Positions 1 to 64,000 of a DNA stretch of 64,000 nucleotides are shown in pieces (positions within the stretch are counted from its first letter, which is position 1; each line of letters opens with the position of its first letter). Source of the stretch: a candidate division FCPU426 bacterium (GTDB lineage: Bacteria; Oederibacteriota; Muellerivitia; Muellerivitales; Muellerivitaceae); the NCBI GenBank assembly GCA_030041545.1, contig JASHNQ010000001.1:1-64000 (forward strand), read 5' to 3'. The position numbers and the translations under genes were made by a program. The notes beneath the pieces were generated by a model that was not told the DNA's origin, made no database searches, and saw nothing but the letters and a program-made list of their open reading frames with translations.

Positions 1-172
<172 letters not shown>

Positions 173-278
173 ATGTTTCATCTCTACCGCATCTTCAAAC
201 GCACGAAGGTTCAAGAAGTCGTATTTCTATCGTTCTATTAATTGCCAGTTCTGCGAATAACAGAAACTGAGATTGCTG

Positions 279-397
<119 letters not shown>

Positions 398-408
398 TTT
401 TAAAATGA

Positions 409-442
409 ACCCTGCCCCTCTAAAGAGGGGCAGGGTTTTTTA
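409..442 (+). terminator. Rho-independent terminator of the rRNA operon
   Basis: ACCCTGCCCCTC and GAGGGGCAGGGT form a perfect 12-bp stem around a short TAAA loop, followed by a T-run. It lies just after the 5S gene. The stop codon of the convergent minus-strand gene falls in its T-tract, so the hairpin separates the two units. Confidence 0.92.
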
Positions 443-2497
443 TTTTAAGCCGTTCAAATCATTCAGATCTTTTTGAATATATGGGACAACTTTATCTGTT
501 GGATCAATCTTGATGGCCTTTTCGAACATTTCTTTGGCTTTCGTTTTTTGTCCTGAGAACCAATAATCATCACCGGAAACCATATAGTAATCTAAAGCCA
601 TTTTTTTATTTATCTTACTGTTTTTCAAGAGCAAGTAGCCTTCCGCTGCATTTGCCTCTTCCTGAGCTCTCCATATATTTTCCGATATCAAGCAAATACC
701 GCAGGCACACAATTCGCCCCAGTGATCAAGGTTGTGACGGACTTTCAAATAGTTAGCCATGTTCAGATATGGGTAGGCACAAAGTTCTAGTAGAAGTTTA
801 TCTATTTGGTTTGAGCCCATTAAGTTCGGTGAAATATATCTTCCGAAAAATTCTCTTAGCAATTTTAGCGATTCGTTATCGTTGGAAAGTTTTATTGGCA
901 TAAACTGAGTCACAAGTCCGTTGGGTTTAAAGGAAGCGGCTTGGGCATGATTCAAATATCCGTTAATGAAATCTCCATTGGGAAAGGCACAATAGATGGG
1001 ATGGTCCGTTGTAGTTGATCCCGAAGAAACTTCTTGAGAAAGGTTTTTCCAATCATTCTCGGTCAAAAAGGTTGTCATTCTCAACGCCACGTCCGGTCGT
1101 TTGTGTTCCACTTCCTGCAAATAAAGAATGGAAAAATAGTCGTAATCCGATTCGGCGAAATACCTCGCGTTTTGGTTCATGGATTTCAGCGCTTCCATGC
1201 CATAGCCCCGATATAAAAACTCTTTTGTCTGGTCATCAGCGGATATGTTTTTTTGAAATGTCAGGATTGGGAGAGCTATTAAGAGAACTGGCAGGGCATA
1301 TTTAAGCCAACTGTGCTTATGGACCCAGGTGAAAAGTAAATAAATACCGGCCGAAGCCAGAAAAGCAGTCACCCAATTGACAGTGATTAGATGGTCATCC
1401 AAGTGCCAATACTCGATTGGGGAAACTTGGAGATAAAGAATATTGGCCGTGACGGTTGTCAAAAGAAGTAGAAGTAGAAAAAGTAATTCTTTTCTATGTC
1501 CGCAGCGCCAAAGCAGGAACACGCCCCAAAAAGACAAGAAGGAAAAAGCTGGGTTGAAATCGCTTCCAAAACGGTTTGAAATATAAACGCTTTTATCTTG
1601 GATGGTGGAAAGAGCGGTTGGCATAAAAGAAGCAAGAGTTTCTCTCTTGAAATAACTGATTCTAAAAAGTGATTCACAAAGATTTTTGAAAGAGAATGGG
1701 GAGCCAAAATCAAGCGCAGGGTGTAAATGGGATCGAAGAGGTAAATAAAGATAAAGGCTTAAGACGACGACGGCCATCGTTAGACAGGTTAGCCCCTTTT
1801 CCCATCCAAAATGGAAGATGGCTTTTGAAAGCTCTGAATAAGTTAAAACTCCAAAAGCAATAGGTGGAATGAGCAACATCAGGGAAGGCCAATGATTGAC
1901 TGACCCCAACGCGAAAATGAAAACGAGGAAATAAATGCAGTGGTTGTGGGCTTTTGGATAATTCTTGTTTTGAATGAGAGATTGGAAATAAAGCAGCAAA
2001 CCTAACTCTAATGCCACTTGGAAGGTATAAATTCCCCCCTTGGCGGCAAGCGATAAACTCCAATAACTTTTCGAGAAGGCGAAACAAAGGGAGCCGATAA
2101 AACAGACGAATATGATTCCGAAATGGTTAAACCTTTGGCTTGCGGTGTGGGCTAGAGAGTTTGAAAAAAACCAAAGGTTTGCAAAAAAAAGACAAACGCC
2201 TACTGCTCCAAGAAAAGCGGAGAAAAAGTTAATCGTCATGGCGGGGTTGCCGATAGGTATCAAGGCGAAAAGTCGGCCTAAGAGAGTGTAAAGGGGATAG
2301 CCGGGGGGATGGGAAACTCCCAAGGTGAAACAGGCGGTGATGGTTTCGGGAGAGTCATTCCTAAAAAGAGAAGGGTTAAGTGTCCGAATGTAAATAGCAA
2401 ATACAACCAAGAAAATAAGAGGGTAAAACCACCAGGGTGGGGTAGAAAAAGAAGAGGGTTTTTTAGAAGTTTTTGCGGCCAATATCAACCGCCTCAT
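440..2497 (-). CDS. DUF2723-family multi-pass membrane protein with C-terminal TPR tail (GT-C-like)
   Basis: The 685-residue protein starts with a short basic segment followed by many hydrophobic helices over roughly the first two thirds. Near the N-terminus it has the DUF2723 signature RNDSPETI (about residues 46-53) and HPPGYPLY (63-70). The acidic pair in the first loop is the position used by GT-C glycosyltransferases (PMT/ArnT type) as catalytic or metal site. The last ~50 residues (GQKTKAKEMFEKAIKIDP) form a TPR hairpin. The family is predicted to transfer sugars from a polyprenyl-phosphate donor on the outer face of the membrane, but substrates are unknown. It is transcribed toward the rRNA terminator and stands alone. 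The family call is firm and the enzymatic role is inferred. Confidence 0.85.
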   Translation of the reverse strand: MRRLILAAKTSKKPSSFSTPPWWFYPLIFLVVFAIYIRTLNPSLFRNDSPETITACFTLGVSHPPGYPLYTLLGRLFALIPIGNPAMTINFFSAFLGAVGVCLFFANLWFFSNSLAHTASQRFNHFGIIFVCFIGSLCFAFSKSYWSLSLAAKGGIYTFQVALELGLLLYFQSLIQNKNYPKAHNHCIYFLVFIFALGSVNHWPSLMLLIPPIAFGVLTYSELSKAIFHFGWEKGLTCLTMAVVVLSLYLYLPLRSHLHPALDFGSPFSFKNLCESLFRISYFKRETLASFMPTALSTIQDKSVYISNRFGSDFNPAFSFLSFWGVFLLWRCGHRKELLFLLLLLLTTVTANILYLQVSPIEYWHLDDHLITVNWVTAFLASAGIYLLFTWVHKHSWLKYALPVLLIALPILTFQKNISADDQTKEFLYRGYGMEALKSMNQNARYFAESDYDYFSILYLQEVEHKRPDVALRMTTFLTENDWKNLSQEVSSGSTTTDHPIYCAFPNGDFINGYLNHAQAASFKPNGLVTQFMPIKLSNDNESLKLLREFFGRYISPNLMGSNQIDKLLLELCAYPYLNMANYLKVRHNLDHWGELCACGICLISENIWRAQEEANAAEGYLLLKNSKINKKMALDYYMVSGDDYWFSGQKTKAKEMFEKAIKIDPTDKVVPYIQKDLNDLNGLK

Positions 2498-2558
2498 TGG
2501 GAAGAAGGTGTACTAGAATGTTTTAAGAATTTTATTGCATTGAGACTTGGATTGAACA

Positions 2559-2690
2559 ATGAAAAAGCCAAAACCCAAGAAAACCCGCAAAGTTTGGGTC
2601 ATCAAACCCCAATCCCGTGTCCGAACCTCCAGCAAGCGGCAAATCTTGGATAAGATAAAATCAAGGGAAATACGGGAATCATGGCGTTAA
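2559..2690 (+). CDS. Possible 43-residue basic peptide, doubtful
   Basis: An ATG-initiated frame encodes a very Lys/Arg-rich peptide (MKKPKPKKTRKVWVIKPQSR then 23 more residues ending in WR). No clear ribosome-binding site precedes it and I recognise no family. It overlaps the start of another open segment in a different frame (2659-2826), so both may be debris of one decayed gene. It sits between a divergent membrane-protein gene and korA. Confidence 0.25.
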   Translation: MKKPKPKKTRKVWVIKPQSRVRTSSKRQILDKIKSREIRESWR

Positions 2691-2826
2691 TATAGCTCAA
2701 CATGATGCAGATCATGCTTGGGGAAAAGGGTTAGATTATAAAGGGACTTGGCATGTCAAATGGCGGAGAGAACAAGGAAATAGTTTAATCGAATTGTCTT
2801 TTAGGCCTGAAACTCGTATATTTTAA
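2659..2826 (+). pseudogene. Start-less open segment, probable 3' remnant of a lost gene
   Basis: From a stop at 2656 to a TAA at 2824 the frame encodes 55 residues, including AQHDADHAWGKGLDYKGTWH and ending FRPETRIF, with no start codon. The composition looks like real protein rather than random translation, so it may be the C-terminal end of a gene whose 5' part was deleted. The putative korA promoter overlaps its end. I do not recognise the family. Confidence 0.3.
2794..2822 (+). promoter_or_regulatory. Candidate sigma70 promoter for korAB
   Basis: TTGTCT (2794-2799), a 17-nt spacer and TATATT (2817-2822) give a reasonable -35/-10 pair about 60 nt upstream of the korA ATG. This is pattern evidence only. 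Confidence 0.45.
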
Positions 2827-2880
2827 CCGGACGAGAAACGTTTTGCGTGTTTTTTTCCATCCCCTCCGTAGGAGTTGAAA

Positions 2881-4749
2881 ATGAAAGTCGTGAATGAAGT
2901 GAACTGGATGATCGGTGGGCCCCAGGGAACCGGTGTTGATTCTTCCGCCAATTTGTTTTCCCAGGCTTGCGCTTCCGCAGGCCTTTGGGTCTTCGGGAAA
3001 CGCGAGTACCACTCCAACATCAAGGGTAAGCATAGTTACTTCCAAGTTCGGGTTTCGGACAAGCCCATCCACAGCCACGTGGACGATGTCCACATCCTGG
3101 CCACCTTCGAGGACTCCACGGCCCGCCTCCACGCGCATGAAGTGGTGAAGGGCGGAGCGCTCATTTACGATCCCACGAAGATTACCTTGGATGATTTGAA
3201 CTTGAAATCGGGCGTTATCACCCTGCCGATCGATTTCAATTCCGTTATCCGCCACGTGGCGGAAGTTACCGGCATGGAATATGGCACTTTGTCCCTCATG
3301 AAAAATACCATCGCGGTGGCCGCTTCCATGGCGCTTTTACGCATGGACATCTCCAATATGGAAGAAACCTTGGCCCGCATGTACACCGGCCGCAAAGCCA
3401 AGCTGGTGGCCCCCAACGTGGCCGCTTCGAAGAAGGCCTATGAGGCGGTGGATGCCCTCCCGGATGAGATGCACGACCAATTCCCCTATCATTTAGAGCC
3501 GCAAAAAAACACCCCCAAGCGCCTCCTCATTAACGGCGCCCAGGCCAATTCTCTGGGCAAATTAAAGGCGGGATGCCGCTACCAAACTTACTACCCCATC
3601 AGCCCAGCCACGGACGAAAGCAACTTTTTGGAAAGCCATCCGGAATATGGCATCGCAGTGGTGCAATGCGAGGATGAGATCGCCGCCATCGATATGGCCT
3701 TGGGCGCGGCCACTACGGGCGTCCGTGCCTCCACCGCCACTTCGGGGCCCGGCTTCTGCCTGATGGCCGAGGGCCTGGGATGGGGTGGAATGAACGAAGT
3801 GCCCATCGTCCTATTCGACTACCAGCGTGGCGGCCCGTCCACGGGTCTACCGACTCGCCACGAGCAGGGCGACTTGATGTTCGCGGCCTTTGGGGGACAC
3901 GGGGAATACCCCCGATTGGTCATGGCGCCCGCTACGATCAACGACCATTTTCACTTGGCCTTCGAATCCTTTAATTACGCCGACAAATTCCAGACGCCTG
4001 TCATTATCCTGAACGACAAATTCCTCACCCACAGCCTTGAAACGATTTCGCCCTTCAAGGAAAACAGCCTAGTGATCGATCGCGGACGACTGGCCACCCA
4101 GCCGGAGTTGGAGGCAGCCATAGCTGACGGAAAGGGTTTCCCCCGCTTCCGGCCCGATCCCAAGACAGTCCTTTCTCCCAGGCCCTATCCTGGACAAGAG
4201 GGAAGTCCCTATTGGATGACGGGCGATGAGCACGATGACTACGGCCATATCACCGAAAACCCGGAAAATCGCCGTAAAATGCACGAGAAGCGCATGGCCA
4301 AATACCGGCTCATGCTGGAACAAATCCCCGAGGACCGCCAGTTCAGCTTTCACGGTGATCCCAACGCCGATATCACCCTCGTGTGCTGGGGCTCCACCTT
4401 CGGGGCGCTGGAGGACGCCCTTCCGCTCTTGAAGGAGAGGGGGATTAACGCCAACTTCCTCCACCTGCGGATGCTGAATCCCTTTCCGATTTCCGCCGAG
4501 AAATTCCTGAGGAAGGCCAAAAAGCTGGTGATGGTGGAGAACAACTGGGGTACCCAGTTGGGACACCTGATCCGGATGAGTACGGGTATCTTTATTCCTG
4601 CCCAGATCGTTAAATACACGGGCCGGCCCATGTCGCTGAACGAGATTTTAGACTCGGTTGAAAAAATCCATAAAAAACAAGTCGCGCCGGAAATGGATCC
4701 GCTGACCGGACAATCGATAGAAAAGGTGGTGTTGACCTATGGTCTCTAA
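2881..4749 (+). CDS. korA: 2-oxoacid:ferredoxin oxidoreductase, fused gamma-alpha subunit
   Basis: This 622-residue subunit is a two-domain fusion. Residues ~1-190 form the gamma domain, with GGPQGTGVDS near the N-terminus. From ~200 onward comes the alpha (pyrimidine-binding) domain, with YYPISPATDES, the TSGPGFCLM segment and RGGPSTGLPTRHEQGDL. It forms the heteromer that oxidatively decarboxylates 2-oxoglutarate (or a related 2-oxoacid) with CoA to acyl-CoA, CO2 and reduced ferredoxin, or runs in reverse. A TTG lies 6 nt earlier, but AGGAG at 2870-2874 abuts it, so the ATG at 2881 with a 6-nt spacing is preferred. It overlaps the beta-subunit gene by 11 nt, so translation is probably coupled. 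Substrate choice (2-oxoglutarate versus pyruvate) is inferred from the two-subunit architecture. Confidence 0.93.
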   Translation: MKVVNEVNWMIGGPQGTGVDSSANLFSQACASAGLWVFGKREYHSNIKGKHSYFQVRVSDKPIHSHVDDVHILATFEDSTARLHAHEVVKGGALIYDPTKITLDDLNLKSGVITLPIDFNSVIRHVAEVTGMEYGTLSLMKNTIAVAASMALLRMDISNMEETLARMYTGRKAKLVAPNVAASKKAYEAVDALPDEMHDQFPYHLEPQKNTPKRLLINGAQANSLGKLKAGCRYQTYYPISPATDESNFLESHPEYGIAVVQCEDEIAAIDMALGAATTGVRASTATSGPGFCLMAEGLGWGGMNEVPIVLFDYQRGGPSTGLPTRHEQGDLMFAAFGGHGEYPRLVMAPATINDHFHLAFESFNYADKFQTPVIILNDKFLTHSLETISPFKENSLVIDRGRLATQPELEAAIADGKGFPRFRPDPKTVLSPRPYPGQEGSPYWMTGDEHDDYGHITENPENRRKMHEKRMAKYRLMLEQIPEDRQFSFHGDPNADITLVCWGSTFGALEDALPLLKERGINANFLHLRMLNPFPISAEKFLRKAKKLVMVENNWGTQLGHLIRMSTGIFIPAQIVKYTGRPMSLNEILDSVEKIHKKQVAPEMDPLTGQSIEKVVLTYGL

Positions 4750-5722
4750 GCTCCAAACGCCGTTAACGGTTACAGCTTATAAAAGCGACGTCCATAACGA
4801 CTGGTGCCCGGGATGCGGCGATTTCGGTATCTTGCAGGCCATTCAGCAATCCTGCGCAGAACTGGCCCTGCCGCCCTGGGAAACCATGGTCTTCGCCGGC
4901 ATCGGCTGTTCGGGGAAGGTATTCAACTACATGGCATCCCACGGGGTGCACACCCTGCATGGCCGTGTGCTTCCTTTCGCGGTGGGCGCCAAGATCGCGA
5001 ATCCGGATCTAGAAGTCGTCGCGGTGGGTGGTGATGGCGATGGATACGGGATCGGAGCGGGCCATTTCGTGCATGCGGGCCGCCGCAATGTGGACATGGC
5101 CTATATCGTGATGACCAATGAGGTTTACGGCCTGACCAAGGGCCAGGCTTCTCCCACGCTGGGCCGTGGCCAGCAGACTAAGTCCCTGCCGCTTCCCAAC
5201 ACCAACGACGCTATCCAACCGCTGGCCCTGGCCTTGAGCTCGGGTTATACCTGGATCGGCCGCAGCTATGCCTTCGACGGGCGGCATTTGAAGGAGATGA
5301 TCAAGAAAGCCATTGAGCATAAGGGGATGGCCCTTTTGGACGTGCTTCAACCCTGCCCGACCTTCAACGATCTGCACACGGCGGAGTGGTTCAATAAGAA
5401 GGTCAAGGTGGAGGGTGAGACCAACATGGTTTCCCGAATCTTCAACGTTAACGAAGTGGGCCATGATGGTTCGGTCAAAGACCCCACTAACCTGGACGAG
5501 GTGACGGATAAGCAGAAGAAGGCCTTCGAGATGGCCCACCATCATGGTGAGCGAATTCCGGTAGGGGTGTTTTACGAAATCAAGCTGCCCACCTACACGG
5601 AACGCATGCAGGCCCAGGCGCCGATGCTCAAGAAGTATTCGCCGGCACGTATTCCTTATGAGGACGCGAGCCATTTGCCGACGACGGATCTTTCCAAGAC
5701 CTACGAAGAGTTTTTGTTTTAA
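4739..5722 (+). CDS. korB: 2-oxoacid:ferredoxin oxidoreductase, beta (TPP-binding) subunit
   Basis: The 327-residue thiamine-diphosphate subunit has the CxxC pair in WCPGCGDFG (Cys23, Cys26) and a third conserved Cys in GIGCSGKVFNY, which with a downstream Cys ligate the 4Fe-4S cluster. VGGDGDGYGIGAGHF followed by TNEVYGLTKGQ matches the TPP-binding GDG...N motif. With KorA it makes a two-gene enzyme, and no separate delta ferredoxin subunit gene is adjacent. It is followed by a strong terminator, so korAB is a bicistronic unit. It is a likely source of reduced ferredoxin for the Nuo complex encoded later in the window (inference). Confidence 0.94.
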   Translation: MVSKLQTPLTVTAYKSDVHNDWCPGCGDFGILQAIQQSCAELALPPWETMVFAGIGCSGKVFNYMASHGVHTLHGRVLPFAVGAKIANPDLEVVAVGGDGDGYGIGAGHFVHAGRRNVDMAYIVMTNEVYGLTKGQASPTLGRGQQTKSLPLPNTNDAIQPLALALSSGYTWIGRSYAFDGRHLKEMIKKAIEHKGMALLDVLQPCPTFNDLHTAEWFNKKVKVEGETNMVSRIFNVNEVGHDGSVKDPTNLDEVTDKQKKAFEMAHHHGERIPVGVFYEIKLPTYTERMQAQAPMLKKYSPARIPYEDASHLPTTDLSKTYEEFLF

Positions 5723-5734
5723 TCATAAAACCCC

Positions 5735-5771
5735 AAAAGCCCGGATCCCGGCCTGGGATCCGGGCTTTTTT
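5735..5771 (+). terminator. Rho-independent terminator after korB
   Basis: AAAAGCCCGGATCCC and GGGATCCGGGCTTTTTT form a long GC-rich hairpin around GGCCT with a U-tract, beginning 12 nt after the korB stop codon. Confidence 0.92.
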
Positions 5772-5869
5772 ATTTGTGGGAAAAGTGGCTGAACCTAGTG
5801 GCATTTGGTAAAGTTGTTGGCTGGATGTTCGAAAGAGCTTGAGAAAAGCCACTAGGACAAGGGCGGTTT

Positions 5870-6250
5870 ATGGACTTCAATTTACCAAAGGTTACCTCTT
5901 TCCTTTGCTGCAACAACATTTTGCAGGATGTGATGACCAAGAATTATGAACTGCGGGGCGCTTTCCAGGGCTTCAGCCCCCCGGCTTATCCTTGGGGCGC
6001 CGAGTTCATGACCTTTTCCCGCTTTTTTTACGATGGCACCGGGGAGTTCCAGGTCGATATATCGCTTTACAATGAGAAGGGTGAAAAGATATCCGACAGC
6101 ATCCCGCGGAAAATACAATTTGCCGGGGAATTCCCCATGCATGACCTCATTACGACATGGCGCATCTTGTTTCCCAGCAATGGGGCCTATGTTTTCAAGG
6201 TTTTTTGCAACAACCTCAATATGGGGGAATTCCGACTTTATTGCCGATAA
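5870..6250 (+). CDS. Hypothetical protein, predicted beta-rich (DUF6941-like)
   Basis: This 126-residue protein has no signal peptide or membrane helix. It begins MDFNLPKVTSFLCCNNILQD and carries alternating short beta-type segments, including a central FDGxGEFQVDISLYNEKGE-like stretch and a terminal GEFRLYC. The pattern resembles small beta-sandwich proteins of the DUF6941 type, but I cannot confirm the match. The upstream Shine-Dalgarno is weak. It sits alone between the korB terminator and the giant membrane gene. The following 262 nt hold no gene, only a perfect 10-bp palindrome at 6421-6430. No function is proposed. Confidence 0.6.
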   Translation: MDFNLPKVTSFLCCNNILQDVMTKNYELRGAFQGFSPPAYPWGAEFMTFSRFFYDGTGEFQVDISLYNEKGEKISDSIPRKIQFAGEFPMHDLITTWRILFPSNGAYVFKVFCNNLNMGEFRLYCR

Positions 6251-6512
6251 GAAGGATTTTACCGGCTTTTTGAAAGTTTGCTTTGCCGGGTGGATAAGTT
6301 ATACTGGCCGCCGTTTATCAGAGGCCAATTGGAATATTCTTAAAGCCCGATAAATATTTTCAGTCCCTAACCCGGACGAGCCGGAATCAACGAGAAGAGT
6401 ATCCTCAAGGTTTAGTGGCGAACCCGGGTTTCATAACGCCGGTCCCTTAGGTCGGGAAATTTTCGTTGTTTTATTTAAAATTTCACGACTAAGGGATTGA
6501 AAAGGAAAAGAA

Positions 6513-9500
6513 GTGGGGAAGAAAGTTCAAAGCCCTCTTGCCGCCTTTGGGTTTCAAAAGCCCCTTCTTTGGCTCCTCCTGATCACCCTCCTTGGCGGCG
6601 CTTTCCGATTTTACAATCCCGATTGGGACCTCCAACATTCCTTCCACCCTGATGAACGGAATATCCTTGGCCAAACGGCCGGGATCCAAGCGTCCACCGG
6701 CTATAAGGTCACCTTTTTCGCCTACGGCCAACTCCCAGTCTACCTTTACCGTGCCACGGGCGAACTTCTCTCGACCCCCTCTTTTATTTGGAACCTTTGC
6801 CGGGGAAATGAGGGCTTGGCCCAATGGCTTTATTGGTTCGTTTTGGCCTTGGCCTTTGGAACCGCCATTTGGTTTTTTTCGAGGGAGAAATGGTCGCTTT
6901 ATTCCTTCGGGGCATCGGCTTTCCTCTGGGCTTGCCTCTTGCTTTTCAAGTTTTTCGGGATTTTTTCCATTTGGTTCGACCAACTCATCGATTTTCCGCT
7001 AAAGGCCGCCACCTTCTTGGTGGCGATGGTGGCTTCTTTCGGTTTTTCGCTTTGGATCGCCAAGGAATTGGAATGGGAATGGTCTGACACCCCCTTTTAT
7101 TCGGCGGCCGGGGCCACCTTTGCCTTTGGAATCCTGCCGATTTTCCTGCCCAATCCCGTGGCCCGCGTCTTTGGCTTGTTTTTGTTCACTTTTTTGGTGG
7201 CCGGTTTGGCCCTTTGGTGGGCCTGGACCTCCCGGTGGGGCAGGACGATTTTAGGTTTTTTCTCACTTTGGGCCATTTTTGCCTCCTTCAATCACGCGGG
7301 CCGACAGTACAGCGGTTATGGGGAATGCATGATCATCGGCCGCGTTTGGGCGGCGGCCTTTTCCACGGCCACGATTGCCGCGGTTTATTTACTGGTGAAG
7401 AAGATTTACCAGAACATCGGCATGGCCCTACTGGCTTCCGCCTGTTTCACCTTCGCGGTCGTCAGCATCGAGCAGGCGCATTACTGCATCGTTGAATCCT
7501 TCATCACCTTCCTGCTGGTAGTGACGGCGCTTTGCGCCTGGGAACTCTTCCGAAAGGGGGATTGGAAGAGCTACCTCGTGGCGGGGGCCGTCTTTGGCCT
7601 GTCCATGGCGGCAAAAACAAGTTCCCTTTATTACCTTTTCATGATTTTGACCGCCCATTTGGCATTGCTTTCCCGAAAATCCGCCAAGGAGTGGGAAAAG
7701 GAAGACGGGCGGTTGGGCGACAACGAAGGGCTTTATACCGCTTTGGCCGGTGTTTCCCTTGCGGCTTTACTGGGCGCCTTCCTCATGGTGGGATGGAAAT
7801 TAAAGGGAGTGATGGATGATCTTTTTCATTACGATCCCAAGATAGGTTTTGCCATCTGGCTTTTGCTTTTTGCGTTTTTAGCGTACCTTGGGATCGTTTT
7901 AACGGTTTGGGGCATTCTGGAATTCAGGGTTCTTCGGGCTCAGATGCCCCAATGGATCAAATTGGTGGCGGCGGGCGGGTTGGCGTTCTTTCTCTTCTGC
8001 CTTTTCTCTCCCTGGTCCCTCTTGGACTTCAACGGATTCATGATTTCCCAGAACTACGAGTGGCATACAGTTTCCATCGCGGACGCTTGTTATGTCCTTC
8101 AATTTAAGGATACACCCCGTTATCTCTTTCAATTAGAAAACCTTATGAGCGTGGAGCTCTGGTGGCCCCTCGGGATCGCGGCAGTTTTGGGAGCGGGTTG
8201 GGTCTTAGCCCGCTTCGTGTCCAAGCTTCTAAATCCTATACGGCATGGTTATCTCTTGCCTTTGCCTTTCACTCGAGGCAGGGGCTGGGCTTTTTCCCTC
8301 CCCGATCTCCTTCTCTTGAGTTGGTTCATTCCCTATTTCGGCTTTATCGGGGCATGGAACACCAAGTTTGTCCGTTATATGGTTCCTTTGATACCGGTCT
8401 TTTGCATCTTTGGGGCACGCTTATTTGGGGATTTCGTGGAATGGGCCAAACGCCTTTCTTGGGGGAAATGGCTAAAAACCGTCCTGGGAATCCTCATCGT
8501 GGGCCCCAGCTTTTTTTATTCCCTCGCCTATATGCACGTTTACACGCATCCCCATCCCTGGATCGATGCCTCGGTTTGGATCGCCAAGAACGTCCAACCG
8601 GGCGCAGTGATTGCAACGGACATGTGGGACGACGGCCTCCCCCAGGACCTTTCCCCCCAGCAGGACCCACGCTTAGAAAGGCCGGTCAGCCCCGGCCAGT
8701 ATGGCCACGTGGACGTGGATGTCTATTCCCCCATGGGAAACGGCCTTTCGGACGACAACGACACCAAGAAAAATTATTACGCCAATACCCTTCAAAAGGC
8801 CGATTACATCAGCCTGGCCACCAAGAAGCTCTGGTACACGCTGGTGGATTGCACGCCTGAGTTCCGCCCCCATGGGTTTAATCTTTATCCCGTGACCTCC
8901 CGGTATTTCCGGCTGCTTTGGTCGGGCCTTTTAGGCTACAAGATGGTCGGCGAATTCCACAATTTCCCCACCTTTCTAGGCTGGGTTCATCCCGACGACA
9001 TGGCAGAGGAATCCTTTTCGGTTTACGACCATCCCACGGTTTACCTTTTTAAAAAGGTCGAGGACGTGCCCCGCGACCAAATCCTGAAATTGCTGAGTTC
9101 GGATGACTACGTTAAGGGCATCAACCGGGACATCATGCGTACCATCACGCCGGACAACGTGGATGCCTTCATTTCCCAGCGCCACCAGTATTTGGAGGAT
9201 CACGGGCTTTTAGCCCAGTTGGAGGCGGCAGCCCCCACGGTTACGGCTGCCATCCCCCAGCCAACACCAGAAATTCCATTCCAACGCATAAATCCGGCCA
9301 AGAAGTCGGCTGTGCCAGCCCCGGCGGTTGAACCAACCCCGGAGATCAAGGTCGAAGCGCCGACTACCGTGCCGGGCCCGCCTGACGCCAAAACCCTGCA
9401 GGTTCTCCAGGATTACGCTAAAAATCCAGTGATTGAAAGCGATGTGACCCAATCCGCTGCCACTCCGGAGGACGGCTTCTTCTATCAGCTGCGGGCCTGG

Positions 9501-12500
9501 CTGAGTTGGGTGATTACCCTGATCCTTTTGGGCTGGATGGCCCTACCGCTGGCCTTGAGGGTTTTATCGTCTTTTCCCTCAGGAGCCTATTCCTTGAGCA
9601 AAATCCTGGGTTTTTTCGTGTTTTCGTGGGTGGTTTGGTTTTCGACCAGCCTGAGGTTTTGCCGTTTTACCTTTGGCTCCACCTGGGTTTGGTTCCTCCT
9701 CCTGGCCGCCCTGTCGCTAGGGATGTATTGGCGCGACCGCGAAGTGATCCAGGCCTTGCACGCCAAGTGGTCTAAGGCTTGGAGGGTCCAGGAGGGCGCA
9801 TTCGTCCTCATGTTCTTCCTCTTCACCCTGGTAAAGCTCTATATACCCCACATCCATGATCCGGTGGGCGAAGGCTACAACGGCGGCGGGGAAGCAGGCA
9901 TGGATTTTGGCTTCTTGTCTTCCATTGTGCGGGGGGAAACCTTTCCGCCCCAAAACATGTGGATGGCAGGTCAACCTCTTTATTACCCCTATTATTACGG
10001 CCATGTGATGATGGGCATCCTCACGAAATTCCTGGGACTTGCTCCGGCGGTCACCTATAACCTGGCCCTCATTACCCTCTTCGCCCTTATTTTCGCCAGC
10101 GCTTTCGGGCTTGCTTTCGCCCTATCTGGAAGGCTCGTGAGCGGTTGGATCGCGGGGCTTTTGTGCGCCGTGGCCGGAAACCCCGCTGGCTCCTGGCAAT
10201 ATTTGGAAGCCATCCACCAGTGCCTTGTTTCAGGAAACCTGGGGCCATTGATAGGGCATGTTTATGATTTTTGGGGTCCGAGCCGGGTGATCCCCAATTC
10301 GATCAATGAGTTCCCGTATTTCAGCGTACTTTATGGGGACTTGCACGCCCACACCCTAGCCATGCCCTTTGCCTTCCTTTTAGTGGCGGTTTGGGGTTCT
10401 TATTACCTTTCCAAGGCTTCCAAACCTTTTGACTGGTACCAAGACTGGCTTGTTTTTTTGACCGCTGGTTTTTTGTTGGGTGGCATCACTTTCCTCAATA
10501 CTTGGGATGTCCTTACTTGGCTGACCCTCGGGGGCCTGGCCCTGCTGGTTCGAAACTTGGGCGGGACGCCCATGAAAACCCTGCAAAAAGGCCTCGGAAT
10601 TTTTCTGGGAATCATGATCCTTTCGCTCCTTCTTTTGGGTTGGGTGGCCACCTTGGTCCCAGGGCTGGACTATCAAAACTTGGGCGGAAGCAAGTTCCTT
10701 TTGGCGGGAGCGGTGATCCTGGGAGCGGCGGCGGGAACCCTTGTTTTGTTTTTCCAGAAGCCAACCCAGGGCATGGCCAAGCATTTGACGGCGGCTGGTT
10801 TGACCCTGGCCGGAATTTTGGTTGTGATGGTAGCGACATGGATTCCACTTTTCGCATCTTTCGTTCCCCAGCAAAGCGAAGTGCTTTGGGTGACGCCCAA
10901 TTTAAGGACATCCCTCGGCAACTTTTTCGGCATTTACGGGCTTTTCGTGACGGCGCTGGCTGTAAGTTTCATCGTTGGTTTCTCAAAGGAATTAGCTCAA
11001 GGGCTGGGAAAGAATTCATCCAAAAAAGGCGGGTTGGATCTATTTTTGGATAAGGCCACGGATTTTATGGACCGCCTGATCGTTCCTGATCGCCCGGTAT
11101 TGGGAATGCTCTTTTTCGGCCTTGTGACCTTGGCGCTTGTTTGGGGGGCCTCTTGGGTCCACTGGACCGATCCTTCGGACAGGGCTCTTTTCTCCCTCTT
11201 GATCGCCACACCCGCGGCGGTGGCGTTGGCGCTCGCGGTCATATTCCGGAATGTTTTGGGTCTTTGGCTGGCCGCTTTGACTGTGGGTTTCCTGTGGCTT
11301 TCCCTCTTCTGCGTCCATCTCCTGCACCTATTCCAGGACATGCCCGTGACCCTGGGCTTGGGCCTTTTTTCCATGCTGTGGTTGGCGGCTTTCTTCCACA
11401 TGGGGCTGGCCCTCAAGACACTCAAGGACCGCAGCCTTTCTTTCTCCTACCTGTTGGTGGCCCTTTTCTTCTTCATCCTCGCCACCTTGGAGGTTTTTGT
11501 GATGAAGGAGTACTTGGGCGGCGAATACCTGAGGAACAATTCGCTCTTTAAGTTCGGCATCAACGCCTGGGAACTGGCTTCTGTGGCGGTGGGTGTTTTC
11601 CTTCCCAAGCTATTCGACTCATTCGGGCTTCTCCTCAAGGTGGCTTCTAAGGAGGGCCGCCCTGCCCGGATTAGTTTGATTTTGGTTGCGGAGGTACTCC
11701 TATTTGTCCTGTTCCGAATCCTTTTGGATAGTTTTCTTTCTTCCTTAGAATCCCCCTTGGTTTACGTCCTGAACCTGGTCCTCGTGGCGGGGTTGGTGGG
11801 ATGGAGCCTAGTGGAGGATTGGATGGGGAATGGGCCGTGGAAAGTTTGCACCTTGGGGGCAGGGATATTGGCGGCCCTGTTTTCGATTTTGGCTTTGCTT
11901 CCGCCTTTTGCCTATGGATCGGTGGTAGGCCTGGCCCAGAGGTGGATAGCAGGGTTTGAGACCGGTCTACTGTTCCCGGCGCTATTGGGGGCCGCCCTAC
12001 TGGGCTTGCTTTACTTGGTGTGGGAGGGACAGAGGAACCTTGGCCGCCTGATGGTTTTCAACAGTTGGCGGGCCTTGTTGCTGATGTTCGCCTTGATGGC
12101 CTGCGTTTATCCCTATGCCGCCACTGTGCGTAAATGCCACGGCTTTTTGGACTTCTTCCGAAAGCAATGGGTGGGGTACGCCGAGAACCTGACCTTGAAC
12201 GGCTTGGCCTACCTGGACCGGGAGAATCCTTATGACGGGGCGGCCATCCGCTTTATGAACGAATACATCCCGGACCAGCCTTGCCTGGTGGAGTTCGTGG
12301 GGGAAGGCTATAATTCGTGGGGCTCGCGGTTTTCCATTTTCACGGGCGTTCCGGCCTTGATGGGTTGGGACGGCCATGTGCGGGAGTGGCTGACGGGCCG
12401 ACCCGGGATGGACACCGACATCGGCCAAAGGTTCCAGGCCACCGACGACATTTTCCGGACCCCTGATCCCCAACTGGCGAAAAAAATCCTGGACGCCTAC

Positions 12501-12677
12501 GGCGTAAGGCTGGTCATGGTGGGGACCGTGGAAAGAAACGGGGTTCCGGGCCGAAAAGGCGGCTACCCTCCCGAGGGATTGGCCAAATTCTCAAGCTTTT
12601 TACCGTTGATTTACAAGAATCCCCAAGTTGAAATTTACTATAATCCACCCTCCGATAACACCGGAAACAAATCATGA
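6513..12677 (+). CDS. Giant GT-C/PMT-like and Chlor_Arch_YYY (DUF2298) fusion membrane protein
   Basis: This 2054-residue polytopic protein starts at GTG with an AGGAAAAG ribosome-binding site. The N-terminal half resembles PMT-type GT-C transferases, with HPDER at ~45-49 in the first extracytoplasmic loop followed by many helices. At ~900-985 lies a Pro/Ala/Thr-rich soluble linker with Gln/Glu repeats. The C-terminal half is a DUF2298/Chlor_Arch_YYY domain, with GEGYNGGGEAGMDFGF and then PLYYPYYYGH (the YYY motif at ~1157-1163). It ends in a soluble domain containing GWDGHVREW, shared with the next gene (GWDFHEAQW). TIGR families 03662/03663 define this protein class, whose function is unknown but associates with PMT-like transferases. 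Next to it are a second YYY protein, NHL propellers and a Dpm1-like GT2. The length and fusion are the notable features. Confidence 0.88.
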   Translation: MGKKVQSPLAAFGFQKPLLWLLLITLLGGAFRFYNPDWDLQHSFHPDERNILGQTAGIQASTGYKVTFFAYGQLPVYLYRATGELLSTPSFIWNLCRGNEGLAQWLYWFVLALAFGTAIWFFSREKWSLYSFGASAFLWACLLLFKFFGIFSIWFDQLIDFPLKAATFLVAMVASFGFSLWIAKELEWEWSDTPFYSAAGATFAFGILPIFLPNPVARVFGLFLFTFLVAGLALWWAWTSRWGRTILGFFSLWAIFASFNHAGRQYSGYGECMIIGRVWAAAFSTATIAAVYLLVKKIYQNIGMALLASACFTFAVVSIEQAHYCIVESFITFLLVVTALCAWELFRKGDWKSYLVAGAVFGLSMAAKTSSLYYLFMILTAHLALLSRKSAKEWEKEDGRLGDNEGLYTALAGVSLAALLGAFLMVGWKLKGVMDDLFHYDPKIGFAIWLLLFAFLAYLGIVLTVWGILEFRVLRAQMPQWIKLVAAGGLAFFLFCLFSPWSLLDFNGFMISQNYEWHTVSIADACYVLQFKDTPRYLFQLENLMSVELWWPLGIAAVLGAGWVLARFVSKLLNPIRHGYLLPLPFTRGRGWAFSLPDLLLLSWFIPYFGFIGAWNTKFVRYMVPLIPVFCIFGARLFGDFVEWAKRLSWGKWLKTVLGILIVGPSFFYSLAYMHVYTHPHPWIDASVWIAKNVQPGAVIATDMWDDGLPQDLSPQQDPRLERPVSPGQYGHVDVDVYSPMGNGLSDDNDTKKNYYANTLQKADYISLATKKLWYTLVDCTPEFRPHGFNLYPVTSRYFRLLWSGLLGYKMVGEFHNFPTFLGWVHPDDMAEESFSVYDHPTVYLFKKVEDVPRDQILKLLSSDDYVKGINRDIMRTITPDNVDAFISQRHQYLEDHGLLAQLEAAAPTVTAAIPQPTPEIPFQRINPAKKSAVPAPAVEPTPEIKVEAPTTVPGPPDAKTLQVLQDYAKNPVIESDVTQSAATPEDGFFYQLRAWLSWVITLILLGWMALPLALRVLSSFPSGAYSLSKILGFFVFSWVVWFSTSLRFCRFTFGSTWVWFLLLAALSLGMYWRDREVIQALHAKWSKAWRVQEGAFVLMFFLFTLVKLYIPHIHDPVGEGYNGGGEAGMDFGFLSSIVRGETFPPQNMWMAGQPLYYPYYYGHVMMGILTKFLGLAPAVTYNLALITLFALIFASAFGLAFALSGRLVSGWIAGLLCAVAGNPAGSWQYLEAIHQCLVSGNLGPLIGHVYDFWGPSRVIPNSINEFPYFSVLYGDLHAHTLAMPFAFLLVAVWGSYYLSKASKPFDWYQDWLVFLTAGFLLGGITFLNTWDVLTWLTLGGLALLVRNLGGTPMKTLQKGLGIFLGIMILSLLLLGWVATLVPGLDYQNLGGSKFLLAGAVILGAAAGTLVLFFQKPTQGMAKHLTAAGLTLAGILVVMVATWIPLFASFVPQQSEVLWVTPNLRTSLGNFFGIYGLFVTALAVSFIVGFSKELAQGLGKNSSKKGGLDLFLDKATDFMDRLIVPDRPVLGMLFFGLVTLALVWGASWVHWTDPSDRALFSLLIATPAAVALALAVIFRNVLGLWLAALTVGFLWLSLFCVHLLHLFQDMPVTLGLGLFSMLWLAAFFHMGLALKTLKDRSLSFSYLLVALFFFILATLEVFVMKEYLGGEYLRNNSLFKFGINAWELASVAVGVFLPKLFDSFGLLLKVASKEGRPARISLILVAEVLLFVLFRILLDSFLSSLESPLVYVLNLVLVAGLVGWSLVEDWMGNGPWKVCTLGAGILAALFSILALLPPFAYGSVVGLAQRWIAGFETGLLFPALLGAALLGLLYLVWEGQRNLGRLMVFNSWRALLLMFALMACVYPYAATVRKCHGFLDFFRKQWVGYAENLTLNGLAYLDRENPYDGAAIRFMNEYIPDQPCLVEFVGEGYNSWGSRFSIFTGVPALMGWDGHVREWLTGRPGMDTDIGQRFQATDDIFRTPDPQLAKKILDAYGVRLVMVGTVERNGVPGRKGGYPPEGLAKFSSFLPLIYKNPQVEIYYNPPSDNTGNKS

Positions 12678-12737
12678 ATTTTGAATGGTTGAAAGTTTTT
12701 CATTGAGGTTGAAAAGCATCCGAGATTCATAATTCCA
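12677..12737. repeat. Decayed intergenic element with AATTTTGAAT end
   Basis: The spacer begins with AATTTTGAAT (12677-12686), then GTTGAAAGTTTTTCA and a TTTTCA/TGAAAA stem, ending in a degraded ATTCATAATTCCAAAT. The order and words match the better preserved element at 53146-53238, so this looks like an older copy of the same family. Confidence 0.45.
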
Positions 12738-12757
12738 AATTGCCTTTTGGAGTTTCA

Positions 12758-15304
12758 ATGCTTTCCTTATTGAGTTGGTACGCTGTGCTGCTGGTGCTGG
12801 GGCTCGCCACCTACCCCATCGCCTTCGTGATGCTCAAGCACTTTCCTGACAAGGGTTACGTTTTCAGCAAGGTCCTGGCCTTGCTGCTGGTGGGTTATTT
12901 TTCGTGGTTGCTGGGCTATGTTTCCTTCAGCGGCGCGACGATTTTCTTTTCCTTTCTTCTCGTGGCGGCTCTTTCGGCCACGCTTCTTTTGACCTGGATC
13001 GGCCAACCCTTCAAGGAATTTTTCACCAAGAACCTCGGTTTTTTCCTCCTAATGGAGGGATTCTTCCTCATGGCCCTCCTGGTGGCCGGGGCCTACAAAA
13101 TGCGGACCTATGAGATCGCGGGCACGGAAAAACCCATGGATTTCGCCATGATCAACGGTATCCTGGCCTCGCCCCACATGCCGCCGCAGGACCCTTGGCT
13201 CTCCGGAGCAAGCATTTCCTATTACTATTTCGGGTATTTCATCGTCGCCATGCTCTGCAAGATCACTTCCGTGCCTTCGGGGGAGGGCTATAACATGGCC
13301 GTGGCCTTGATCTGGGCCCTGGCCACCCTCTGTGCTTTTTCAATCGCTTATGCCCTTACCCGCCGGTACCGTTATTCCTTCCTTTCAGCTGCCTGCCTGA
13401 CCCTTTTCGGGAACCTGGACTACTGGCACCGGGCCATCCAGAGTTTCCAAATCGGGGACTTGAGGATCCCTTACTACAATTTTCCCCCTAACGGCGGGGT
13501 TGAAAACGGCCTTTCCGGTTTTTTCGGGTTCCTTTTCAACCCCTTGCAGCATAATTGGGATTATTTCCAGGCTTCCCGCATCGTGCCGGTGCCGCCCACG
13601 GACAAGCTCATCAACGAATTTCCCTCCTTCAGCTTTTTCCTGTCGGATTTGCATCCCCACGTGATGGCCATTCCTTTTGTCTTGCTGTCGGTTGCGGTCG
13701 CGTTTAATTTCCTGAAGGCGCCCTTGCCGGGGCTTGCCCTTTTCGGCGGCCAGAGGCCATGGCAATGGCTCCAATGGGGGCTGACGGCGCTGGTTTTCGG
13801 AGCCTTGTCCTTTATGAACAGCTGGGATTTCCCCACCTTCATGCTTTTGCTGGGGATATGCCTGTTCCTGCAACAGTGGTGGAGTAACGAGAAAAGCTTC
13901 AACGTTTGGGCCCGGTCGGTCGTGCTGGTAGGCGTGCCCATTGTGATCGGCGCTTTCCTCTTGTACCTGCCTTTTTACGTGAGGTTCCAATCACAAGCCA
14001 AGGGGATTGGCATCGTCAAGGACCGGACCGACCTGTATTACCTGGCGGTCATCTTTGGCCTGTTCTTCATCCTGGAGATTCCAGCGGCCGTGGGGAGGGC
14101 CCTTGGGGCCAAGGGGGAAAAGACCCAGCGGCCCAAAACGAAAAAAGCCGAGGAGTTGGAGTGCGTCGTTTGTGGAAGGGAAGAGTCAGGAAAGAAATTT
14201 TGCGGCTATTGCGGCGGTGAACTGGCTCCTTCGGCCAAGTCGGAAGTATCACCCCTGCCCGATGAACCCACGCAACAGTTCCTCGCGAAGGTGGCGGCTT
14301 TTTTTACCGGCCCCTCCGGTTCCAACCGGGGCTGGATATCCCTTGGGGTCGCCGTTGCCGTGCTTTTGCTGTTGAACATCCCCCAAGTTCAATTGGGGGA
14401 TCACATTACCCCCATAAAATTAGCCACCCTGGCCTTGGCCGCACTGATGGCGGTTTTCACGGTCGTTTCCTTGGGAACGCCGTCGGAAAGCAGGGAAAGC
14501 GTCTTTACGACTTTGATGCTCCTTATCGGCTTTTTGCTGATTTGCGGTTGTGAAACGATTTTCCTCAAGGACCATTTCTCCGACAGCGCCCTTTACCGCA
14601 TGAATACGGTTTTTAAGTTCCATTACCAGGTTTGGATTTTGTTCAGCCTGGCGGCTGGCCCCCTTCTGAAATGGCTTCTGGAAAACCAATGGCCCCGTTG
14701 GGTTGCCTGGAAAAGGGCTCTCTGGCTGGGAGCCGCGATCTTCGCCTTGATTGGCGCAGCCGCCTATCCAATCCTGGCCTTCACTGCCCGCATGCGGGGC
14801 TCCTCTCCGGAACTGGCCACCATGGATGGAGAGACCTACTATGAGCACACTTTCCCGGCTGACTTCCAGGCGGCCCAGTGGATCAAACAGAATATCAAGC
14901 CCATTCAAGGGAAGACGCCTGTCATCCTGGAAGCTTGGGGCGGGTCCTACCAGCAGCAGTACGACACCCTGGCCACCATGACGGGTTTTCCCACCGTCTT
15001 AGGATGGGATTTCCATGAGGCCCAATGGCGCGGCTCCTGGGACCAGGCCGCGGTCCGGGGCCAAAACCCGGGTGACACGGTTTTCCAACGGCGGTCCGAC
15101 GTGGACGCCATTTACACCTCCTCCGACCTCAATCAAACCCGGGATTTATTGAAAAAGTATGGCGTGGATTACGTTTATGTGGGGGATGCGGAACGAGAAA
15201 AATACAAGGATCACTTGGAAAATCTAGGCAAATTTGGACAATTAGGTACTATTGTCCAGGCCTTTGGCAGTTCGGTTCTTTATAAGATAAACCCGCTGAA
15301 TTAG
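12758..15304 (+). CDS. Chlor_Arch_YYY (DUF2298) membrane protein with inserted zinc ribbon
   Basis: This 848-residue, strongly hydrophobic protein carries the YYYxG motif exactly (SISYYYFGYF, Tyr155-157), preceded by KPMDFAMINGIL and followed by GEGYNMAVAL, as expected for TIGR03662/DUF2298. At ~467-493, between membrane segments, lies a CxxC...CxxC zinc ribbon (CVVCGREESGKKFCGYCGGE). The C-terminal soluble part has GWDFHEAQWRGSW and YGVDYVYVGDAERE and parallels the end of the preceding giant protein, so the two share a paralogous module. The ATG at 12758 is preferred because TGGAG precedes it, although an in-frame TTG exists at 12740. It probably belongs to the same membrane glycosylation machinery. 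The biochemical role is unknown. Confidence 0.9.
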   Translation: MLSLLSWYAVLLVLGLATYPIAFVMLKHFPDKGYVFSKVLALLLVGYFSWLLGYVSFSGATIFFSFLLVAALSATLLLTWIGQPFKEFFTKNLGFFLLMEGFFLMALLVAGAYKMRTYEIAGTEKPMDFAMINGILASPHMPPQDPWLSGASISYYYFGYFIVAMLCKITSVPSGEGYNMAVALIWALATLCAFSIAYALTRRYRYSFLSAACLTLFGNLDYWHRAIQSFQIGDLRIPYYNFPPNGGVENGLSGFFGFLFNPLQHNWDYFQASRIVPVPPTDKLINEFPSFSFFLSDLHPHVMAIPFVLLSVAVAFNFLKAPLPGLALFGGQRPWQWLQWGLTALVFGALSFMNSWDFPTFMLLLGICLFLQQWWSNEKSFNVWARSVVLVGVPIVIGAFLLYLPFYVRFQSQAKGIGIVKDRTDLYYLAVIFGLFFILEIPAAVGRALGAKGEKTQRPKTKKAEELECVVCGREESGKKFCGYCGGELAPSAKSEVSPLPDEPTQQFLAKVAAFFTGPSGSNRGWISLGVAVAVLLLLNIPQVQLGDHITPIKLATLALAALMAVFTVVSLGTPSESRESVFTTLMLLIGFLLICGCETIFLKDHFSDSALYRMNTVFKFHYQVWILFSLAAGPLLKWLLENQWPRWVAWKRALWLGAAIFALIGAAAYPILAFTARMRGSSPELATMDGETYYEHTFPADFQAAQWIKQNIKPIQGKTPVILEAWGGSYQQQYDTLATMTGFPTVLGWDFHEAQWRGSWDQAAVRGQNPGDTVFQRRSDVDAIYTSSDLNQTRDLLKKYGVDYVYVGDAEREKYKDHLENLGKFGQLGTIVQAFGSSVLYKINPLN

Positions 15305-15322
15305 TTTTGAGTTTTGAGGATT

Positions 15323-15429
15323 GCCCTCATTAACATTTTTGGAATATCGGGCGAAGCCCGATGAAGGTAATGAGGGCGACGCAGTTTTCATTATGGGGCC
15401 ATCGGCCCTTTTGCATTGGAAAAACTGCG
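15323..15429. repeat. Two nested palindromic hairpins in a 229-nt spacer
   Basis: Hairpin 1: GCCCTCATTA (15323-15332) pairs with TAATGAGGGC (15368-15377) and encloses ATCGGGC-GAA-GCCCGAT (15346-15362). Hairpin 2: CGCAGTTTT (15380-15388) pairs with AAAACTGCG (15421-15429) and encloses GGGCC-ATC-GGCCC (15396-15408). Similar GAGTTTTGAG words flank both. A third AT-only hairpin (TTTTTTAAATC/GATTTAAAAAA) follows at ~15450-15475. The arrangement looks like intergenic MITE/REP material or a structured RNA, not a simple terminator. Confidence 0.7.
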
Positions 15430-15533
15430 TGAGTTTTGAGTTGTGGAATGTTTTTTAAATCAAAGATTTAAAAAACCCCGTTAACTTAAAATTTAGAACT
15501 AAAAACTTAAAACTTCTTTCAAGGAGGATCGGA

Positions 15534-16556
15534 ATGAAGATCGGCGAGCGTGAAGTGACGCCCAAGGAGATGGGCGTCGTCGTCATTGTGGGATTGGTGG
15601 TGGTGGCGCTCCTTTGGTATATGCTGGGGAACAAACCTAAACCCATCATCGGCGTCCCCGGTCAGGGATTGGTCCTGATGCAAGGAGGGCAGCCGGGCGT
15701 GGGACCGGGGCAGTTCGCCTATCCCCGCGGAATCGCGGTGGACGGCAATGGCGATATCTACGTGGCCGACAGCCGCAACAGCCGGATACAAAAATTCAGG
15801 GGTTCGAACTGGCAGTACCTGGGGGAATTCGGGGGGCTTTACGACGCGGCCAAGGCCGCCGGCGGGGATCCCAAGAAGCTTACCACCCTGGCGCTGGGCA
15901 AGTTGAACGAACCCAACGGGGTGGCGGTCGGGCCGAACAACAATATTTATGTCATCGACACCTGGAACTTCCGCGTCCAAGTCTTCGGCCCCAAAGGCGG
16001 GTTTAAATCCGCCTTTACGGCCGATGACGGGTTTTTCGGCCCACGGGAAATCACGGTGGATCCCAGCGGGAGTTGTTATGTCGCCGATACCGGCAAGCAC
16101 CGGATCGTGAAGTTTGATCCCACAGGCAAGAAAATCCTGGCATGGGGATCGAAGGGTGATAAGGAAGGTCAGTTCAACGAGCCCATCGGGTTGGCCCTGG
16201 ACCAGGCCGGCAACCTTTATGTGGCGGACCGGTTAAATTTCCGTATCCAAGTATTCACTCCCGAGGGACAGTTTATCCGCCAGTGGAAAGTGGAGGGGTG
16301 GTCGCCGGAGCAAATCGACATGGAACCGCATTTGGCCCTGGACCAGGCCCACGGGCTGATTTACGCCTCGGACGGGCGTGGAAAGAAGGTTGACTGTTAT
16401 AAGTTGGATGGGACCCTGGTTTCGACCCTTGAAACCAATACCACGGGAGCGCCCTTGTTTGGGGTACCCATCGGCGTGGCGGTGGACAAGGAAGGGAATC
16501 TTTACGTGGTGGACGCCGCCGCCGCAAGGATCCTTAAAATCAAAGGCCAGTTCTAA
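15534..16556 (+). CDS. Membrane-anchored NHL-repeat beta-propeller protein
   Basis: The 340-residue protein starts at ATG behind AAGGAGG. A short cytoplasmic segment is followed by one hydrophobic helix (~13-31, GVVVIVGLVVVALLWYML), which would anchor it with the rest outside. Six NHL blades follow, with motifs such as YPRGIAVDGNGDIYVADSRN, EPNGVAVGPNNNIYVIDTWN, GPREITVDPSGSCYVADTGK and EPIGLALDQAGNLYVADRLN, enough for a closed six-bladed propeller. NHL propellers bind proteins, RNA or glycans. The position between YYY proteins and a polyprenyl-phosphate sugar synthase suggests an extracytoplasmic part of the same system (inference). It is followed 54 nt later by a paralogue. Confidence 0.88.
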   Translation: MKIGEREVTPKEMGVVVIVGLVVVALLWYMLGNKPKPIIGVPGQGLVLMQGGQPGVGPGQFAYPRGIAVDGNGDIYVADSRNSRIQKFRGSNWQYLGEFGGLYDAAKAAGGDPKKLTTLALGKLNEPNGVAVGPNNNIYVIDTWNFRVQVFGPKGGFKSAFTADDGFFGPREITVDPSGSCYVADTGKHRIVKFDPTGKKILAWGSKGDKEGQFNEPIGLALDQAGNLYVADRLNFRIQVFTPEGQFIRQWKVEGWSPEQIDMEPHLALDQAHGLIYASDGRGKKVDCYKLDGTLVSTLETNTTGAPLFGVPIGVAVDKEGNLYVVDAAAARILKIKGQF

Positions 16557-16610
16557 GCGGGTTTCAGGGGGCCAGGGGTTCAAAAGTATCCGACGGACCG
16601 AGGAGGAATA

Positions 16611-17624
16611 ATGCCCAAGCTTAAAAAAAGGCCGGTTAAGGGCAAAAAGTCGAAAAAAGGGGTCAAAATTTTTCTGGTCCTGTTCGTCCTCGTTTTTTTG
16701 ACGGTCCTTTTGTACGCGGCCATCAGCCAGCTCAACAAGGCGCTCATCGAAGCCAAGACCGTGGCGGTGAGCGTGGATATGGAAATAGGCTCACCGGGGG
16801 ATGGACCGGGCCAATTCAAGGAGCCCTGCGCCGTGGCCACCGATTCACAGGGTGACTTTTACGTCAGTGAATTCAGCGGGCACCGCGTGCAAAAATTCGA
16901 TCCCAACGGCACCCCCCTGCTCTCGATCGGCAAGGAAGGCAAGGAAGAAGGCGAGTTCAACCAGCCTAGCGGCCTGTTTGTCGACGCCCAGGGGGACATT
17001 TATGTCTGCGATACCTTCAACCACCGCATCCAGGAGTTCGACAAGGATGGGAACCCGCTGAGGGCCTGGAGCCATAGTTTCTTCGGCCCGCGATCCATCG
17101 TGGGAAACGGCGGTTCGGCAGGCTCACCGCAGGCCAGGCTTTACGTTTCGGATACGGGTAACCATCAAATCCAGGTTTTCGACGCCAACGGCCAATTCCT
17201 GATGCAGTGGGGTGGTTTCGGCACGGGGCCTGGGAAATTCCGCGAACCCGTGGGCGTGACCCTGGACCCCCAGGGCAACGTTTATGTGGCGGACTCCGAT
17301 AACCTGCGGATCCAGAAATTCGACCCCAACGGCAAGTTCTTGGCCGCCTTCCGGATACCCACCTGGCGAGGCAAGAACGACGAATTGCCTTATTTGGCCT
17401 TCGGCCAGGGGTTCCTTTACGCCAGCAACGCCAGCCAAAATGCCGTCCTCCAATTGGACCCCAACGGGAAGCTGACAGCGATTTTCCGGCGCAAAAACGA
17501 CAAGGCGGGTTTCACGGGGGCGGCGGGCATCGCCGTGGACGGCCAAAACCACCTCTACGTGGCCGAAAGAGGCAGCGGAAAAGTCGCACGGTTCACCATC
17601 CCTACTACCGTAACCGCCCCCTAA
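16611..17624 (+). CDS. Second membrane-anchored NHL-repeat beta-propeller protein
   Basis: The 337-residue paralogue of the preceding gene has a very basic N-terminus (MPKLKKRPVKGKKSKKG) that enforces an N-in orientation, one transmembrane helix (~18-36), then six NHL blades (for example EPCAVATDSQGDFYVSEFSG, QPSGLFVDAQGDIYVCDTFN, EPVGVTLDPQGNVYVADSDN). A GAGGAGG ribosome-binding site precedes the ATG. Its stop overlaps the start of the GT2 gene (TAATG), implying translational coupling and tying the propellers to sugar transfer. Confidence 0.88.
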   Translation: MPKLKKRPVKGKKSKKGVKIFLVLFVLVFLTVLLYAAISQLNKALIEAKTVAVSVDMEIGSPGDGPGQFKEPCAVATDSQGDFYVSEFSGHRVQKFDPNGTPLLSIGKEGKEEGEFNQPSGLFVDAQGDIYVCDTFNHRIQEFDKDGNPLRAWSHSFFGPRSIVGNGGSAGSPQARLYVSDTGNHQIQVFDANGQFLMQWGGFGTGPGKFREPVGVTLDPQGNVYVADSDNLRIQKFDPNGKFLAAFRIPTWRGKNDELPYLAFGQGFLYASNASQNAVLQLDPNGKLTAIFRRKNDKAGFTGAAGIAVDGQNHLYVAERGSGKVARFTIPTTVTAP

Positions 17625-18352
17625 TGAAATCCCACAACCGAAAAACCATCATCGTTGTGCCGACCTACAACGAAAAGGGCAATATCCAAACCATCTACGG
17701 GAAGATCTTCAAGGCCGCCGGCGGCTGCCACTTGCTCATCGTGGACGACAATTCACCCGACGGCACGGGAAGGATGGCCGATGGCATCGCGCGCAAGGAC
17801 AAGCGAGTCGCCGTGCTCCACCGTCATGGCAAGTTGGGCCTGGGGTCGGCCTACGTGGCGGGCATGAAGCACGCCCTTGAACAGGGTTATCAAAATGTGA
17901 TCGCCATGGACGCGGATTTGTCCCATGACCCCTCCAATATCCCCAAAATGTTGGAATTGGCGCGCCACTACGACCTGGTCATCGGTTCCCGCTACGTGAA
18001 GGATGGCGGCATGGTGAATTGGACGGCCCGGCGTTTCATTATCAGCCGTGCGTCCAATCTTTATTGCCAGTGGGTGCTGGGCCTCACCCAGGACGACTGT
18101 TCCGGGGGGTTCAAGTGCTACCGGGCGGACCTGCTCCGGAAAATCGACCTGTCCAAGGTTTTCTCCCCTGGTTATTCCTTCCAGGTGGAAATCCTCTTCC
18201 GTGCCGTGCGCGCCGGGGCCAAGGCCGTGGAAATCCCCATTATTTTCGTCAACCGCCACGTTGGTGAGAGCAAGTTGAATCTCAAGGAATTATGGGAATT
18301 CGGTTGGACGGTTTTGAAGCTGCGCTGGCTGGCGTGGATAGGCAAAGTTTAA
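17624..18352 (+). CDS. Dpm1-like polyprenyl-phosphate mannosyl/glycosyltransferase (GT2)
   Basis: The 242-residue GT-A enzyme has PTYNEKGNI and LLIVDDNSPDGTG at the nucleotide-sugar site, the DxD-type MDADLSHDP, GSRYVKDGG and the acceptor-side DDCSGGFKCYR and GYSFQVEILFR segments. These are typical of dolichol/polyprenyl-phosphate mannose synthases. The C-terminal membrane helices of some family members are absent, so it is a short cytosolic or peripheral form. It would make polyprenyl-phosphate-sugar from a nucleotide sugar on the inner face. That lipid is the donor class used by the PMT/Agl23/YYY-type proteins encoded around it. It overlaps the upstream NHL gene by one base. Confidence 0.9.
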   Translation: MKSHNRKTIIVVPTYNEKGNIQTIYGKIFKAAGGCHLLIVDDNSPDGTGRMADGIARKDKRVAVLHRHGKLGLGSAYVAGMKHALEQGYQNVIAMDADLSHDPSNIPKMLELARHYDLVIGSRYVKDGGMVNWTARRFIISRASNLYCQWVLGLTQDDCSGGFKCYRADLLRKIDLSKVFSPGYSFQVEILFRAVRAGAKAVEIPIIFVNRHVGESKLNLKELWEFGWTVLKLRWLAWIGKV

Positions 18353-18464
18353 AAACTTTTTTTAAGAAGACTTTCAGCCGTTCTGAAGAGCCGCTGCCGA
18401 CAGAGCATCTATGTTGGAAGAGGCCTGAAACATGGCTCCTTCGCTTCGCGCAGGACAACTTAAA

Positions 18465-18494
18465 CAAAAAGGCGGCCCGAAGGCCGCCTTTTTG
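18465..18494. terminator. Bidirectional terminator between convergent genes
   Basis: CAAAAAGGCGGCC-CGA-AGGCCGCCTTTTTG is a near-symmetrical GC stem with an A-run on one side and a T-run on the other, placed between the GT2 gene and the convergent Agl23-like gene. Confidence 0.9.
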
Positions 18495-18537
18495 TTTTGG
18501 AGGGTTCGCTCGAATCGTCCTTCCTGGGCGCCGTTTC

Positions 18538-21027
18538 CTAACGGGTGTTAGGGAGTGTGGTGTGTCGGTTTTTCTTTTCGGGCGTTGGGGCGGGCGTTGG
18601 GGCGGGCAGGGGGTATTCGGTTGGAATGTCGCTCCGATCGGTTCCGGTGAAGCCGTATTTATCCGCCAAGTCCTTCCTGACCCACATGCGCATGTTATAG
18701 CTTCCCAGGTCGGACCATACCTGCCGGTAAAGCAGCCAGCTTTTCAGGTCGCCCCAATCCACCATGTCGGGGCGGGCGGGCGAAAGAGGAATGAAATTGC
18801 TGAAAAGCCAGCTGAAAAACAGGCTGGAAGTGATCTCGGTGGAGGGATAACCTTTTTTGAACCAGGAAGGCACCCACCAGATGCGCAGCTTGTACTTGCG
18901 GTTGACGTAGCCGGCCTGGCTCAAGAGGGGATAGACCTGGGCGTCCGATTCAGTGGCCGTCAGGATAATGGGGTTGTCGGCCATGGTGATATTGGCCGGG
19001 TGGTTGCGTCTCGAAAAGTCCCGCAACTGCCAGGCAAAGGGCCAGGAACACTTGTCCTCGATGGTGAGGGCGAGGCCGTCGTGGAATGCCTTTTCCGCGT
19101 CGGTGACGCCGGGGGGCGCGTCGGGATTGGGCCCTCCCGTTTCGCCATAGGAAATTTCCCGGATGATCCGCTCGACTTCCTGGCAATCCGGCCCGGATTG
19201 GACATAAACCAGGGGTTCCACCGGATTGGCCTCATGGTAAAAGGTCAAGAGAACGGCGGAATGGAGGGAATAGGATATCAAGAGGATGAAAACCGCCACG
19301 GCCGCCAGGCGGGCGGACTTCCAAACTTGGTCGAGGGGTTTCGCTTCAATGATCCGGCCTATCAAGTAGGCGGACAGGAGCAATGCCGGCAGAAGCAGGT
19401 GGATGATCAGCCATGGCATTTTCTCGCCGGCCCAACCGAACAAGACCATTGAACCCAAATACCAATAACCGAGGAAAATGGGCAAATGGTTCCAGGCGTA
19501 TTTGGCGTAAGCCGGATCCTGCTTGTAGCTGGGATAAAAGAAAACACGGATACGCACAAGGGCGGGGACAAGCCAGTAATAAACCATCGCCACGATGGAA
19601 AACAGGAAGGAGACGAGTTCGGTGGCCGGAAGCAGGACGAGGTAATAATACCAGGGCTCATCGCCCCTGTGGACGCCCTGCTGGCCCCACCAGTACTCCA
19701 ATCCCCCGAAAGCGCCGTTATAGATGGCGTTCAAGAGGCCGTGCATCCGCGACCAAAAATCAGGCTGGTTGGCCCCGACCGTGAAGAAAGTCGTGAACAA
19801 AAGGGTGAAGACGATGCTGCCAATGGCGATCGAGCCGGTCAAGGCCGGAGCCGTATTTTTAAGCCAGAGCCAGCAAAACCAAAAAAGGATCCCCAGATAA
19901 ACCAGCACCCAAAGGCAGGAAAAGGGAAGGGGAAAATTGACGCCGAAGTGGGGGAACACCCTTAAAATCAAAAGCGTCACCACCCACCATCCCAAGACGG
20001 CCAAAAGGCTCCAGCTAATTTTCTCAAAACCCAACCCGCAGATGATTTCCCACAAGGCGCTTTCCGCCTTGCCTTTTTTCAGGTTTTCCTGCCAGCGGAA
20101 AAAAAGTTGGACCAATGTGTAAGCGAGGGCGGCTCCCAAAATGAACAGGAAAACAGGCAGGAAAGCCGGTGAGGTTTTATCGACGTTTTTGACCCACAAA
20201 AGCGCAATCCCGGTTATGACGCCGGCAATGATCACGTTCGACCAGGGCAAAAGCCGGACAAAGAGATAGGTCCCGATCACGGCGATGGTCAGGAACATGG
20301 ATTCCTTGGTGCAAAAGGCGATGGTAAACCCCAACGCCGCCCACCAAAGATCCAGGGATCTGCGGGAGCGGTAATACCGGAAGAGGAAAACCACCATGAG
20401 GAATGTGGCGCCCGCAATGTAGGCGTCTTCCCGGCAGAACCGGTCGAAATACATGAAACTGGGGGAGAATACGATCATAGCCGTGGCCAAGAAGGCGCCC
20501 CACCTTCCCAGGAAGGGACGCAGGAAAATGGCCAAAACGACGGTTAAAATCCCAAAAAAGGCGGCCAAGTACCGGGAGCTGGCATTGGAAACCCCGAAAA
20601 GGTAATACATGAAGGCGTTGCCGTGGAACTGGAATGGCCCGTGCATCATGGGGTCGTATTGATAATCCCCGTCATGGAAGAGCTGGTAGGAATAGAAGGC
20701 GTGCATGCTCTCGTCGTGGTGGTGGGGCTTGGCTCCCAGGTGATCAAAACGGGTGAAAACCGCCAGTAAAAGCAGGGCGGCATAAGCTATTTCCATCCAA
20801 GAAAAGGACAAAGGGCCCCTGGAGGAAACCGGCGTTTCGGCCGTTAGGTTTTTTTCCTTTAATTCGGTTTCCTGGGCTGTTTTCCCCGTTTTCACCGTGG
20901 GGGTGGGTTTGGGAAGGGACTTATCCGGATGGCTCGCGGCTGGAAGTTTTGAGCCGCATTGCTCACAAAAGTTATTTGTGGCTGGGTTTTTAAACCCGCA
21001 TTTTCCACATAGCTTTATTTCCGGCAT
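18538..21027 (-). CDS. Agl23-like (TIGR03663) GT-C membrane protein with N-terminal zinc ribbon
   Basis: This 829-residue protein opens with a zinc ribbon (CGKCGFKNPATNNFCEQCGS, residues ~7-26), a charged Pro/Thr linker to ~70, then a polytopic domain. The hallmark PHHHDESMHAFYSYQLFHDG and YDPMMHGPFQFHGNAF give the acidic catalytic-type first loop of PMT-like GT-C proteins of the Agl23/TIGR03663 family. That family almost always co-occurs with Chlor_Arch_YYY proteins, as here. The C-terminus is a soluble Pro-rich tail ending with TLPNTR. AAGGAGAG precedes the ATG. It is convergent with the YYY/NHL/GT2 run but clearly part of the same locus. It would act on a lipid-linked sugar at the outer leaflet. 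The exact reaction is unproven. Confidence 0.9.
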   Translation of the reverse strand: MPEIKLCGKCGFKNPATNNFCEQCGSKLPAASHPDKSLPKPTPTVKTGKTAQETELKEKNLTAETPVSSRGPLSFSWMEIAYAALLLLAVFTRFDHLGAKPHHHDESMHAFYSYQLFHDGDYQYDPMMHGPFQFHGNAFMYYLFGVSNASSRYLAAFFGILTVVLAIFLRPFLGRWGAFLATAMIVFSPSFMYFDRFCREDAYIAGATFLMVVFLFRYYRSRRSLDLWWAALGFTIAFCTKESMFLTIAVIGTYLFVRLLPWSNVIIAGVITGIALLWVKNVDKTSPAFLPVFLFILGAALAYTLVQLFFRWQENLKKGKAESALWEIICGLGFEKISWSLLAVLGWWVVTLLILRVFPHFGVNFPLPFSCLWVLVYLGILFWFCWLWLKNTAPALTGSIAIGSIVFTLLFTTFFTVGANQPDFWSRMHGLLNAIYNGAFGGLEYWWGQQGVHRGDEPWYYYLVLLPATELVSFLFSIVAMVYYWLVPALVRIRVFFYPSYKQDPAYAKYAWNHLPIFLGYWYLGSMVLFGWAGEKMPWLIIHLLLPALLLSAYLIGRIIEAKPLDQVWKSARLAAVAVFILLISYSLHSAVLLTFYHEANPVEPLVYVQSGPDCQEVERIIREISYGETGGPNPDAPPGVTDAEKAFHDGLALTIEDKCSWPFAWQLRDFSRRNHPANITMADNPIILTATESDAQVYPLLSQAGYVNRKYKLRIWWVPSWFKKGYPSTEITSSLFFSWLFSNFIPLSPARPDMVDWGDLKSWLLYRQVWSDLGSYNMRMWVRKDLADKYGFTGTDRSDIPTEYPLPAPTPAPTPEKKNRHTTLPNTR

Positions 21028-21329
21028 TCACTCTCTCCTTGGTGGGTTTCCGTGGAATGGGGCCTTTTTGGGCCGATTTGACGGTCAACTATACCCGAAA
21101 GCTTTTGCCAAATCCACAACCACCCGATTGGGAAGTGAACGCGAATCAAAAAACTTCCCACGCAAAGACGATAAGACGATGTCCGGAAAAAGGTTACGTC
21201 GAAGCGGAATTCACCTCCTCCGACAAATATTCCTTCAAGTCGGAAAGGAATCCGTCGAAGACCTGTAAAAGCATGGGTTTAACGCGGTAGTTCTTTCCGC
21301 TTTCTGGCGGGTTTAAGGGGTTTATCAAG
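21028..21329. other. Intergenic stretch with no recognised gene
   Basis: Between the divergent Agl23-like and PorV-like genes, about 300 nt carry no credible coding frame, repeat or RNA. Only the minus-strand ribosome-binding site at its left edge and a promoter at its right edge (listed separately) are visible. Confidence 0.6.
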
Positions 21330-21358
21330 TTGAATTTTAGGGGACGGATTGATAAAAT
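21330..21358 (+). promoter_or_regulatory. Candidate sigma70 promoter of the PorV-like gene
   Basis: TTGAAT (21330-21335), a 17-nt spacer and TAAAAT (21353-21358) lie about 60 nt before the GTG start. A GAGAGGAG ribosome-binding site follows. Confidence 0.55.
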
Positions 21359-21416
21359 TTTTACGCCCGATGTGTAACGCCCAAGGAAAAACCTTCTTTG
21401 AAGAGAGGAGAAAGTC

Positions 21417-22397
21417 GTGAATTTGAAACGATATGACCTTTTGGCGCTTTTGGGCGCGGTAGTTTTGATCCTTCCGGTTTGGGCCCATGCCCAATCCGCC
21501 GATGTTAATTATGCGGCGGAAGTTTTGACCATGGGGGCTGGCGCCAGGCCGCTGGCCATGGGCGGAGCTTTCGCGGCCTTAGCCAACGATGCGACGGCCG
21601 CTTTTTGGAATCCCGCCGGCTTGGCGATGATTGATGACATCGAAATCACGACCATGCACGCCACGCAGAACGACCTTCAAAGTTACGATTTCGTCAACCT
21701 GGCCTTCAACACCGAATCAGCCGGCTCCTACGCCTTGAGCTACCTGCGCCTGGGCGTGGACAACATCACGATTACCGACTCCAGCGGCAATGCTTACGGC
21801 ACCACCAATTACACCGACCAAGCCGGTTTTATTTCCGGCGGATGGAAAATCAGCAACCAGTTCGCGCTTGGCGGAACCATCAAACTCCTACAGACGAACG
21901 CCTATACCGCCACGGCCTTTGGTTTCGGTTCGGACCTTGGCATGCTTTTCAAACCCATCAAGGAATTGACCTTCGGCCTTATCGCCCGGGATTTCACGGG
22001 GGGGTCCTATATCCAATGGCAAAACACGCCCACCAATCCCACTCAGATTTTGCAGCCCAGCGTCACCTTGGGTGTTTCTTATTCCCAGGAAATTGGAAAA
22101 ATCCAGAAGGAGGGGGAGGCCTCCGTCCCCATCAGCACCATTAACGTGGAGTTCGACGCTGATACCCTTTACGCCGGGGAATCCCTGAACAATTACCATT
22201 TCGGCTTGGAATATTGGTACCGCCAGTTTGTGGCGATCCGCGGCGGTTTTGAAACCAAGGGACTTCAGTTCGACGACGATGACTTCACCCCCTCCGCCGG
22301 CGTTGGGGTTTGGGCTTACCTCTTTGAGATTGATTACGCCTATGTCAGCAATTCCATTGGCGGGATCAACTACATCTCCCTGATCACGCGTTTGTAA
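21417..22397 (+). CDS. PorV/PorQ-family outer-membrane beta-barrel protein
   Basis: The 326-residue protein has a GTG start behind GAGAGGAG. A signal peptide (~1-25, LLALLGAVVLILPVWAHAQS) is followed by the family signature GARPLAMGGAFAALANDATA and FWNPAGLA, then amphipathic beta-strands to the C-terminus. PorV-type proteins are FadL-like barrels; in Bacteroidetes one works as a type IX secretion shuttle, but related barrels occur without that system and no other T9SS gene is seen here. A paralogue lies at 38654-39634. A role in outer-membrane transport is inferred only. Confidence 0.85.
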   Translation: MNLKRYDLLALLGAVVLILPVWAHAQSADVNYAAEVLTMGAGARPLAMGGAFAALANDATAAFWNPAGLAMIDDIEITTMHATQNDLQSYDFVNLAFNTESAGSYALSYLRLGVDNITITDSSGNAYGTTNYTDQAGFISGGWKISNQFALGGTIKLLQTNAYTATAFGFGSDLGMLFKPIKELTFGLIARDFTGGSYIQWQNTPTNPTQILQPSVTLGVSYSQEIGKIQKEGEASVPISTINVEFDADTLYAGESLNNYHFGLEYWYRQFVAIRGGFETKGLQFDDDDFTPSAGVGVWAYLFEIDYAYVSNSIGGINYISLITRL

Positions 22398-22507
22398 TCT
22401 TGCATCGGCCGGGGGACGGATTAAAAAACTCCTCTTCATTTGTTTTGGATTGGAGTATCATAGAAACGCTTGGCTGTTTCCGTTATCTCTCGCCCTTTGA
22501 GGTATCC

Positions 22508-24880
22508 ATGAAACTCCAACGTTTTTTTCCGGTGACGTTGTTGTGCATTAGCTGGCTGGCCTCACCGGCATCCTCCTTCACCACCTATCAAATGGCGCCT
22601 TCCGCGGGCATTGACCTTCCGTATTCGGTGCAAACCCGCGACTTGGTCAAAACCCTGTTTGACAACCGGTCCATCCTGGGGGGCCAGGTGATCGCCCTGA
22701 GGGATCAACCCGGCGTCCGTCAATACGACGGAAATTACCTTGATATCGGGGACTTGGCGGGCGTCAAGAAAAACGACATTTTCGCCCTCTTTACCCCCAA
22801 AGGCGAGCCGGTGGGTTTCATCCGCGTGGTGGACCCCCAGCGCTATACTTCCAGCTTTGAGTTCATGGAACTGACGGTAGATCCCTCGGACCAACTTATC
22901 GTCAAAAAGGTGACCCTCGCCATCAAGAACCGGCTTCCGGCCAATCTCATGTATTATCCCAACATGAAGCGGTTCCGCGGAACCCGCGTGGCGTCCAAAG
23001 CCGGCCTTAAGCTCAACCCCGGCGAGGCTCCCGGACCGCAAGGGGCTTCGTCCCAGACGCCCCTGCCGCCCATGCCGGAGGAACAAGCGCCTGCCGGGGG
23101 CTCCAATCTGCCCCCGCTTCCGGAAAGCGGATCGCCCAACAATGCATCTCCTAACGCGCTTTCACCCTTGCCCACGGAAAATTCCAATAATAATAGTGGA
23201 AACTTGACCCCGGTGACTCCCCCCAGCGGGGGAGGGGAACTCCCGCCGTTACCCGCATCCGAAGGCAATGGCGCGGGCCTTCAACCCGTGAGTCCCTCCG
23301 AGGCGGCGCCCCCTATGCCGGGCGCTGAAAACACCACGTCCACAAGCCTGCCGGCCTTACCCGCATCCGAGGGCAACGGCGCGGGCCTTCAACCCGTGAG
23401 TCCCTCCGAGGCGGCGCCTCCCATGCCGGGCGCTGAAAACACAACGCCCACAAGCCTGCCGGCCTTACCCGCATCCGAGGGAAACGGCGCGGGCCTTCAA
23501 CCCGTGAGTCCCTCCGAGGCGGCGCCTCCCATGCCGGGCGTTGAAAACACCACGCCCACAAACCTGCCGGCCTTACCTGCGGGGAATTCGTCACCTAATG
23601 CCTTGCCACAGGCGGCCCCAGCTCCGGCTTCGGACAATTCCACCATGCCTGTTTTGCCTTCACCGGGAACCGCTGATTCGGGACTGCCCGCCCTTCCTTC
23701 TTCCAATCCTACGGGAGCTCCCCCGCCGGCGGCCCCCACCCTTCCACAGGATAATTCCAGCTTACCGACCCTGCCTGGAACCCCACCCTCGGACAATTCC
23801 GCTTTACCTCCGGCGGGCGCACCGGCTGCACCTACCGACAATTCCACTTTACCCGCCTTGCCGCCATCCTCCGGTTCGACCAGCACCAATAGCTTGCCCG
23901 CGCCCCCCACCGGCACGGATTCCTCCATGCCCCCCCTGCCCGCTTCCTCCACATCCCCTGCTTCCGGGGATTTATCCCTGCCGCCACTTCCCGCGGGCAA
24001 CCCGCCCAATCCAGGTTCGCCGACCTTGCCGCCCCAGTCAAAGCTTCCTTCGGTTTCTCCACTCATGGTTGTGGCGTCCGATATCCAGGGGGACTCCAGC
24101 CTTCCCTCAGCTACGGACAACAGCTTACCGGCTTTACCGGACTCCTCGGCCGCTTTGCCTCCGTCGGCTGCGGCTCTTCCGCCACCCGACAACGGATTGC
24201 CGGCTTTGCCGGACTCTTCGGCCGCCTTGCCCCCGCCAGCCACGGGCGCAGCGCCCGGACTGCCGGGTGAACCAGCCGCGGTTCCCCCGGCTTTGGATAA
24301 TAGCCTTCCTCCACCCCTGCCTGGGTCTTCGGGGACCGCTCCACCGTCCCCCACGGCCGGATTGCCGCCGCCGGATAACTCCCTGCCGCCTGTGGCCAAC
24401 GGGTCCCTGCCGCCTCCCCCCTCACCGGACATGGGAATTCCTCCCACGGCCGACAATTCGCTTCCCCCGGTTCCGCCGTCCTCCGCGCCCGGTGTCCCAT
24501 CAGCGGCGGATAACACCCTGCCGCCCCCTGTGGCGGAAGCGCCCGCTTCGCCTGATATGTCGCTTCCACCGGTGGCCGACAATTCGTTACCGGCCGTCCC
24601 AGGGACTTCCGCCGCCCCCGGGGCGCCTGCGCCGGACCAAGGCCTTCCGCCGGTGGCGGATAATGGCGCTCCAGCCCCTCCAGCCGTCAATCCGGCTCCA
24701 CCCACCCTACCACTCGGTTTGGAAACTCCTGGAAACGAACTGGCCCCCCCACCCCTGGCCGTCAATGGGACCGCCCCGGCATCCCCTGCCTCCTCCGCTT
24801 CCCACGCGGACGAATTGGGCCTGCCGGCTGTTCCCGCCGCGGTCAAGGGCGGTTATATCCAGGATGTGCCCGCCCTCTGA
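22508..24880 (+). CDS. Secreted proline-rich repeat protein
   Basis: This is a 790-residue protein from the ATG at 22508; the frame is open upstream to 22400, but this ATG begins a signal peptide (MKLQRFFPVTLLCISWLASP). Residues ~20-160 form a folded domain, with DLGDLAGVKKNDIF-like and GFIRVVDPQRYTSSFEF motifs reminiscent of FlgT-C-type envelope domains. The remaining ~630 residues are low complexity, dominated by DNSLPPLP, PALPASEG and SAALPP-type words, and include three near-identical 36-residue repeats. Such tails are extended and could span the periplasm or peptidoglycan. The terminus GGYIQDVPAL is not repetitive. Function is unknown. It lies between a PorV-like gene and the LPS export genes. 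Confidence 0.8.
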   Translation: MKLQRFFPVTLLCISWLASPASSFTTYQMAPSAGIDLPYSVQTRDLVKTLFDNRSILGGQVIALRDQPGVRQYDGNYLDIGDLAGVKKNDIFALFTPKGEPVGFIRVVDPQRYTSSFEFMELTVDPSDQLIVKKVTLAIKNRLPANLMYYPNMKRFRGTRVASKAGLKLNPGEAPGPQGASSQTPLPPMPEEQAPAGGSNLPPLPESGSPNNASPNALSPLPTENSNNNSGNLTPVTPPSGGGELPPLPASEGNGAGLQPVSPSEAAPPMPGAENTTSTSLPALPASEGNGAGLQPVSPSEAAPPMPGAENTTPTSLPALPASEGNGAGLQPVSPSEAAPPMPGVENTTPTNLPALPAGNSSPNALPQAAPAPASDNSTMPVLPSPGTADSGLPALPSSNPTGAPPPAAPTLPQDNSSLPTLPGTPPSDNSALPPAGAPAAPTDNSTLPALPPSSGSTSTNSLPAPPTGTDSSMPPLPASSTSPASGDLSLPPLPAGNPPNPGSPTLPPQSKLPSVSPLMVVASDIQGDSSLPSATDNSLPALPDSSAALPPSAAALPPPDNGLPALPDSSAALPPPATGAAPGLPGEPAAVPPALDNSLPPPLPGSSGTAPPSPTAGLPPPDNSLPPVANGSLPPPPSPDMGIPPTADNSLPPVPPSSAPGVPSAADNTLPPPVAEAPASPDMSLPPVADNSLPAVPGTSAAPGAPAPDQGLPPVADNGAPAPPAVNPAPPTLPLGLETPGNELAPPPLAVNGTAPASPASSASHADELGLPAVPAAVKGGYIQDVPAL
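23249..23572 (+). repeat. Tandem repeat, 3 x 108 bp, inside the proline-rich gene
   Basis: Three head-to-tail units start at 23249, 23357 and 23465. Each encodes a 36-residue unit containing LPASEGNGAGLQPVSPSEAA and MPGAENTT. The copies differ by only a few bases, which indicates recent expansion. The unit is a multiple of three, so the frame is kept. Confidence 0.95.
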
Positions 24881-25039
24881 AAAAAACCTACCTGTGAATC
24901 CCGCCTTATTCGTCTAACATGGTAAAAGCCTTTTGAACGTCCGGGAAAGGGTAGCCCGCCCCTTACCTTGCGCGGTTGAATGGACAAGGAATAATGCCGC
25001 AAATTCATGCTTTCACCGACTTAACCCCCTGAGGCCCAC

Positions 25040-26239
25040 TTGATACCTGTTTTGGTGCGTTATTACCTGAAGGCAGTTTGGCCCCCCTTTTTCCTTTGCG
25101 TAGGCATTTTTCTTTTCGTGCTGAATCTCTTATATTCAACCCCCCCTATTCTTGATTACCTCTTCAAATACCAGGCGGGATTCATCAATTCCGCTTGGCT
25201 ACTTTTATACCTTCAGCCCAGCTATTTGGTTTTGGCGGTTCCCATGGCTTATTTGACGGCGCTTTTGGTGGTTTACGGCCGGCTGAGCTTGGACCGCGAA
25301 GCCATGGCCCTGGAATCCTCCGGTATTTCACTTTCCATCCTCATCTGGCCCATGATCGGTGTTTCGCTTTTCCTGAGCGTGCTGCTGGTCTTCGTGATGG
25401 ACAAAACCCTGCCTTGGGGCAACACGTCCTACCTGAAGCTGGATTATGAAATCGTCATACGAAGGGCCGCCATCCGGGTCCACGAAAGGGTTTTTATCGA
25501 TAACTTTGACGGCTACCTTTTGTATGCCAAGGATAAGGATGACAAAAAGGATATCCTGAAAGGCGTTACGGTTGAGTTTTTGGACAAGAGTTCCCACCCT
25601 TACCGGATCATCCTGGCCCAAACCGGAACTTTGAGGCAGGATCCCGAGAATTACCACGTGATGCTGGACTTAAACGACGGCATCTTGCAGCAGGACCAGG
25701 CGGGCCCCACCGAACCACCGGGTGAATTCCTCAACATGCAGTTTGAGGATTGCGCTTTAGATTTGAGCGCCCATAAGAAGAACGGCCCCATGGATTTCAG
25801 CGACGCCCGGAACATTTCCATCCGCGCATTGGCACAGAAGATCCAGCGGGAGAAGGCCGTGAAAGCGGATGTCCGCTACGATGAATTGGAGTACCAGAAA
25901 AAATTTTCCATTCCATTTTCCACCTTGGCCTTCGCCTTCATCGGCATTCCACTAGGGCTTGTGTTCCGGACCAGCTTCATAACGGGATTTTTCTCAGCCC
26001 TGGCCTTAGTGGTCCTTTACTGGCTTTTCCTTATGTACGGCCAAGAGGGAGGGCCACGGGGCATGATTTCCCCTTTCTGGGGCATGTGGCTGCCTAACGG
26101 CCTCATGGCGGCCATGGGGATTGTGATGATCCATTGGCTAAACCACCGACTTGATTTTTGGGGCAGCTTGTCGGGGCGAAAAAGGAGGGAAGAAACGGGT
26201 GGCCCCACCCCGAACTTCTCGGGCTCTTCCCAGCCATGA
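25040..26239 (+). CDS. LptF/LptG-family LPS export permease
   Basis: The 399-residue YjgP/YjgQ-family protein has N-terminal helices, then REAMALESSGISLSILIWPM (the conserved coupling-helix region that contacts LptB). A large periplasmic beta-jellyroll-like domain follows (~115-270), then C-terminal helices beginning at FSIPFSTLAFAFIGIPLG. It would form the inner-membrane part of the LptBFG exporter that extracts lipopolysaccharide. TTG is the most likely start (GAGG 5 nt upstream). The stop overlaps the lptD start (ATGA). Only one permease is present here and its partner must lie elsewhere, so F versus G cannot be decided. Confidence 0.9.
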   Translation: MIPVLVRYYLKAVWPPFFLCVGIFLFVLNLLYSTPPILDYLFKYQAGFINSAWLLLYLQPSYLVLAVPMAYLTALLVVYGRLSLDREAMALESSGISLSILIWPMIGVSLFLSVLLVFVMDKTLPWGNTSYLKLDYEIVIRRAAIRVHERVFIDNFDGYLLYAKDKDDKKDILKGVTVEFLDKSSHPYRIILAQTGTLRQDPENYHVMLDLNDGILQQDQAGPTEPPGEFLNMQFEDCALDLSAHKKNGPMDFSDARNISIRALAQKIQREKAVKADVRYDELEYQKKFSIPFSTLAFAFIGIPLGLVFRTSFITGFFSALALVVLYWLFLMYGQEGGPRGMISPFWGMWLPNGLMAAMGIVMIHWLNHRLDFWGSLSGRKRREETGGPTPNFSGSSQP

Positions 26240-28374
26240 AAAACTCCTTTTCCCCAACCCGGCTGACACTTCTAGCTTTGGCCCTGGTTTTTTTTCCAAG
26301 CCTAGTCCAAGCCGAACTTTCCCTTTCCTTGAATTCCCAAGTGCACATCCAGGCCGACACCATCCAATTCCTCCGGGACCAAAACCTGGTCATCTGCAAG
26401 GGCAATGTCAGCATCCAGCAGGACCAGGTGCATCTTTACGCGGACAGTATCCGCTACGACAACGTGGCCCAGGATGTTTACGCGGAAGGCCACGTGGTCT
26501 GGCAGGATGAGAGCCAGGAAGTGGAATGCCAGAGCCTGAATTACAACCTTAAGACGGGTACGGGGAAGGCCTATAACATCAAGACGACGGCGCCGCCTTG
26601 GATATCCACGGGTTCCGAAATCGACATCCTTCCGCACAAAATCGTCATCAAGGACGCCATCACCACCACCTGCGATTACCCCGACGGTTACCAGCACTAT
26701 TACATGAAGTGCGACAAGATCACCATTTACTCGGGGGACTACCTGGTGGCGGAAAACGTGGTTTTTTTCATCGGCAAGGTGCCGGTGTTTTATTTTCCCT
26801 TTTTCGTGCGCACGATCCACGACGTGCAGACACCCCTGTCCGTGGAGACCGGCTCCACCGATTACCTGGGGGACTACATCCTCCTCACCAACAGCTACCT
26901 GTTGAACCCCAAAAGCTACGGAGCCCTTTACACCGATTACTTCTTCAAGAAGGGGTTTGGGCTGGGGATAAGGCACGAGCTGGCCTTGAATGATTACCAG
27001 GTGCTTTCGTTGTACTTTTACGGCATCAAGGAGAAAGATGATGGCCTTTTCCGGTGGGAAGGCCGGGCCCGGATGCTGTGGGCCCTTTCCTCCAATTTCC
27101 AGGGCCGGGTGGAGGCGGACGTCCCGGGGGACGGGAATTTCAGCAATGATTACGCCGTGGCCCGCCGGGACCCCAGCCTGGTTTCCACCGTGCGGGAATA
27201 CGACTTTTCCACCACCTACACGAACCAAGCTTACACGCTGGGGCTCCTCCTGCGGCGGCAGGAAATAGCCAACGTCAACAACCCCGACATCATCAATCCC
27301 AACTCCAGCAGCCCGGTTACGTTTTACGACAACTTCATCCGGAGCCTGCAAAACCTGCCCCAAATCAATTTTTCACTATTCCCCCAGACCCTGCTTTTTA
27401 AGTCCGGTCCCAAGTACGACCTTTCCCTCAACGGCGACCACACCTATACCCAGGCCAATGGGTTCTATGTCAGCCACTTGACCGGCGACGTCGGACTCTC
27501 CCAAACCCTTTCCCTGCTGCAAACCCAAAGCCTGTTCGGCAGGGTGGAATGGGACGAGGCCTGGCAGGACGTCGCGGACCAGGGTGTCACGGTGGGCCCC
27601 GGCAGCGCCGGGGAGACCCATTCCGTCGACATTCAAAGCACTTGGATGTCCCGCTGGTCCGAATACCTTAATACCAACTTCACTTACAATTACACACAGA
27701 AATTGAACAACCTGTACCCGACGGACCCACCCCACGGCGTCACGGCCAATTTCCTGTCGGGAACGATGGAATGCGATATTGGGTCCTCCTTGAGGGAAAA
27801 CACCAGTTCCAGCTTCGACTTCCAAGAACAGGTGGGGAAGGACGCCTACCGCTTCGGTTACCTGCACCAGGAGTTCTATTGGACGGCTTCCCCCCAGTTT
27901 AACTATACCCTCATCGGGGACTATTCGATGGGTACGAACGGCTTGAAGGACTTGAACTCGATCCTGAACCTCCAGAGCCCCAAGGACTTGTGGCTGTTCC
28001 GTACCTCCATCAACTATGTCAATCCCAATTTCACCAACCAGGGGCCCGTGACCTACGGAGAGCAGTCCACCTTTGAGTTGGCCGGCGAACTGGACTTCGC
28101 CTTTTTCACCAACTACCGGCTTTCCTTCATCGAGAGCTACGACTTGAGCAATTCCCAGTTCGAGACCCGCAGCATCAACCTTTACCGCGACCTTCACGAT
28201 TGGGAGGCCGAAATCCAGTACACCGAGGACCCGGTGCAAGGAAAGCAGTTCTTTTTCACCTTGAACCTGAAAGCCTTCCCGGGACGGCCCCTGACCGTCT
28301 CGCAAAACGAACTGCAGAGCATGAGCAGCCTGCGGAACCAGGGTTTGACCGGCGCGGCCAGCCAGTTCCAATAA
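26236..28374 (+). CDS. lptD: LPS-assembly outer-membrane protein LptD (OstA)
   Basis: The 712-residue protein starts at the ATG overlapping the permease stop. A signal peptide (to about FPSLVQAE) is followed by an OstA/LptA-like beta-jellyroll (VHIQADTIQFL...VICKGNVSIQ...YAEGHVVWQD), then a KVPVFYFPFF segment that is a strong LptD landmark, and a long C-terminal beta-barrel. It inserts lipopolysaccharide into the outer leaflet with LptE. The overlap with the permease gene supports a common export role. Cysteines are few (for example CDYPDG and YMKCDK), so the disulphide pattern of enterobacterial LptD is not obviously conserved. Confidence 0.9.
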   Translation: MKNSFSPTRLTLLALALVFFPSLVQAELSLSLNSQVHIQADTIQFLRDQNLVICKGNVSIQQDQVHLYADSIRYDNVAQDVYAEGHVVWQDESQEVECQSLNYNLKTGTGKAYNIKTTAPPWISTGSEIDILPHKIVIKDAITTTCDYPDGYQHYYMKCDKITIYSGDYLVAENVVFFIGKVPVFYFPFFVRTIHDVQTPLSVETGSTDYLGDYILLTNSYLLNPKSYGALYTDYFFKKGFGLGIRHELALNDYQVLSLYFYGIKEKDDGLFRWEGRARMLWALSSNFQGRVEADVPGDGNFSNDYAVARRDPSLVSTVREYDFSTTYTNQAYTLGLLLRRQEIANVNNPDIINPNSSSPVTFYDNFIRSLQNLPQINFSLFPQTLLFKSGPKYDLSLNGDHTYTQANGFYVSHLTGDVGLSQTLSLLQTQSLFGRVEWDEAWQDVADQGVTVGPGSAGETHSVDIQSTWMSRWSEYLNTNFTYNYTQKLNNLYPTDPPHGVTANFLSGTMECDIGSSLRENTSSSFDFQEQVGKDAYRFGYLHQEFYWTASPQFNYTLIGDYSMGTNGLKDLNSILNLQSPKDLWLFRTSINYVNPNFTNQGPVTYGEQSTFELAGELDFAFFTNYRLSFIESYDLSNSQFETRSINLYRDLHDWEAEIQYTEDPVQGKQFFFTLNLKAFPGRPLTVSQNELQSMSSLRNQGLTGAASQFQ

Positions 28375-28381
28375 GTCGTGT

Positions 28382-28493
28382 GGTGCAAAAATTCGGTCGA
28401 GTTTATGCGGCGCTCCTGTAGTAGAAGTTGAGCACGGCGTATGGTGCAAAAATTCAGTCGAGGTCATGCGGCCTCTCTGTAGTAGAAGTTGAG
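28382..28493. repeat. Two tandem copies of an IS 3' end
   Basis: A 51-nt unit occurs at 28382-28432 and again at 28443-28493 with about five differences. On the minus strand both encode the same C-terminal integrase residues (LNFYYR.AA and stop) and the same trailer. They are the ends of two decayed insertions stacked at one site right after lptD. Confidence 0.8.
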
Positions 28494-28699
28494 AAGACCG
28501 CCGAGGCGTTGGCGGCGTAGGATTTTACCGGTAGGACTTCCACGGGTCAGCACCGGGTCGGGAAAGGGAATGGCTTTGAGGCCTTGGTGAGTGCGTTCCC
28601 CATGAAAATGGGCGATATATTGATTGAGAACGTTTCGGAGCATAGGTTCGCCGAGGATGATGAACTTGGAGAGGCATTCTTCCTTGACTGACTTTACCC
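28464..28699 (-). pseudogene. Integrase/transposase remnant (C-terminal ~78 codons)
   Basis: The minus-strand frame reads VKSVKEECLSKFIILGEPML and HFHGERTHQGLKAIPFPDP, ending RRQRLGGLLNFYYREAA. This matches the end of the intact integrase next door (VRSVKEQCLSRLMIT...NHERCHQGLGNRIPCPRE...RKQRLGGLLNVYFREKN). The catalytic part is missing, truncated at ~28699. It is a fragment of a related element. Confidence 0.85.
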
Positions 28700-28715
28700 C
28701 GTAGTATAAAAATAT

Positions 28716-29825
28716 TCACGCAGCGGTTTTCGCATTGTGGTGATTGGGTTTTAGCTCGTTTTTCTCCCTGAAATAGACGTTCAAGAGTCCTCCGAGGCGC
28801 TGTTTTCTGATGATTTTTCCATTGCCTGGGCTTTGCACAAATTCCTCCCTTGGACACGGAATGCGGTTGCCTAAGCCCTGGTGGCATCTCTCATGGTTGA
28901 AGTATTCGGCGTATTGCCTCAAGGCTTTTCTTAGTTGTTTTTCGCTGGTAATCATCAGCCTGGAAAGACATTGTTCCTTGACCGACCGGACGAACCTTTC
29001 AGCATGGGCGTTCAGGTTGGGGCTTTCGGGTGGCAGTTTTAGGGTTTCAATGGCGCACTCGTTGAGAATACGGTCAAAATGAGCGGTGTACTTGTCATCC
29101 CGGTCGTGGAGAAGCGTCATTCCATCCTTCAGGAAGCCAGTTTCGGGGTCGGTTAGATTTCGGGCCATTTGGCGCATCCAATCTCCGTTTGGGTTGGTGG
29201 TGATCCCGGCGATATGGACTTTGCGGTCCAGCTGGCGAATGAAGAAAAGGATATAGTGGGTAACAAGACCAAAAGGCGTAAGGACTTCCCAGGTGAGGAA
29301 GTCCGTGGCGGCCAGTTGTTCCCAATGGATGTCCAGGAATTCCTTCCAAGAGAGTTGATTGATACGCTCGGACGATGGCGGAATTCCGTTCCTTTTCAGG
29401 ATGTTTTGGACGGTTTCAGGATTGGTTTCGAAACCCAGTAATTTCAGCCTGTTGGCTATGCTCGGGTAACCGTCATTGGGATTCTCCAAAGCCAGTTTTA
29501 CCGCGAGTTCCTCCAATGCCTTTGAGACCCTGGGCTGGCCCCTTTTTTTCATCCGCGCTGAATAGTCCCATTTTTTCCTGACCAACTCACGGTACCAGCG
29601 GTAGAGGGTGGCCGGGGTGAAGAGATTGAAGGTCTTTTCGAGGTAAAGGGGATCAACGGCTTTCGCGGCGCGGGACAGGGCGGCTTTTTCAGCTTTGGTG
29701 GGATTTGGGCGGCGGGCCAAATGGACCAAAAGAATTTTGATTTCCTGGGTCAGGTATTGGATGACGGCCTCTTGGGAGGATTGGAAAACTTTTTTCAGCT
29801 CTGATAAGAACTTCCGGCGGGTCAT
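28716..29825 (-). CDS. Integrase-core (rve, DDE) transposase
   Basis: This full-length 369-residue protein has an N-terminal HTH-like region (~60-130, TPATLYRWYRELVRKKWDYS, then a second winged-helix segment SIANRLKLLGFETNPETVQN). An rve catalytic core follows with AATDFLTWEV (first Asp), LLHDRDDKY (second Asp) and NAHAERFVRSVKE (Glu). The C-terminus NHERCHQGL is typical of the IS3/IS481 integrase superfamily. AAGGAG lies 6 nt before the ATG. No terminal inverted repeats are obvious to me, so element ends are not assigned. It appears intact and potentially active, and it lies beside remnants of a sister element. Confidence 0.88.
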   Translation of the reverse strand: MTRRKFLSELKKVFQSSQEAVIQYLTQEIKILLVHLARRPNPTKAEKAALSRAAKAVDPLYLEKTFNLFTPATLYRWYRELVRKKWDYSARMKKRGQPRVSKALEELAVKLALENPNDGYPSIANRLKLLGFETNPETVQNILKRNGIPPSSERINQLSWKEFLDIHWEQLAATDFLTWEVLTPFGLVTHYILFFIRQLDRKVHIAGITTNPNGDWMRQMARNLTDPETGFLKDGMTLLHDRDDKYTAHFDRILNECAIETLKLPPESPNLNAHAERFVRSVKEQCLSRLMITSEKQLRKALRQYAEYFNHERCHQGLGNRIPCPREEFVQSPGNGKIIRKQRLGGLLNVYFREKNELKPNHHNAKTAA

Positions 29826-29843
29826 AAAGGGCTCCTTTGGATT

Positions 29844-29852
29844 TGATATAAT
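29844..29852 (+). promoter_or_regulatory. Candidate extended -10 promoter
   Basis: TGATATAAT at 29844-29852 is an extended -10 (TGnTATAAT) about 58 nt upstream of the DUF6210 gene. No good -35 is visible, which is normal for this class. Confidence 0.4.
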
Positions 29853-29909
29853 GGCCGCAGCAGTTTAAGCGGACGAGACAGTGGCGTACAAATCTTTCAG
29901 AGGGAATCT

Positions 29910-30341
29910 ATGAGGGACAAGACCATCAACAAGTTATTTGGAGATGCTGTCATCCTTTGGCAGATCGAGGACATTTTCGGGATGATTGTCCCTCACGATT
30001 CAGGAGTCAAATGGACCAACCAAGTCGGTGGAACCGCCTGCCGTCATCCAATCGTTGAAGGAATGTACGTGCCGTTGCCAAGGGAATGGCTTGTTGAAAA
30101 TTCAATAGAAAATGAATGGGGGTGTGGTCCGGGAGAGGGGTTGGGAGAATACAACCGAGCGGTTGCTGAAAGGTTCTTGGAAAAGAATCCTGAACTAAGA
30201 AAACGGTTCAAGTTTGATAAGAATTTCATGGAAAGTGCCGGGGAAGCCTGGGTGCCCGTCATTGTCGACGCGCCGGAAGATGAAATTTTGAAAGCTTTCC
30301 ATGGGAATTCAGCGGTCATTACGTATGAGAATTCCGATTGA
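29910..30341 (+). CDS. DUF6210 family protein
   Basis: The 143-residue soluble protein has AGAGGGA upstream of its ATG. The central WTNQVGGTACRHPIVEGMYV and PLPREWL are the recognisable core of DUF6210, a small family often found in accessory or immunity-type neighbourhoods. The rest is acidic, with EKNPELRKRFKFDKNFMES and VPVIVDAPEDE. No enzymatic motif is visible. It lies in the accessory segment between an integrase gene and a transposase unit. Its role may be immunity or antitoxin-like, but that is speculation. Confidence 0.65.
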   Translation: MRDKTINKLFGDAVILWQIEDIFGMIVPHDSGVKWTNQVGGTACRHPIVEGMYVPLPREWLVENSIENEWGCGPGEGLGEYNRAVAERFLEKNPELRKRFKFDKNFMESAGEAWVPVIVDAPEDEILKAFHGNSAVITYENSD

Positions 30342-30381
30342 TTCTAGACTGGCTTATAATTAACAGGAAATTAGTCAGTCC

Positions 30382-30636
30382 ATGAAACCTATTCGAATAT
30401 CAAGCCATGCCGCCAAAAGAATGGCTATGCGTGGCGGCACCCAGGAAGAAGTGTTTGTGGCGATACGGGAAGCGAAGTGGGAAGGGGCCAAGCATGGCCG
30501 CTTTCAATGCCGGAAAAGCTATCCCTATGGGAAATGGTGGAACGAAAAGACGTATAATACAAAACAGGTAAGGGCCATCTTTTTGGAATTTGAGACGGAA
30601 ATTAAGGTGGAGACTGTTTACGTCTATTATTTTTGA
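30382..30636 (+). CDS. DUF4258 domain protein (possible toxin-like partner)
   Basis: The 84-residue basic protein begins RISSHAAKRMAMRGGTQEEV, where the H..RM..RG pattern is the DUF4258 signature, and continues with a beta-rich segment ending FETEIKVETVYVYYF. DUF4258 proteins are small RelE/BrnT-like-sized proteins commonly paired with DUF2283, whose gene follows 12 nt later. A TATAAT at 30355-30360 precedes it, suggesting its own promoter. A toxin-antitoxin role is plausible for the pair but unproven. Confidence 0.75.
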   Translation: MKPIRISSHAAKRMAMRGGTQEEVFVAIREAKWEGAKHGRFQCRKSYPYGKWWNEKTYNTKQVRAIFLEFETEIKVETVYVYYF

Positions 30637-30648
30637 GGAGAAGCGGAA

Positions 30649-30864
30649 ATGAAAATCACCTATGACAAGGAAGTGGACGCGCTTTATATCTGCTTCCAAG
30701 AGACGACCGTCACCACCAAGGAAATCGAGGAAGGCCTGGCGGTGGATTACGCCGCAGACGGCACGGTGGCCGGGATCGAACTACTGGACGCCAAGGACCA
30801 CATCGGCCACCTCAACGATGTCTTGAGGAAGTTTGAGTTGGATGTCTCGTTGGCGCCGGTGTAA
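30649..30864 (+). CDS. DUF2283 domain protein
   Basis: The 71-residue protein MKITYDKEVDALYICF...VTTKEIEEGLAVDYAADGTV...GIELLDAK matches DUF2283 closely (YD.E.DALYI.., G...D.D..G...GIE.L.A). It follows the DUF4258 gene by 12 nt with a GAGGAG site. The two families are frequent neighbours. A large terminator hairpin follows, closing this small operon. Confidence 0.82.
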   Translation: MKITYDKEVDALYICFQETTVTTKEIEEGLAVDYAADGTVAGIELLDAKDHIGHLNDVLRKFELDVSLAPV

Positions 30865-30881
30865 AGACCGGCAGGCAAGGA

Positions 30882-30942
30882 GGCGGCGGCTTCGCCGGGA
30901 TCCACGGTGTGGATTTCGGCGAGGCCGCCCCTTTTTATTTTG
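30882..30942 (+). terminator. Long terminator hairpin after DUF2283
   Basis: GGCGGCGGCTTCGCCG, a GGATCCAC/GTGGATTT inner stem, and CGGCGAGGCCGCC form an almost continuous stem followed by CCTTTTTATTTT. Confidence 0.8.
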
Positions 30943-31029
30943 TGTCAGAGCGTGGCGACGTGAGGTGAACTGAAACACCAAGGTATCAAAGGCCGTGCCG
31001 CCACTTCCCCGCCTTGGTTTCCCCCTAAA

Positions 31030-31057
31030 AACAAAGGGGTCAGGCCACCATTATCCA
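31030..31057 (+). repeat. Left 28-bp inverted repeat
   Basis: It is a perfect inverse of 32691-32718. The putative transposase promoter (TTTACA at 31059) starts just inside it. Confidence 0.93.
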
Positions 31058-31058
31058 C

Positions 31059-31086
31059 TTTACAAAGGCTTGTGGTCCCTTAAAAT
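31059..31086 (+). promoter_or_regulatory. Candidate promoter of the Y1 transposase, possibly leaderless
   Basis: TTTACA (31059-31064), a 16-nt spacer and TAAAAT (31081-31086) are followed only 6 nt later by the ATG at 31093. The transcript would start at or next to the start codon. Confidence 0.4.
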
Positions 31087-31092
31087 GCATTC

Positions 31093-32046
31093 ATGCCAAG
31101 GCCCAAACGAATTCATTATGAAGGCGCCGTCTACCATGTGACATCCCGGGGGAATGAACGGCGGAAGATCGTGATGGATGATACCGACCGTTGAATGTTT
31201 ATCCGTCTTTTGGGGGAAATGGTGGAGGAAAACCAGGTGGTGTGCCACGCCTGGGTCTTGATGGATAATCACTACCATTTATTGTTGGAAACGCCGGCAG
31301 CAAATCTATCGGTCGCCATGAAACACCTCAACGCCTTATATACCCAAAAGTTCAACAAGAAACATTATCGGGTCGGACATCTTTTCCAAGGCAGGTATAA
31401 GGCGTTGGTGGTCGAAAAAGAAACTTATTTGAAGGAACTGTGCCGGTATGTGGTCTTAAACCTGGTCAGGGCCCATATGGTAAAACACCCTAGGAACTGG
31501 AAATGGAGCGGTTACCGAACTACGGCAGGATACGAAAAACTCGAACCTTGGTTTGAGATTGATTGGATCTTGGGTCAGTTCGGTAAAGACTGGGAAAAGG
31601 CCCAAATGGGCTATAGGCGATTTGTGGAAGAAGGGAGAGGCAAGAAGGAATCGCCATGGGATAGCCTGTTTTCCAGGGTTTACTTGGGCGGAAAAGAGTT
31701 TTTGAGCCGTGTTCATGAGGTGGGGCAGAAACATAAACACCTGGATGTTCCAAAATACCAAAAATACGTAGTGAAACAGGAACCGCAAAAGATCATCCAT
31801 AAGGTGGCTAATGCTTACGGTGAGAAAGTGGAAGAACTATTACGGCCAGGGCGAAAGAGGGCGGAGTCTAGGGATGTAGCTGTTTATTTACTAAAAAAAG
31901 AGTCGGGGTTGAGCTTAAGGGAAATCGGGAGAAGGCTTGGGATTGGGGCGACGGCGGCGGGAACCCGGTGGGCTGGGATGAAGGGGAGGGTCGTCCGGGA
32001 TCGAAACCTTGCCCTTAAGATTGACAAGCTTATAGATCACACATAA
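31093..32046 (+). pseudogene. REP-associated tyrosine (Y1) transposase, broken by in-frame TGA
   Basis: The frame begins MPRPKRIHYEGAVYHVTSRG, the standard start of Y1/RAYT transposases. It reads to DDTDR and then hits TGA at 31192-31194, and continues in the same frame with MFIRLLGEMVEENQVVCHAW, VLMDNHYHLLLETP (the HxH metal motif HYH) and GHLFQGRYKALVVEKETYL. The catalytic-Tyr region and a C-terminal DnaA/HTH-like segment (LSLREIGRRLGIGATAAGTR) are intact. Relatives have Glu or Lys where the TGA sits, so a single nonsense change explains it. An internal ATG follows immediately, so a protein lacking the first 34 residues might still be made. Confidence 0.88.
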
Positions 32047-32049
32047 TAT
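32021..32049 (+). promoter_or_regulatory. vapBC promoter
   Basis: A consensus TTGACA (32021-32026), an exact 17-nt spacer and TAATAT (32044-32049) lie inside the 3' end of the transposase gene, about 32 nt upstream of vapB. The -10 is bracketed by the ACACA/TGTGT inverted repeat listed next. Confidence 0.6.
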
Positions 32050-32054
32050 TGTGT
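32039..32054. promoter_or_regulatory. Candidate VapB operator
   Basis: ACACA (32039-32043), six bases and TGTGT (32050-32054) form a short inverted repeat centred on the -10 element. This is the usual layout for autoregulation by an antitoxin. Confidence 0.4.
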
Positions 32055-32080
32055 AATAAAATGTGTAAAAAGGAGCGCCC

Positions 32081-32281
32081 ATGGCAACAAACTTGGCGGT
32101 TGACGATCGGTTGATTGTGGAAGCCCAGAAGGTGGGGGGACATAAATCCAAAAAGGAAACAGTAACCCGGGCGTTGATGGAGTACATCCACCACCATAGA
32201 CAGCAAAAGATATTGGACCTTTTCAACAAGATGGATTGGGACTCCAAGTATGATTACAAGGCAAGGCGGAAGAGGCCTTGA
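32081..32281 (+). CDS. vapB: VapB-family antitoxin
   Basis: The 66-residue protein MATNLAVDDRLIVEAQKVGG...KSKKETVTRALMEYI matches the ribbon-helix-helix VapB type (DUF2191-like). An N-terminal beta strand is followed by two helices, then a C-terminal basic tail that would thread into the toxin. AAGGAG precedes the ATG. It overlaps vapC by 4 nt (TTGA), giving tight coupling of antitoxin and toxin translation. It is enclosed with a transposase by inverted repeats. Confidence 0.88.
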   Translation: MATNLAVDDRLIVEAQKVGGHKSKKETVTRALMEYIHHHRQQKILDLFNKMDWDSKYDYKARRKRP

Positions 32282-32697
32282 ACGTCCTGGTTGATACAAG
32301 TATTTGGTCGTTGGCTTTGCGACGTAAACGGGCGGTTGCGCCCGAGGTGGAGGAGTTGAGCCAGCTTATCCAAGAAAGCCGCGTGGAAATTATCGGTCCG
32401 ATTCGCCAGGAAATTTTATCGGGTATTAACCAACGCGCTCAGTTTGAACTTCTACAAGGAAAATTGGCGGATTTTCCCGATATTCCATTACGCACGGCCC
32501 ATTTTGAAATGGCGGCGGATTTCAGCAATCAGTGTAGGAAGTATGGGGTTCAAGGGTCCCACACCGATTTTTTGATATGTTCAGTGGCTCATCTCGAAAA
32601 GCTTTCAATATTTTCATCGGACGGTGATTTTCATCATTATGCCAAACGCCTGCCATTAACTCTCCACCGTGTGCGAAATACTTCTAATAATGGATAA
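32278..32697 (+). CDS. vapC: VapC-family PIN-domain ribonuclease toxin
   Basis: The 139-residue PIN domain has VDTSIWSLAL (first Asp of the acidic site), PIRQEILSGI (Glu), SHTDFLICSVAHL (Asp, with the alternative TDxxI motif) and SSDGDFHHYA (last Asp). VapC proteins cleave tRNA or rRNA as magnesium-dependent endonucleases and are held inactive by VapB. The start is TTG, overlapping the vapB stop. The last codons and stop fall inside the right 28-bp inverted repeat, so the repeat supplies the extreme C-terminus (NG and stop). All acidic residues are present, so the toxin is probably functional. Confidence 0.9.
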   Translation: MNVLVDTSIWSLALRRKRAVAPEVEELSQLIQESRVEIIGPIRQEILSGINQRAQFELLQGKLADFPDIPLRTAHFEMAADFSNQCRKYGVQGSHTDFLICSVAHLEKLSIFSSDGDFHHYAKRLPLTLHRVRNTSNNG

Positions 32698-32718
32698 TGG
32701 TGGCCTGACCCCTTTGTT
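32691..32718 (-). repeat. Right 28-bp inverted repeat
   Basis: It is the exact reverse complement of the left repeat at 31030-31057. Its first seven bases double as the 3' end of vapC. Confidence 0.93.
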
Positions 32719-33446
32719 CCTCCAGCCTTGTTCGACGGTCGATCAAACTGATATTCGCGTATTGCCCGTAAGGGTAGGGACGCATGATGACCTGTCGTCG
32801 GGAGCTTCCTCGATCTTTGTACGTGCGTCATGAGTGAAACGACCTCACTGCACATGGGGGACGCCGAGGGTTCTCCGTACCGCGCTGCGCTCCTGGAACC
32901 AAGATTCTGATCCTTTCATGGACTTTTACATAGACTTTTACTTTCGATTTTTGTTTTTGGAGCTATTGGTATGGCTTTATATCTTTTTGCGGGTCCAATT
33001 TCGAATTTCGGAAAAAGTGTTGCTTTTTTAATTGATAAAGAAAAAAGAGAAAAATCGAGCCAGAAAGTTGAAATCAACATATAAAGTCTCGGGATTAATG
33101 ATGTCGTTTTCGTTTTTGATGTTTTTGTTGATGATTGTGTTTGTTGTTTTAAGGAAAATTTAAGTAACAAATGTTTAATTTGTTTTTGGTGTAGCGAAGG
33201 AAATGTTAAATCTAAAAGAGGGCTTAGTGTGCAGGGAAGGGCACAAGCTGGACCGCCAAATGATGGACCTGCTGCAAGCATACTGAAAAACGGATTCGTT
33301 GAGGTTGGGTAAAGATGTCCCCCACGGACATTAAAAAAATGTCGGTTTGAAGCTTATATAAGGCCGATTCCAACAAAACGTTAGCCGCGCTATTAAAGGC
33401 TCCCACGTCATTTCAGGCCATGCCATTTTACTTTTTCAGCAGCCTG
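32719..33446. other. AT-rich gene-poor stretch with decayed coding segments
   Basis: No intact gene is seen in 728 nt. From ~32930 to 33220 the composition turns sharply AT-rich, unlike its surroundings. One frame reads FVFGAIGMALYLFAGPISNF and on to a TAA at 33082-33084, then continues in the same frame for 75 codons, with a Cys-rich part (CLICFWC) and GRAQAGPPNDGPAASILKNG, to a TAA at 33310. This looks like a laterally acquired gene split by a stop codon. I recognise no family. The first ~190 nt are GC-rich and featureless. Confidence 0.5.
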
Positions 33447-35489
33447 CTAGGGAATGTCCAACTTTTCCGCGGTTTGGTAGGCCTGCTTCGCTTTTTCCGG
33501 CTGGTTGGCCAAGAAGTAAAAGTTTCCCAGTTCCCGGTACAGGTGGGCGGCCGGATAGCCCAACCGGATAGCCCTTTCCAGCGCCGCCATGTTGCCCCCC
33601 TGGGCCAGCCCGAAATAGTATTGGGCCACCCATTCCCCGTAAACCGACTCTAAGAAGGGATCACCCTGTACTAATCCGTAGCCAGACGGCAAATCTTCCA
33701 GTATTCGCCGGTAGCGCGTCTTGTTGTTGAACATGCCGTCGGCCCGTCGTTGAAGGGAATGGAAAAAGGACGCCGCTTTCAGCCACTTTTGGAAGAGGGG
33801 CCGGTTTTGATCCGTCAGGGGGACAATGCCGAGCGTTATACCTTCCGCCCGGTTCAGGTCTTTTCCCACGGGCGTCCACTTGGACCCGGGGAACCGCTTC
33901 AAAAGGAATGCCTCATATTCCCAATGGGCCAGGATGGCCGCCCATTTCGCGTCTTCCGGTCTTAAACCCGGGTTGGAGGCGGCATTGAAGGGATAAACCG
34001 CCACATAAAGGGTGTGGCCATGGACCAAGGGCAGGAAGTCGGTGAAAACCAAACCAGGCCCCCCTTGCTTTTGGATGTCCTCCAATACCTGGAACGCCCT
34101 GAAGTTTTCGTCGGGTATCCCCGTTTTAACCGGAAAGGGAAAGGGCGCCGAGAGATCCAACCTGGGTTTCCATAACTGGGCAATGTCCAATCCGAATCCC
34201 ACCGCCAGCAAGAGCCCCAGCGCCAGGAACCTCCAGCCGGCCTTGGTGTGGGTCAAAAGCGCTTGGATTCCCCAAGCCACGACCAGCAAAACGATGGGCA
34301 TGGCCTGGATGATCCGGAAAAACTCGACGTCGTCCGCTGAGAGCAGGCCTGGTAAAAGACAAAGAAAAAGGGCGGCCAGCGTCCATTGGGAAATCTTGCC
34401 CCGAAGGTTCCTCAGGAGGCCGGCAAATCCGATGAAAAAACAGGATGCGAAAAGGGGGTTCAAGGCTCCCCCCCAAACAGGCCCATACCTTTCGCTCAAT
34501 GAAAGGGGCCCCCAGAACAGGCAGGTAATGTAGGAAAGGGGAGTCAGAAAGGAATGTCCACCGGGGAAAAGCCCACCGGCCTGGGAGACATTCAAAAGAT
34601 GGTGCCCGAAGTCACCCCGGTAGATGAGTAAGGCCGCAAGAAAAGGTGAAAGGCCCAGCAGGAGCGGCACCCCAAAATAAAACCCATACTTTTTGCCTTG
34701 GGAGGGGTTGCGGAAGGCCCCAAAGCCGATAGTGGCCGCCACTAGCGTGAGGACGGCTTCCCAGGAGGGAAAGGTGAGGGATCCCAGGCCCGCCCAAAAT
34801 CCCAAAAGCCCAAGCAGAGTTTTTTTTACGGGCTCCTTTTTTTCGTTCAGGGCCAGGCCCATTAAAGCGAAACTTGAAAGCTCCCAAAAGGGAATGAAAG
34901 TTCCCTGATGGCAGAATCGTCCTGAATAAAGGGGCCAATAGCTGAAGGCCATCAGGCAACCGCAGAGGAGGGAAAAAAACTTCGGAAAAAAACAACGGGC
35001 CGCGAAGTAAGCGAAAGGAACCGCTAGGATGGATAAAAGGGCGGGGAGGAACCAAAGGTCAAAAAAGGGGTTTGGGATGAAGAGGAAAAAAGGCCTTAAC
35101 GACCAGATCAGCAGGGGAGGATGTTCGCCCATCGTATAAAAAAATTGCCAGTTCCATTTTTGGGCCAGGTCAATGGCCAAGAATCCGTGCTGCCCTTCGT
35201 CCCCGCCCGGCCAGAAATAAAAGGAGGTCAGTTTGTAAAAACGCAGGAGAAAGGATAGGAAAAACAAGATGATCCAGACGGAAGGGGCAAGGCGGTTCAG
35301 TCGAGCGGGCTCTTCCTTGAACGCAAAGGAAGGATCGGCGGGGTTCTCGAACCGGTCCCGAAGATACAAAACCCAGGGCAGTAAAACGCCCAGGGCAAAG
35401 ACCCAGCCTTTGAATTCCCAGGAAACTTTCGAATAGGAAAGCAGGGTATTGGAAACGGACAAGGCTAGGAAATAAAGCCAGGGATTCAT
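33447..35489 (-). CDS. GT-C glycosyltransferase (GT39/ArnT-like) with C-terminal TPR tail
   Basis: The 680-residue polytopic protein has the GT-C catalytic-type loop YFWPGGDEGQHGFLAIDLA (Asp97-Glu98) followed by MGEHPPLLIW, as in ArnT/PMT-like enzymes that use polyprenyl-phosphate sugars. Roughly residues 70-430 are membrane helices. A soluble domain follows (FTDFLPLVHGHTLYVAVYPF and onward) and the end is a TPR-like unit (HLYRELGNFYFLANQPEKAK). The same GT-C plus TPR design occurs in the DUF2723 gene at the window start. It is divergent from uvrA and the acceptor is unknown. Confidence 0.82.
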   Translation of the reverse strand: MNPWLYFLALSVSNTLLSYSKVSWEFKGWVFALGVLLPWVLYLRDRFENPADPSFAFKEEPARLNRLAPSVWIILFFLSFLLRFYKLTSFYFWPGGDEGQHGFLAIDLAQKWNWQFFYTMGEHPPLLIWSLRPFFLFIPNPFFDLWFLPALLSILAVPFAYFAARCFFPKFFSLLCGCLMAFSYWPLYSGRFCHQGTFIPFWELSSFALMGLALNEKKEPVKKTLLGLLGFWAGLGSLTFPSWEAVLTLVAATIGFGAFRNPSQGKKYGFYFGVPLLLGLSPFLAALLIYRGDFGHHLLNVSQAGGLFPGGHSFLTPLSYITCLFWGPLSLSERYGPVWGGALNPLFASCFFIGFAGLLRNLRGKISQWTLAALFLCLLPGLLSADDVEFFRIIQAMPIVLLVVAWGIQALLTHTKAGWRFLALGLLLAVGFGLDIAQLWKPRLDLSAPFPFPVKTGIPDENFRAFQVLEDIQKQGGPGLVFTDFLPLVHGHTLYVAVYPFNAASNPGLRPEDAKWAAILAHWEYEAFLLKRFPGSKWTPVGKDLNRAEGITLGIVPLTDQNRPLFQKWLKAASFFHSLQRRADGMFNNKTRYRRILEDLPSGYGLVQGDPFLESVYGEWVAQYYFGLAQGGNMAALERAIRLGYPAAHLYRELGNFYFLANQPEKAKQAYQTAEKLDIP

Positions 35490-35709
35490 GGATCTCCCGT
35501 GAAGGAATAGGCCATTTTAGCTTTGGGCTACAATTGACAGGATAAAGCCTTACCTTTAAACCTTGGGTCAAAAATGCCAACTCAACCTTACCCCCAAAAC
35601 GGGATACAAACATTCCAAACTTTTTGATTGTGGCTAGGCCAAGTATCTGGAAAATGGGGCGCTTTTTACGTAATAATATTCGGCCACTTTTTTAGAAAGG
35701 TTTTTTGGC

Positions 35710-38589
35710 ATGAAAAAGAACAGCATCGTGGTCCGCGGGGCCAGGGAACATAACTTAAAAAATGTTTCCGTTGAAATGCCCCGGGACCAATTGGTGGTCA
35801 TCACCGGCGTATCAGGATCCGGGAAGTCCTCCCTGGCTTTTGATACCCTCTATGCGGAGGGCCAGCGGCGCTACGTGGAATCCCTTTCGGCTTACGCCCG
35901 GCAGTTCCTGGGCCTCATGGAAAAACCCGACGTGGACCTGATCGAGGGGCTCTCGCCGGCCGTCGCCATCCAGCAAAAAGCAGGCAGCCGCAACCCCCGG
36001 TCCACGGTGGGGACCACCACCGAAATCTATGATTATTTGCGGCTCCTTTTCGCGCGGGTGGGCGTACCTCACTGCGTCAACTGCGGCCGGGAGATCACCC
36101 GGCAGACCATCCAGCAGATCGTGGACCGGGTGCTGGCCTTCCCAGAGGGCTCTAAGCTCCACATCCTCGCGCCGCTTATTTCCAGCCGCAAGGGCGAGTA
36201 CAAGAAAATCTTCGACCAAGTCCGAAAAGACGGCTTCGTGCGGGTGCGGGTGGACGGGGCCATCAAGGACTTAAGCGAGAAGATAGACCTGGAAAAGAAC
36301 CAGAAGCACGATATCGAGGTGGTGGTGGACCGGTTGGTGATCAAGGCGGACATCAAGAAACGGTTGGCCGACTCCCTGGAAACCGCATCCAAGCACGGCG
36401 AAGGAGTGGTCAAAATCCTTTCCGGTTCTGGCTCCAAGGAAGAAGAACATCTTTTTTCCGAGCATTTCGCCTGCGTTTATTGTGGCATCAGCTATGAGGA
36501 ACCGGCGCCAAGGAATTTTTCCTTCAACAACCCCCACGGCGCCTGCCCGGCCTGCACGGGCATGGGCTACAAGATGGAGGCGGACGAGTCCCTGGTCCTC
36601 GATACCGAGAAATCCATCCTGGAGGGCGCCATTGACCCCTATGATTCGCCCAAGGCGATTTATTACCAAAACCTTTTGGAAGGCGTCTGCCGGCATTTCG
36701 GGGTGAGGCAGGATGTGCCCTTCAAGAAACTGCCGCAGAAGGCAAGGGAAGCCATCCTTTACGGAACCCCGGAAGAAATCGAGTTCCGGATCCAAAAAGG
36801 AAGCTACCAGCAAAAATATTGGGGGCCCTTTGAAGGTGTTCTTCCCAATTTGGAGCGGCGTTACACCGAAACCGACTCCGAATATATCCGCGAAGAGATC
36901 GAGAAATACCTGGTGAGCAAGCCTTGCCGGGCCTGCAAAGGGACGCGGCTCAAGCCCGAAAGCCTGGCCGTCACCCTTCAGGGCCGCAACATCATCGACC
37001 TGACCCAGTTGTCGGTGAAAAGAGGCTTGGAGTTTTTCGACCAATTGAAACTGGATGAAAAAAGCCTCGCCATCGCCGGGCAGATCCTGAAGGAAGTCAA
37101 AAGCCGGCTTTCCTTCTTAAAAAACGTTGGGTTGGATTACCTGACGTTGGACCGCATGACCGCGAGCCTCTCCGGGGGGGAAGCCCAGCGTATCCACCTG
37201 GCCACCCAGATCGGGAGCGCCTTGGTGGGTGTTCTTTACATATTGGATGAGCCCTCGATCGGCCTCCATCAGAGGGACAATGTCCGGCTGTTGAACACCT
37301 TGAAGCGCCTGAGGGATATCGGCAACACGGTGATTGTGGTGGAACATGACGAGGATACGATTGAGGCGGCCGATTATATCGTGGACATGGGCTTGGGCGC
37401 GGGGGTGGAGGGGGGGGAGGTGGTCGCGGCGGGGGAATTGAGCCAAATCCTCTCCAACCGACGTTCCTTGACCGGCCAGTACCTTTCGGGAAAGCTTTCC
37501 ATACCCGCGAAACTGGAAAACGGTAAAAAGTTCGAAAAATTCCTGGTTTTAAAAGGCGCAAGCAAAAACAACTTAAAAAATATCACCGTCACGCTTCCTT
37601 TAGGCGGCTTTGCGGCGGTGACGGGGGTTTCGGGCTCCGGCAAAAGCACGCTTATCATGGAGACGCTTTATCCCGCCCTCCTGCATCAGCTTTACCAATT
37701 GAGGCTCAAACCCGAGGGCTATGAAGCGCTTGAAGGAGTGGAGCATATTGACAAGGTCATTGAAATCGACCAGTCGCCTATTGGGCGCACCCCTCGCTCC
37801 AATCCAGCCACTTACACGGGCGTTTTTACGCAAATCCGGGACCTATTCGCCCGCCTGCCCGAATCCAAGGCCCGGGGCTACAAGGAGGGGCGGTTCAGCT
37901 TCAACGTGAAAGGGGGGCGCTGCGAGGCTTGCGAGGGCGATGGGGTCATCAAAATCGAGATGCATTTTCTGCCGGACGTTTACGTGCCCTGCGAGATCTG
38001 CAAGGGAAAGCGCTACAACCGCGAGACCTTGGAAATACAATACAAGGGCAAGAATATAGCCGATGTCCTGGATTTGAGCGTGGAGGAGGCCCTACCCTTT
38101 TTTGGCGCCATCCCCAAGATCAAGCGGGTGCTGGAAACCCTCCATGACGTGGGCTTGGGTTATATCAAGCTGGGCCAGGCCGCCACGACTCTTTCCGGGG
38201 GTGAGGCGCAACGGGTGAAACTTTCAACCGAATTGGGGAAAAGAAGCACCGGACGGACGGTTTATATCCTTGACGAGCCGACCACGGGTTTGCATTTTGC
38301 CGACGTCCAGCATTTAATTGCCGTGTTGAAGAGGCTGGTGGAGGCTGGCAACACGGTCATCGTGATTGAGCATAACCTGGACGTCATCAAGACGGCGGAT
38401 TTTATCGTGGATTTGGGGCCGGAGGGCGGAGAGGACGGTGGACAGGTCGTAGCCCAGGGAACCGTGCCGCAAGTGATGGAAAATTCCAAGTCTTATACGG
38501 GCCGGTTTTTGGCGGATAAAATCCGCAAGGACCAAAACCGGTTGAAAAATCAGGATAAACCGGCCATGGCCGGCAATATTGCGCGTTGA
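35710..38589 (+). CDS. uvrA: Excinuclease ABC subunit A
   Basis: The 959-residue protein has normal family length. Walker A sites are [12 protein letters not shown] (N-terminal) and [12 protein letters not shown] (C-terminal). Signature motifs are [14 protein letters not shown] and [14 protein letters not shown] with [10 protein letters not shown] and [10 protein letters not shown] Walker B segments. Zinc modules are CVYCG...CPACTG and CEACEGDG...CEICKGKR. It is the damage-recognition ATPase of nucleotide excision repair and loads UvrB. It is transcribed alone, with 220 nt before it shared with the divergent GT-C gene. Confidence 0.98.
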
Positions 38590-38614
38590 CGGTCTTTTTC
38601 GGCAAGGATATAAT
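38586..38614 (+). promoter_or_regulatory. Strong sigma70 promoter of the second PorV-like gene
   Basis: TTGACG (38586-38591), a 17-nt spacer and a perfect TATAAT (38609-38614) lie about 40 nt upstream of the start. The -35 overlaps the uvrA stop codon. Confidence 0.75.
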
Positions 38615-38653
38615 TTTTGATATATCCGGTCTTTAAAAAAGGGGTCTTTGGCT

Positions 38654-39634
38654 TTGAAAAAACAATTTAACTGTCCCCACTTCCTTCTCTTGTCCGTCTT
38701 GTCCATTTTTTCCTTCCCGGTTTTGGCACCTTCCAAAGTTCTGGCGCAAGGCACCAGCGGAGCCGTGGAACTCAAAATCCCAGTTGGACCCAGGGCTATT
38801 TCGATGGGAGAGGCCTTTGGGGCCGTGGCCGATGACGCCACGGCCATTTACTGGAACCCGGCCGGGTTGAACCAGCTGGGAGGCACCGCCTTGACGGCCC
38901 AATACGACATATTTATCGAAACGGTCCGGTATGAATACCTGGCCATCGCCACCAAATTGGGCAATGAGGCCGCGCTGGGAATAGCCACCAAGATCCTTTC
39001 CACCGGCCAGGACCCCGCCATTACGGGACTGGACGGCAACGGCAATCCGGTGACGGGAAGCGGAACGGTGGGCGAAAACTACTACGACGTGGAACTGGCC
39101 GGCGCCTACCGCTTAAGCTATTACTTCGACATCGGCTTAACCGCCATTTATATCAACAAAAACCTGTCCGGAAACACGGCGACCGATTTCGCGGGGGACT
39201 TGGGTGTCCTTTACCACACGCCCGTGCCCCATTTGACGGCGGGCCTCAGCCTCCAGAACATCGGGCCCGGCATAAAGTTTGTTCAAACCGCGGACCCTTT
39301 GCCGTTCAATGTTAAAGTGGGCCTAGCCTACCGGATGTTTGACGATGATTTTGTAGTGGATTACGACCTGAATATCCCTAGCGATGATCCCTACCTGATT
39401 AATTGCCTGGGAGGCGAGTATTGGTACAAGAACACCCTGGTTGGCAGGTTTGGATACCAGTTCGGCGGGACCATCGACCAAAACCAAGTGGGAGACGGCT
39501 GGGCCTCCGGCCTTTATTTGGGAGCTGGCGTGAAAGTCGCGGCTTTCCATGACTTTATCGGCTTCGATTACGCTTGGACAAACGACGGTTTCCTCGGCGC
39601 GGACAATCACTTTGCCCTCGACTTCTACTTCTAA
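38654..39634 (+). CDS. PorV/PorQ-family outer-membrane beta-barrel protein
   Basis: The 326-residue paralogue of the protein at 21417 has a signal peptide (PHFLLLSVLSIFSFPVLAPS...VLAQG), then VGPRAISMGEAFGAVADDAT and YWNPAGLN, followed by beta-strand repeats ending in HFALDFYF, whose terminal aromatic residue is typical of outer-membrane barrels. TTG at 38654 gives MKKQFN with AGGGG 9 nt upstream; a TTG at 38648 is also in frame. It has its own strong promoter. Transport across the outer membrane is inferred. Confidence 0.85.
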   Translation: MKKQFNCPHFLLLSVLSIFSFPVLAPSKVLAQGTSGAVELKIPVGPRAISMGEAFGAVADDATAIYWNPAGLNQLGGTALTAQYDIFIETVRYEYLAIATKLGNEAALGIATKILSTGQDPAITGLDGNGNPVTGSGTVGENYYDVELAGAYRLSYYFDIGLTAIYINKNLSGNTATDFAGDLGVLYHTPVPHLTAGLSLQNIGPGIKFVQTADPLPFNVKVGLAYRMFDDDFVVDYDLNIPSDDPYLINCLGGEYWYKNTLVGRFGYQFGGTIDQNQVGDGWASGLYLGAGVKVAAFHDFIGFDYAWTNDGFLGADNHFALDFYF

Positions 39635-39811
39635 ATCGGTTGGTTTTCCTTTAAATTTTTCTGCGATTTTCCAACTGAAGGTTCAATCCTAAAGCTTTGT
39701 ACTTTCCATTCAACCTGGGCGCAAATGAGCCGGATGTCCGGGAAAACACTGGTTTTACTTCATGATCTATCCGCTGGGGAACCGGGTTGAGGGGAAGGGG
39801 CTGTCGGGTTG

Positions 39812-39839
39812 TTGACTTTCCTAGCCGCTTTGTTAAAAT
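39812..39839 (+). promoter_or_regulatory. Candidate promoter of the Crp/Fnr regulator gene
   Basis: TTGACT (39812-39817), a 16-nt spacer and TAAAAT (39834-39839) lie 36 nt before the ATG. Confidence 0.5.
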
Positions 39840-39875
39840 CCCCCTACTTTTTTGACTTTCTCGCCCGAGGGCCCC

Positions 39876-40532
39876 ATGAGCACCGAACAAGAAATTTTTG
39901 AAAAATGCGGAAGAACGTATAACACCAACGACATCATCTTTCGTGAAGGCGATATGGGCAATGAAATGTTCATCATCCAATCGGGCAAAGTGAAAATCAC
40001 CAAACAGCTCAAGGACGGCGTTGAAAAAACGCTCGTGATCCTTGGGCCGGGAGACTTTTTCGGGGAAATGGCCGTTATCGACAAGGACGTGCGCTCCGCC
40101 AACGCGGTGGCCATGGAGGCCTCCCGCCTCATCGCCCTGGATGAGGAAGTCTTTGAGATGCACATGCAGACCAACCCCAAGATCGTCAAAAAAATCCTGA
40201 AAAACCTCACCTCCCGCCTCCGGGACGCCAACCAACAAATCGCCAATTTGATGATCAAGGACACCAATCGTCTCGTGGCCAACACCATCCTGCTGGTGGT
40301 CCACAAGCACGGGGAGGAGGGGCCTGGCGGGATCACCCTGGACATACCCTTTACGGTGTCGGAACTGAGCAAGATGTGCGGCTTGGACATGAAGAAAACC
40401 CAGGAGATTGTGGAAAAACTGGTGAAGGCGAAGGTGGTGACGTTGTCCGGGGAAACCATCGTGGTCACGAGCCTGGATAGCCTCGAGAAATTCATCAAAT
40501 TCCTGGAAATGAAAGAGCAATTCGGGGAATAA
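39876..40532 (+). CDS. Crp/Fnr-family transcriptional regulator
   Basis: The 218-residue protein has an N-terminal cyclic-nucleotide-binding-type jellyroll (DIIFREGDMGNEMFIIQSGK...LGPGDFFGEMAVIDKDVRSA), a long dimerisation helix, and a C-terminal winged helix (FTVSELSKMCGLDMKKTQEI). No N-terminal Cys cluster of the FNR type is present, so it is not an iron-sulphur oxygen sensor. The FGEMAV...RSA phosphate-binding-cassette-like segment is compatible with a nucleotide ligand. ATG at 39876 follows GAGG. Its targets are unknown. It precedes isoprenoid and respiratory genes. Confidence 0.88.
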   Translation: MSTEQEIFEKCGRTYNTNDIIFREGDMGNEMFIIQSGKVKITKQLKDGVEKTLVILGPGDFFGEMAVIDKDVRSANAVAMEASRLIALDEEVFEMHMQTNPKIVKKILKNLTSRLRDANQQIANLMIKDTNRLVANTILLVVHKHGEEGPGGITLDIPFTVSELSKMCGLDMKKTQEIVEKLVKAKVVTLSGETIVVTSLDSLEKFIKFLEMKEQFGE

Positions 40533-40604
40533 ACCCGCTTCTCCCCCCGACTTTTCATTCCGTCCATCGCCGCTTTGGCGTAAACTCCAAATTGGGGAAC
40601 CAAC

Positions 40605-41579
40605 GTGATACTGGCCGAGCTGACAGCCCCCATTCAAAACGACTTGAACCGCGTCGAACAGACCATCGCGGAAACCCTCCGGTCCGAAAATCTGTTCATC
40701 CAGCAAATGGTGGACTACCTGGCGGACTCCAGCGGCAAGCGAATCCGGCCCTCTCTGGCCATCCTGTCGGCCAAGTACTGCGGCGGGGTGCCGGAGGAAA
40801 CGATCGCCTTGGGCGCGGCGTTGGAGATGATCCATGTGGCCACGCTCATCCATGACGACATCATCGACAATTCGGAAATCCGCCGGAAACAAAAAACCCT
40901 CAATTTCAAGTGGGGGAACGAGATTTCGGTGCTGATGGGCGATTACGTCTTCGCCTCGTCCTTCTACCTGATGGCTAAAAAGCTTCCCAAGAACGTCCTT
41001 AGCACCCTGGCGGACACTACCAACATCATCTGCCGGGGCGAAATCTCGGAAACTTTCCACCGCTTTAACGCCCAATTGACGGAAAGCCAATACCTTCAGG
41101 TCATCGAGGAAAAAACGGCCAGCCTCTTCGCCGCCAGCTGCCGCACGGGCGCCATGCTGGGCGGTGGGGACGGGGAGACGGCCGAAAACCTCCACCGCTT
41201 CGGCCTGGGGATCGGAATGGCCTTCCAGGTGATCGATGACACTTTGGATTTTGTGGGCCAGCAGTCGAAGGTGGGAAAGCCGGTCATGAGCGATTTCCGG
41301 GAGGGCAAGATGACCTTGCCGGTCATCCACTGTTTCGATTCCGCTTCCAAGACCGAGCGGGAAAAGCTCACGGAGATCGTGTTGGGAAGGGTGAAACAGG
41401 AATCGGACCTGGAGTTTTTGAATTTGCTGATCGAGAAATACAAGGCCATCGACTTCTCCGTCCAGAAAGCGCGCTTCTTCGTGGAGAAAGCCAAGCGGTC
41501 AATGACGTCCCTGAACGGCAACGGCGTTAAGGCCGAACTTCTTCAATTCGCCGACTTCCTGATCGACCGGGATTTTTAA
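40605..41579 (+). CDS. Long-chain polyprenyl diphosphate synthase
   Basis: The 324-residue trans-isoprenyl synthase has GKRIRPSLAILSAKY, the first Asp-rich motif in TLIHDDIIDNSEIRR and the second in FQVIDDTLDF. It condenses IPP units onto an allylic diphosphate. The small residues just before the first Asp-rich motif favour a long product such as octaprenyl, used for a quinone side chain. It starts at GTG. Being immediately upstream of nuo fits a quinone role. Supply of polyprenyl carriers for glycosylation is the alternative, though those usually come from cis-type synthases. Confidence 0.9.
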   Translation: MILAELTAPIQNDLNRVEQTIAETLRSENLFIQQMVDYLADSSGKRIRPSLAILSAKYCGGVPEETIALGAALEMIHVATLIHDDIIDNSEIRRKQKTLNFKWGNEISVLMGDYVFASSFYLMAKKLPKNVLSTLADTTNIICRGEISETFHRFNAQLTESQYLQVIEEKTASLFAASCRTGAMLGGGDGETAENLHRFGLGIGMAFQVIDDTLDFVGQQSKVGKPVMSDFREGKMTLPVIHCFDSASKTEREKLTEIVLGRVKQESDLEFLNLLIEKYKAIDFSVQKARFFVEKAKRSMTSLNGNGVKAELLQFADFLIDRDF

Positions 41580-41584
41580 AGAAT

Positions 41585-41601
41585 CCGGAGGGGCCCTCCG
41601 G
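41585..41601. terminator. GC-rich palindrome after the prenyl synthase gene
   Basis: CCGGAGGGGCCCTCCGG is a near-perfect palindrome 6 nt after the stop. No U-tract follows, so termination is uncertain. Confidence 0.4.
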
Positions 41602-41685
41602 TTCACCCGCTCCCCCATTACTCTGGAAAAAGTCACGGATCGCGTGATTATTTCTTTGTTTTTTGTTGGGCCTCTTAGTTCTTCC

Positions 41686-41714
41686 TTGAAATTTAATCTT
41701 CAGACGTGTATAGA
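41686..41714 (+). promoter_or_regulatory. Candidate promoter of the nuo operon
   Basis: TTGAAA (41686-41691), a 17-nt spacer and TATAGA (41709-41714) lie 37 nt before nuoA, in the only sizeable gap upstream of the operon. Confidence 0.55.
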
Positions 41715-41750
41715 TAGTCTGTTTTTCCACCCCCCTGTTGAGAGAGGCCC

Positions 41751-42131
41751 ATGCTTGAACAATACGGTTACGTATTGGTTTTCCTTCTCGCCGGAATTTT
41801 TTTCATCCTCATGGCGTTCCTCACTGGCTGGCTCCTAAGTCCCAACGGCTTGTTGGGCGTTAAGTATAAATATAAAAAAGAAGTCATGGTGGACACCTAT
41901 GAGTGTGGGGTGGAAACCTACGGCACTTCCTGGATCCGCTTCAACGTCAGTTTTTACCTTTACGCCCTCCTTTTTGTCATCTTCGACATTGAAACGGTTT
42001 TCCTTTACCCCTGGGCCGTTTCCTTCAAGCAACTGGGCATGCCCGGCTTCTTGGAAATGATCGTCTTCATCGCTATCTTATTGGTAGGACTGGCTTACGC
42101 TTGGAAAAAGGAGGCCTTGAAATGGGAGTAG
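41751..42131 (+). CDS. nuoA: NADH-quinone oxidoreductase-type subunit A
   Basis: The 126-residue protein has three membrane helices and the conserved loop [20 protein letters not shown] (with the Cys whose exposure reports active/deactive state in homologues) and [13 protein letters not shown]. It helps form the quinone-site junction with NuoH and NuoD. It is first in the nuo operon and overlaps nuoB by 10 nt. Confidence 0.96.
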
Positions 42132-42664
42132 GATTAAAAAGCTTATCCAAGCCTGAAATCGAATTAATGGAAAGCGAAAGCAAGGTGCCGGGGCTCTGGA
42201 CCCTGGAAAAGGCCGTGGGTTTCATATTCCGCTGGGCCCGCAAGAATTCCCTTTGGCCGCTGCAGTTCGGCACGGCCTGCTGCGCCATTGAGATGATGGC
42301 CACGGCCGCGGGCCGGTACGATATCGCCCGGTTCGGGGCCGAGGTGTTCCGCCCCTCCCCGCGGCAGGCGGACCTTATCATCGCGGCCGGAACCATCACG
42401 GAAAAAATGGGCTATGCCTTGAAGAGGCTTTACGAACAGATGCCCAAGCCCAGCTGGGTGATCGCCATGGGCAGCTGCACCATCGCCGGCGGGCCTTATT
42501 ATTACGACTCCTACACGGTGGTGAAGGGGATCGATTCCTTCGTGCCGGTGGATGTTTACGTTCCGGGGTGCCCTCCCCGGCCCGAATCCCTTCTTCACGG
42601 TTTGATGGCCATCCAAAAAAAGATCGAAGACGAACCTATCTTCCGCCGCCGCAGAAACGATTAA
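42122..42664 (+). CDS. nuoB: NADH-quinone oxidoreductase-type subunit B
   Basis: The 180-residue peripheral subunit carries the terminal N2 cluster, with ligands in [11 protein letters not shown] (tandem Cys), [12 protein letters not shown] and [12 protein letters not shown] at 42122 is chosen because AAAGGAGG at 42107-42114 sits 7 nt upstream; an in-frame TTG at 42101 lies before that site. A 105-nt spacer with GTCAGG repeats precedes nuoC. Confidence 0.97.
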
Positions 42665-42769
42665 AACCAGCTGTCAGGTCCTAGGTGTCAGGTTTCGGTT
42701 ATTGTTTTAAGTCTTGAAAGCCTTTGCCAACGCCTGAACACGGCATGGAACCTGCTTTTGAGGAATGTG

Positions 42770-43243
42770 ATGACCAACGACGAATTGAAATCGAAAATCG
42801 AAACCGATTTTAAGGACAAAATCCAGTCCGCCGCCGTTTCGGCCCAAAAAGAAGTCATTCTGGCGGTCAAACCCGAAGCCTACATCGCCTTGTGCCAGGA
42901 CCTCAAGAACAAATCCGACTATGATTTCCAGCATCTATCCTGCCTGACGGCCATGGATTATCCCAAGGACAACAAAATAACGCTTGTGTGCCATTTGTGG
43001 TCGTACCGCAAATGCCACCAGTTGACAGTGAAGCTGGACGTGGACCGGGCCAATCCTAAGGCTCCCACCGTTGAGAATGTTTGGAAGGCCGCCAATTGGT
43101 TCGAGAGGGAAGTGTTCGACCTTTACGGAGTCGTTTTCGAGGGCCATTCGGACTTGCGGCGCATCATGATGCCCGAAGACTACACCAAGTATCCTTTAAG
43201 GAAGGATTTCACCGATGACGGATTTATTGTTAAGCCAAATTAA
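42770..43243 (+). CDS. nuoC: NADH-quinone oxidoreductase-type subunit C
   Basis: The 157-residue 30-kDa-type subunit has [20 protein letters not shown] and [18 protein letters not shown] at the C-terminus, the family signature. It is short for the family because the N-terminal domain is compact. Start choice: GAGG at 42760-42763 places the ATG at 42770 at 6 nt. It overlaps nuoD by 29 nt. Confidence 0.94.
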
Positions 43244-44360
43244 ACCCGGTGGCGAATCCCCCTTCGGGACGGACGAGTACGTGGTGAATATGGGCCCCCA
43301 GCATCCCGCCACCCACGGCGTTTTGCGCCTAGTGGTGAAACTGGACGGGGAGACGGTCAAGGAAACCATGCCGGTTTTGGGTTACCTGCACCGGTCCATC
43401 GAAAAAATTTGCGAAAACCGCACTTATCCCCAATGTATTACCTATACCGACAGGGTGGATTACGTCTCGGCCATGAGCGTGAATCTGGCCTTCGCCTTGG
43501 CCACCGAGCGGCTGATGGGCTTGGAGGCCCCGCCCCGGGCCCAGTGGCTCCGGATGATTTTCGTGGAACTGCAGCGCCTAGCCAGCCACCTTTTGTGGAT
43601 GGGGGCCTTTGCGGGAGACATCGGGGCCTTGACGCCCTTCCTCTATGGCTTAAGGGAGCGCGAGAGAATCCTGGACCTTTTTGAGATGACCTGTGGCCAA
43701 AGACTTACCTATAACTATATCCGCATCGGCGGGGTGATGATCGACATTCTTCCCGAATTTGTTCCGAAGTGCCGGGCTTTCCTTGATTATTTTGAGCCCA
43801 AGATACCCGAGTACGAGGAATTGTTGACCTATAATCCCATTTTTCTGGAGCGCACCAAGGGGGTGGGCGTCATTACGCCGGAAGTGGGGATCAACTGCGG
43901 CGTCTGCGGGCCCTCCTTGAGGGGATCGGGCATTTCCTGCGACGTGCGCAAACAACAACCTTATCTTTTTTACAACCAAGTCAAGTTCAACGAATGCCTC
44001 GAAAACGACGGTGATTGTTGGGCCCGATACAAGGTCCGGATGAATGAAATGAGGGAAAGTGTCTCCATCGTCCGCCAATGCCTAGACCGCCTGGAGCCGG
44101 GCCCGATTGAAACCAAGCTGCCGCCCATCCTGAAGGCGCCGCCGGCCAGTGAAATTTATTCCCGGATCGAATCGTCCCGGGGCGAAATGGGTATCTACTT
44201 GGTGGGTGACGGCACTCCGAAGCCCTACAAGGCCAAGTTCCGTTGTGCCTCTTTTAGTAATACCTTTGTTTTGGATCAGCTGACGAGGGGCTGGAAAGTG
44301 GCGGACATTATGGCGGTTTTGGGAAGCCTGGATATGATCGTGCCGGAAGTGGACCGTTGA
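43215..44360 (+). CDS. nuoD: NADH-quinone oxidoreductase-type subunit D
   Basis: The 381-residue 49-kDa subunit has [15 protein letters not shown], whose His residues line the quinone pocket, along with YTDRVDYVS and GERG-less [20 protein letters not shown], a normal NuoD core. It is separate from NuoC, unlike the fused enterobacterial NuoCD. The ribosome-binding site AGGAAGG lies inside the end of nuoC. The C-terminus is standard ([12 protein letters not shown]). Confidence 0.97.
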
Positions 44361-44434
44361 TTTCCTGTTGGGAAATCAACGATTGGCAAAAGTGGAAAAG
44401 CGAAAAGGGTTAAAAGTCAGGGAAAAGACAACTC

Positions 44435-45496
44435 ATGATTAGCGGTGAAAAAATAGTTCAACTGGTTTCAGGCCTCTTGCAGCAGGTCTACGCCTTGCTG
44501 GGGCTTTCCGCTTACGCCGGAATCCTGGACCGGGTGGTTTGCGCGGTGGTCATGTTCGGTTTTGTGGCTGTGTTCGTCATGTTCCTCGTCTGGATGGAAC
44601 GGAAGGTTTCTGCCCACATGCAAAGCCGCATCGGCCCCAACCGGGTGGGGCCCCTGGGGCTTTTGCAAACCTTGGCGGACGCCATCAAACTGACCACCAA
44701 GGAGGACGTGCATCCCGTCAAACGCGACAAGATTCCCTATTTCATTGCCCCGATCCTGGCTTTTGTGGCCACTTTCATGGGGATGGTGGTGGTTCCCTTT
44801 GACAATAAGATGGTCGTGGCGGACCTTAATATCGGCATCCTTTACATCATTGCCATCACCAGCTTTACCGTGATCGCCATCTTGTCGGCGGGCTGGAGTT
44901 CTAATAACAAATATTCCCTCTTGGGAGGGTTCCGCTCGGCGGCCCAAATCGTCAGTTACGAGGTGCCCTTGGTGCTTTCCTTGGTGCCGGTCATCATGAT
45001 CACCGGTAAGCTGAATTTCAGCGGCATTGTGCAATACCAGCAACAGGCGGGTTATTGGTTCGTATTCCCCCAGTTCGTGGCCTTCGTGACCTTCATCGCC
45101 TCGGCCACCGCCGAGGCTAACCGGGCGCCCTTCGACATTCCCGAAGCGGAATCCGAGCTGACCGGCGGTTTCCATACCGAGTATTCGGGCGTAAAGTTCG
45201 CCATGTTCTTCCTAGGGGAATACGTGGCAGTGGTGGTTTCCTCGGCGGTGGCCGCGACCGTTTTCCTGGGCGGTTGGCTTCCACCCTTTCCATTTCTTGG
45301 TTTCATTCCCGGCTTCTTGTGGTTCATGCTGAAGGTTTTGCTGGTCATTTACCTCATCATGGCCTTCCGTTGGACCTTTCCGCGCCTGCGGGTGGATCAG
45401 CTGATGGATTTCGGGTGGAAGGTTTTGATTCCCATTACGGTTTTGAACATCCTCGTGACGGGTTTCGTGGTGCTTCTGGCGGGGAAGGGGGCTTAA
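44435..45496 (+). CDS. nuoH: NADH-quinone oxidoreductase-type subunit H
   Basis: The 353-residue membrane subunit has the conserved cytosolic loops VWMERKVSAHMQSRIGPNRV, TKEDVHPVKRDK and AEANRAPFDIPEAESELTGG, which together form the quinone-access channel floor and the first proton-path elements. It is followed 3 nt later by nuoI. Confidence 0.97.
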   Translation: MISGEKIVQLVSGLLQQVYALLGLSAYAGILDRVVCAVVMFGFVAVFVMFLVWMERKVSAHMQSRIGPNRVGPLGLLQTLADAIKLTTKEDVHPVKRDKIPYFIAPILAFVATFMGMVVVPFDNKMVVADLNIGILYIIAITSFTVIAILSAGWSSNNKYSLLGGFRSAAQIVSYEVPLVLSLVPVIMITGKLNFSGIVQYQQQAGYWFVFPQFVAFVTFIASATAEANRAPFDIPEAESELTGGFHTEYSGVKFAMFFLGEYVAVVVSSAVAATVFLGGWLPPFPFLGFIPGFLWFMLKVLLVIYLIMAFRWTFPRLRVDQLMDFGWKVLIPITVLNILVTGFVVLLAGKGA

Positions 45497-45499
45497 GGC

Positions 45500-46006
45500 A
45501 TGGGCGCGATCTTGAGTTACTTTAAAAACATCCTGGCGGGTTTTTGGAACCTTGTGCTGGGGCTTTCCGTCACCACCAAATATCTTTTCAAGAAGACCAA
45601 TACCCAGCAATATCCTGAGGAGCGCATGCCACTTCCAGCGAGGAGCCGAAGCATGATCAAGCTCATTTATGACGGGGAAAAGGACCAGTTCAATTGCGTG
45701 GCCTGCATGATGTGCGCCAAGGCCTGCCCCAACAGCTGCATCAAATTGGAGGGCGTCAGGGGCCCGGACGGAAAGCGCCGCATGACCACCTTCAAGCTGG
45801 ATTTTTCTACTTGCATCTTTTGCGGCTATTGCGTGGAAGCCTGTGGTTTTGACGCCCTGACCTTCGTGTCCGAGGAATACGAGAATTCCGTTTACAAGCG
45901 CGGAAGCCTGCTGCAGGACGAACAGGCCATGAAGTGGGTAAGGCCCCCTCATTTGGCGCCTAAACCCGAGGAACCGGCCGCCGCGGCGGCGGGAGCCCAG
46001 GCATGA
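45500..46006 (+). CDS. nuoI: NADH-quinone oxidoreductase-type subunit I
   Basis: The 168-residue protein has two 4Fe-4S motifs, CVACMMCAKACP and CIFCGYCVEAC, carrying clusters N6a and N6b. In complexes without a NuoEFG module this subunit is the likely docking point for reduced ferredoxin. The C-terminal Pro/Ala-rich tail (KPEEPAAAAAGAQA) is extra. Its stop codon opens the first copy of a duplicated 91-nt leader. Confidence 0.96.
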   Translation: MGAILSYFKNILAGFWNLVLGLSVTTKYLFKKTNTQQYPEERMPLPARSRSMIKLIYDGEKDQFNCVACMMCAKACPNSCIKLEGVRGPDGKRRMTTFKLDFSTCIFCGYCVEACGFDALTFVSEEYENSVYKRGSLLQDEQAMKWVRPPHLAPKPEEPAAAAAGAQA

Positions 46007-46094
46007 GCCGATTCTCAATTCCAAAAGAATGGGGAGTGAAATCGGTTCTATACCGACCCCTTTATTTTCGCTTTTTGAAGGGAAGGTCGGCATG
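46004..46094 (+). repeat. Intergenic leader copy 1 (nuoI-nuoJ), hairpin over the RBS
   Basis: The segment from the nuoI stop to the nuoJ ATG is 91 nt, the same length as the segment before nuoK. GAGCCGAT pairs with ATCGGTTC in the first half. In the second half CCGACC pairs with GGTCGG and CCCTT with AAGGG, placing the Shine-Dalgarno AAGGGA in a stem. Aligned with copy 2 it is about 69% identical, and most identity is in the ends. Confidence 0.8.
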
Positions 46095-46634
46095 ACCCAG
46101 GCCCTTTTTTACATCCTGGCGGGAGTCATCGTGGCTTCGGCCCTCCTTGTGGTAACCGTCCGCAACCTTTTCCACTGCGCCTTGGCGCTTGCCCTGACGA
46201 TGTTTGGTGTTTCCGGCGTCTACCTTTATCTGGGATGGGAATTCCTGGCCGCCGTGCAGGTTTTGATCTACGTGGGCGCGGTGACCGTCCTTATTATTTT
46301 CGGCATCATGCTGACTCGGCAGGTCATGGACGATAAGGCGCGCGTGATGAACAACCAGGTTTTGCTTTCCTTGCTCGCGGCGGGGGCCGTGGCGCTGGTC
46401 TTGTACCTGGTGATTGGCCACTCGGACTTCCAATACAGCAACCACCCCGCGCTGACTGCAGCCGCCACTGCGCCCGCCGCTGAGGCGTCAGCCTATGCGG
46501 ACGAGGTGTCCTCCCTGGCCGCAGGACTTTTGAAACCCCAAAACGGCTTCGCCTTCGCCTTTGAGTTCGTCTCCATCCTCCTCCTCTCCGCCCTTGTTGG
46601 CGCAGTGGTGGTGGCCCGAAAGGATCCCTCGTGA
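46092..46634 (+). CDS. nuoJ: NADH-quinone oxidoreductase-type subunit J
   Basis: The 180-residue, five-helix membrane subunit has VQVLIYVGAVTVLIIFGIML, the conserved TM3 with the pi-bulge region. It starts at ATG 46092 right after the leader hairpin; the frame is open back to an ATG at 46029, but that region is the repeated leader and has no Shine-Dalgarno. It begins MTQALFYILAG, normal for the family. Confidence 0.93.
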   Translation: MTQALFYILAGVIVASALLVVTVRNLFHCALALALTMFGVSGVYLYLGWEFLAAVQVLIYVGAVTVLIIFGIMLTRQVMDDKARVMNNQVLLSLLAAGAVALVLYLVIGHSDFQYSNHPALTAAATAPAAEASAYADEVSSLAAGLLKPQNGFAFAFEFVSILLLSALVGAVVVARKDPS

Positions 46635-46722
46635 GCCGATCATCCTATTTGAGCAAAATGAAAAAGGGATCGGTTCTATGCCCACCTCCTTATTTTCGCA
46701 TTTTAAAAGGAGAGTCGGCATG
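46632..46722 (+). repeat. Intergenic leader copy 2 (nuoJ-nuoK), hairpin over the RBS
   Basis: The 91-nt segment from the nuoJ stop to the nuoK ATG is homologous to 46004-46094. GAGCCGAT/ATCGGTTC and the phrase TTATTTTCGC are kept. CTCCTT pairs with the Shine-Dalgarno AAGGAG, where copy 1 has CCCTT/AAGGG, so base changes on one side are matched on the other. Confidence 0.8.
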
Positions 46723-47034
46723 ACCGAAGTTCCCATTGTCCACTATCTCTATCTGGCCGCCGTCCTTTTCGTTATTGGAATTTTCGGGGTCCTGGCCCGC
46801 AAAAACGCCATCTCGGTCCTGATGGGCATCGAACTGATGCTCAACGCCGTCAACATCAACTACCTGGCCTTCGCCAAGTACTGGGGCGGCGGGAACCTGA
46901 CCGGACCGGTTTTCGCCGTTTTCGTCATCACCATCGCCGCGGCCGAGGCGGCCGTGGCCCTGGCCATTGTCATCTCCATCTATCGCCAATTGAAGAGCGC
47001 CAACGTGGACGACGCCCATAATCTTCGCGGGTAA
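46720..47034 (+). CDS. nuoK: NADH-quinone oxidoreductase-type subunit K
   Basis: The 104-residue, three-helix subunit has the two buried glutamates in VLMGIELMLNAVNINYLAF and TIAAAEAAVALAIVISIYR, central to proton transfer. ATG at 46720 follows the leader hairpin. A 177-nt spacer with an inverted repeat follows before nuoL. Confidence 0.95.
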   Translation: MTEVPIVHYLYLAAVLFVIGIFGVLARKNAISVLMGIELMLNAVNINYLAFAKYWGGGNLTGPVFAVFVITIAAAEAAVALAIVISIYRQLKSANVDDAHNLRG

Positions 47035-47042
47035 ATTCCTTG

Positions 47043-47185
47043 CCGCGAAAGCGCGAAAATCGGGAATAAAGACCTTGGTTTCTTCTTTTCGCCGGGATGT
47101 CTTAGCCGTTCTTGCCGTTAGAATAGCCGTCATTAAGAAGCCGCTGAAAATTTTGCCGTTCCTCGCGATCTTCGCGCCTTCGCGG
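47043..47185. repeat. MITE-like inverted-repeat element between nuoK and nuoL
   Basis: A 20-nt arm at 47043-47062 (CCGCGAAAGCGCGAAAATCG) is matched inversely by 47166-47185 with 18 of 20 positions identical. The core has repeated GCCGTT words and no gene. It occupies nearly all of the nuoK-nuoL gap. Confidence 0.7.
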
Positions 47186-47211
47186 TGGAATTCTTTTGAC
47201 GAGGGAAGCTA

Positions 47212-49101
47212 ATGATCCAACATTCGTGGCTGATACCCGGGATGCCGGCGCTGGCCTATGCCGTGATCGTCCTTTTCACCCGCCGTTTCAAGGCGCTCTC
47301 CGCGGGTATTTCCATCCTCGCCATGGCTGCCTGTTTCTTCCTTTCGATGGGCGTTTTCCAGGAATTGGCCAAGCTGGACCCTTCCGCCCGGACTGTTTCC
47401 TTCAGCTGGACCTGGCTCCAAATCCCTCCTTGGGAAGCCCATGTGGGCGTCTTGATCGATCCCTTGTGCGCCAACATGCTGCTGGTGGTGACCCTGGTTT
47501 CCCTCTTGGTCCAGATTTACTCCTGGGGCTACATGCACGACGACGAGCGCTTCTCAGTTTATTTTTCCTATCTTTCCCTTTTTTCCGCCTCCATGCTTCT
47601 CCTAGTGGTGGCCAACAATTACCTCCAGATTTTTATCGGATGGGAGCTGGTGGGGCTTTGTTCCTATCTCTTGATCGGGTTCTGGTACTTCAAACCCGAG
47701 GCCGCCGATGCCTGCAAGAAGGCCTTCGTGGTCAACCGTATCGGGGACATGGGCTTCCTCATGGGTGTCATCACCATCGGCATGATGTTCCAGACCTTTG
47801 ATTTCGCCGAGGTCCAGAAAATAGTCACCCAGGGCCTATCCGACCACACTTATTCCACCACCTTCATTGCGGGGATCGCCCTGCTTCTTTTCTGCGGGGC
47901 AGTGGGGAAGAGCGCCCAGTTCCCGTTGCACGTGTGGCTGCCCGACGCCATGGAGGGCCCCACGCCCGTTTCCGCCCTGATCCACGCGGCCACCATGGTG
48001 GCCGCCGGCGTCTATATGGTGGCCCGTACTTATACGCTTTTCTCGGCCGACCCCCTTTCCATGACCGTCGTGGCCTGGGTGGGCGGCTTTACGGCCCTTT
48101 TCGCGGCCACTATCGCGGTGGCCCAGGATGACATCAAACGCATTTTGGCCTATTCCACCCTTTCCCAGTTGGGTTACATGATCCTTTCCCTGGGCGCGGG
48201 CGGCTATACCGCGGGGATGTTCCATCTAACCACCCATGCCTGCTTCAAGGCCTTGCTGTTCCTGGGTTCGGGAAGCGTGATCCACGGGCTCCATAACCAG
48301 GACATTTGGAAAATGGGCGGGCTTTGGAGGAAGATGAAAGTCACCACCCTGACTTTTGCCGTCGCCACCCTGGCCATCGCGGGCATCCCCCCCTTCGCGG
48401 GTTTCTTTTCGAAAGACGCCATTTTGGATTCGGTCCATAACAGCGCCGTTCCGGGCCATTGTGTCTTGTATTACATGGGGGTCTTTACGGCCTTCCTGAC
48501 GGCCTTTTATATGTTTAGGCTTTTCTTCGTGGTTTTCACCGGCGAGCCTCGCGATCACCATGCCCATGACCATGCCCATGAGTCCCCCCTCAATATGACA
48601 GGGCCGTTGGTGGTCTTGGCCCTGTTGTCCCTCTGTGTGGGGTGGCTCAACTGGCCCGGCGTGGGCCTTTATTCGCAGTTCGTCCATTACGGCTCCGTGC
48701 CTGAGGGCGCCGCCTCCATCGGCGTGCTGTTGGGGCAATCTTGGCCGACACTCCTGCTGGTGGTGGCGGGCATTGCCTTGTCCGCGGCGTTCTACTATTG
48801 GAAGGTTTTCTCCGCGGAAAAGATGGCCGAAAAATTCCGCCCAGTCTACCTGCTCCTCAAGAACAAGTATTACTTCGACGAAATGTACGGCTGGCTGGTG
48901 AAGAAAGTGCTGTTTGGCCTGGCCTCCATCTTCCATTGGTTTGATGAGAAGATCGTGGATGACGGCATGGTGGACGGGACCGGCTGGATCAACCAAAAGA
49001 TGGGGGGACTCTTGAGCCTCACCCAGACCGGATATATACAGAATTACGCTTGGGTGATCTTCGCCGCAGTGGCCGTGATCTTCTTTTGCGTCAGCTTTTG
49101 A
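47212..49101 (+). CDS. nuoL: NADH-quinone oxidoreductase-type subunit L
   Basis: The 629-residue antiporter-like proton-pumping subunit has VGLCSYLLIGFWYF, LHVWLPDAMEGPTPVSALIH, MVAAGVYMVART and the C-terminal lateral-helix region ending in IFAAVAVIFFCVSF. A His-rich loop (DHHAHDHAHE, ~447-456) lies between late helices. Length is normal, so the transverse helix is present. Confidence 0.96.
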   Translation: MIQHSWLIPGMPALAYAVIVLFTRRFKALSAGISILAMAACFFLSMGVFQELAKLDPSARTVSFSWTWLQIPPWEAHVGVLIDPLCANMLLVVTLVSLLVQIYSWGYMHDDERFSVYFSYLSLFSASMLLLVVANNYLQIFIGWELVGLCSYLLIGFWYFKPEAADACKKAFVVNRIGDMGFLMGVITIGMMFQTFDFAEVQKIVTQGLSDHTYSTTFIAGIALLLFCGAVGKSAQFPLHVWLPDAMEGPTPVSALIHAATMVAAGVYMVARTYTLFSADPLSMTVVAWVGGFTALFAATIAVAQDDIKRILAYSTLSQLGYMILSLGAGGYTAGMFHLTTHACFKALLFLGSGSVIHGLHNQDIWKMGGLWRKMKVTTLTFAVATLAIAGIPPFAGFFSKDAILDSVHNSAVPGHCVLYYMGVFTAFLTAFYMFRLFFVVFTGEPRDHHAHDHAHESPLNMTGPLVVLALLSLCVGWLNWPGVGLYSQFVHYGSVPEGAASIGVLLGQSWPTLLLVVAGIALSAAFYYWKVFSAEKMAEKFRPVYLLLKNKYYFDEMYGWLVKKVLFGLASIFHWFDEKIVDDGMVDGTGWINQKMGGLLSLTQTGYIQNYAWVIFAAVAVIFFCVSF

Positions 49102-49121
49102 ACGCCTGGAGGGAATAAAGA

Positions 49122-50705
49122 ATGTTTCCCGTACAAATCCTCAGCACGATTTTGATCCCTTTCGTGGCCGCCTTTTGTTTTTTCCACAGTCCCGCCTCGG
49201 GCCCCAACCCGCTTCCCATCCTAACCTGTTTTATCGTGATACCCAATTTGGCGGCCTTCCTCATCATGGCTTCCCCCGAGAAATGGACCCGCTGGATCAG
49301 CCTTTTTACGGCCTCCCTGGAATTGGGGATAGCCTTCCGAGTGTTCACCCTTTACCAAACCGCCACCGGCGGCTTCCAACTGGTGGAACAGGTGTCCTGG
49401 CTCAACAACCTGGGTATCCAGTACCTTGTGGGCGTGGACGGCATGAGTACCCTCATGGTACTCCTGGTGGCCTGCGTTTATTTCGCCGGGACGCTCATTT
49501 CCTGGAGCATCAGCATGAGGGTAAAGGAATATTTTGTCCTGTTCTCGCTGCTCGTGGGCGGCGTGGCTGGCGCTTATACCAGTATGGACCTGTTCTTCTT
49601 CTTCCTCTTTTATGAGTTCGCCGTGCTGCCCATGTACCTCTTGGTCGGCATCTGGGGGTCGGGCCGCAAGGAATACGCGGCTATGAAGCTGACGCTGATG
49701 CTCCTGGCCGGATCGGCCTTCATGCTGGTAGGTTTCCTGGCCATGTATTTCACCTCCCACGTCCATACCTTCGACATCCGCGTGCTGGGCGACTTGTCCC
49801 AGACCGGCTTCAACCAGAACTTCCAGGATTTTTGGTTCCCCCTGCTGTTCCTGGGCTTCGGCGTGATCTCGGCGGTCTTCCCCTTCCATACCTGGTCGCC
49901 CGACGGCTACGGTTCGGCGCCCACGGCGGCCTCCATGCTTCACGCGGGGGTTCTGAAGAGCCTGGGCGGTTACAGCATCCTTCGTGTGGCCCTGCCGGCC
50001 CTTCCCCAGGGCGCCCGGCATTGGCTGCCCCTATTGGTTTTCCTCACCATCATCAACATCCTTTACGCCGCGATGGTGGCCTTGAAACAGAAGGACTTCA
50101 AGTACGTGATCGCCTATTCCTCCGTGTCCCACTGCGGGGCCATCCTTTTCGGCATTTGCACCCTGCAGGTGGCGGGCTTGAACGGCGCGGTCATTCAGAC
50201 CCTTTCCCATGGCATCGTGGCGGCCATGACCTTCGCCTTGGTGGGTACGGTTTACGGCAAGGCTCACACGCGGGAGCTGGCCAAACTGGGCGGCTTGGGG
50301 GCCGCTATGCCGGTCCTGGGGGGGCTTTTCGTGGCGGCGGCCATGGCCAACGTGGGGCTTCCGGGCTTGAGCGGTTTCGTAGGCGAATTCCTCATTTTCC
50401 TCGGCAGTTACCGAAGCGGGTTCCACGGCGGTTTTGACGTATTCCAGGTTTTGTTCCCGACGGCTGTCCTGGCCATCGTCTTGACGGCCATTTACTACCT
50501 GCGGCTGGTCCAAATTGTCTTTTACGGCCCCGTTAAGGACCCCCACATCAAGGCGGAAGCGAAGGACGGGACCTTTATCGAGATACTCCCCATCGCCTTC
50601 CTGCTAGCCGTGTCGCTGGCGGTCGGCCTTTATCCCAAACCGTTCGTGGACCTTTCCAACGCGGCCATGGCGCCCCTGATCGACCACATCGGAGGTTTCA
50701 AGTGA
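49122..50705 (+). CDS. nuoM: NADH-quinone oxidoreductase-type subunit M
   Basis: The 527-residue antiporter-like subunit has LVGVDGMSTLMVLL, FFLFYEFAVLPMYLLVGIWG, FPFHTWSPDGYGSAPTAASM and LKSLGGYSILRV. It is one of three pumping subunits. It overlaps nuoN by 4 nt (GTGA). Confidence 0.96.
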   Translation: MFPVQILSTILIPFVAAFCFFHSPASGPNPLPILTCFIVIPNLAAFLIMASPEKWTRWISLFTASLELGIAFRVFTLYQTATGGFQLVEQVSWLNNLGIQYLVGVDGMSTLMVLLVACVYFAGTLISWSISMRVKEYFVLFSLLVGGVAGAYTSMDLFFFFLFYEFAVLPMYLLVGIWGSGRKEYAAMKLTLMLLAGSAFMLVGFLAMYFTSHVHTFDIRVLGDLSQTGFNQNFQDFWFPLLFLGFGVISAVFPFHTWSPDGYGSAPTAASMLHAGVLKSLGGYSILRVALPALPQGARHWLPLLVFLTIINILYAAMVALKQKDFKYVIAYSSVSHCGAILFGICTLQVAGLNGAVIQTLSHGIVAAMTFALVGTVYGKAHTRELAKLGGLGAAMPVLGGLFVAAAMANVGLPGLSGFVGEFLIFLGSYRSGFHGGFDVFQVLFPTAVLAIVLTAIYYLRLVQIVFYGPVKDPHIKAEAKDGTFIEILPIAFLLAVSLAVGLYPKPFVDLSNAAMAPLIDHIGGFK

Positions 50706-52168
50706 TCCAAGTTTCCGCCTTTTTACCCGAACTTTGGCTGGTGGGAACGGCCATCGTGCTGCTGTTGGTGGATTTGGTCCGGGGCCAACAGCAAAGCAAG
50801 GATCTTCTTTATTGGACCGCCGGTTTGGGAACCTTGGGAGCCCTGGTTTCCCTAGGCTGCTTGAACGGCTGCTGCGTTTTTTCCGCCTGTTCGGCTTCCG
50901 GTCCAGCGCAGGCCTTCGCGGGTTTCCTCAAGACCGACGCCCTGGCCCTTTTCTTCAAGCTGGTCATCCTTTTGGCGACGCTTTTGACCCTCGTCATGAC
51001 CTTTAGGTACTTTAAAACCCATGGCACTTATTACCAGGCCGAATTCCTGGCCATCCTCTTGTTTTCCGCGGCGGGGGCCTCAGCCCTGGCCTCCGCCCAA
51101 GAGATCGTCACCCTTTACATCTCGCTGGAAACGCTCACCATCAGCAGTTACCTGCTGGCTTCCTTCATGAAGAAGGACAAAGGAAGCAACGAGGCGGGCA
51201 TGAAGTACCTGCTTTTAGGCGCCTTTTCCTCGGCCCTATTGCTTTTGGGTTTTTCCTACCTTTACGGTTTGACCGGCACGACCGTGATCGCGGACCTGGC
51301 CAAGGGCCTGGGAACCCAGGCCCTTTCACCCATGTTGGCGCTGGCCGTCATCCTGGTCATCGGCGGACTAGCTTTCAAAATTTCCCTGGCCCCCTTTCAC
51401 ATGTGGACGCCCGACGTTTATGAGGGCGCGCCGACGCCGGTCACGGCCTTCCTTTCGGTGGCGTCCAAGACCGCCGGGTTCGCGGCTTTTGTCCGGCTTT
51501 TCTGGGTGGGCCTTTCCTCACAGGCGATCGCCTCGGTTTGGGTAGGACTCTTCGCGGTTTTGGCGGCCCTGAGCATCATCCTGGGCAACCTGGAGGCCCT
51601 CGCCCAGCACAACATCAAGCGGTTGATGGCTTATTCCTCCATCGCCCAGGCTGGCTATATTTCCACCGGCTTTTTGGCGGGCGGGCAACTGGGCCTGACC
51701 GCTGTGCTTTTTTACGTCTTCGTCTACCTTTTCGCCAACCTCGGTGTCTTTTTGGCCATCGTGATCGTGTCCTCGAAAACGGGGAGTGATGAGATCGCGG
51801 ACTATGCCGGCATGTGGAAACGCTCTCCCTTGATCGGCGTCGTGCTCCTAGTCGGCCTTCTTTCCCTGGCGGGCGTTCCACCCTTCGCGGGCTTCTCCGG
51901 GAAATGGTACCTGTTCGGCGCGGCCGTGCAGATGGGCTACACCTGGCTGGCCCTGGTGGGCATGGTTTTCAGCGTGGTCTCGCTTTACTATTACCTCCAA
52001 GTGGTCCGCCAAGCCCTGGTGGCGGATGCCAAAGACCCTTCACCCATTGAAATGAACTGGTTGGAGAAGGCGGTCCTTCTGGTTTGCGTGCTTTTCACCG
52101 TCACCCTGGGTTTTTGGCCCACACCCATCATGAAGGTGGCACAGGCGGCCGCCACGGTACTTTTTTAA
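50702..52168 (+). CDS. nuoN: NADH-quinone oxidoreductase-type subunit N
   Basis: The 488-residue antiporter-like subunit starts at a GTG that overlaps the nuoM stop. Conserved parts are LYISLETLTISSYLLASF, FHMWTPDVYEGAPTPVTAFL and HNIKRLMAYSSIAQAGYI. It is the last gene of the operon and is followed by a strong terminator. nuoE, nuoF and nuoG are absent. Confidence 0.96.
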   Translation: MIQVSAFLPELWLVGTAIVLLLVDLVRGQQQSKDLLYWTAGLGTLGALVSLGCLNGCCVFSACSASGPAQAFAGFLKTDALALFFKLVILLATLLTLVMTFRYFKTHGTYYQAEFLAILLFSAAGASALASAQEIVTLYISLETLTISSYLLASFMKKDKGSNEAGMKYLLLGAFSSALLLLGFSYLYGLTGTTVIADLAKGLGTQALSPMLALAVILVIGGLAFKISLAPFHMWTPDVYEGAPTPVTAFLSVASKTAGFAAFVRLFWVGLSSQAIASVWVGLFAVLAALSIILGNLEALAQHNIKRLMAYSSIAQAGYISTGFLAGGQLGLTAVLFYVFVYLFANLGVFLAIVIVSSKTGSDEIADYAGMWKRSPLIGVVLLVGLLSLAGVPPFAGFSGKWYLFGAAVQMGYTWLALVGMVFSVVSLYYYLQVVRQALVADAKDPSPIEMNWLEKAVLLVCVLFTVTLGFWPTPIMKVAQAAATVLF

Positions 52169-52191
52169 TTTAAACAGGCCCGCTGCCTTGG

Positions 52192-52220
52192 ACCCCCGGC
52201 CTTTGGCCGGGGGTTTTTTT
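52192..52220 (+). terminator. Rho-independent terminator of the nuo operon
   Basis: ACCCCCGGCC-TTT-GGCCGGGGGT followed by seven Ts begins 23 nt after the nuoN stop. Confidence 0.93.
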
Positions 52221-52311
52221 GTTTTAAAGCCCCGTCCTGGGAAAGTTGTTTCAGCCCATGAAAAGGATTAAAGTGAGGGGGTTTGGGCCACTGAAAATTT
52301 GAGGAAACCCC

Positions 52312-53133
52312 ATGAACCTCCCTAACATTGCCTTGGCGGTTACCGCCCTCCTTTACGCTGCCGGATGTTTTTTTTCCTTCCGTTATTACCGCAGCCTGGA
52401 GGATAGTTTCGACCGGTCCGCCATCCGTTGGCTTTCGGCTGCTTTTTTCCTGCAAGGTCTGGCCCTGGCTGCGGGGTGGGTGGCCCGGGGTTATGCCCCC
52501 TTGGACAGCCTGGAAGGAATCCTTTCGGCCTTTTCCTTTGCCCTGGGTGCGGCGCTTTTAATCGGCCGCCTTAAGACAGCTTTGCCTGTTTTGACCTCCC
52601 TTTTTGCGCCTTTTATCTTCTTTGTGTCCTGCCTGGCCTTCCTGTTTGGGTTGAAACCGGTCCCCCTCATGGATAGCCGCCTCATGACCCTGGGTATGGC
52701 CAGTCATATTATGCTCACTTTCCTAGGTTTTTCCCACTTCACATTAGGATTCGGGATAGGTGTGGCCTATTGGGTGCAGGAAGGCCAGCTGAAATACCAC
52801 CGGATCAAGAATTGGAGCTACCGTCTCCCCGCGCTGGAAGATTTGGACCGGCTCACGGTTTTTTACATCGGTTTGGGGTTCCTTTTCTGGCTGGGGGGGC
52901 TGGGTTTGGGTGCGGTGCAGGCCTTCGAGGTTTGGAACAAACTGCCACTTTCCGACCCGAAGATCGTCGGGTCTTTCCTGGTTTTGATGATTTACGCCGG
53001 TTTTTTCCTCCTGCGGTGGGGGTTCAAGATACACGGTCGCAAATCCATGGTCCTGGTCATGGTGGGTTACGTTCTGGCGCTTTTCACCTTCGTGGGCGTC
53101 CGGGCCTTCCTCAATACGCAACACATCTTCTGA
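52312..53133 (+). CDS. hemX: HemX/CcsA-type cytochrome c assembly membrane protein
   Basis: The 273-residue, eight-helix protein of the CcmC/CcsA superfamily has MASHIMLTFLGFSHFTLGFG and WGFKIHGRKSMVL, a conserved late basic segment. The Trp-rich WWD heme loop of true CcsA is not evident, which favours HemX. It lies directly upstream of hemA, as in the Bacillus hemAXCDBL cluster, where HemX influences HemA level. A heme-handling role at the membrane is likely. Confidence 0.8.
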   Translation: MNLPNIALAVTALLYAAGCFFSFRYYRSLEDSFDRSAIRWLSAAFFLQGLALAAGWVARGYAPLDSLEGILSAFSFALGAALLIGRLKTALPVLTSLFAPFIFFVSCLAFLFGLKPVPLMDSRLMTLGMASHIMLTFLGFSHFTLGFGIGVAYWVQEGQLKYHRIKNWSYRLPALEDLDRLTVFYIGLGFLFWLGGLGLGAVQAFEVWNKLPLSDPKIVGSFLVLMIYAGFFLLRWGFKIHGRKSMVLVMVGYVLALFTFVGVRAFLNTQHIF

Positions 53134-53145
53134 ACCGCAATTATG

Positions 53146-53238
53146 AATTTTGAATGTTGAATTTTATATTGTTGAAAGTTTTCAATCGTAGATTGAAAAC
53201 ATCGTTCATTTAAAATTAAGAATTTAGAATTCAAAATT
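53146..53238. repeat. Intergenic element with AATTTTGAAT/ATTCAAAATT ends
   Basis: AATTTTGAAT (53146-53155) is the exact inverse of ATTCAAAATT (53229-53238). Between them is a perfect 10-bp stem-loop, GTTTTCAATC-GTA-GATTGAAAAC (53178-53200). The element fills most of the hemX-hemA gap and resembles the spacer at 12677-12737. Confidence 0.75.
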
Positions 53239-53254
53239 TCCTTTAGGATGGCTC

Positions 53255-54535
53255 ATGAAGTTCATCGCTTACGGTTTAAACCACGCAACGGCTCCCCTAT
53301 CGGTCCGGGAAAAATACGCGGTGGAGCCGGAAAAGGTCAGGGAGGTGCTGGCCCGGCTTAAACCCCTCGCGCCGGAGGCGGCCTTCCTCTCCACCTGCAA
53401 CCGGGTGGAGTTTTACCTTTCCACGGAAAAGGAAGAGAAATTCCTGGAGGAAATCCGGGAAATCTTGAACCGGCTCCACCGCTTGAAGCCCGCCGAAGTC
53501 AAAAAGTACTTCTATCTTTATGAGGGTCCCCAGGCCTTCCTGCATCTTTTCCGCGTGGCCTCATCGCTGGACTCCATGGTGGTGGGCGAGGCCCAGATCT
53601 TGGGCCAAGTCAAGGAAGCCTACCGGGAGTCCCAAGAAGCTGGAATGGCGGGCGCGACCCTGAATGGCATCTTCCAATGGGCCTTCAGCGCGGCCAAGCG
53701 GGTAAGATCCCAGACGGAGATCGCGAGGATGCCGGTGAACGTTTCCAGCGTGGCCGTGGACCTGGCCAAGAAGATTTTCAGCGTGCTTTCCGAGCATCCC
53801 GCTCTGCTTTTGGGCGCTGGGGAAATGGGTGAGCTAACGGCCAAATACCTGGTGGACGGGGGTGTAAAAGATTTTTTCATCGCCAACCGGACACTGGACA
53901 AGGCGAAGGCGCTAACCGACCGTTTGGGCGGCAAAGCCCTTTCGCTTTCCGAGGGTCTTTCCCGGCTTGGGGAAGTGGACATCCTGCTGACCTCCCTGGG
54001 CGGCGGCTCTTTCATCCTCAAACGTAGCGACCTGGAAGGAGTGATGAAAAACCGAAAGGGACGCTCCCTTTTCGTCATCGACATCGGCGTGCCGAGGAAC
54101 GTGGAGCCCGGGGTGGGAAACCTGGAGTCGGTTTATCTTTATAACATTGACGACCTTTCGGCCATTGCCGAGGCCAACAAGGGCGGGAGGCAAAGGGCGG
54201 TAGAGGATGCCGAGGCCCTCCTGAAGGAAGAAGTGAACCAATTATGCGCCTGGCTCAATGAGAGGGAATTGGCCCCCACGATCATCCGTTTAAGAGGGCA
54301 TTTTGAGGCTGTCCGCGAGGCCAAGTTGCGCGAATTCCTGGAAAAAAACAAAGACCTTCCGGACAAGGAAAAAACGGCCGTCGAGCGGCTGACCCGCGAC
54401 CTGATCGGGAAGCTCCTGCATGACCCCACGGTGAACTTAAAGCAAGTAACCGGCGAGTCCGACCGGTTTGACTACGCGCGCATGTTGAACGATATTTTCC
54501 TGAACCAGGACCATTCCCGGAAGGATCGGGGCTGA
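53255..54535 (+). CDS. hemA: Glutamyl-tRNA reductase
   Basis: The 426-residue protein has LNHATAPLSVREKYA, the catalytic Cys in FLSTCNRVEFYLS, GEAQILGQVKEAY, the NADPH-binding LLLGAGEMGELTAKYL and a C-terminal dimerisation helix. It reduces glutamyl-tRNA to glutamate-1-semialdehyde, the first committed step of the C5 pathway. It is 6 nt before hemC. Confidence 0.97.
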   Translation: MKFIAYGLNHATAPLSVREKYAVEPEKVREVLARLKPLAPEAAFLSTCNRVEFYLSTEKEEKFLEEIREILNRLHRLKPAEVKKYFYLYEGPQAFLHLFRVASSLDSMVVGEAQILGQVKEAYRESQEAGMAGATLNGIFQWAFSAAKRVRSQTEIARMPVNVSSVAVDLAKKIFSVLSEHPALLLGAGEMGELTAKYLVDGGVKDFFIANRTLDKAKALTDRLGGKALSLSEGLSRLGEVDILLTSLGGGSFILKRSDLEGVMKNRKGRSLFVIDIGVPRNVEPGVGNLESVYLYNIDDLSAIAEANKGGRQRAVEDAEALLKEEVNQLCAWLNERELAPTIIRLRGHFEAVREAKLREFLEKNKDLPDKEKTAVERLTRDLIGKLLHDPTVNLKQVTGESDRFDYARMLNDIFLNQDHSRKDRG

Positions 54536-54541
54536 AATCCA

Positions 54542-55477
54542 ATGAGCTTCCTCATCGGCACGCGCGGCAGCCAGTTGGCCCTCGCCCAAGCGGAAAGCGT
54601 CCGGGCCCAAATCGCGGCCCTTTGGCCCCAGGAAGAAGTCCGGTTGGAGATGGTCAAGACCCTGGGGGACAAGATTTCCGCCCGTGAAGCGGAAGAAGAG
54701 GGCGGGGGATCCCCCCAAGGGATTTTTACCAAGGAACTGGATGAGGCCTTGCTGGCCGGGAAAATCCGCGCCGCGATTCACAGCCTGAAGGATGTGCCAA
54801 CTCAATTACCCGCCGGAATACAATTAGGCGTCTTTTTGAAGCGCGAAGATCCCCGCGACGCCTTGATATCCCGGTCGGGGGCCAGGTTTTCCGGCCTACC
54901 GGCCGGGGCCCGCATTGGAACAGGTTCGCCCCGGCGGGAGGCCCAGATCCGAGCCGCGCGTCCTGACCTTAAAGTGCTCCCCTTGAGGGGGAACGTGGAC
55001 ACTCGATTGCGCAAAATGAAGGAAGGGGAATTCGACGCCATCATGCTGGCCGCGGCTGGGTTGAAGCGCTTAGGGCGTGAAAAGGAAGCCACGGAATTAT
55101 TGTCCCCGGAAGTGATGACCCCAGCGCCCGCCCAGGGTGTGCTTGGCGTGACCCTTCGGCAGGACGACGCCGAATTGAAAAAGGCCATCGAGTCGCTGAA
55201 CGACGCACCCACCCGCATTTGCGCCGAGGCCGAGAGGGCCTTTTTGAAGACTTTACAAGGCGGCTGCCGGGTTCCGGTGGGCGCCCTGGCTTCTGCGGAT
55301 GGTTCCAAGCTCACCTTGCGGGGTGTCATTGCCAATCCCAACGGCCAACAAATCCTGCGGGGCCGTATCATGGGATCGGTTGAGAACCCGATGGGTTTGG
55401 GAAACGAGCTGGCCCAACGGTTTTTGCGCGATGGCGCCCTGCAAATCCTCGGTGCTTTTGGCCGTTCCTCTGGGTAA
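54542..55477 (+). CDS. hemC: Hydroxymethylbilane synthase (porphobilinogen deaminase)
   Basis: The 311-residue protein has IGTRGSQLALAQAE, HSLKDVPTQLP, IGTGSPRREAQI and LPLRGNVDTRL, and the cofactor-attachment Cys in LQGGCRVPVGALA, where the dipyrromethane primer binds. It polymerises four porphobilinogens. It is co-transcribed with hemA and cobA-hemD. Confidence 0.97.
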   Translation: MSFLIGTRGSQLALAQAESVRAQIAALWPQEEVRLEMVKTLGDKISAREAEEEGGGSPQGIFTKELDEALLAGKIRAAIHSLKDVPTQLPAGIQLGVFLKREDPRDALISRSGARFSGLPAGARIGTGSPRREAQIRAARPDLKVLPLRGNVDTRLRKMKEGEFDAIMLAAAGLKRLGREKEATELLSPEVMTPAPAQGVLGVTLRQDDAELKKAIESLNDAPTRICAEAERAFLKTLQGGCRVPVGALASADGSKLTLRGVIANPNGQQILRGRIMGSVENPMGLGNELAQRFLRDGALQILGAFGRSSG

Positions 55478-55485
55478 GGGGCATT

Positions 55486-57045
55486 ATGTCCAAAGGAAAA
55501 GTTTATTTGGTCGGTGCCGGGCCAGGCGATCCTGGCCTTTTGACCCTCCGGGGAAAAGAAGTCCTTTCCCAGGCGGATGCGGTGGTTTACGACGCCCTCG
55601 TGCATCCTCGGATCTTGTGCTTCATCCCTGAAAAAGCCCGAAAGATATACCGCGGCAGTCGTGGAAAGAAGGGAGCCCTAAGCCAAGCCCAAATCAACGC
55701 TTTGCTGGTCAAGCTGGCCAAGGAAGGCAAGATGCTTGTAAGGCTCAAGGGAGGCGATCCCTTCGTGTTCGGCCGGGGCGCCGAGGAAATCCTGGAGCTG
55801 GTTAAGAACAAGATTCCGTTCGAGGTGGTGCCGGGCGTTACCTCCGCCATCGCCGTCCCCGCCTACGCGGGCATCCCGGTGACCCACCGCGGCATGAATT
55901 CCTCCTTCACAGTCGTGACCGGCCACGAGGATCCTTTCAAAGATGATACCCAAGTCAACTGGCGGCATTTGGTGAAGGACGAAGGAACCCTAGTGTTCCT
56001 GATGGGACTTCACACGCTTCCCATTCTCTGCGACAGGTTGATGACGGAAGGAAAAGACCCCACGACCCCCGCTGCCGTAATCCAATCCGGGACCACGGCC
56101 CGCCAAAGGACTGTTGTCGGAACACTGGAAACTCTGCCGGGCCTTGTCCAAAAAACCGGCCTTCAACCGCCAGCGACGGTCATCGTAGGCAAGGTCGTTG
56201 AGTTGTCCGGCGATTTGAAATGGTTCGAAAATAAGCCCCTTTTGGGAAAAAGGATACTAGTCACAAGGGGCCGTTCTCCGGTGAATTTTTTGTCCGAACT
56301 GCTGTCCGAGCAGGGTGCGGAAGTCGTTGAGGTTCCGACGATAGAAATACGTCCTCTCCATTTGGATTCGATGGGGAAGGGATATATTCAAAAATTACCT
56401 GAGTATGATTGGTTGGTTTTTAGCAGCTCCAACGCGGTCGAAATCTTCATGGACATCCTTTTTAAGCAAAAAAAGGATCTCCGGCATTTGGGTAAAGTCA
56501 AAACCGCCTGTGTGGGGGAAGCTACGGCCAAAGCCTTAAAGAATTTTGGTATCAGGGCGGATTTGGTTCCTGGTGATTACAAACAGGAAGGATTAGCGAA
56601 ATCACTTCAAAGAGTGCCTTTGGCCGGAAAGCGGGTCCTCTTGGCGAGGGCCCAGAAAGGCCGGGATGTCCTGTTGGATTTCTTGAAAAAGAAAAGGGCG
56701 AAGGTGGATTTATGGCCGCTTTATGAAAACCGCGTTCCGGCGGGCACGGCGGATGGGCTTCGAAATTTTTTCCTGAAGGAGGGCGGAGTGGATTTGCTGA
56801 CCTTTGCCTCCTCCTCGGCCGTAGACCATTTTTATTCGATCTTCAGGCCCGCCGAGAGGAAGAAGTGGTTTGGGAAACTTCCTGCGGCGGTTATCGGGCC
56901 AGTGACGGCCGCTTCGGTGCGTAAATGGGGCGGAAAGGTGGCCGTTCAGCCGAAGAGATACACAACTCAAGATCTTGTGAAGGCGATTTGTAGATGGTCT
57001 AAAAAAATTCCCCACTTTGAAAAAGGGGGGAAGAGGGGGATTTAG
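55486..57045 (+). CDS. cobA-hemD: Fused uroporphyrinogen-III C-methyltransferase / uroporphyrinogen-III synthase
   Basis: In this 519-residue fusion, residues 1-245 form the SAM-dependent methyltransferase (VYLVGAGPGDPGLLTLRG, RLKGGDPFVFGRGAEE, GIPVTHRGMNSS). Residues ~255-505 form HemD (GKRILVTRGRSPV, YDWLVFSSSNAVEIF, LLTFASSSAVDHF, AVIGPVTAASVRKWG). Together they make uroporphyrinogen III and divert some to precorrin-2 for siroheme or cobalamin. The last 13 residues (IPHFEKGGKRGI) are encoded by the left arm of an inserted inverted-repeat element, so the native C-terminus has been replaced. Confidence 0.95.
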   Translation: MSKGKVYLVGAGPGDPGLLTLRGKEVLSQADAVVYDALVHPRILCFIPEKARKIYRGSRGKKGALSQAQINALLVKLAKEGKMLVRLKGGDPFVFGRGAEEILELVKNKIPFEVVPGVTSAIAVPAYAGIPVTHRGMNSSFTVVTGHEDPFKDDTQVNWRHLVKDEGTLVFLMGLHTLPILCDRLMTEGKDPTTPAAVIQSGTTARQRTVVGTLETLPGLVQKTGLQPPATVIVGKVVELSGDLKWFENKPLLGKRILVTRGRSPVNFLSELLSEQGAEVVEVPTIEIRPLHLDSMGKGYIQKLPEYDWLVFSSSNAVEIFMDILFKQKKDLRHLGKVKTACVGEATAKALKNFGIRADLVPGDYKQEGLAKSLQRVPLAGKRVLLARAQKGRDVLLDFLKKKRAKVDLWPLYENRVPAGTADGLRNFFLKEGGVDLLTFASSSAVDHFYSIFRPAERKKWFGKLPAAVIGPVTAASVRKWGGKVAVQPKRYTTQDLVKAICRWSKKIPHFEKGGKRGI

Positions 57046-57485
57046 ATGGTCCGTCGATATAACTCTCAATTAAAACCGAGTTCGCGCCAATTGCGTTCAA
57101 ATATGACGGACGCCGAGAAGTTGTTGTAGTCTAAGCTGCGCGGGAAACAAATTTTAGGTATCCAATTTTATCGTCAAAGGCCCATTGGTAAATACATAGT
57201 CGATTTTTACGCTCCTCTTGTGAAATTGGTCGTTGAGGTGGATGAAGCCAGCACATGGAAAGAATCCATTTTAAAAAAGATGAGAAGCGAGACGATTATT
57301 TAAGAAAGACTGACCTGAAGGTCGTGCGCTTTGACAATTTGCAAGTGTTAAAGCATACTGAAGCGGTCGTTGGAGTCATTTTCAAGGAAGTTTCAAAGAC
57401 TAAATCCCCCCGGATCCAAAGGTCCCCATAGGGAAATACCCCTATGTACCCGCAAAACCAAACGGCCTTTTTCAAAGTGGGGAAT
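57007..57485. mobile_element. 479-bp inverted-repeat element carrying a DUF559 pseudogene
   Basis: ATTCCCCACTTTGAAAAAGG at 57007-57026 is the perfect inverse of 57466-57485 (20 of 20). A second inner pair, GGGGGATTTAG (57035-57045) and CTAAATCCCCC (57400-57410), is also perfect. The element sits between cobA-hemD and hemB, supplies the 3' end of the former and ends 17 nt before the hemB start. Confidence 0.85.
57046..57431 (+). pseudogene. DUF559 (Vsr-like endonuclease fold) gene, nonsense and frameshift
   Basis: The frame begins with ATG 57046: VRRYNSQLKPSSRQLRSNMT, then DAEKLL, and TAG at the place of the usual Trp before SKLRGKQILG, then IQFYRQRPIGKYIVDFYAPL and VKLVVEVDEAS. After the conserved acidic segment the frame shifts, and the remainder (KRDDYLRKTDLKVVRFDNLQ) is in another frame, ending at 57431. 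DUF559 proteins have a restriction-endonuclease-like fold related to very-short-patch repair. This copy cannot make a full protein. Confidence 0.88.
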
Positions 57486-57501
57486 CAAACAAAGGATAGA
57501 A

Positions 57502-58473
57502 ATGCCTTTTCCCACTCAACGCATGCGGCGGTACCGCAAAACCAAGACCCTCCGACGTTTATTTGAGGAAACCCGGCTGGTTCCGTCCGATTTCATCCTT
57601 CCGCTTTTTACCGAAGAAGGCCTCCAGTCGCCCAAACCCATCGCCTCCATGCCAGGGGTGCTGCGGCATAGTCTTTCCTCACTGGCGCGGGAAGCGGCGG
57701 CCGCCCATCGCCTTGGAATCCAGGGTGTCCTTTTATTCGGAATCCCCAAGAAAAAGGACGCAATGGCCAAGGAAGCCCATAACCCGAATGGAGTCATTCA
57801 AAAGGCGGTCAAATTGCTAAAAAGGGAAGAACCGGAATTGGCGGTCATCACCGACGTCTGCGCTTGTGAATACACCTCCCATGGGCATTGCGGCATCCTC
57901 CATGGCGAGGATGTGGACAACGATAAGACACTGGAACTCCTCCAAAAGATCGCCCTCTCCCATGCAACGGCGGGCGCGGATATGGTGGCGCCCTCGGACA
58001 TGATGGACGGGCGAATTCGGGCCATCCGCCAGGCCCTGGACCAAAAGGGCTTTCCCATGACTCCCATCCTGAGTTATGCAGCCAAGTTTTCCACTTGTTT
58101 TTACGGCCCTTTCCGAGATGCGGTGGATTCAGCACCGGCCTTTGGAGACCGGAAAACCTACCAGATGCCGGCCTCCAATTCCAGAGAAGCCATGAGGGAG
58201 ATACAGCTTGATATTGAGGAAGGCGCGGATGCGGTCATGGTCAAGCCCGCCCTGACAGCTTTGGACATCATTACCAAGGCCCGGTGGCGCTTCCAGCTTC
58301 CCCTTTGGGCCTACCATGTTTCGGGGGAATACACCATGGTCAAGGCGGCGGGGAAGATGGGCTGGCTCAACGAGGAAACCGCCATGGCCGAAAGCCTTTT
58401 GGCCATCAAAAGGGCCGGCGCTGACCGGATCATCACCTATTGGGCAAAAGAAGCCGCAAGATTATTCAAATAA
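57502..58473 (+). CDS. hemB: Delta-aminolevulinic acid dehydratase (porphobilinogen synthase)
   Basis: The 323-residue protein has Zn-type ligands in DVCACEYTSHGHCG, catalytic lysines in LSYAAKFSTCFYGPFRD and VMVKPALTALD, and GEYTMVKAA. It condenses two ALA molecules to porphobilinogen. ATG at 57502 (AAAGGATA upstream) gives the expected N-terminus. The frame is open further upstream only because of the inserted element. It follows that element by 16 nt, so its translation now depends on a spacer partly made of foreign sequence. Confidence 0.96.
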   Translation: MPFPTQRMRRYRKTKTLRRLFEETRLVPSDFILPLFTEEGLQSPKPIASMPGVLRHSLSSLAREAAAAHRLGIQGVLLFGIPKKKDAMAKEAHNPNGVIQKAVKLLKREEPELAVITDVCACEYTSHGHCGILHGEDVDNDKTLELLQKIALSHATAGADMVAPSDMMDGRIRAIRQALDQKGFPMTPILSYAAKFSTCFYGPFRDAVDSAPAFGDRKTYQMPASNSREAMREIQLDIEEGADAVMVKPALTALDIITKARWRFQLPLWAYHVSGEYTMVKAAGKMGWLNEETAMAESLLAIKRAGADRIITYWAKEAARLFK

Positions 58474-58483
58474 ACGAAAATTC

Positions 58484-59782
58484 ATGCCCAAACCTTTCAA
58501 AACCGACCAATCCCAAAAACAATTCCAGATTGCCCAGGAGCACCTGGTTGGTGGAGTCAACAGCCCTGTCCGGGCCTTTAAAAGCGTTGGCGGCACGCCC
58601 ATTTTCTTCGCACGGGGCAAAGGTCCTTATCTTATCGATGTGGACGGCAACCGTTACCTGGATTTGGTGGGCTCCTGGGGTCCGCTGATCCTGGGCCACG
58701 CGGACACTGCCGTACTTAACCTTGTGCGGCGAACCCTTCGCAAGGGTTTTACCTTCGGCGCTCCCTCCACCCTGGAAACCCAACTCGCCATCTTGGTCAA
58801 AAAAGCCTTTCCTTCCATTGAGAAAGTCCGCTTTGTCAGTTCCGGCACCGAATCCGTCTTGAGTGTCTTGCGGCTGGCGCGGGCCGCTACCCGAAAAAAA
58901 CGGATCATTAAATTCGACGGCTGTTACCACGGCCATGGCGACAGCCTGCTGGTGGCGGCGGGAAGCGGGGCCGCGACCTTGGGACTGCCGGACAGCCCCG
59001 GCGTGCCTGAGGAATTCACTTCGCTTACCTTGAGCCTTCCTTACAACGATTTGGCTTCGGTGGAATCGGCCTTTTCCAAATACAACGACATTGCGGCAGT
59101 CATTGTGGAACCGGTCGCCGGCAACATGGGACTGGTGCCGCCAAAGCAAGGTTTCCTCCAAGGACTGAGGGATTTGACGTCTAAAAATCAAGCCCTTCTC
59201 ATCTTTGATGAGGTCATGACGGGTTTCCGAGTGGCATTCGGAGGGGCCCAGGAGCTTTACGGCATCAAGCCGGATTTGACTACCTTGGGTAAAATCCTCG
59301 GCGGGGGAATGCCCGTGGGGGCTTATGGCGGCAGGGGGGATCTCATGGCGCAAGTGGCGCCGGAAGGTCCCGTTTACCAGGCGGGTACCCTTTCCGGAAA
59401 TCCCGTGGCCATGGCCGCAGGAATCGCCACCCTCAAACAACTGGCCGATCGGGTTTTTTACCGGCAGTTGGAGGAAAACGCGGCGTTCGTGGAGGAAGGC
59501 GTCACAAGGGCGATCCCAAAAACGGGTGTATCGGCGGTTTTTCAGAGGGTTGGCAGCATGGCGACTTTGTTCTTTTGTCCACGCGCCGTGAAAAACTACG
59601 CCCAAGCCAAAGATTGTAACCGCAAGAAATACGCCTCGTTTTTTTGGGCCATGGCCCGGAGGGGTGTTTATATCCCTCCTTCCCAATTTGAAGCTTGGTT
59701 TTTTTCCGGCGCATTGGCGAAGGAGCATTTGAAGAAAATCCTCAAGTCCATCGAGGATAGCTTAAAGGAGACCGCAGGTTAA
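58484..59782 (+). CDS. hemL: Glutamate-1-semialdehyde 2,1-aminomutase
   Basis: The 432-residue PLP enzyme has GGVNSPVRAFKSVGG, FVSSGTESVLSVLRLARA, DGCYHGHGDSLLVAAGSG, IFDEVMTGFRVA and the PLP lysine in TTLGKILGGGMPVGAYGG. The usual FVNSGTEA/M reads FVSSGTESV, a mild variation. It converts GSA to 5-aminolevulinate and completes the C5 branch with HemA. It lies 10 nt after hemB as the last hem gene. ATG at 58484 matches the family start. Confidence 0.95.
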   Translation: MPKPFKTDQSQKQFQIAQEHLVGGVNSPVRAFKSVGGTPIFFARGKGPYLIDVDGNRYLDLVGSWGPLILGHADTAVLNLVRRTLRKGFTFGAPSTLETQLAILVKKAFPSIEKVRFVSSGTESVLSVLRLARAATRKKRIIKFDGCYHGHGDSLLVAAGSGAATLGLPDSPGVPEEFTSLTLSLPYNDLASVESAFSKYNDIAAVIVEPVAGNMGLVPPKQGFLQGLRDLTSKNQALLIFDEVMTGFRVAFGGAQELYGIKPDLTTLGKILGGGMPVGAYGGRGDLMAQVAPEGPVYQAGTLSGNPVAMAAGIATLKQLADRVFYRQLEENAAFVEEGVTRAIPKTGVSAVFQRVGSMATLFFCPRAVKNYAQAKDCNRKKYASFFWAMARRGVYIPPSQFEAWFFSGALAKEHLKKILKSIEDSLKETAG

Positions 59783-59865
59783 TAAGGGGGATGAGAAGCG
59801 GGTTAAATTTGTCGGTACAAGGCCTGAAAATCTTGGTAAACTTTGGTCATTCCCGGAGGTATCGC

Positions 59866-60444
59866 GTGAAAAAGCAAAGGTTGTATTTGCTTCTGCCAGC
59901 GGTTTTCACGCTGGTTTTGGCTTTTTCAGCCATTGGCAGCCGCTCCTTGGCCGATACCGAAATCGACTTGAGCGCTTTGGACGCTCCCACTCCCACCGTT
60001 GCGGCCGCTCCGGCCGCCACTCCAACCCTCGTGGCGGCCCCCCCTTTAGCCACTCCTACGCCTGCGTCCAACGCAATCGAGTTGGAAGAAAACACCCAGC
60101 CTGCCACTCAAACCGCTCCCCAACCCACCCCCACAGTGTACGAAGTCCATGGGGTTTTAAAAATGAAAGACGTATATGACGCGGGCAAGAAAGCCTACCA
60201 AGAACAGGATTACGACCAGGCCATTCGTTACTGGAAGAAGGCCGTTACCATGAAAGATCCCTACACCCCAAAATTTTATTACGCGGAGGCCTATTCTATG
60301 CTGGGCATCATTTACCAGTACCATATCATCCATTATGGCCACGCTTACCGTTGTTACCGGGCGGCCTTAAAGTATGAGCGGCACAACCCAACCGCCCGCA
60401 AACATATAAGGCAGGTTTACAAATACCGCAATCGGAAGGACTGA
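59866..60444 (+). CDS. Secreted Pro/Thr-rich TPR protein
   Basis: The 192-residue protein has a GTG start 6 nt after GGAGG. The N-terminal signal or anchor helix (LYLLLPAVFTLVLAFSAIGS) is followed by a ~65-residue Ala/Pro/Thr-rich linker (APTPTVAAAPAATPTLVAAP) and a C-terminal TPR pair (AGKKAYQEQDYDQAIRYWKK; AYSMLGIIYQYHIIHYGHAY). It is probably a periplasmic or surface scaffold. Its TPR part is similar to that of the next protein. Confidence 0.75.
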   Translation: MKKQRLYLLLPAVFTLVLAFSAIGSRSLADTEIDLSALDAPTPTVAAAPAATPTLVAAPPLATPTPASNAIELEENTQPATQTAPQPTPTVYEVHGVLKMKDVYDAGKKAYQEQDYDQAIRYWKKAVTMKDPYTPKFYYAEAYSMLGIIYQYHIIHYGHAYRCYRAALKYERHNPTARKHIRQVYKYRNRKD

Positions 60445-60446
60445 TT

Positions 60447-61544
60447 TTGTCCCTTTGGAAACATGGCTGGAAAGTATGCCTTTGCCTTTTGCTTGGAGGG
60501 GCGGCCTTGGCCGAGGAAGCGCCGCCCGCTTCCCTGACTTTTTTTGGCCTTTACGGCACACCGGTCCAGCCTTTGGGACTGGCCGCCGCCGTTACGAACG
60601 GTTTCGGCTTGAATATTTTAGGGGAATGGAACCCTTCCTACTACGTTTCCTTAGGGCTTAGTTACGAGCGGGTCGGCTTTTATGGCAGTGAAGGTTTTAC
60701 CTATCCGGCGTTGAATTTTGAAAGCCGGTTTTTCCCATTGCAAAACGGCAAAGGCAGATTTTCACCTTATCTTTATGGGGGAGCCGGACTTGGCCTTTCC
60801 ACGGGAAGCGCCCCGGTACTCAAGGCCGGCATCGGGAGCCGTGTTTCCATCTCCGGGCCTTGGTTCTTTGACCTGGCGGCGGGGAGCCATTGGGTACAAT
60901 CCCCCGATAATTTTCAGTACGTGGATTTCCGGGTGGGCCTCAGTTATTTCATCGGTTACACCCCGCCCCCCCCAACGCCCACTCCAACGCCCGTGCCGAC
61001 GGTTACCTTGCCATCCGCCGTCCCAAGTCCAACGCCTACGGTAAATGTGACATCGACCCCCGTTACGCTGATCGTGACCGCGACCCCTACGGTTACGCCG
61101 GTGGTGATCCCGGGAGCTGTCACGACCCTGGCGCAGGGTTTGCGTTATTACAGGAAGGGAATAAAGGCCTATGGAGTCGAAAACTTCCGGTTGTCCCTCA
61201 TCTACTTGAAAAAGTCCCTGGAACTGCGGGCGAAACGCAAACATGCTTCTTATTACGCGCAAGCTTATGCCTATATCGGCGCCATTTACCAGTTCCATGC
61301 CCATACTGTGAAAGACCATCTTCAAAAGGCCTTGGACAACTATAAAAAAGCGCTAGCCGTCGACCGGAAGAACAAAATCGCCAGGAAGTATTACAGGAAA
61401 CTTAAGGCACAGGTGGCCCGAATGGCGAAGCCGAAACCGGGTTTGACACCGGTTCCAACTTCCGAATCCGTCCCACCAACCACCTCGTCGGTTCCAACGG
61501 CGGTACCATCGTCGCCCGCCCAAGCCATTACGCTTTCCAATTAA
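60447..61544 (+). CDS. Outer-membrane beta-barrel-like domain fused to TPR domain
   Basis: The 365-residue protein has a TTG start 6 nt after GGAAGGA. A signal peptide (VCLCLLLGGAALAEE) leads into a ~150-residue domain of alternating beta strands (FGLYGTPVQPLG...SYYVSLGLSYERVGFYG...FSPYLYGGAGLGLS) like an eight-stranded OmpA/OmpW-type barrel. A Pro/Thr/Val linker (TPPPPTPTPTPVPTVTLPSA) comes next, then a TPR domain (YYRKGIKAYGVENFRLSLIY; AQAYAYIGAIYQFHAHTVKD) and a basic, Pro/Ser-rich tail. The TPR parallels the preceding gene, so the pair is a duplication with a barrel added. Function is unknown. Confidence 0.72.
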   Translation: MSLWKHGWKVCLCLLLGGAALAEEAPPASLTFFGLYGTPVQPLGLAAAVTNGFGLNILGEWNPSYYVSLGLSYERVGFYGSEGFTYPALNFESRFFPLQNGKGRFSPYLYGGAGLGLSTGSAPVLKAGIGSRVSISGPWFFDLAAGSHWVQSPDNFQYVDFRVGLSYFIGYTPPPPTPTPTPVPTVTLPSAVPSPTPTVNVTSTPVTLIVTATPTVTPVVIPGAVTTLAQGLRYYRKGIKAYGVENFRLSLIYLKKSLELRAKRKHASYYAQAYAYIGAIYQFHAHTVKDHLQKALDNYKKALAVDRKNKIARKYYRKLKAQVARMAKPKPGLTPVPTSESVPPTTSSVPTAVPSSPAQAITLSN

Positions 61545-61574
61545 TTCGCCCGGCATTTGCAATCTTCCTGGGGC

Positions 61575-61695
61575 ATACACTCCCGCTCTCTGAAAGAGGT
61601 GGGAGAAAGGGGAGTTGACTTTTCCGCTGGCCTTCGCCGACGGTCAATATCTATCCTTTTTCTCCCTTTTTTCAAAGGGGGACAATTATTTCAAA
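61575..61695. repeat. Palindromic intergenic element related to the DUF559-flanking repeat
   Basis: CTCTGAAAGAGG and GGGAGAAAGG on the left mirror CCTTTTTCTCCC and CTTTTTTCAAAGGGGG on the right, with GTTGAC/GGTCAA inside. The right arm shares the CTTT(T)TTCAAAG core with the arms at 57007 and 57466. No gene is inside. It separates two convergent genes. Confidence 0.55.
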
Positions 61696-61727
61696 GCATT
61701 TTCCGCAATTTGCAATAGTGGAGTGGA

Positions 61728-62510
61728 TTAATTCACGAACTGGCGGATGCGCTCAATCTTGGTGGCCTTGCCCGTTTCCTTGTCGACTGAAACCACCACG
61801 GCCTGGAAGAGGTAGGGCATCTCCTCGGAAACCTCGAATCGGGCCGGAGCCCCGGTGAGGAACCGGGAAAGGACCTGCTGCTGTTTCATGCCGATGATCG
61901 AGTTGGGGGAACCCGACATGCCGATGTCCGTCAGGTAGGCGGTGCCCCCGGGCAGGATTTCCTCATCCGCGGTCATGACGTGGGTATGGCTGCCCGTGAC
62001 CGAACTGGCCCGCCCATTTAAGTACCATCCCATGGCCCGCTTCTCGCTGGTGGCCTCGCAGTGCATGTCCACCACCACCACTTTAACCTTGCCCTGGATT
62101 TCGGAAAGAGCCCGGTCGGCGGCCTTGAAGGGGCAGTCGATGGGATACATGAAAACCCGGCCCATCAGGTTCAGCACGGCCACGGGTGTGCCTTTGCAGT
62201 CGTAGATACCCAGGCCCGTGCCGGGGTTTTCGGGGGGGTAATTGTGGGGCCTCAAGAGTCGGGGATCATGCCCTAAGATTTCCTTCACTTCCTTCTTCGA
62301 CCAGATATGGTTGCCCGACGTGACCACATCCACGCCCATTTCCACAACGGCTTTAAAGGAGTCGGGTTGGACGCCCGTGCCGCCCGCGAGGTTTTCGCCG
62401 TTGGCGATGCTGAAATCGATGGAATAGTCGGTTTTAACCCTACCGATACAGTTATGAACCGCGTGGCGGCCCGGTTTCCCAATGATGTCGCCGATAATGA
62501 GAATATTCAT
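61728..62510 (-). CDS. YmdB-family metallophosphoesterase (TIGR00282)
   Basis: The 260-residue dimetal phosphoesterase has ILIIGDIIGKPGR, IANGENLAGGTG, VTSGNHIWSKKE, VVDMHCEATSEKRAMGWYL and VTGSHTHVMTADEEIL, all metal-ligand blocks intact. B. subtilis YmdB hydrolyses 2',3'-cAMP and affects mRNA turnover and sporulation/biofilm choice. The role here is assumed similar. It is convergent with the TPR pair and about 130 nt downstream of the folate gene, with no other gene between. Confidence 0.93.
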   Translation of the reverse strand: MNILIIGDIIGKPGRHAVHNCIGRVKTDYSIDFSIANGENLAGGTGVQPDSFKAVVEMGVDVVTSGNHIWSKKEVKEILGHDPRLLRPHNYPPENPGTGLGIYDCKGTPVAVLNLMGRVFMYPIDCPFKAADRALSEIQGKVKVVVVDMHCEATSEKRAMGWYLNGRASSVTGSHTHVMTADEEILPGGTAYLTDIGMSGSPNSIIGMKQQQVLSRFLTGAPARFEVSEEMPYLFQAVVVSVDKETGKATKIERIRQFVN

Positions 62511-62639
62511 GGAAGATCCTTGGGTAGCAATGTCGGCAAGAGATTAAACAAAAAAAAGCGGAAAGACAACAAACAAAGCTAAACCACCCATAAACTGAGG
62601 TTGGTTCGTCGCAGAATTCGCTCCTCGCAATAACCGCGA

Positions 62640-63227
62640 TTATTTACAAAGGTGAAACCCTTTTTCGCTCAGGATGGCCTTTAAAAGGATGTCGTGGGGC
62701 TCGGACGGCACCTGCTCCACGATTTGAAAGGAATACCCCAGGCCCACGGTTAACGCCGTTTTTTTCAGGAGGGGAAGAACCCGGTCGTAATAGCCCTTGC
62801 CAAAACCCAGTCGGTGCCCTTGGGAGTCGAAGGCCAGTCCGGGAACCAGCGCCAGGTCGATCTCCTCCCAAGGCGCCGGATGGCTGCCGGGGGGTTCCAG
62901 GATTCCGAAAGGGCCGACGGATAGGTTTTTAAAGTCGCCCACTTGGTAATACTCGAAATGAGTCTTGTCAGGGGAAACTTTGGGAAGATAGAGCTTTTTG
63001 CCCAAACCTAGAGTTCCTTCCAGGAGGGGGTAAGTGTTGATTTCACTGGGTGTTGAGGCAAAAGCACCAATACCCCTGGCTTTTTGAAATTCCGGAAGGC
63101 GGCTCAAGAGGGTCCAGACACCTTGGGAGGCCGTTTCCGCCAAGGCCGGATCTACCTGATCCCTTATTTTTTTAAGTTTTTCACGCAGTGCGGCTTTGTT
63201 TTCCATGGAAGAACCGGGGGAAGTCAT
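62640..63227 (-). CDS. 5-formyltetrahydrofolate cyclo-ligase
   Basis: The 195-residue MTHFS-family protein has an N-terminal basic helix, GAFASTPSEINTYPLLE (nucleotide/substrate region), IDLALVPGLAFDSQGHRLGF and the GKGYYDRVLP signature. It converts 5-formyl-THF to 5,10-methenyl-THF using ATP. Its start overlaps the rarA stop (ATGA), so it is translationally coupled to rarA. An alternative internal Met (MENKAALREK) lacks a ribosome-binding site. Confidence 0.92.
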   Translation of the reverse strand: MTSPGSSMENKAALREKLKKIRDQVDPALAETASQGVWTLLSRLPEFQKARGIGAFASTPSEINTYPLLEGTLGLGKKLYLPKVSPDKTHFEYYQVGDFKNLSVGPFGILEPPGSHPAPWEEIDLALVPGLAFDSQGHRLGFGKGYYDRVLPLLKKTALTVGLGYSFQIVEQVPSEPHDILLKAILSEKGFHLCK

Positions 63228-64000
63228 TTTTTCTTTTCCTTGGCCGTTTCCGAGGCGCTTTCCAATTCTTGAAGGTACTCCAGCCAGGCCTTGATTTTGG
63301 CCTCATATCCCTGGCTGGTGGGGAGGTAATACCGGCCCAAGTTGGGGGCATATTCCTGCTTCACGTAATGACCGGGGAAATCATGGGCGTATTGATAGCC
63401 CTCGCCGCGCCCCAAGACCTTGGAACCGGGGTAATGGGCATCCTTGAGATGGAGGGGCACTTCCTTCGTGGCTTCCTTTTGGACATCCCCAGTGGCGGCC
63501 TCCAAACCCATGTAGGAAGCGTTGCTTTTGGGCGCGCAGGCCAGGTAAACAGTGGCCTGGGCCAAGGGAATACGGCCTTCCGGAAGGCCGATGAATTCCA
63601 GGGCCTGCTGGGCCGCGACCGCCAGGGGCAGGGCCTGGGGGTCGGCGTTGCCCACGTCCTCGGCCGCGGAAATGACGAGCCGGCGGGCGATAAACCGGGG
63701 ATCCTCGCCCGCGTAAAGCATCTTGGCCAGCCAGTAAAGCGAAGCGTCCGGGTCCGAGCCCCGGATACTCTTGATGAAAGCGGAGATGGTGTCGTAGTGC
63801 TGGTCACCGGAGGCATCGTATTGCACCATCTTTTTCTGGACGGATTCCTGGGCGACCCCCAGGTCGAAGTGGATCCGGCCCTTTTCGTCGGGCGGAGTGG
63901 TTAAAACCCCCACTTCCAGGGCGTTTAAAAGGGTACGGGCGTCGCCGGAAGCCGCCTTGAGCAGGTGAGCGCGGGCTTCCGGTGAAAGATCCACTGTATA
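63224..64000 (-). CDS. rarA: Replication-associated recombination protein A, C-terminal part (5' end outside window)
   Basis: The frame is open to the window edge. The visible ~258 residues include SGDARTLLNALEV (AAA+ lid with sensor-2 Arg), YDTISAFIKSIRGSDPDASLYWLAKML, RRLVISAAEDVGNADP, YLACAPKSNASY and YLPTSQGYE, the MgsA/RarA C-terminal tetramerisation domain. The Walker A/B part lies beyond position 64000. RarA acts at stalled replication forks. The Lys-rich end (TAKEKKK) overlaps the folate gene start. Confidence 0.95.
   Translation of the reverse strand, partial: YTVDLSPEARAHLLKAASGDARTLLNALEVGVLTTPPDEKGRIHFDLGVAQESVQKKMVQYDASGDQHYDTISAFIKSIRGSDPDASLYWLAKMLYAGEDPRFIARRLVISAAEDVGNADPQALPLAVAAQQALEFIGLPEGRIPLAQATVYLACAPKSNASYMGLEAATGDVQKEATKEVPLHLKDAHYPGSKVLGRGEGYQYAHDFPGHYVKQEYAPNLGRYYLPTSQGYEAKIKAWLEYLQELESASETAKEKKK

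Follow-up and report, generated by a model that had tools for sequence, protein, structure and literature searches.

The six-gene locus at 6513-21027 of the window, by which is meant the whole 64,000-nucleotide stretch analysed here, probably encodes an extracytoplasmic, lipid-carrier-dependent glycosylation system in which two NHL beta-propeller proteins are dedicated partners of the membrane protein Agl23. A broader reading falls slightly short of an even chance: the propellers would be acceptor-binding subunits of Agl23 as a GT-C enzyme, the YYY (DUF2298) proteins would form a new GT-C family, and all would belong to one widespread bacterial, perhaps also archaeal, machine. Behind these readings stand direct observations: the genes present, their conserved neighbourhood and fusions, the fold class matched by the YYY2 model, and active-site-like conservation. 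If the readings hold, DUF2298 would join the glycosyltransferase families, and GT-C enzymes would gain the beta-propeller as an accessory part of a new type; the Agl23-NHL and GT-C-YYY fusions offer direct handles, each being one polypeptide suited to expression, cleavage and assay.

Gene Content of the Locus

The initial annotation placed six genes in the locus with nothing else between them, and the ORF check bore this out, finding no other sizeable ORF among them. The features are as follows.

440-2497, minus strand: TMEM260-like O-mannosyltransferase-family protein with TPR (PF11028, E 1e-28); flanking
6513-12677, plus strand: GT-C-YYY fusion gene (ORF, 2054 aa)
6513-9212, plus strand: FusN, the N-terminal GT-C-like module of the fusion, ~900 aa (HPDER motif, profiles)
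9495-12539, plus strand: YYY (DUF2298, TIGR03662) module of the fusion (TIGR03662 at 9495-11705 and 11979-12539)
12740-15304, plus strand: YYY2, stand-alone YYY/DUF2298 membrane protein (ORF, 854 aa); predicted GT-C glycosyltransferase
14153-14224, plus strand: zinc-ribbon-like insertion in YYY2, CxxC...CxxC (weak Pfam Zn_ribbon_3, E 0.06)
15534-16556, plus strand: NHL1, membrane anchor and NHL beta-propeller (ORF, 340 aa)
16611-17624, plus strand: NHL2, membrane anchor and NHL beta-propeller (ORF, 337 aa)
17624-18352, plus strand: GT2, soluble and DPM-synthase-like (ORF, 242 aa); predicted lipid-sugar donor synthase
18538-21027, minus strand: Agl23 (TIGR03663; ORF, 829 aa); predicted GT-C enzyme and/or lipid-sugar flippase

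The NHL and GT2 assignments proved sound, with clear Pfam matches (PF01436 and PF00535), as did the Agl23-like assignment (TIGR03663, 235 bits against a cutoff of 126.25). Both proteins annotated as YYY exceed the TIGR03662 cutoff, but the first is a fusion with a separate GT-C-like module. The genes had also been described as overlapping or abutting: NHL2 and GT2 do overlap by 1 base, the sole overlap among the six, but Agl23 lies on the opposite strand, convergent with GT2, and is therefore not in one transcript with the other five. The window comes from candidate phylum FCPU426, and its host genome of 3.8 Mb contains about 20 further NHL-bearing loci, a density at which two NHL genes within 14.5 kb are unlikely to be there by chance.

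The TMEM260-like protein is outside the conserved set and possibly unrelated to the locus; besides it, the window has a further GT-C-type protein, a weak PMT_2 match at 33447-35489 (minus strand). Just upstream of the GT-C-YYY gene is an ORF of ~126 aa (5870-6250, plus strand); relatives in the FCPU426 family f1 have a similar-sized ORF at this position, and the copy in locus L010 matches DUF6941. On the other side of the locus, 22400-24880 (plus strand) encodes a long predicted protein, rich in proline and internally repetitive, that nothing in Pfam matches; it is flanked by a PorV/FadL-like and an LptD-type protein.

YYY Proteins as Predicted GT-C Enzymes

YYY2 matches TIGR03662 with 507 bits (cutoff 300) and Pfam PF10060 with 342 (cutoff 27.8), and its YYYxG motif (YYYFGY, aa 161-166) is invariant in the alignment. 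When its AlphaFold2 model (pTM 0.75, mean pLDDT 66) was compared with the PDB by Foldseek, the sole near-full-length matches at probability 1.00 were GT-C enzymes, namely the C-mannosyltransferase DPY19 (E 1.7e-5 to 1.1e-4) and mycobacterial AftA (E 4e-3 to 8e-3); the next entry at probability 1.00 was the globular domain of an archaeal oligosaccharyltransferase (E 0.13). TM-scores for these matches are low (0.31-0.38 by query, on a model of moderate quality), so the match indicates fold class and not specificity. Charged residues are near-invariant among YYY sequences (E130 in 71/73 and D151 in 72/73; also E293, H305, and H307), and hydropathy alone places E130 and D151 in the first large extracytoplasmic loop. 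Searching the PDB with YYY sequence gave no match, and hhalign gave no meaningful sequence-profile match of YYY to Agl23 or FusN. GT-C families often share no detectable sequence-profile similarity; the missing profile homology makes the membership of YYY less certain and leaves the fold match unaffected. YYY2 is predicted to be a GT-C glycosyltransferase. Its zinc-ribbon-like insertion is lineage-specific, occurring in the alignment in FCPU426 f1 sequences only.

The first ~900 residues of the 2054-aa fusion, FusN, are not recognised by Pfam. The HPDER motif (aa 45-49) sits in the first large loop of FusN and is invariant in 10/10 aligned sequences. By hhalign FusN is related to Agl23 (92.7% probability, E 4e-7), and the top PDB matches of its profile, weak ones, are PMT1/PMT2 (E 0.002-0.02). 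Stand-alone FusN homologues of ~610 aa adjoin YYY as separate genes in Chloroflexota. The YYY module of the fusion scores 360 bits against TIGR03662 (cutoff 300) and 250 against PF10060 (cutoff 27.8); it carries the YYYxG motif as PYYYGH, and E1094, D1276, H1278, and H1280 are kept in 37/37 fused homologues. At 6/6 FCPU426 loci from families f11 and f13-f16 (L019, L025, L027, L036, L038, and L040), the fusion gene is followed by genes for a PAP2 phosphatase and a polysaccharide deacetylase.

DUF2298 may already belong to the Pfam GT-C clan. The literature searched, with partial coverage, holds no reaction for YYY and nowhere calls DUF2298 a GT-C enzyme. The initial annotation had regarded both YYY and Agl23 as families with no assigned reaction; within that coverage this stands for YYY but not for Agl23, which has been proposed to be a flippase (PMC11182771).

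Agl23

The Agl23 family profile matches the PDB entry of ArnT (5ezm) with E 8e-6. The motifs HDES and MHG are invariant in the alignment, D105 and E106 are kept in 97/97 homologues, and H109, H129, R196, and R199 are also near-invariant (97-99 sequences). In the alignments, only sequences of the window's family have the zinc-ribbon-like CxxC pair at the N-terminus (20944-21009, minus strand). Co-occurrence of YYY and Agl23 is already part of the TIGRFAM family definitions.

The same genome encodes a second Agl23 on contig C51 (L030:7850-10312), 66% identical to that of the window; its neighbours are genes for a beta-lactamase-fold protein and an ABC transporter, with no YYY, NHL, or GT2 adjacent. 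One FCPU426 genome has two Agl23 copies in tandem (L011:726-3131 and 3262-5667), and tandem duplication is seen as well at the Chloroflexota loci L121, L127, L140, and L143.

NHL Propellers

NHL1 (Pfam NHL, E 4e-44) and NHL2 (E 3e-37) are each predicted from hydropathy to have one membrane anchor, at aa 13-31 near the N-terminus of NHL1 and at aa 20-38 of NHL2. The N-terminus of NHL2 is Lys/Arg-rich and strongly basic, as expected if the N-terminus lies inside and the propeller outside (hydropathy only). In 8 FCPU426 families, orthologues of NHL1, the first NHL gene, are found at this locus; they form a clade with 98/96 support in the NHL-domain tree, so this propeller has been kept with the locus across most of the phylum; NHL2 falls in an f1/f2 clade (support 100/100).

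The propellers look like working parts rather than bystanders, since Chloroflexota relatives fuse Agl23 to an NHL propeller. The topology of the NHL-domain tree neither supports nor contradicts a single origin of fused and stand-alone propellers. In a model of the Agl23-NHL fusion (pTM 0.51) the orientation of propeller against enzyme is unreliable and the docking not interpretable. An F[FW]GPR loop was considered as an NHL signature of the system and dropped, being present in 39/45 fused propellers but in 18/37 stand-alone ones. Literature searches with partial coverage returned no paper on NHL repeats with glycosyltransferases in Chloroflexi and no link between NHL propellers and Agl23.

Other pairings of NHL proteins with glycosyltransferases were encountered. 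In the window's order, genes for an NHL protein, a GT9 (heptosyltransferase family) protein, and a DPM-type GT2 stand in a row and make up a further conserved module (L171:2128-5046 on contig C111 of the host genome, L031, and L015:14511-17441). Near the Agl23 locus of some Chloroflexota are large proteins that resemble GT-C (PMT_2) and end in a C-terminal NHL propeller (L102:1739-5545, L108:1859-5719, and L133:14743-18465); those of L102 and L108 have a PA14 domain between the two parts.

Conserved Neighbourhoods

Among 45 FCPU426 genomes, YYY is found in 35 and Agl23 above cutoff in 34. Neighbourhoods were counted in families with enough flanking sequence; an NHL gene adjoins YYY/Agl23 in 8 of 10 of these and is missing there in f6 and f8. 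Two arrangements recur. The window's family and order have GT-C-YYY, YYY, NHL, NHL, (methyltransferase), and GT2, usually with Agl23 convergent; families f11, f14, f15, and f16 and one f7 genome have YYY, Agl23, NHL, NHL, a Wzx-type flippase, and GT2, and in these the GT-C-YYY fusion sits elsewhere.

Agl23 was detected at E 1e-35 or better in 125/201 sampled Chloroflexota genomes, from which 60 loci of 20 kb centred on Agl23 were taken down the E-value list and not at random. Agl23 and an NHL propeller form a single protein of ~900-1700 aa in 28/60 loci; YYY is present in 45/60 and the HPDER module in 26/60, fused to YYY in 19 of the 26. DPM-type GT2 occurs in just 5/60, and about half of the 60 lack NHL in their 20 kb. 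As controls, 20 random loci of 20 kb drawn from these Chloroflexota genomes contained no Agl23-NHL, NHL, YYY, HPDER, or DPM-type GT2 (Fisher p 2.7e-5 for any NHL and 9e-10 for YYY, 60 loci against 20 controls, relatedness uncorrected). The initial annotation had named co-occurrence of these genes as a check. The set recurs in both phyla, with a weaker link for GT2, and is absent from the 20 random loci; the view that the genes belong together is upheld by the FCPU426 neighbourhoods and by the gene fusions; the Agl23-NHL and HPDER-YYY fusions are the strongest evidence that each pair works together.

YYY (DUF2298) and Agl23 were also found in the control archaea Haloferax and Methanosarcina. 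A Halarchaeum plasmid carries a DUF2298 stretch with no annotated Agl23 or NHL gene nearby; one SMP-30-family propeller-like gene lies ~10 kb from DUF2298, across the plasmid origin.

GT2 and the Lipid-Sugar Donor

GT2 matches the Pyrococcus DPM synthase (PDB 5mlz) over residues 6-240 with E 1.5e-31; hydropathy predicts no membrane segment, and no NCBIfam equivalog is over cutoff. Its orthologues occur in families f3-f5, which are without YYY (one f5 genome excepted, with two YYY fragments at E 1e-5 to 1e-6), and in other families the orthologue is on a contig other than that of YYY. In the GT2 tree, the GT2s encoded at f7 and f10-f16 loci form a subfamily distant from the window's GT2; in Chloroflexota, a DPM-type GT2 adjoins YYY at the two loci L111 and L119. 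The window's GT2 was rejected as donor synthase of all YYY loci, as two deeply separate GT2 types stand at such loci and its own type groups with copies elsewhere, including one from a YYY-less genome. The Dpm1-like gene is not a constant member of the set proposed in the initial annotation, being present without YYY in f3-f5, elsewhere in most families, and at few Chloroflexota loci. Non-orthologous GT2s at these loci mean that a DPM-type synthase has come to lie next to them repeatedly, which fits a shared need for lipid-linked sugar.

Proposed Mechanism and Alternatives

We infer the reaction, its sugar, its acceptor, its direction, and the role of the propellers. By homology, the soluble DPM-synthase-like GT2 would make a polyprenyl-phosphate sugar on the cytoplasmic leaflet. 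The lipid-sugar would then be flipped by a component that is not fixed in the locus; candidates for this step are Agl23 itself and the Wzx-type protein whose gene is close to that of Agl23 in relatives. Outside, the GT-C-YYY fusion, YYY2, and Agl23, as GT-C-fold enzymes, would use the conserved acidic residues of their first large loop to pass sugars carried on lipid to an acceptor in the envelope. At the periplasmic face, the membrane-anchored propellers would most likely keep the acceptor in place or bring Agl23 together with the other enzymes. Transfer of lipid-linked sugar outside the membrane, as first suggested for this locus, is probable from the matches of YYY2 to the GT-C fold, Agl23 to ArnT, and GT2 to DPM synthase, but GT2 is not a set part of it.

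The NHL proteins might instead have an unrelated task and be neighbours only by descent, in a loose cluster of envelope genes. NHL proteins are common in this genome, with its 20 or so other loci, and half of the Chloroflexota Agl23 loci lack NHL; the single Agl23-NHL polypeptides at 28/60 loci, the orthologues of NHL1 kept at this locus by 8 families, and the 0/20 random loci with NHL make such clustering very improbable. A different division of labour is unlikely but deserves more weight: Agl23 would be a lipid-sugar flippase and not a transferase, the YYY enzymes would carry out the transfer outside, and the propellers would aid the flippase or the receiving enzyme. TIGR03663 is itself named "flippase activity-associated protein Agl23," and Haloarcula Agl23 suppressed deletion of yeast rft1 and moved M5GN2-PP-dolichol in proteoliposomes (PMC11182771). 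Against this are the family profile match to ArnT, the invariant HDES and MHG residues, which are typical of catalytic GT-C loops, and, at several FCPU426 loci, a Wzx-type flippase that has its own gene within a few genes of Agl23. The invariant catalytic-type residues and the Wzx-type genes of relatives favour Agl23 as a transferase, neither being decisive.

The outside transferases proposed here could act on an envelope polysaccharide or glycolipid rather than on protein, with the propellers binding or guiding the glycan chain; this is possible, with the chances somewhat against it. Polysaccharide deacetylase and PAP2 phosphatase genes adjoin the GT-C-YYY gene in FCPU426 relatives, the single DUF2298 gene of a Pseudobutyrivibrio plasmid is part of a polysaccharide cluster that also encodes an O-antigen ligase, and AftA acts on cell-wall arabinogalactan; DPY19, the other fold match of YYY2, glycosylates protein, and the window locus has no polymerase or ligase. 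AftA also suggests a polyprenyl-phosphate pentose as donor, supplied by a decaprenyl-phosphate phosphoribosyltransferase, whose gene, over the curated cutoff, adjoins the GT-C-YYY gene in f6 and f7. This gene is absent from 9/9 f1/f2 genomes, those of the window's own taxonomic order, which have YYY, and is present in the YYY-less families f3-f5; it cannot supply the window's system, and the pentose donor, rejected for this lineage, is barely credible as a general reading but may apply in f6/f7. The phosphoribosyltransferase is missing from the f1/f2 order (G000 and G023-G030) and present in most other members of the phylum.

Comparison with Known Systems

Multi-component transmembrane glycosylation systems combine a GT-A lipid-sugar synthase, a flippase, which in some is of the Wzx type, and a GT-C enzyme acting outside (PMC8035078). 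According to a speculation in the same review, small GT-Cs might depend on a partner protein to bind the acceptor (PMC8035078), and the propellers are proposed here to play this part. In the window locus the GT-A lipid-sugar synthase corresponds to GT2 and the GT-C transferase to YYY2, FusN, and Agl23; the locus has no GtrA- or Wzx-type flippase, a Wzx-like gene is found in relatives, and Agl23 may serve in its place. A GT-A synthase and a GT-C enzyme are common to the window locus and to CsbB-GtcA-YfhO, GtlA-GtcA-GtlB, GacI-GacK-GacL, and ArnC-ArnEF-ArnT; in contrast to such systems, the window locus has several GT-Cs, of YYY and Agl23 type, and NHL propeller partners, separate or fused.

Haloarcula hispanica Agl22/Agl23 resembles the window locus in pairing an Agl23-family protein with a second glycosylation enzyme, Agl22; papers citing Lu 2020 report that they act in making and using lipid-linked intermediates. 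It differs in that no propeller is reported, Agl23 is assigned as a flippase, and the setting is archaeal N-/O-glycosylation.

Single enzymes offer further points of likeness. DPY19, the best fold match of the YYY2 model at ~10% identity, is a eukaryotic GT-C C-mannosyltransferase that depends on dolichol-P-mannose and acts on protein tryptophan. AftA, the second fold match (TM 0.5 by target), is the mycobacterial arabinosyltransferase that uses decaprenyl-P-arabinose; the window's order seems to lack the pentose donor route that it relies on. ArnT (GT83) shares with Agl23 the profile match and acidic first-loop residues, and Agl23 differs from it in being longer and in having NHL partners. 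The general kind of system is therefore known, and what is most likely new is the propeller partner together with the YYY/Agl23 enzyme set.
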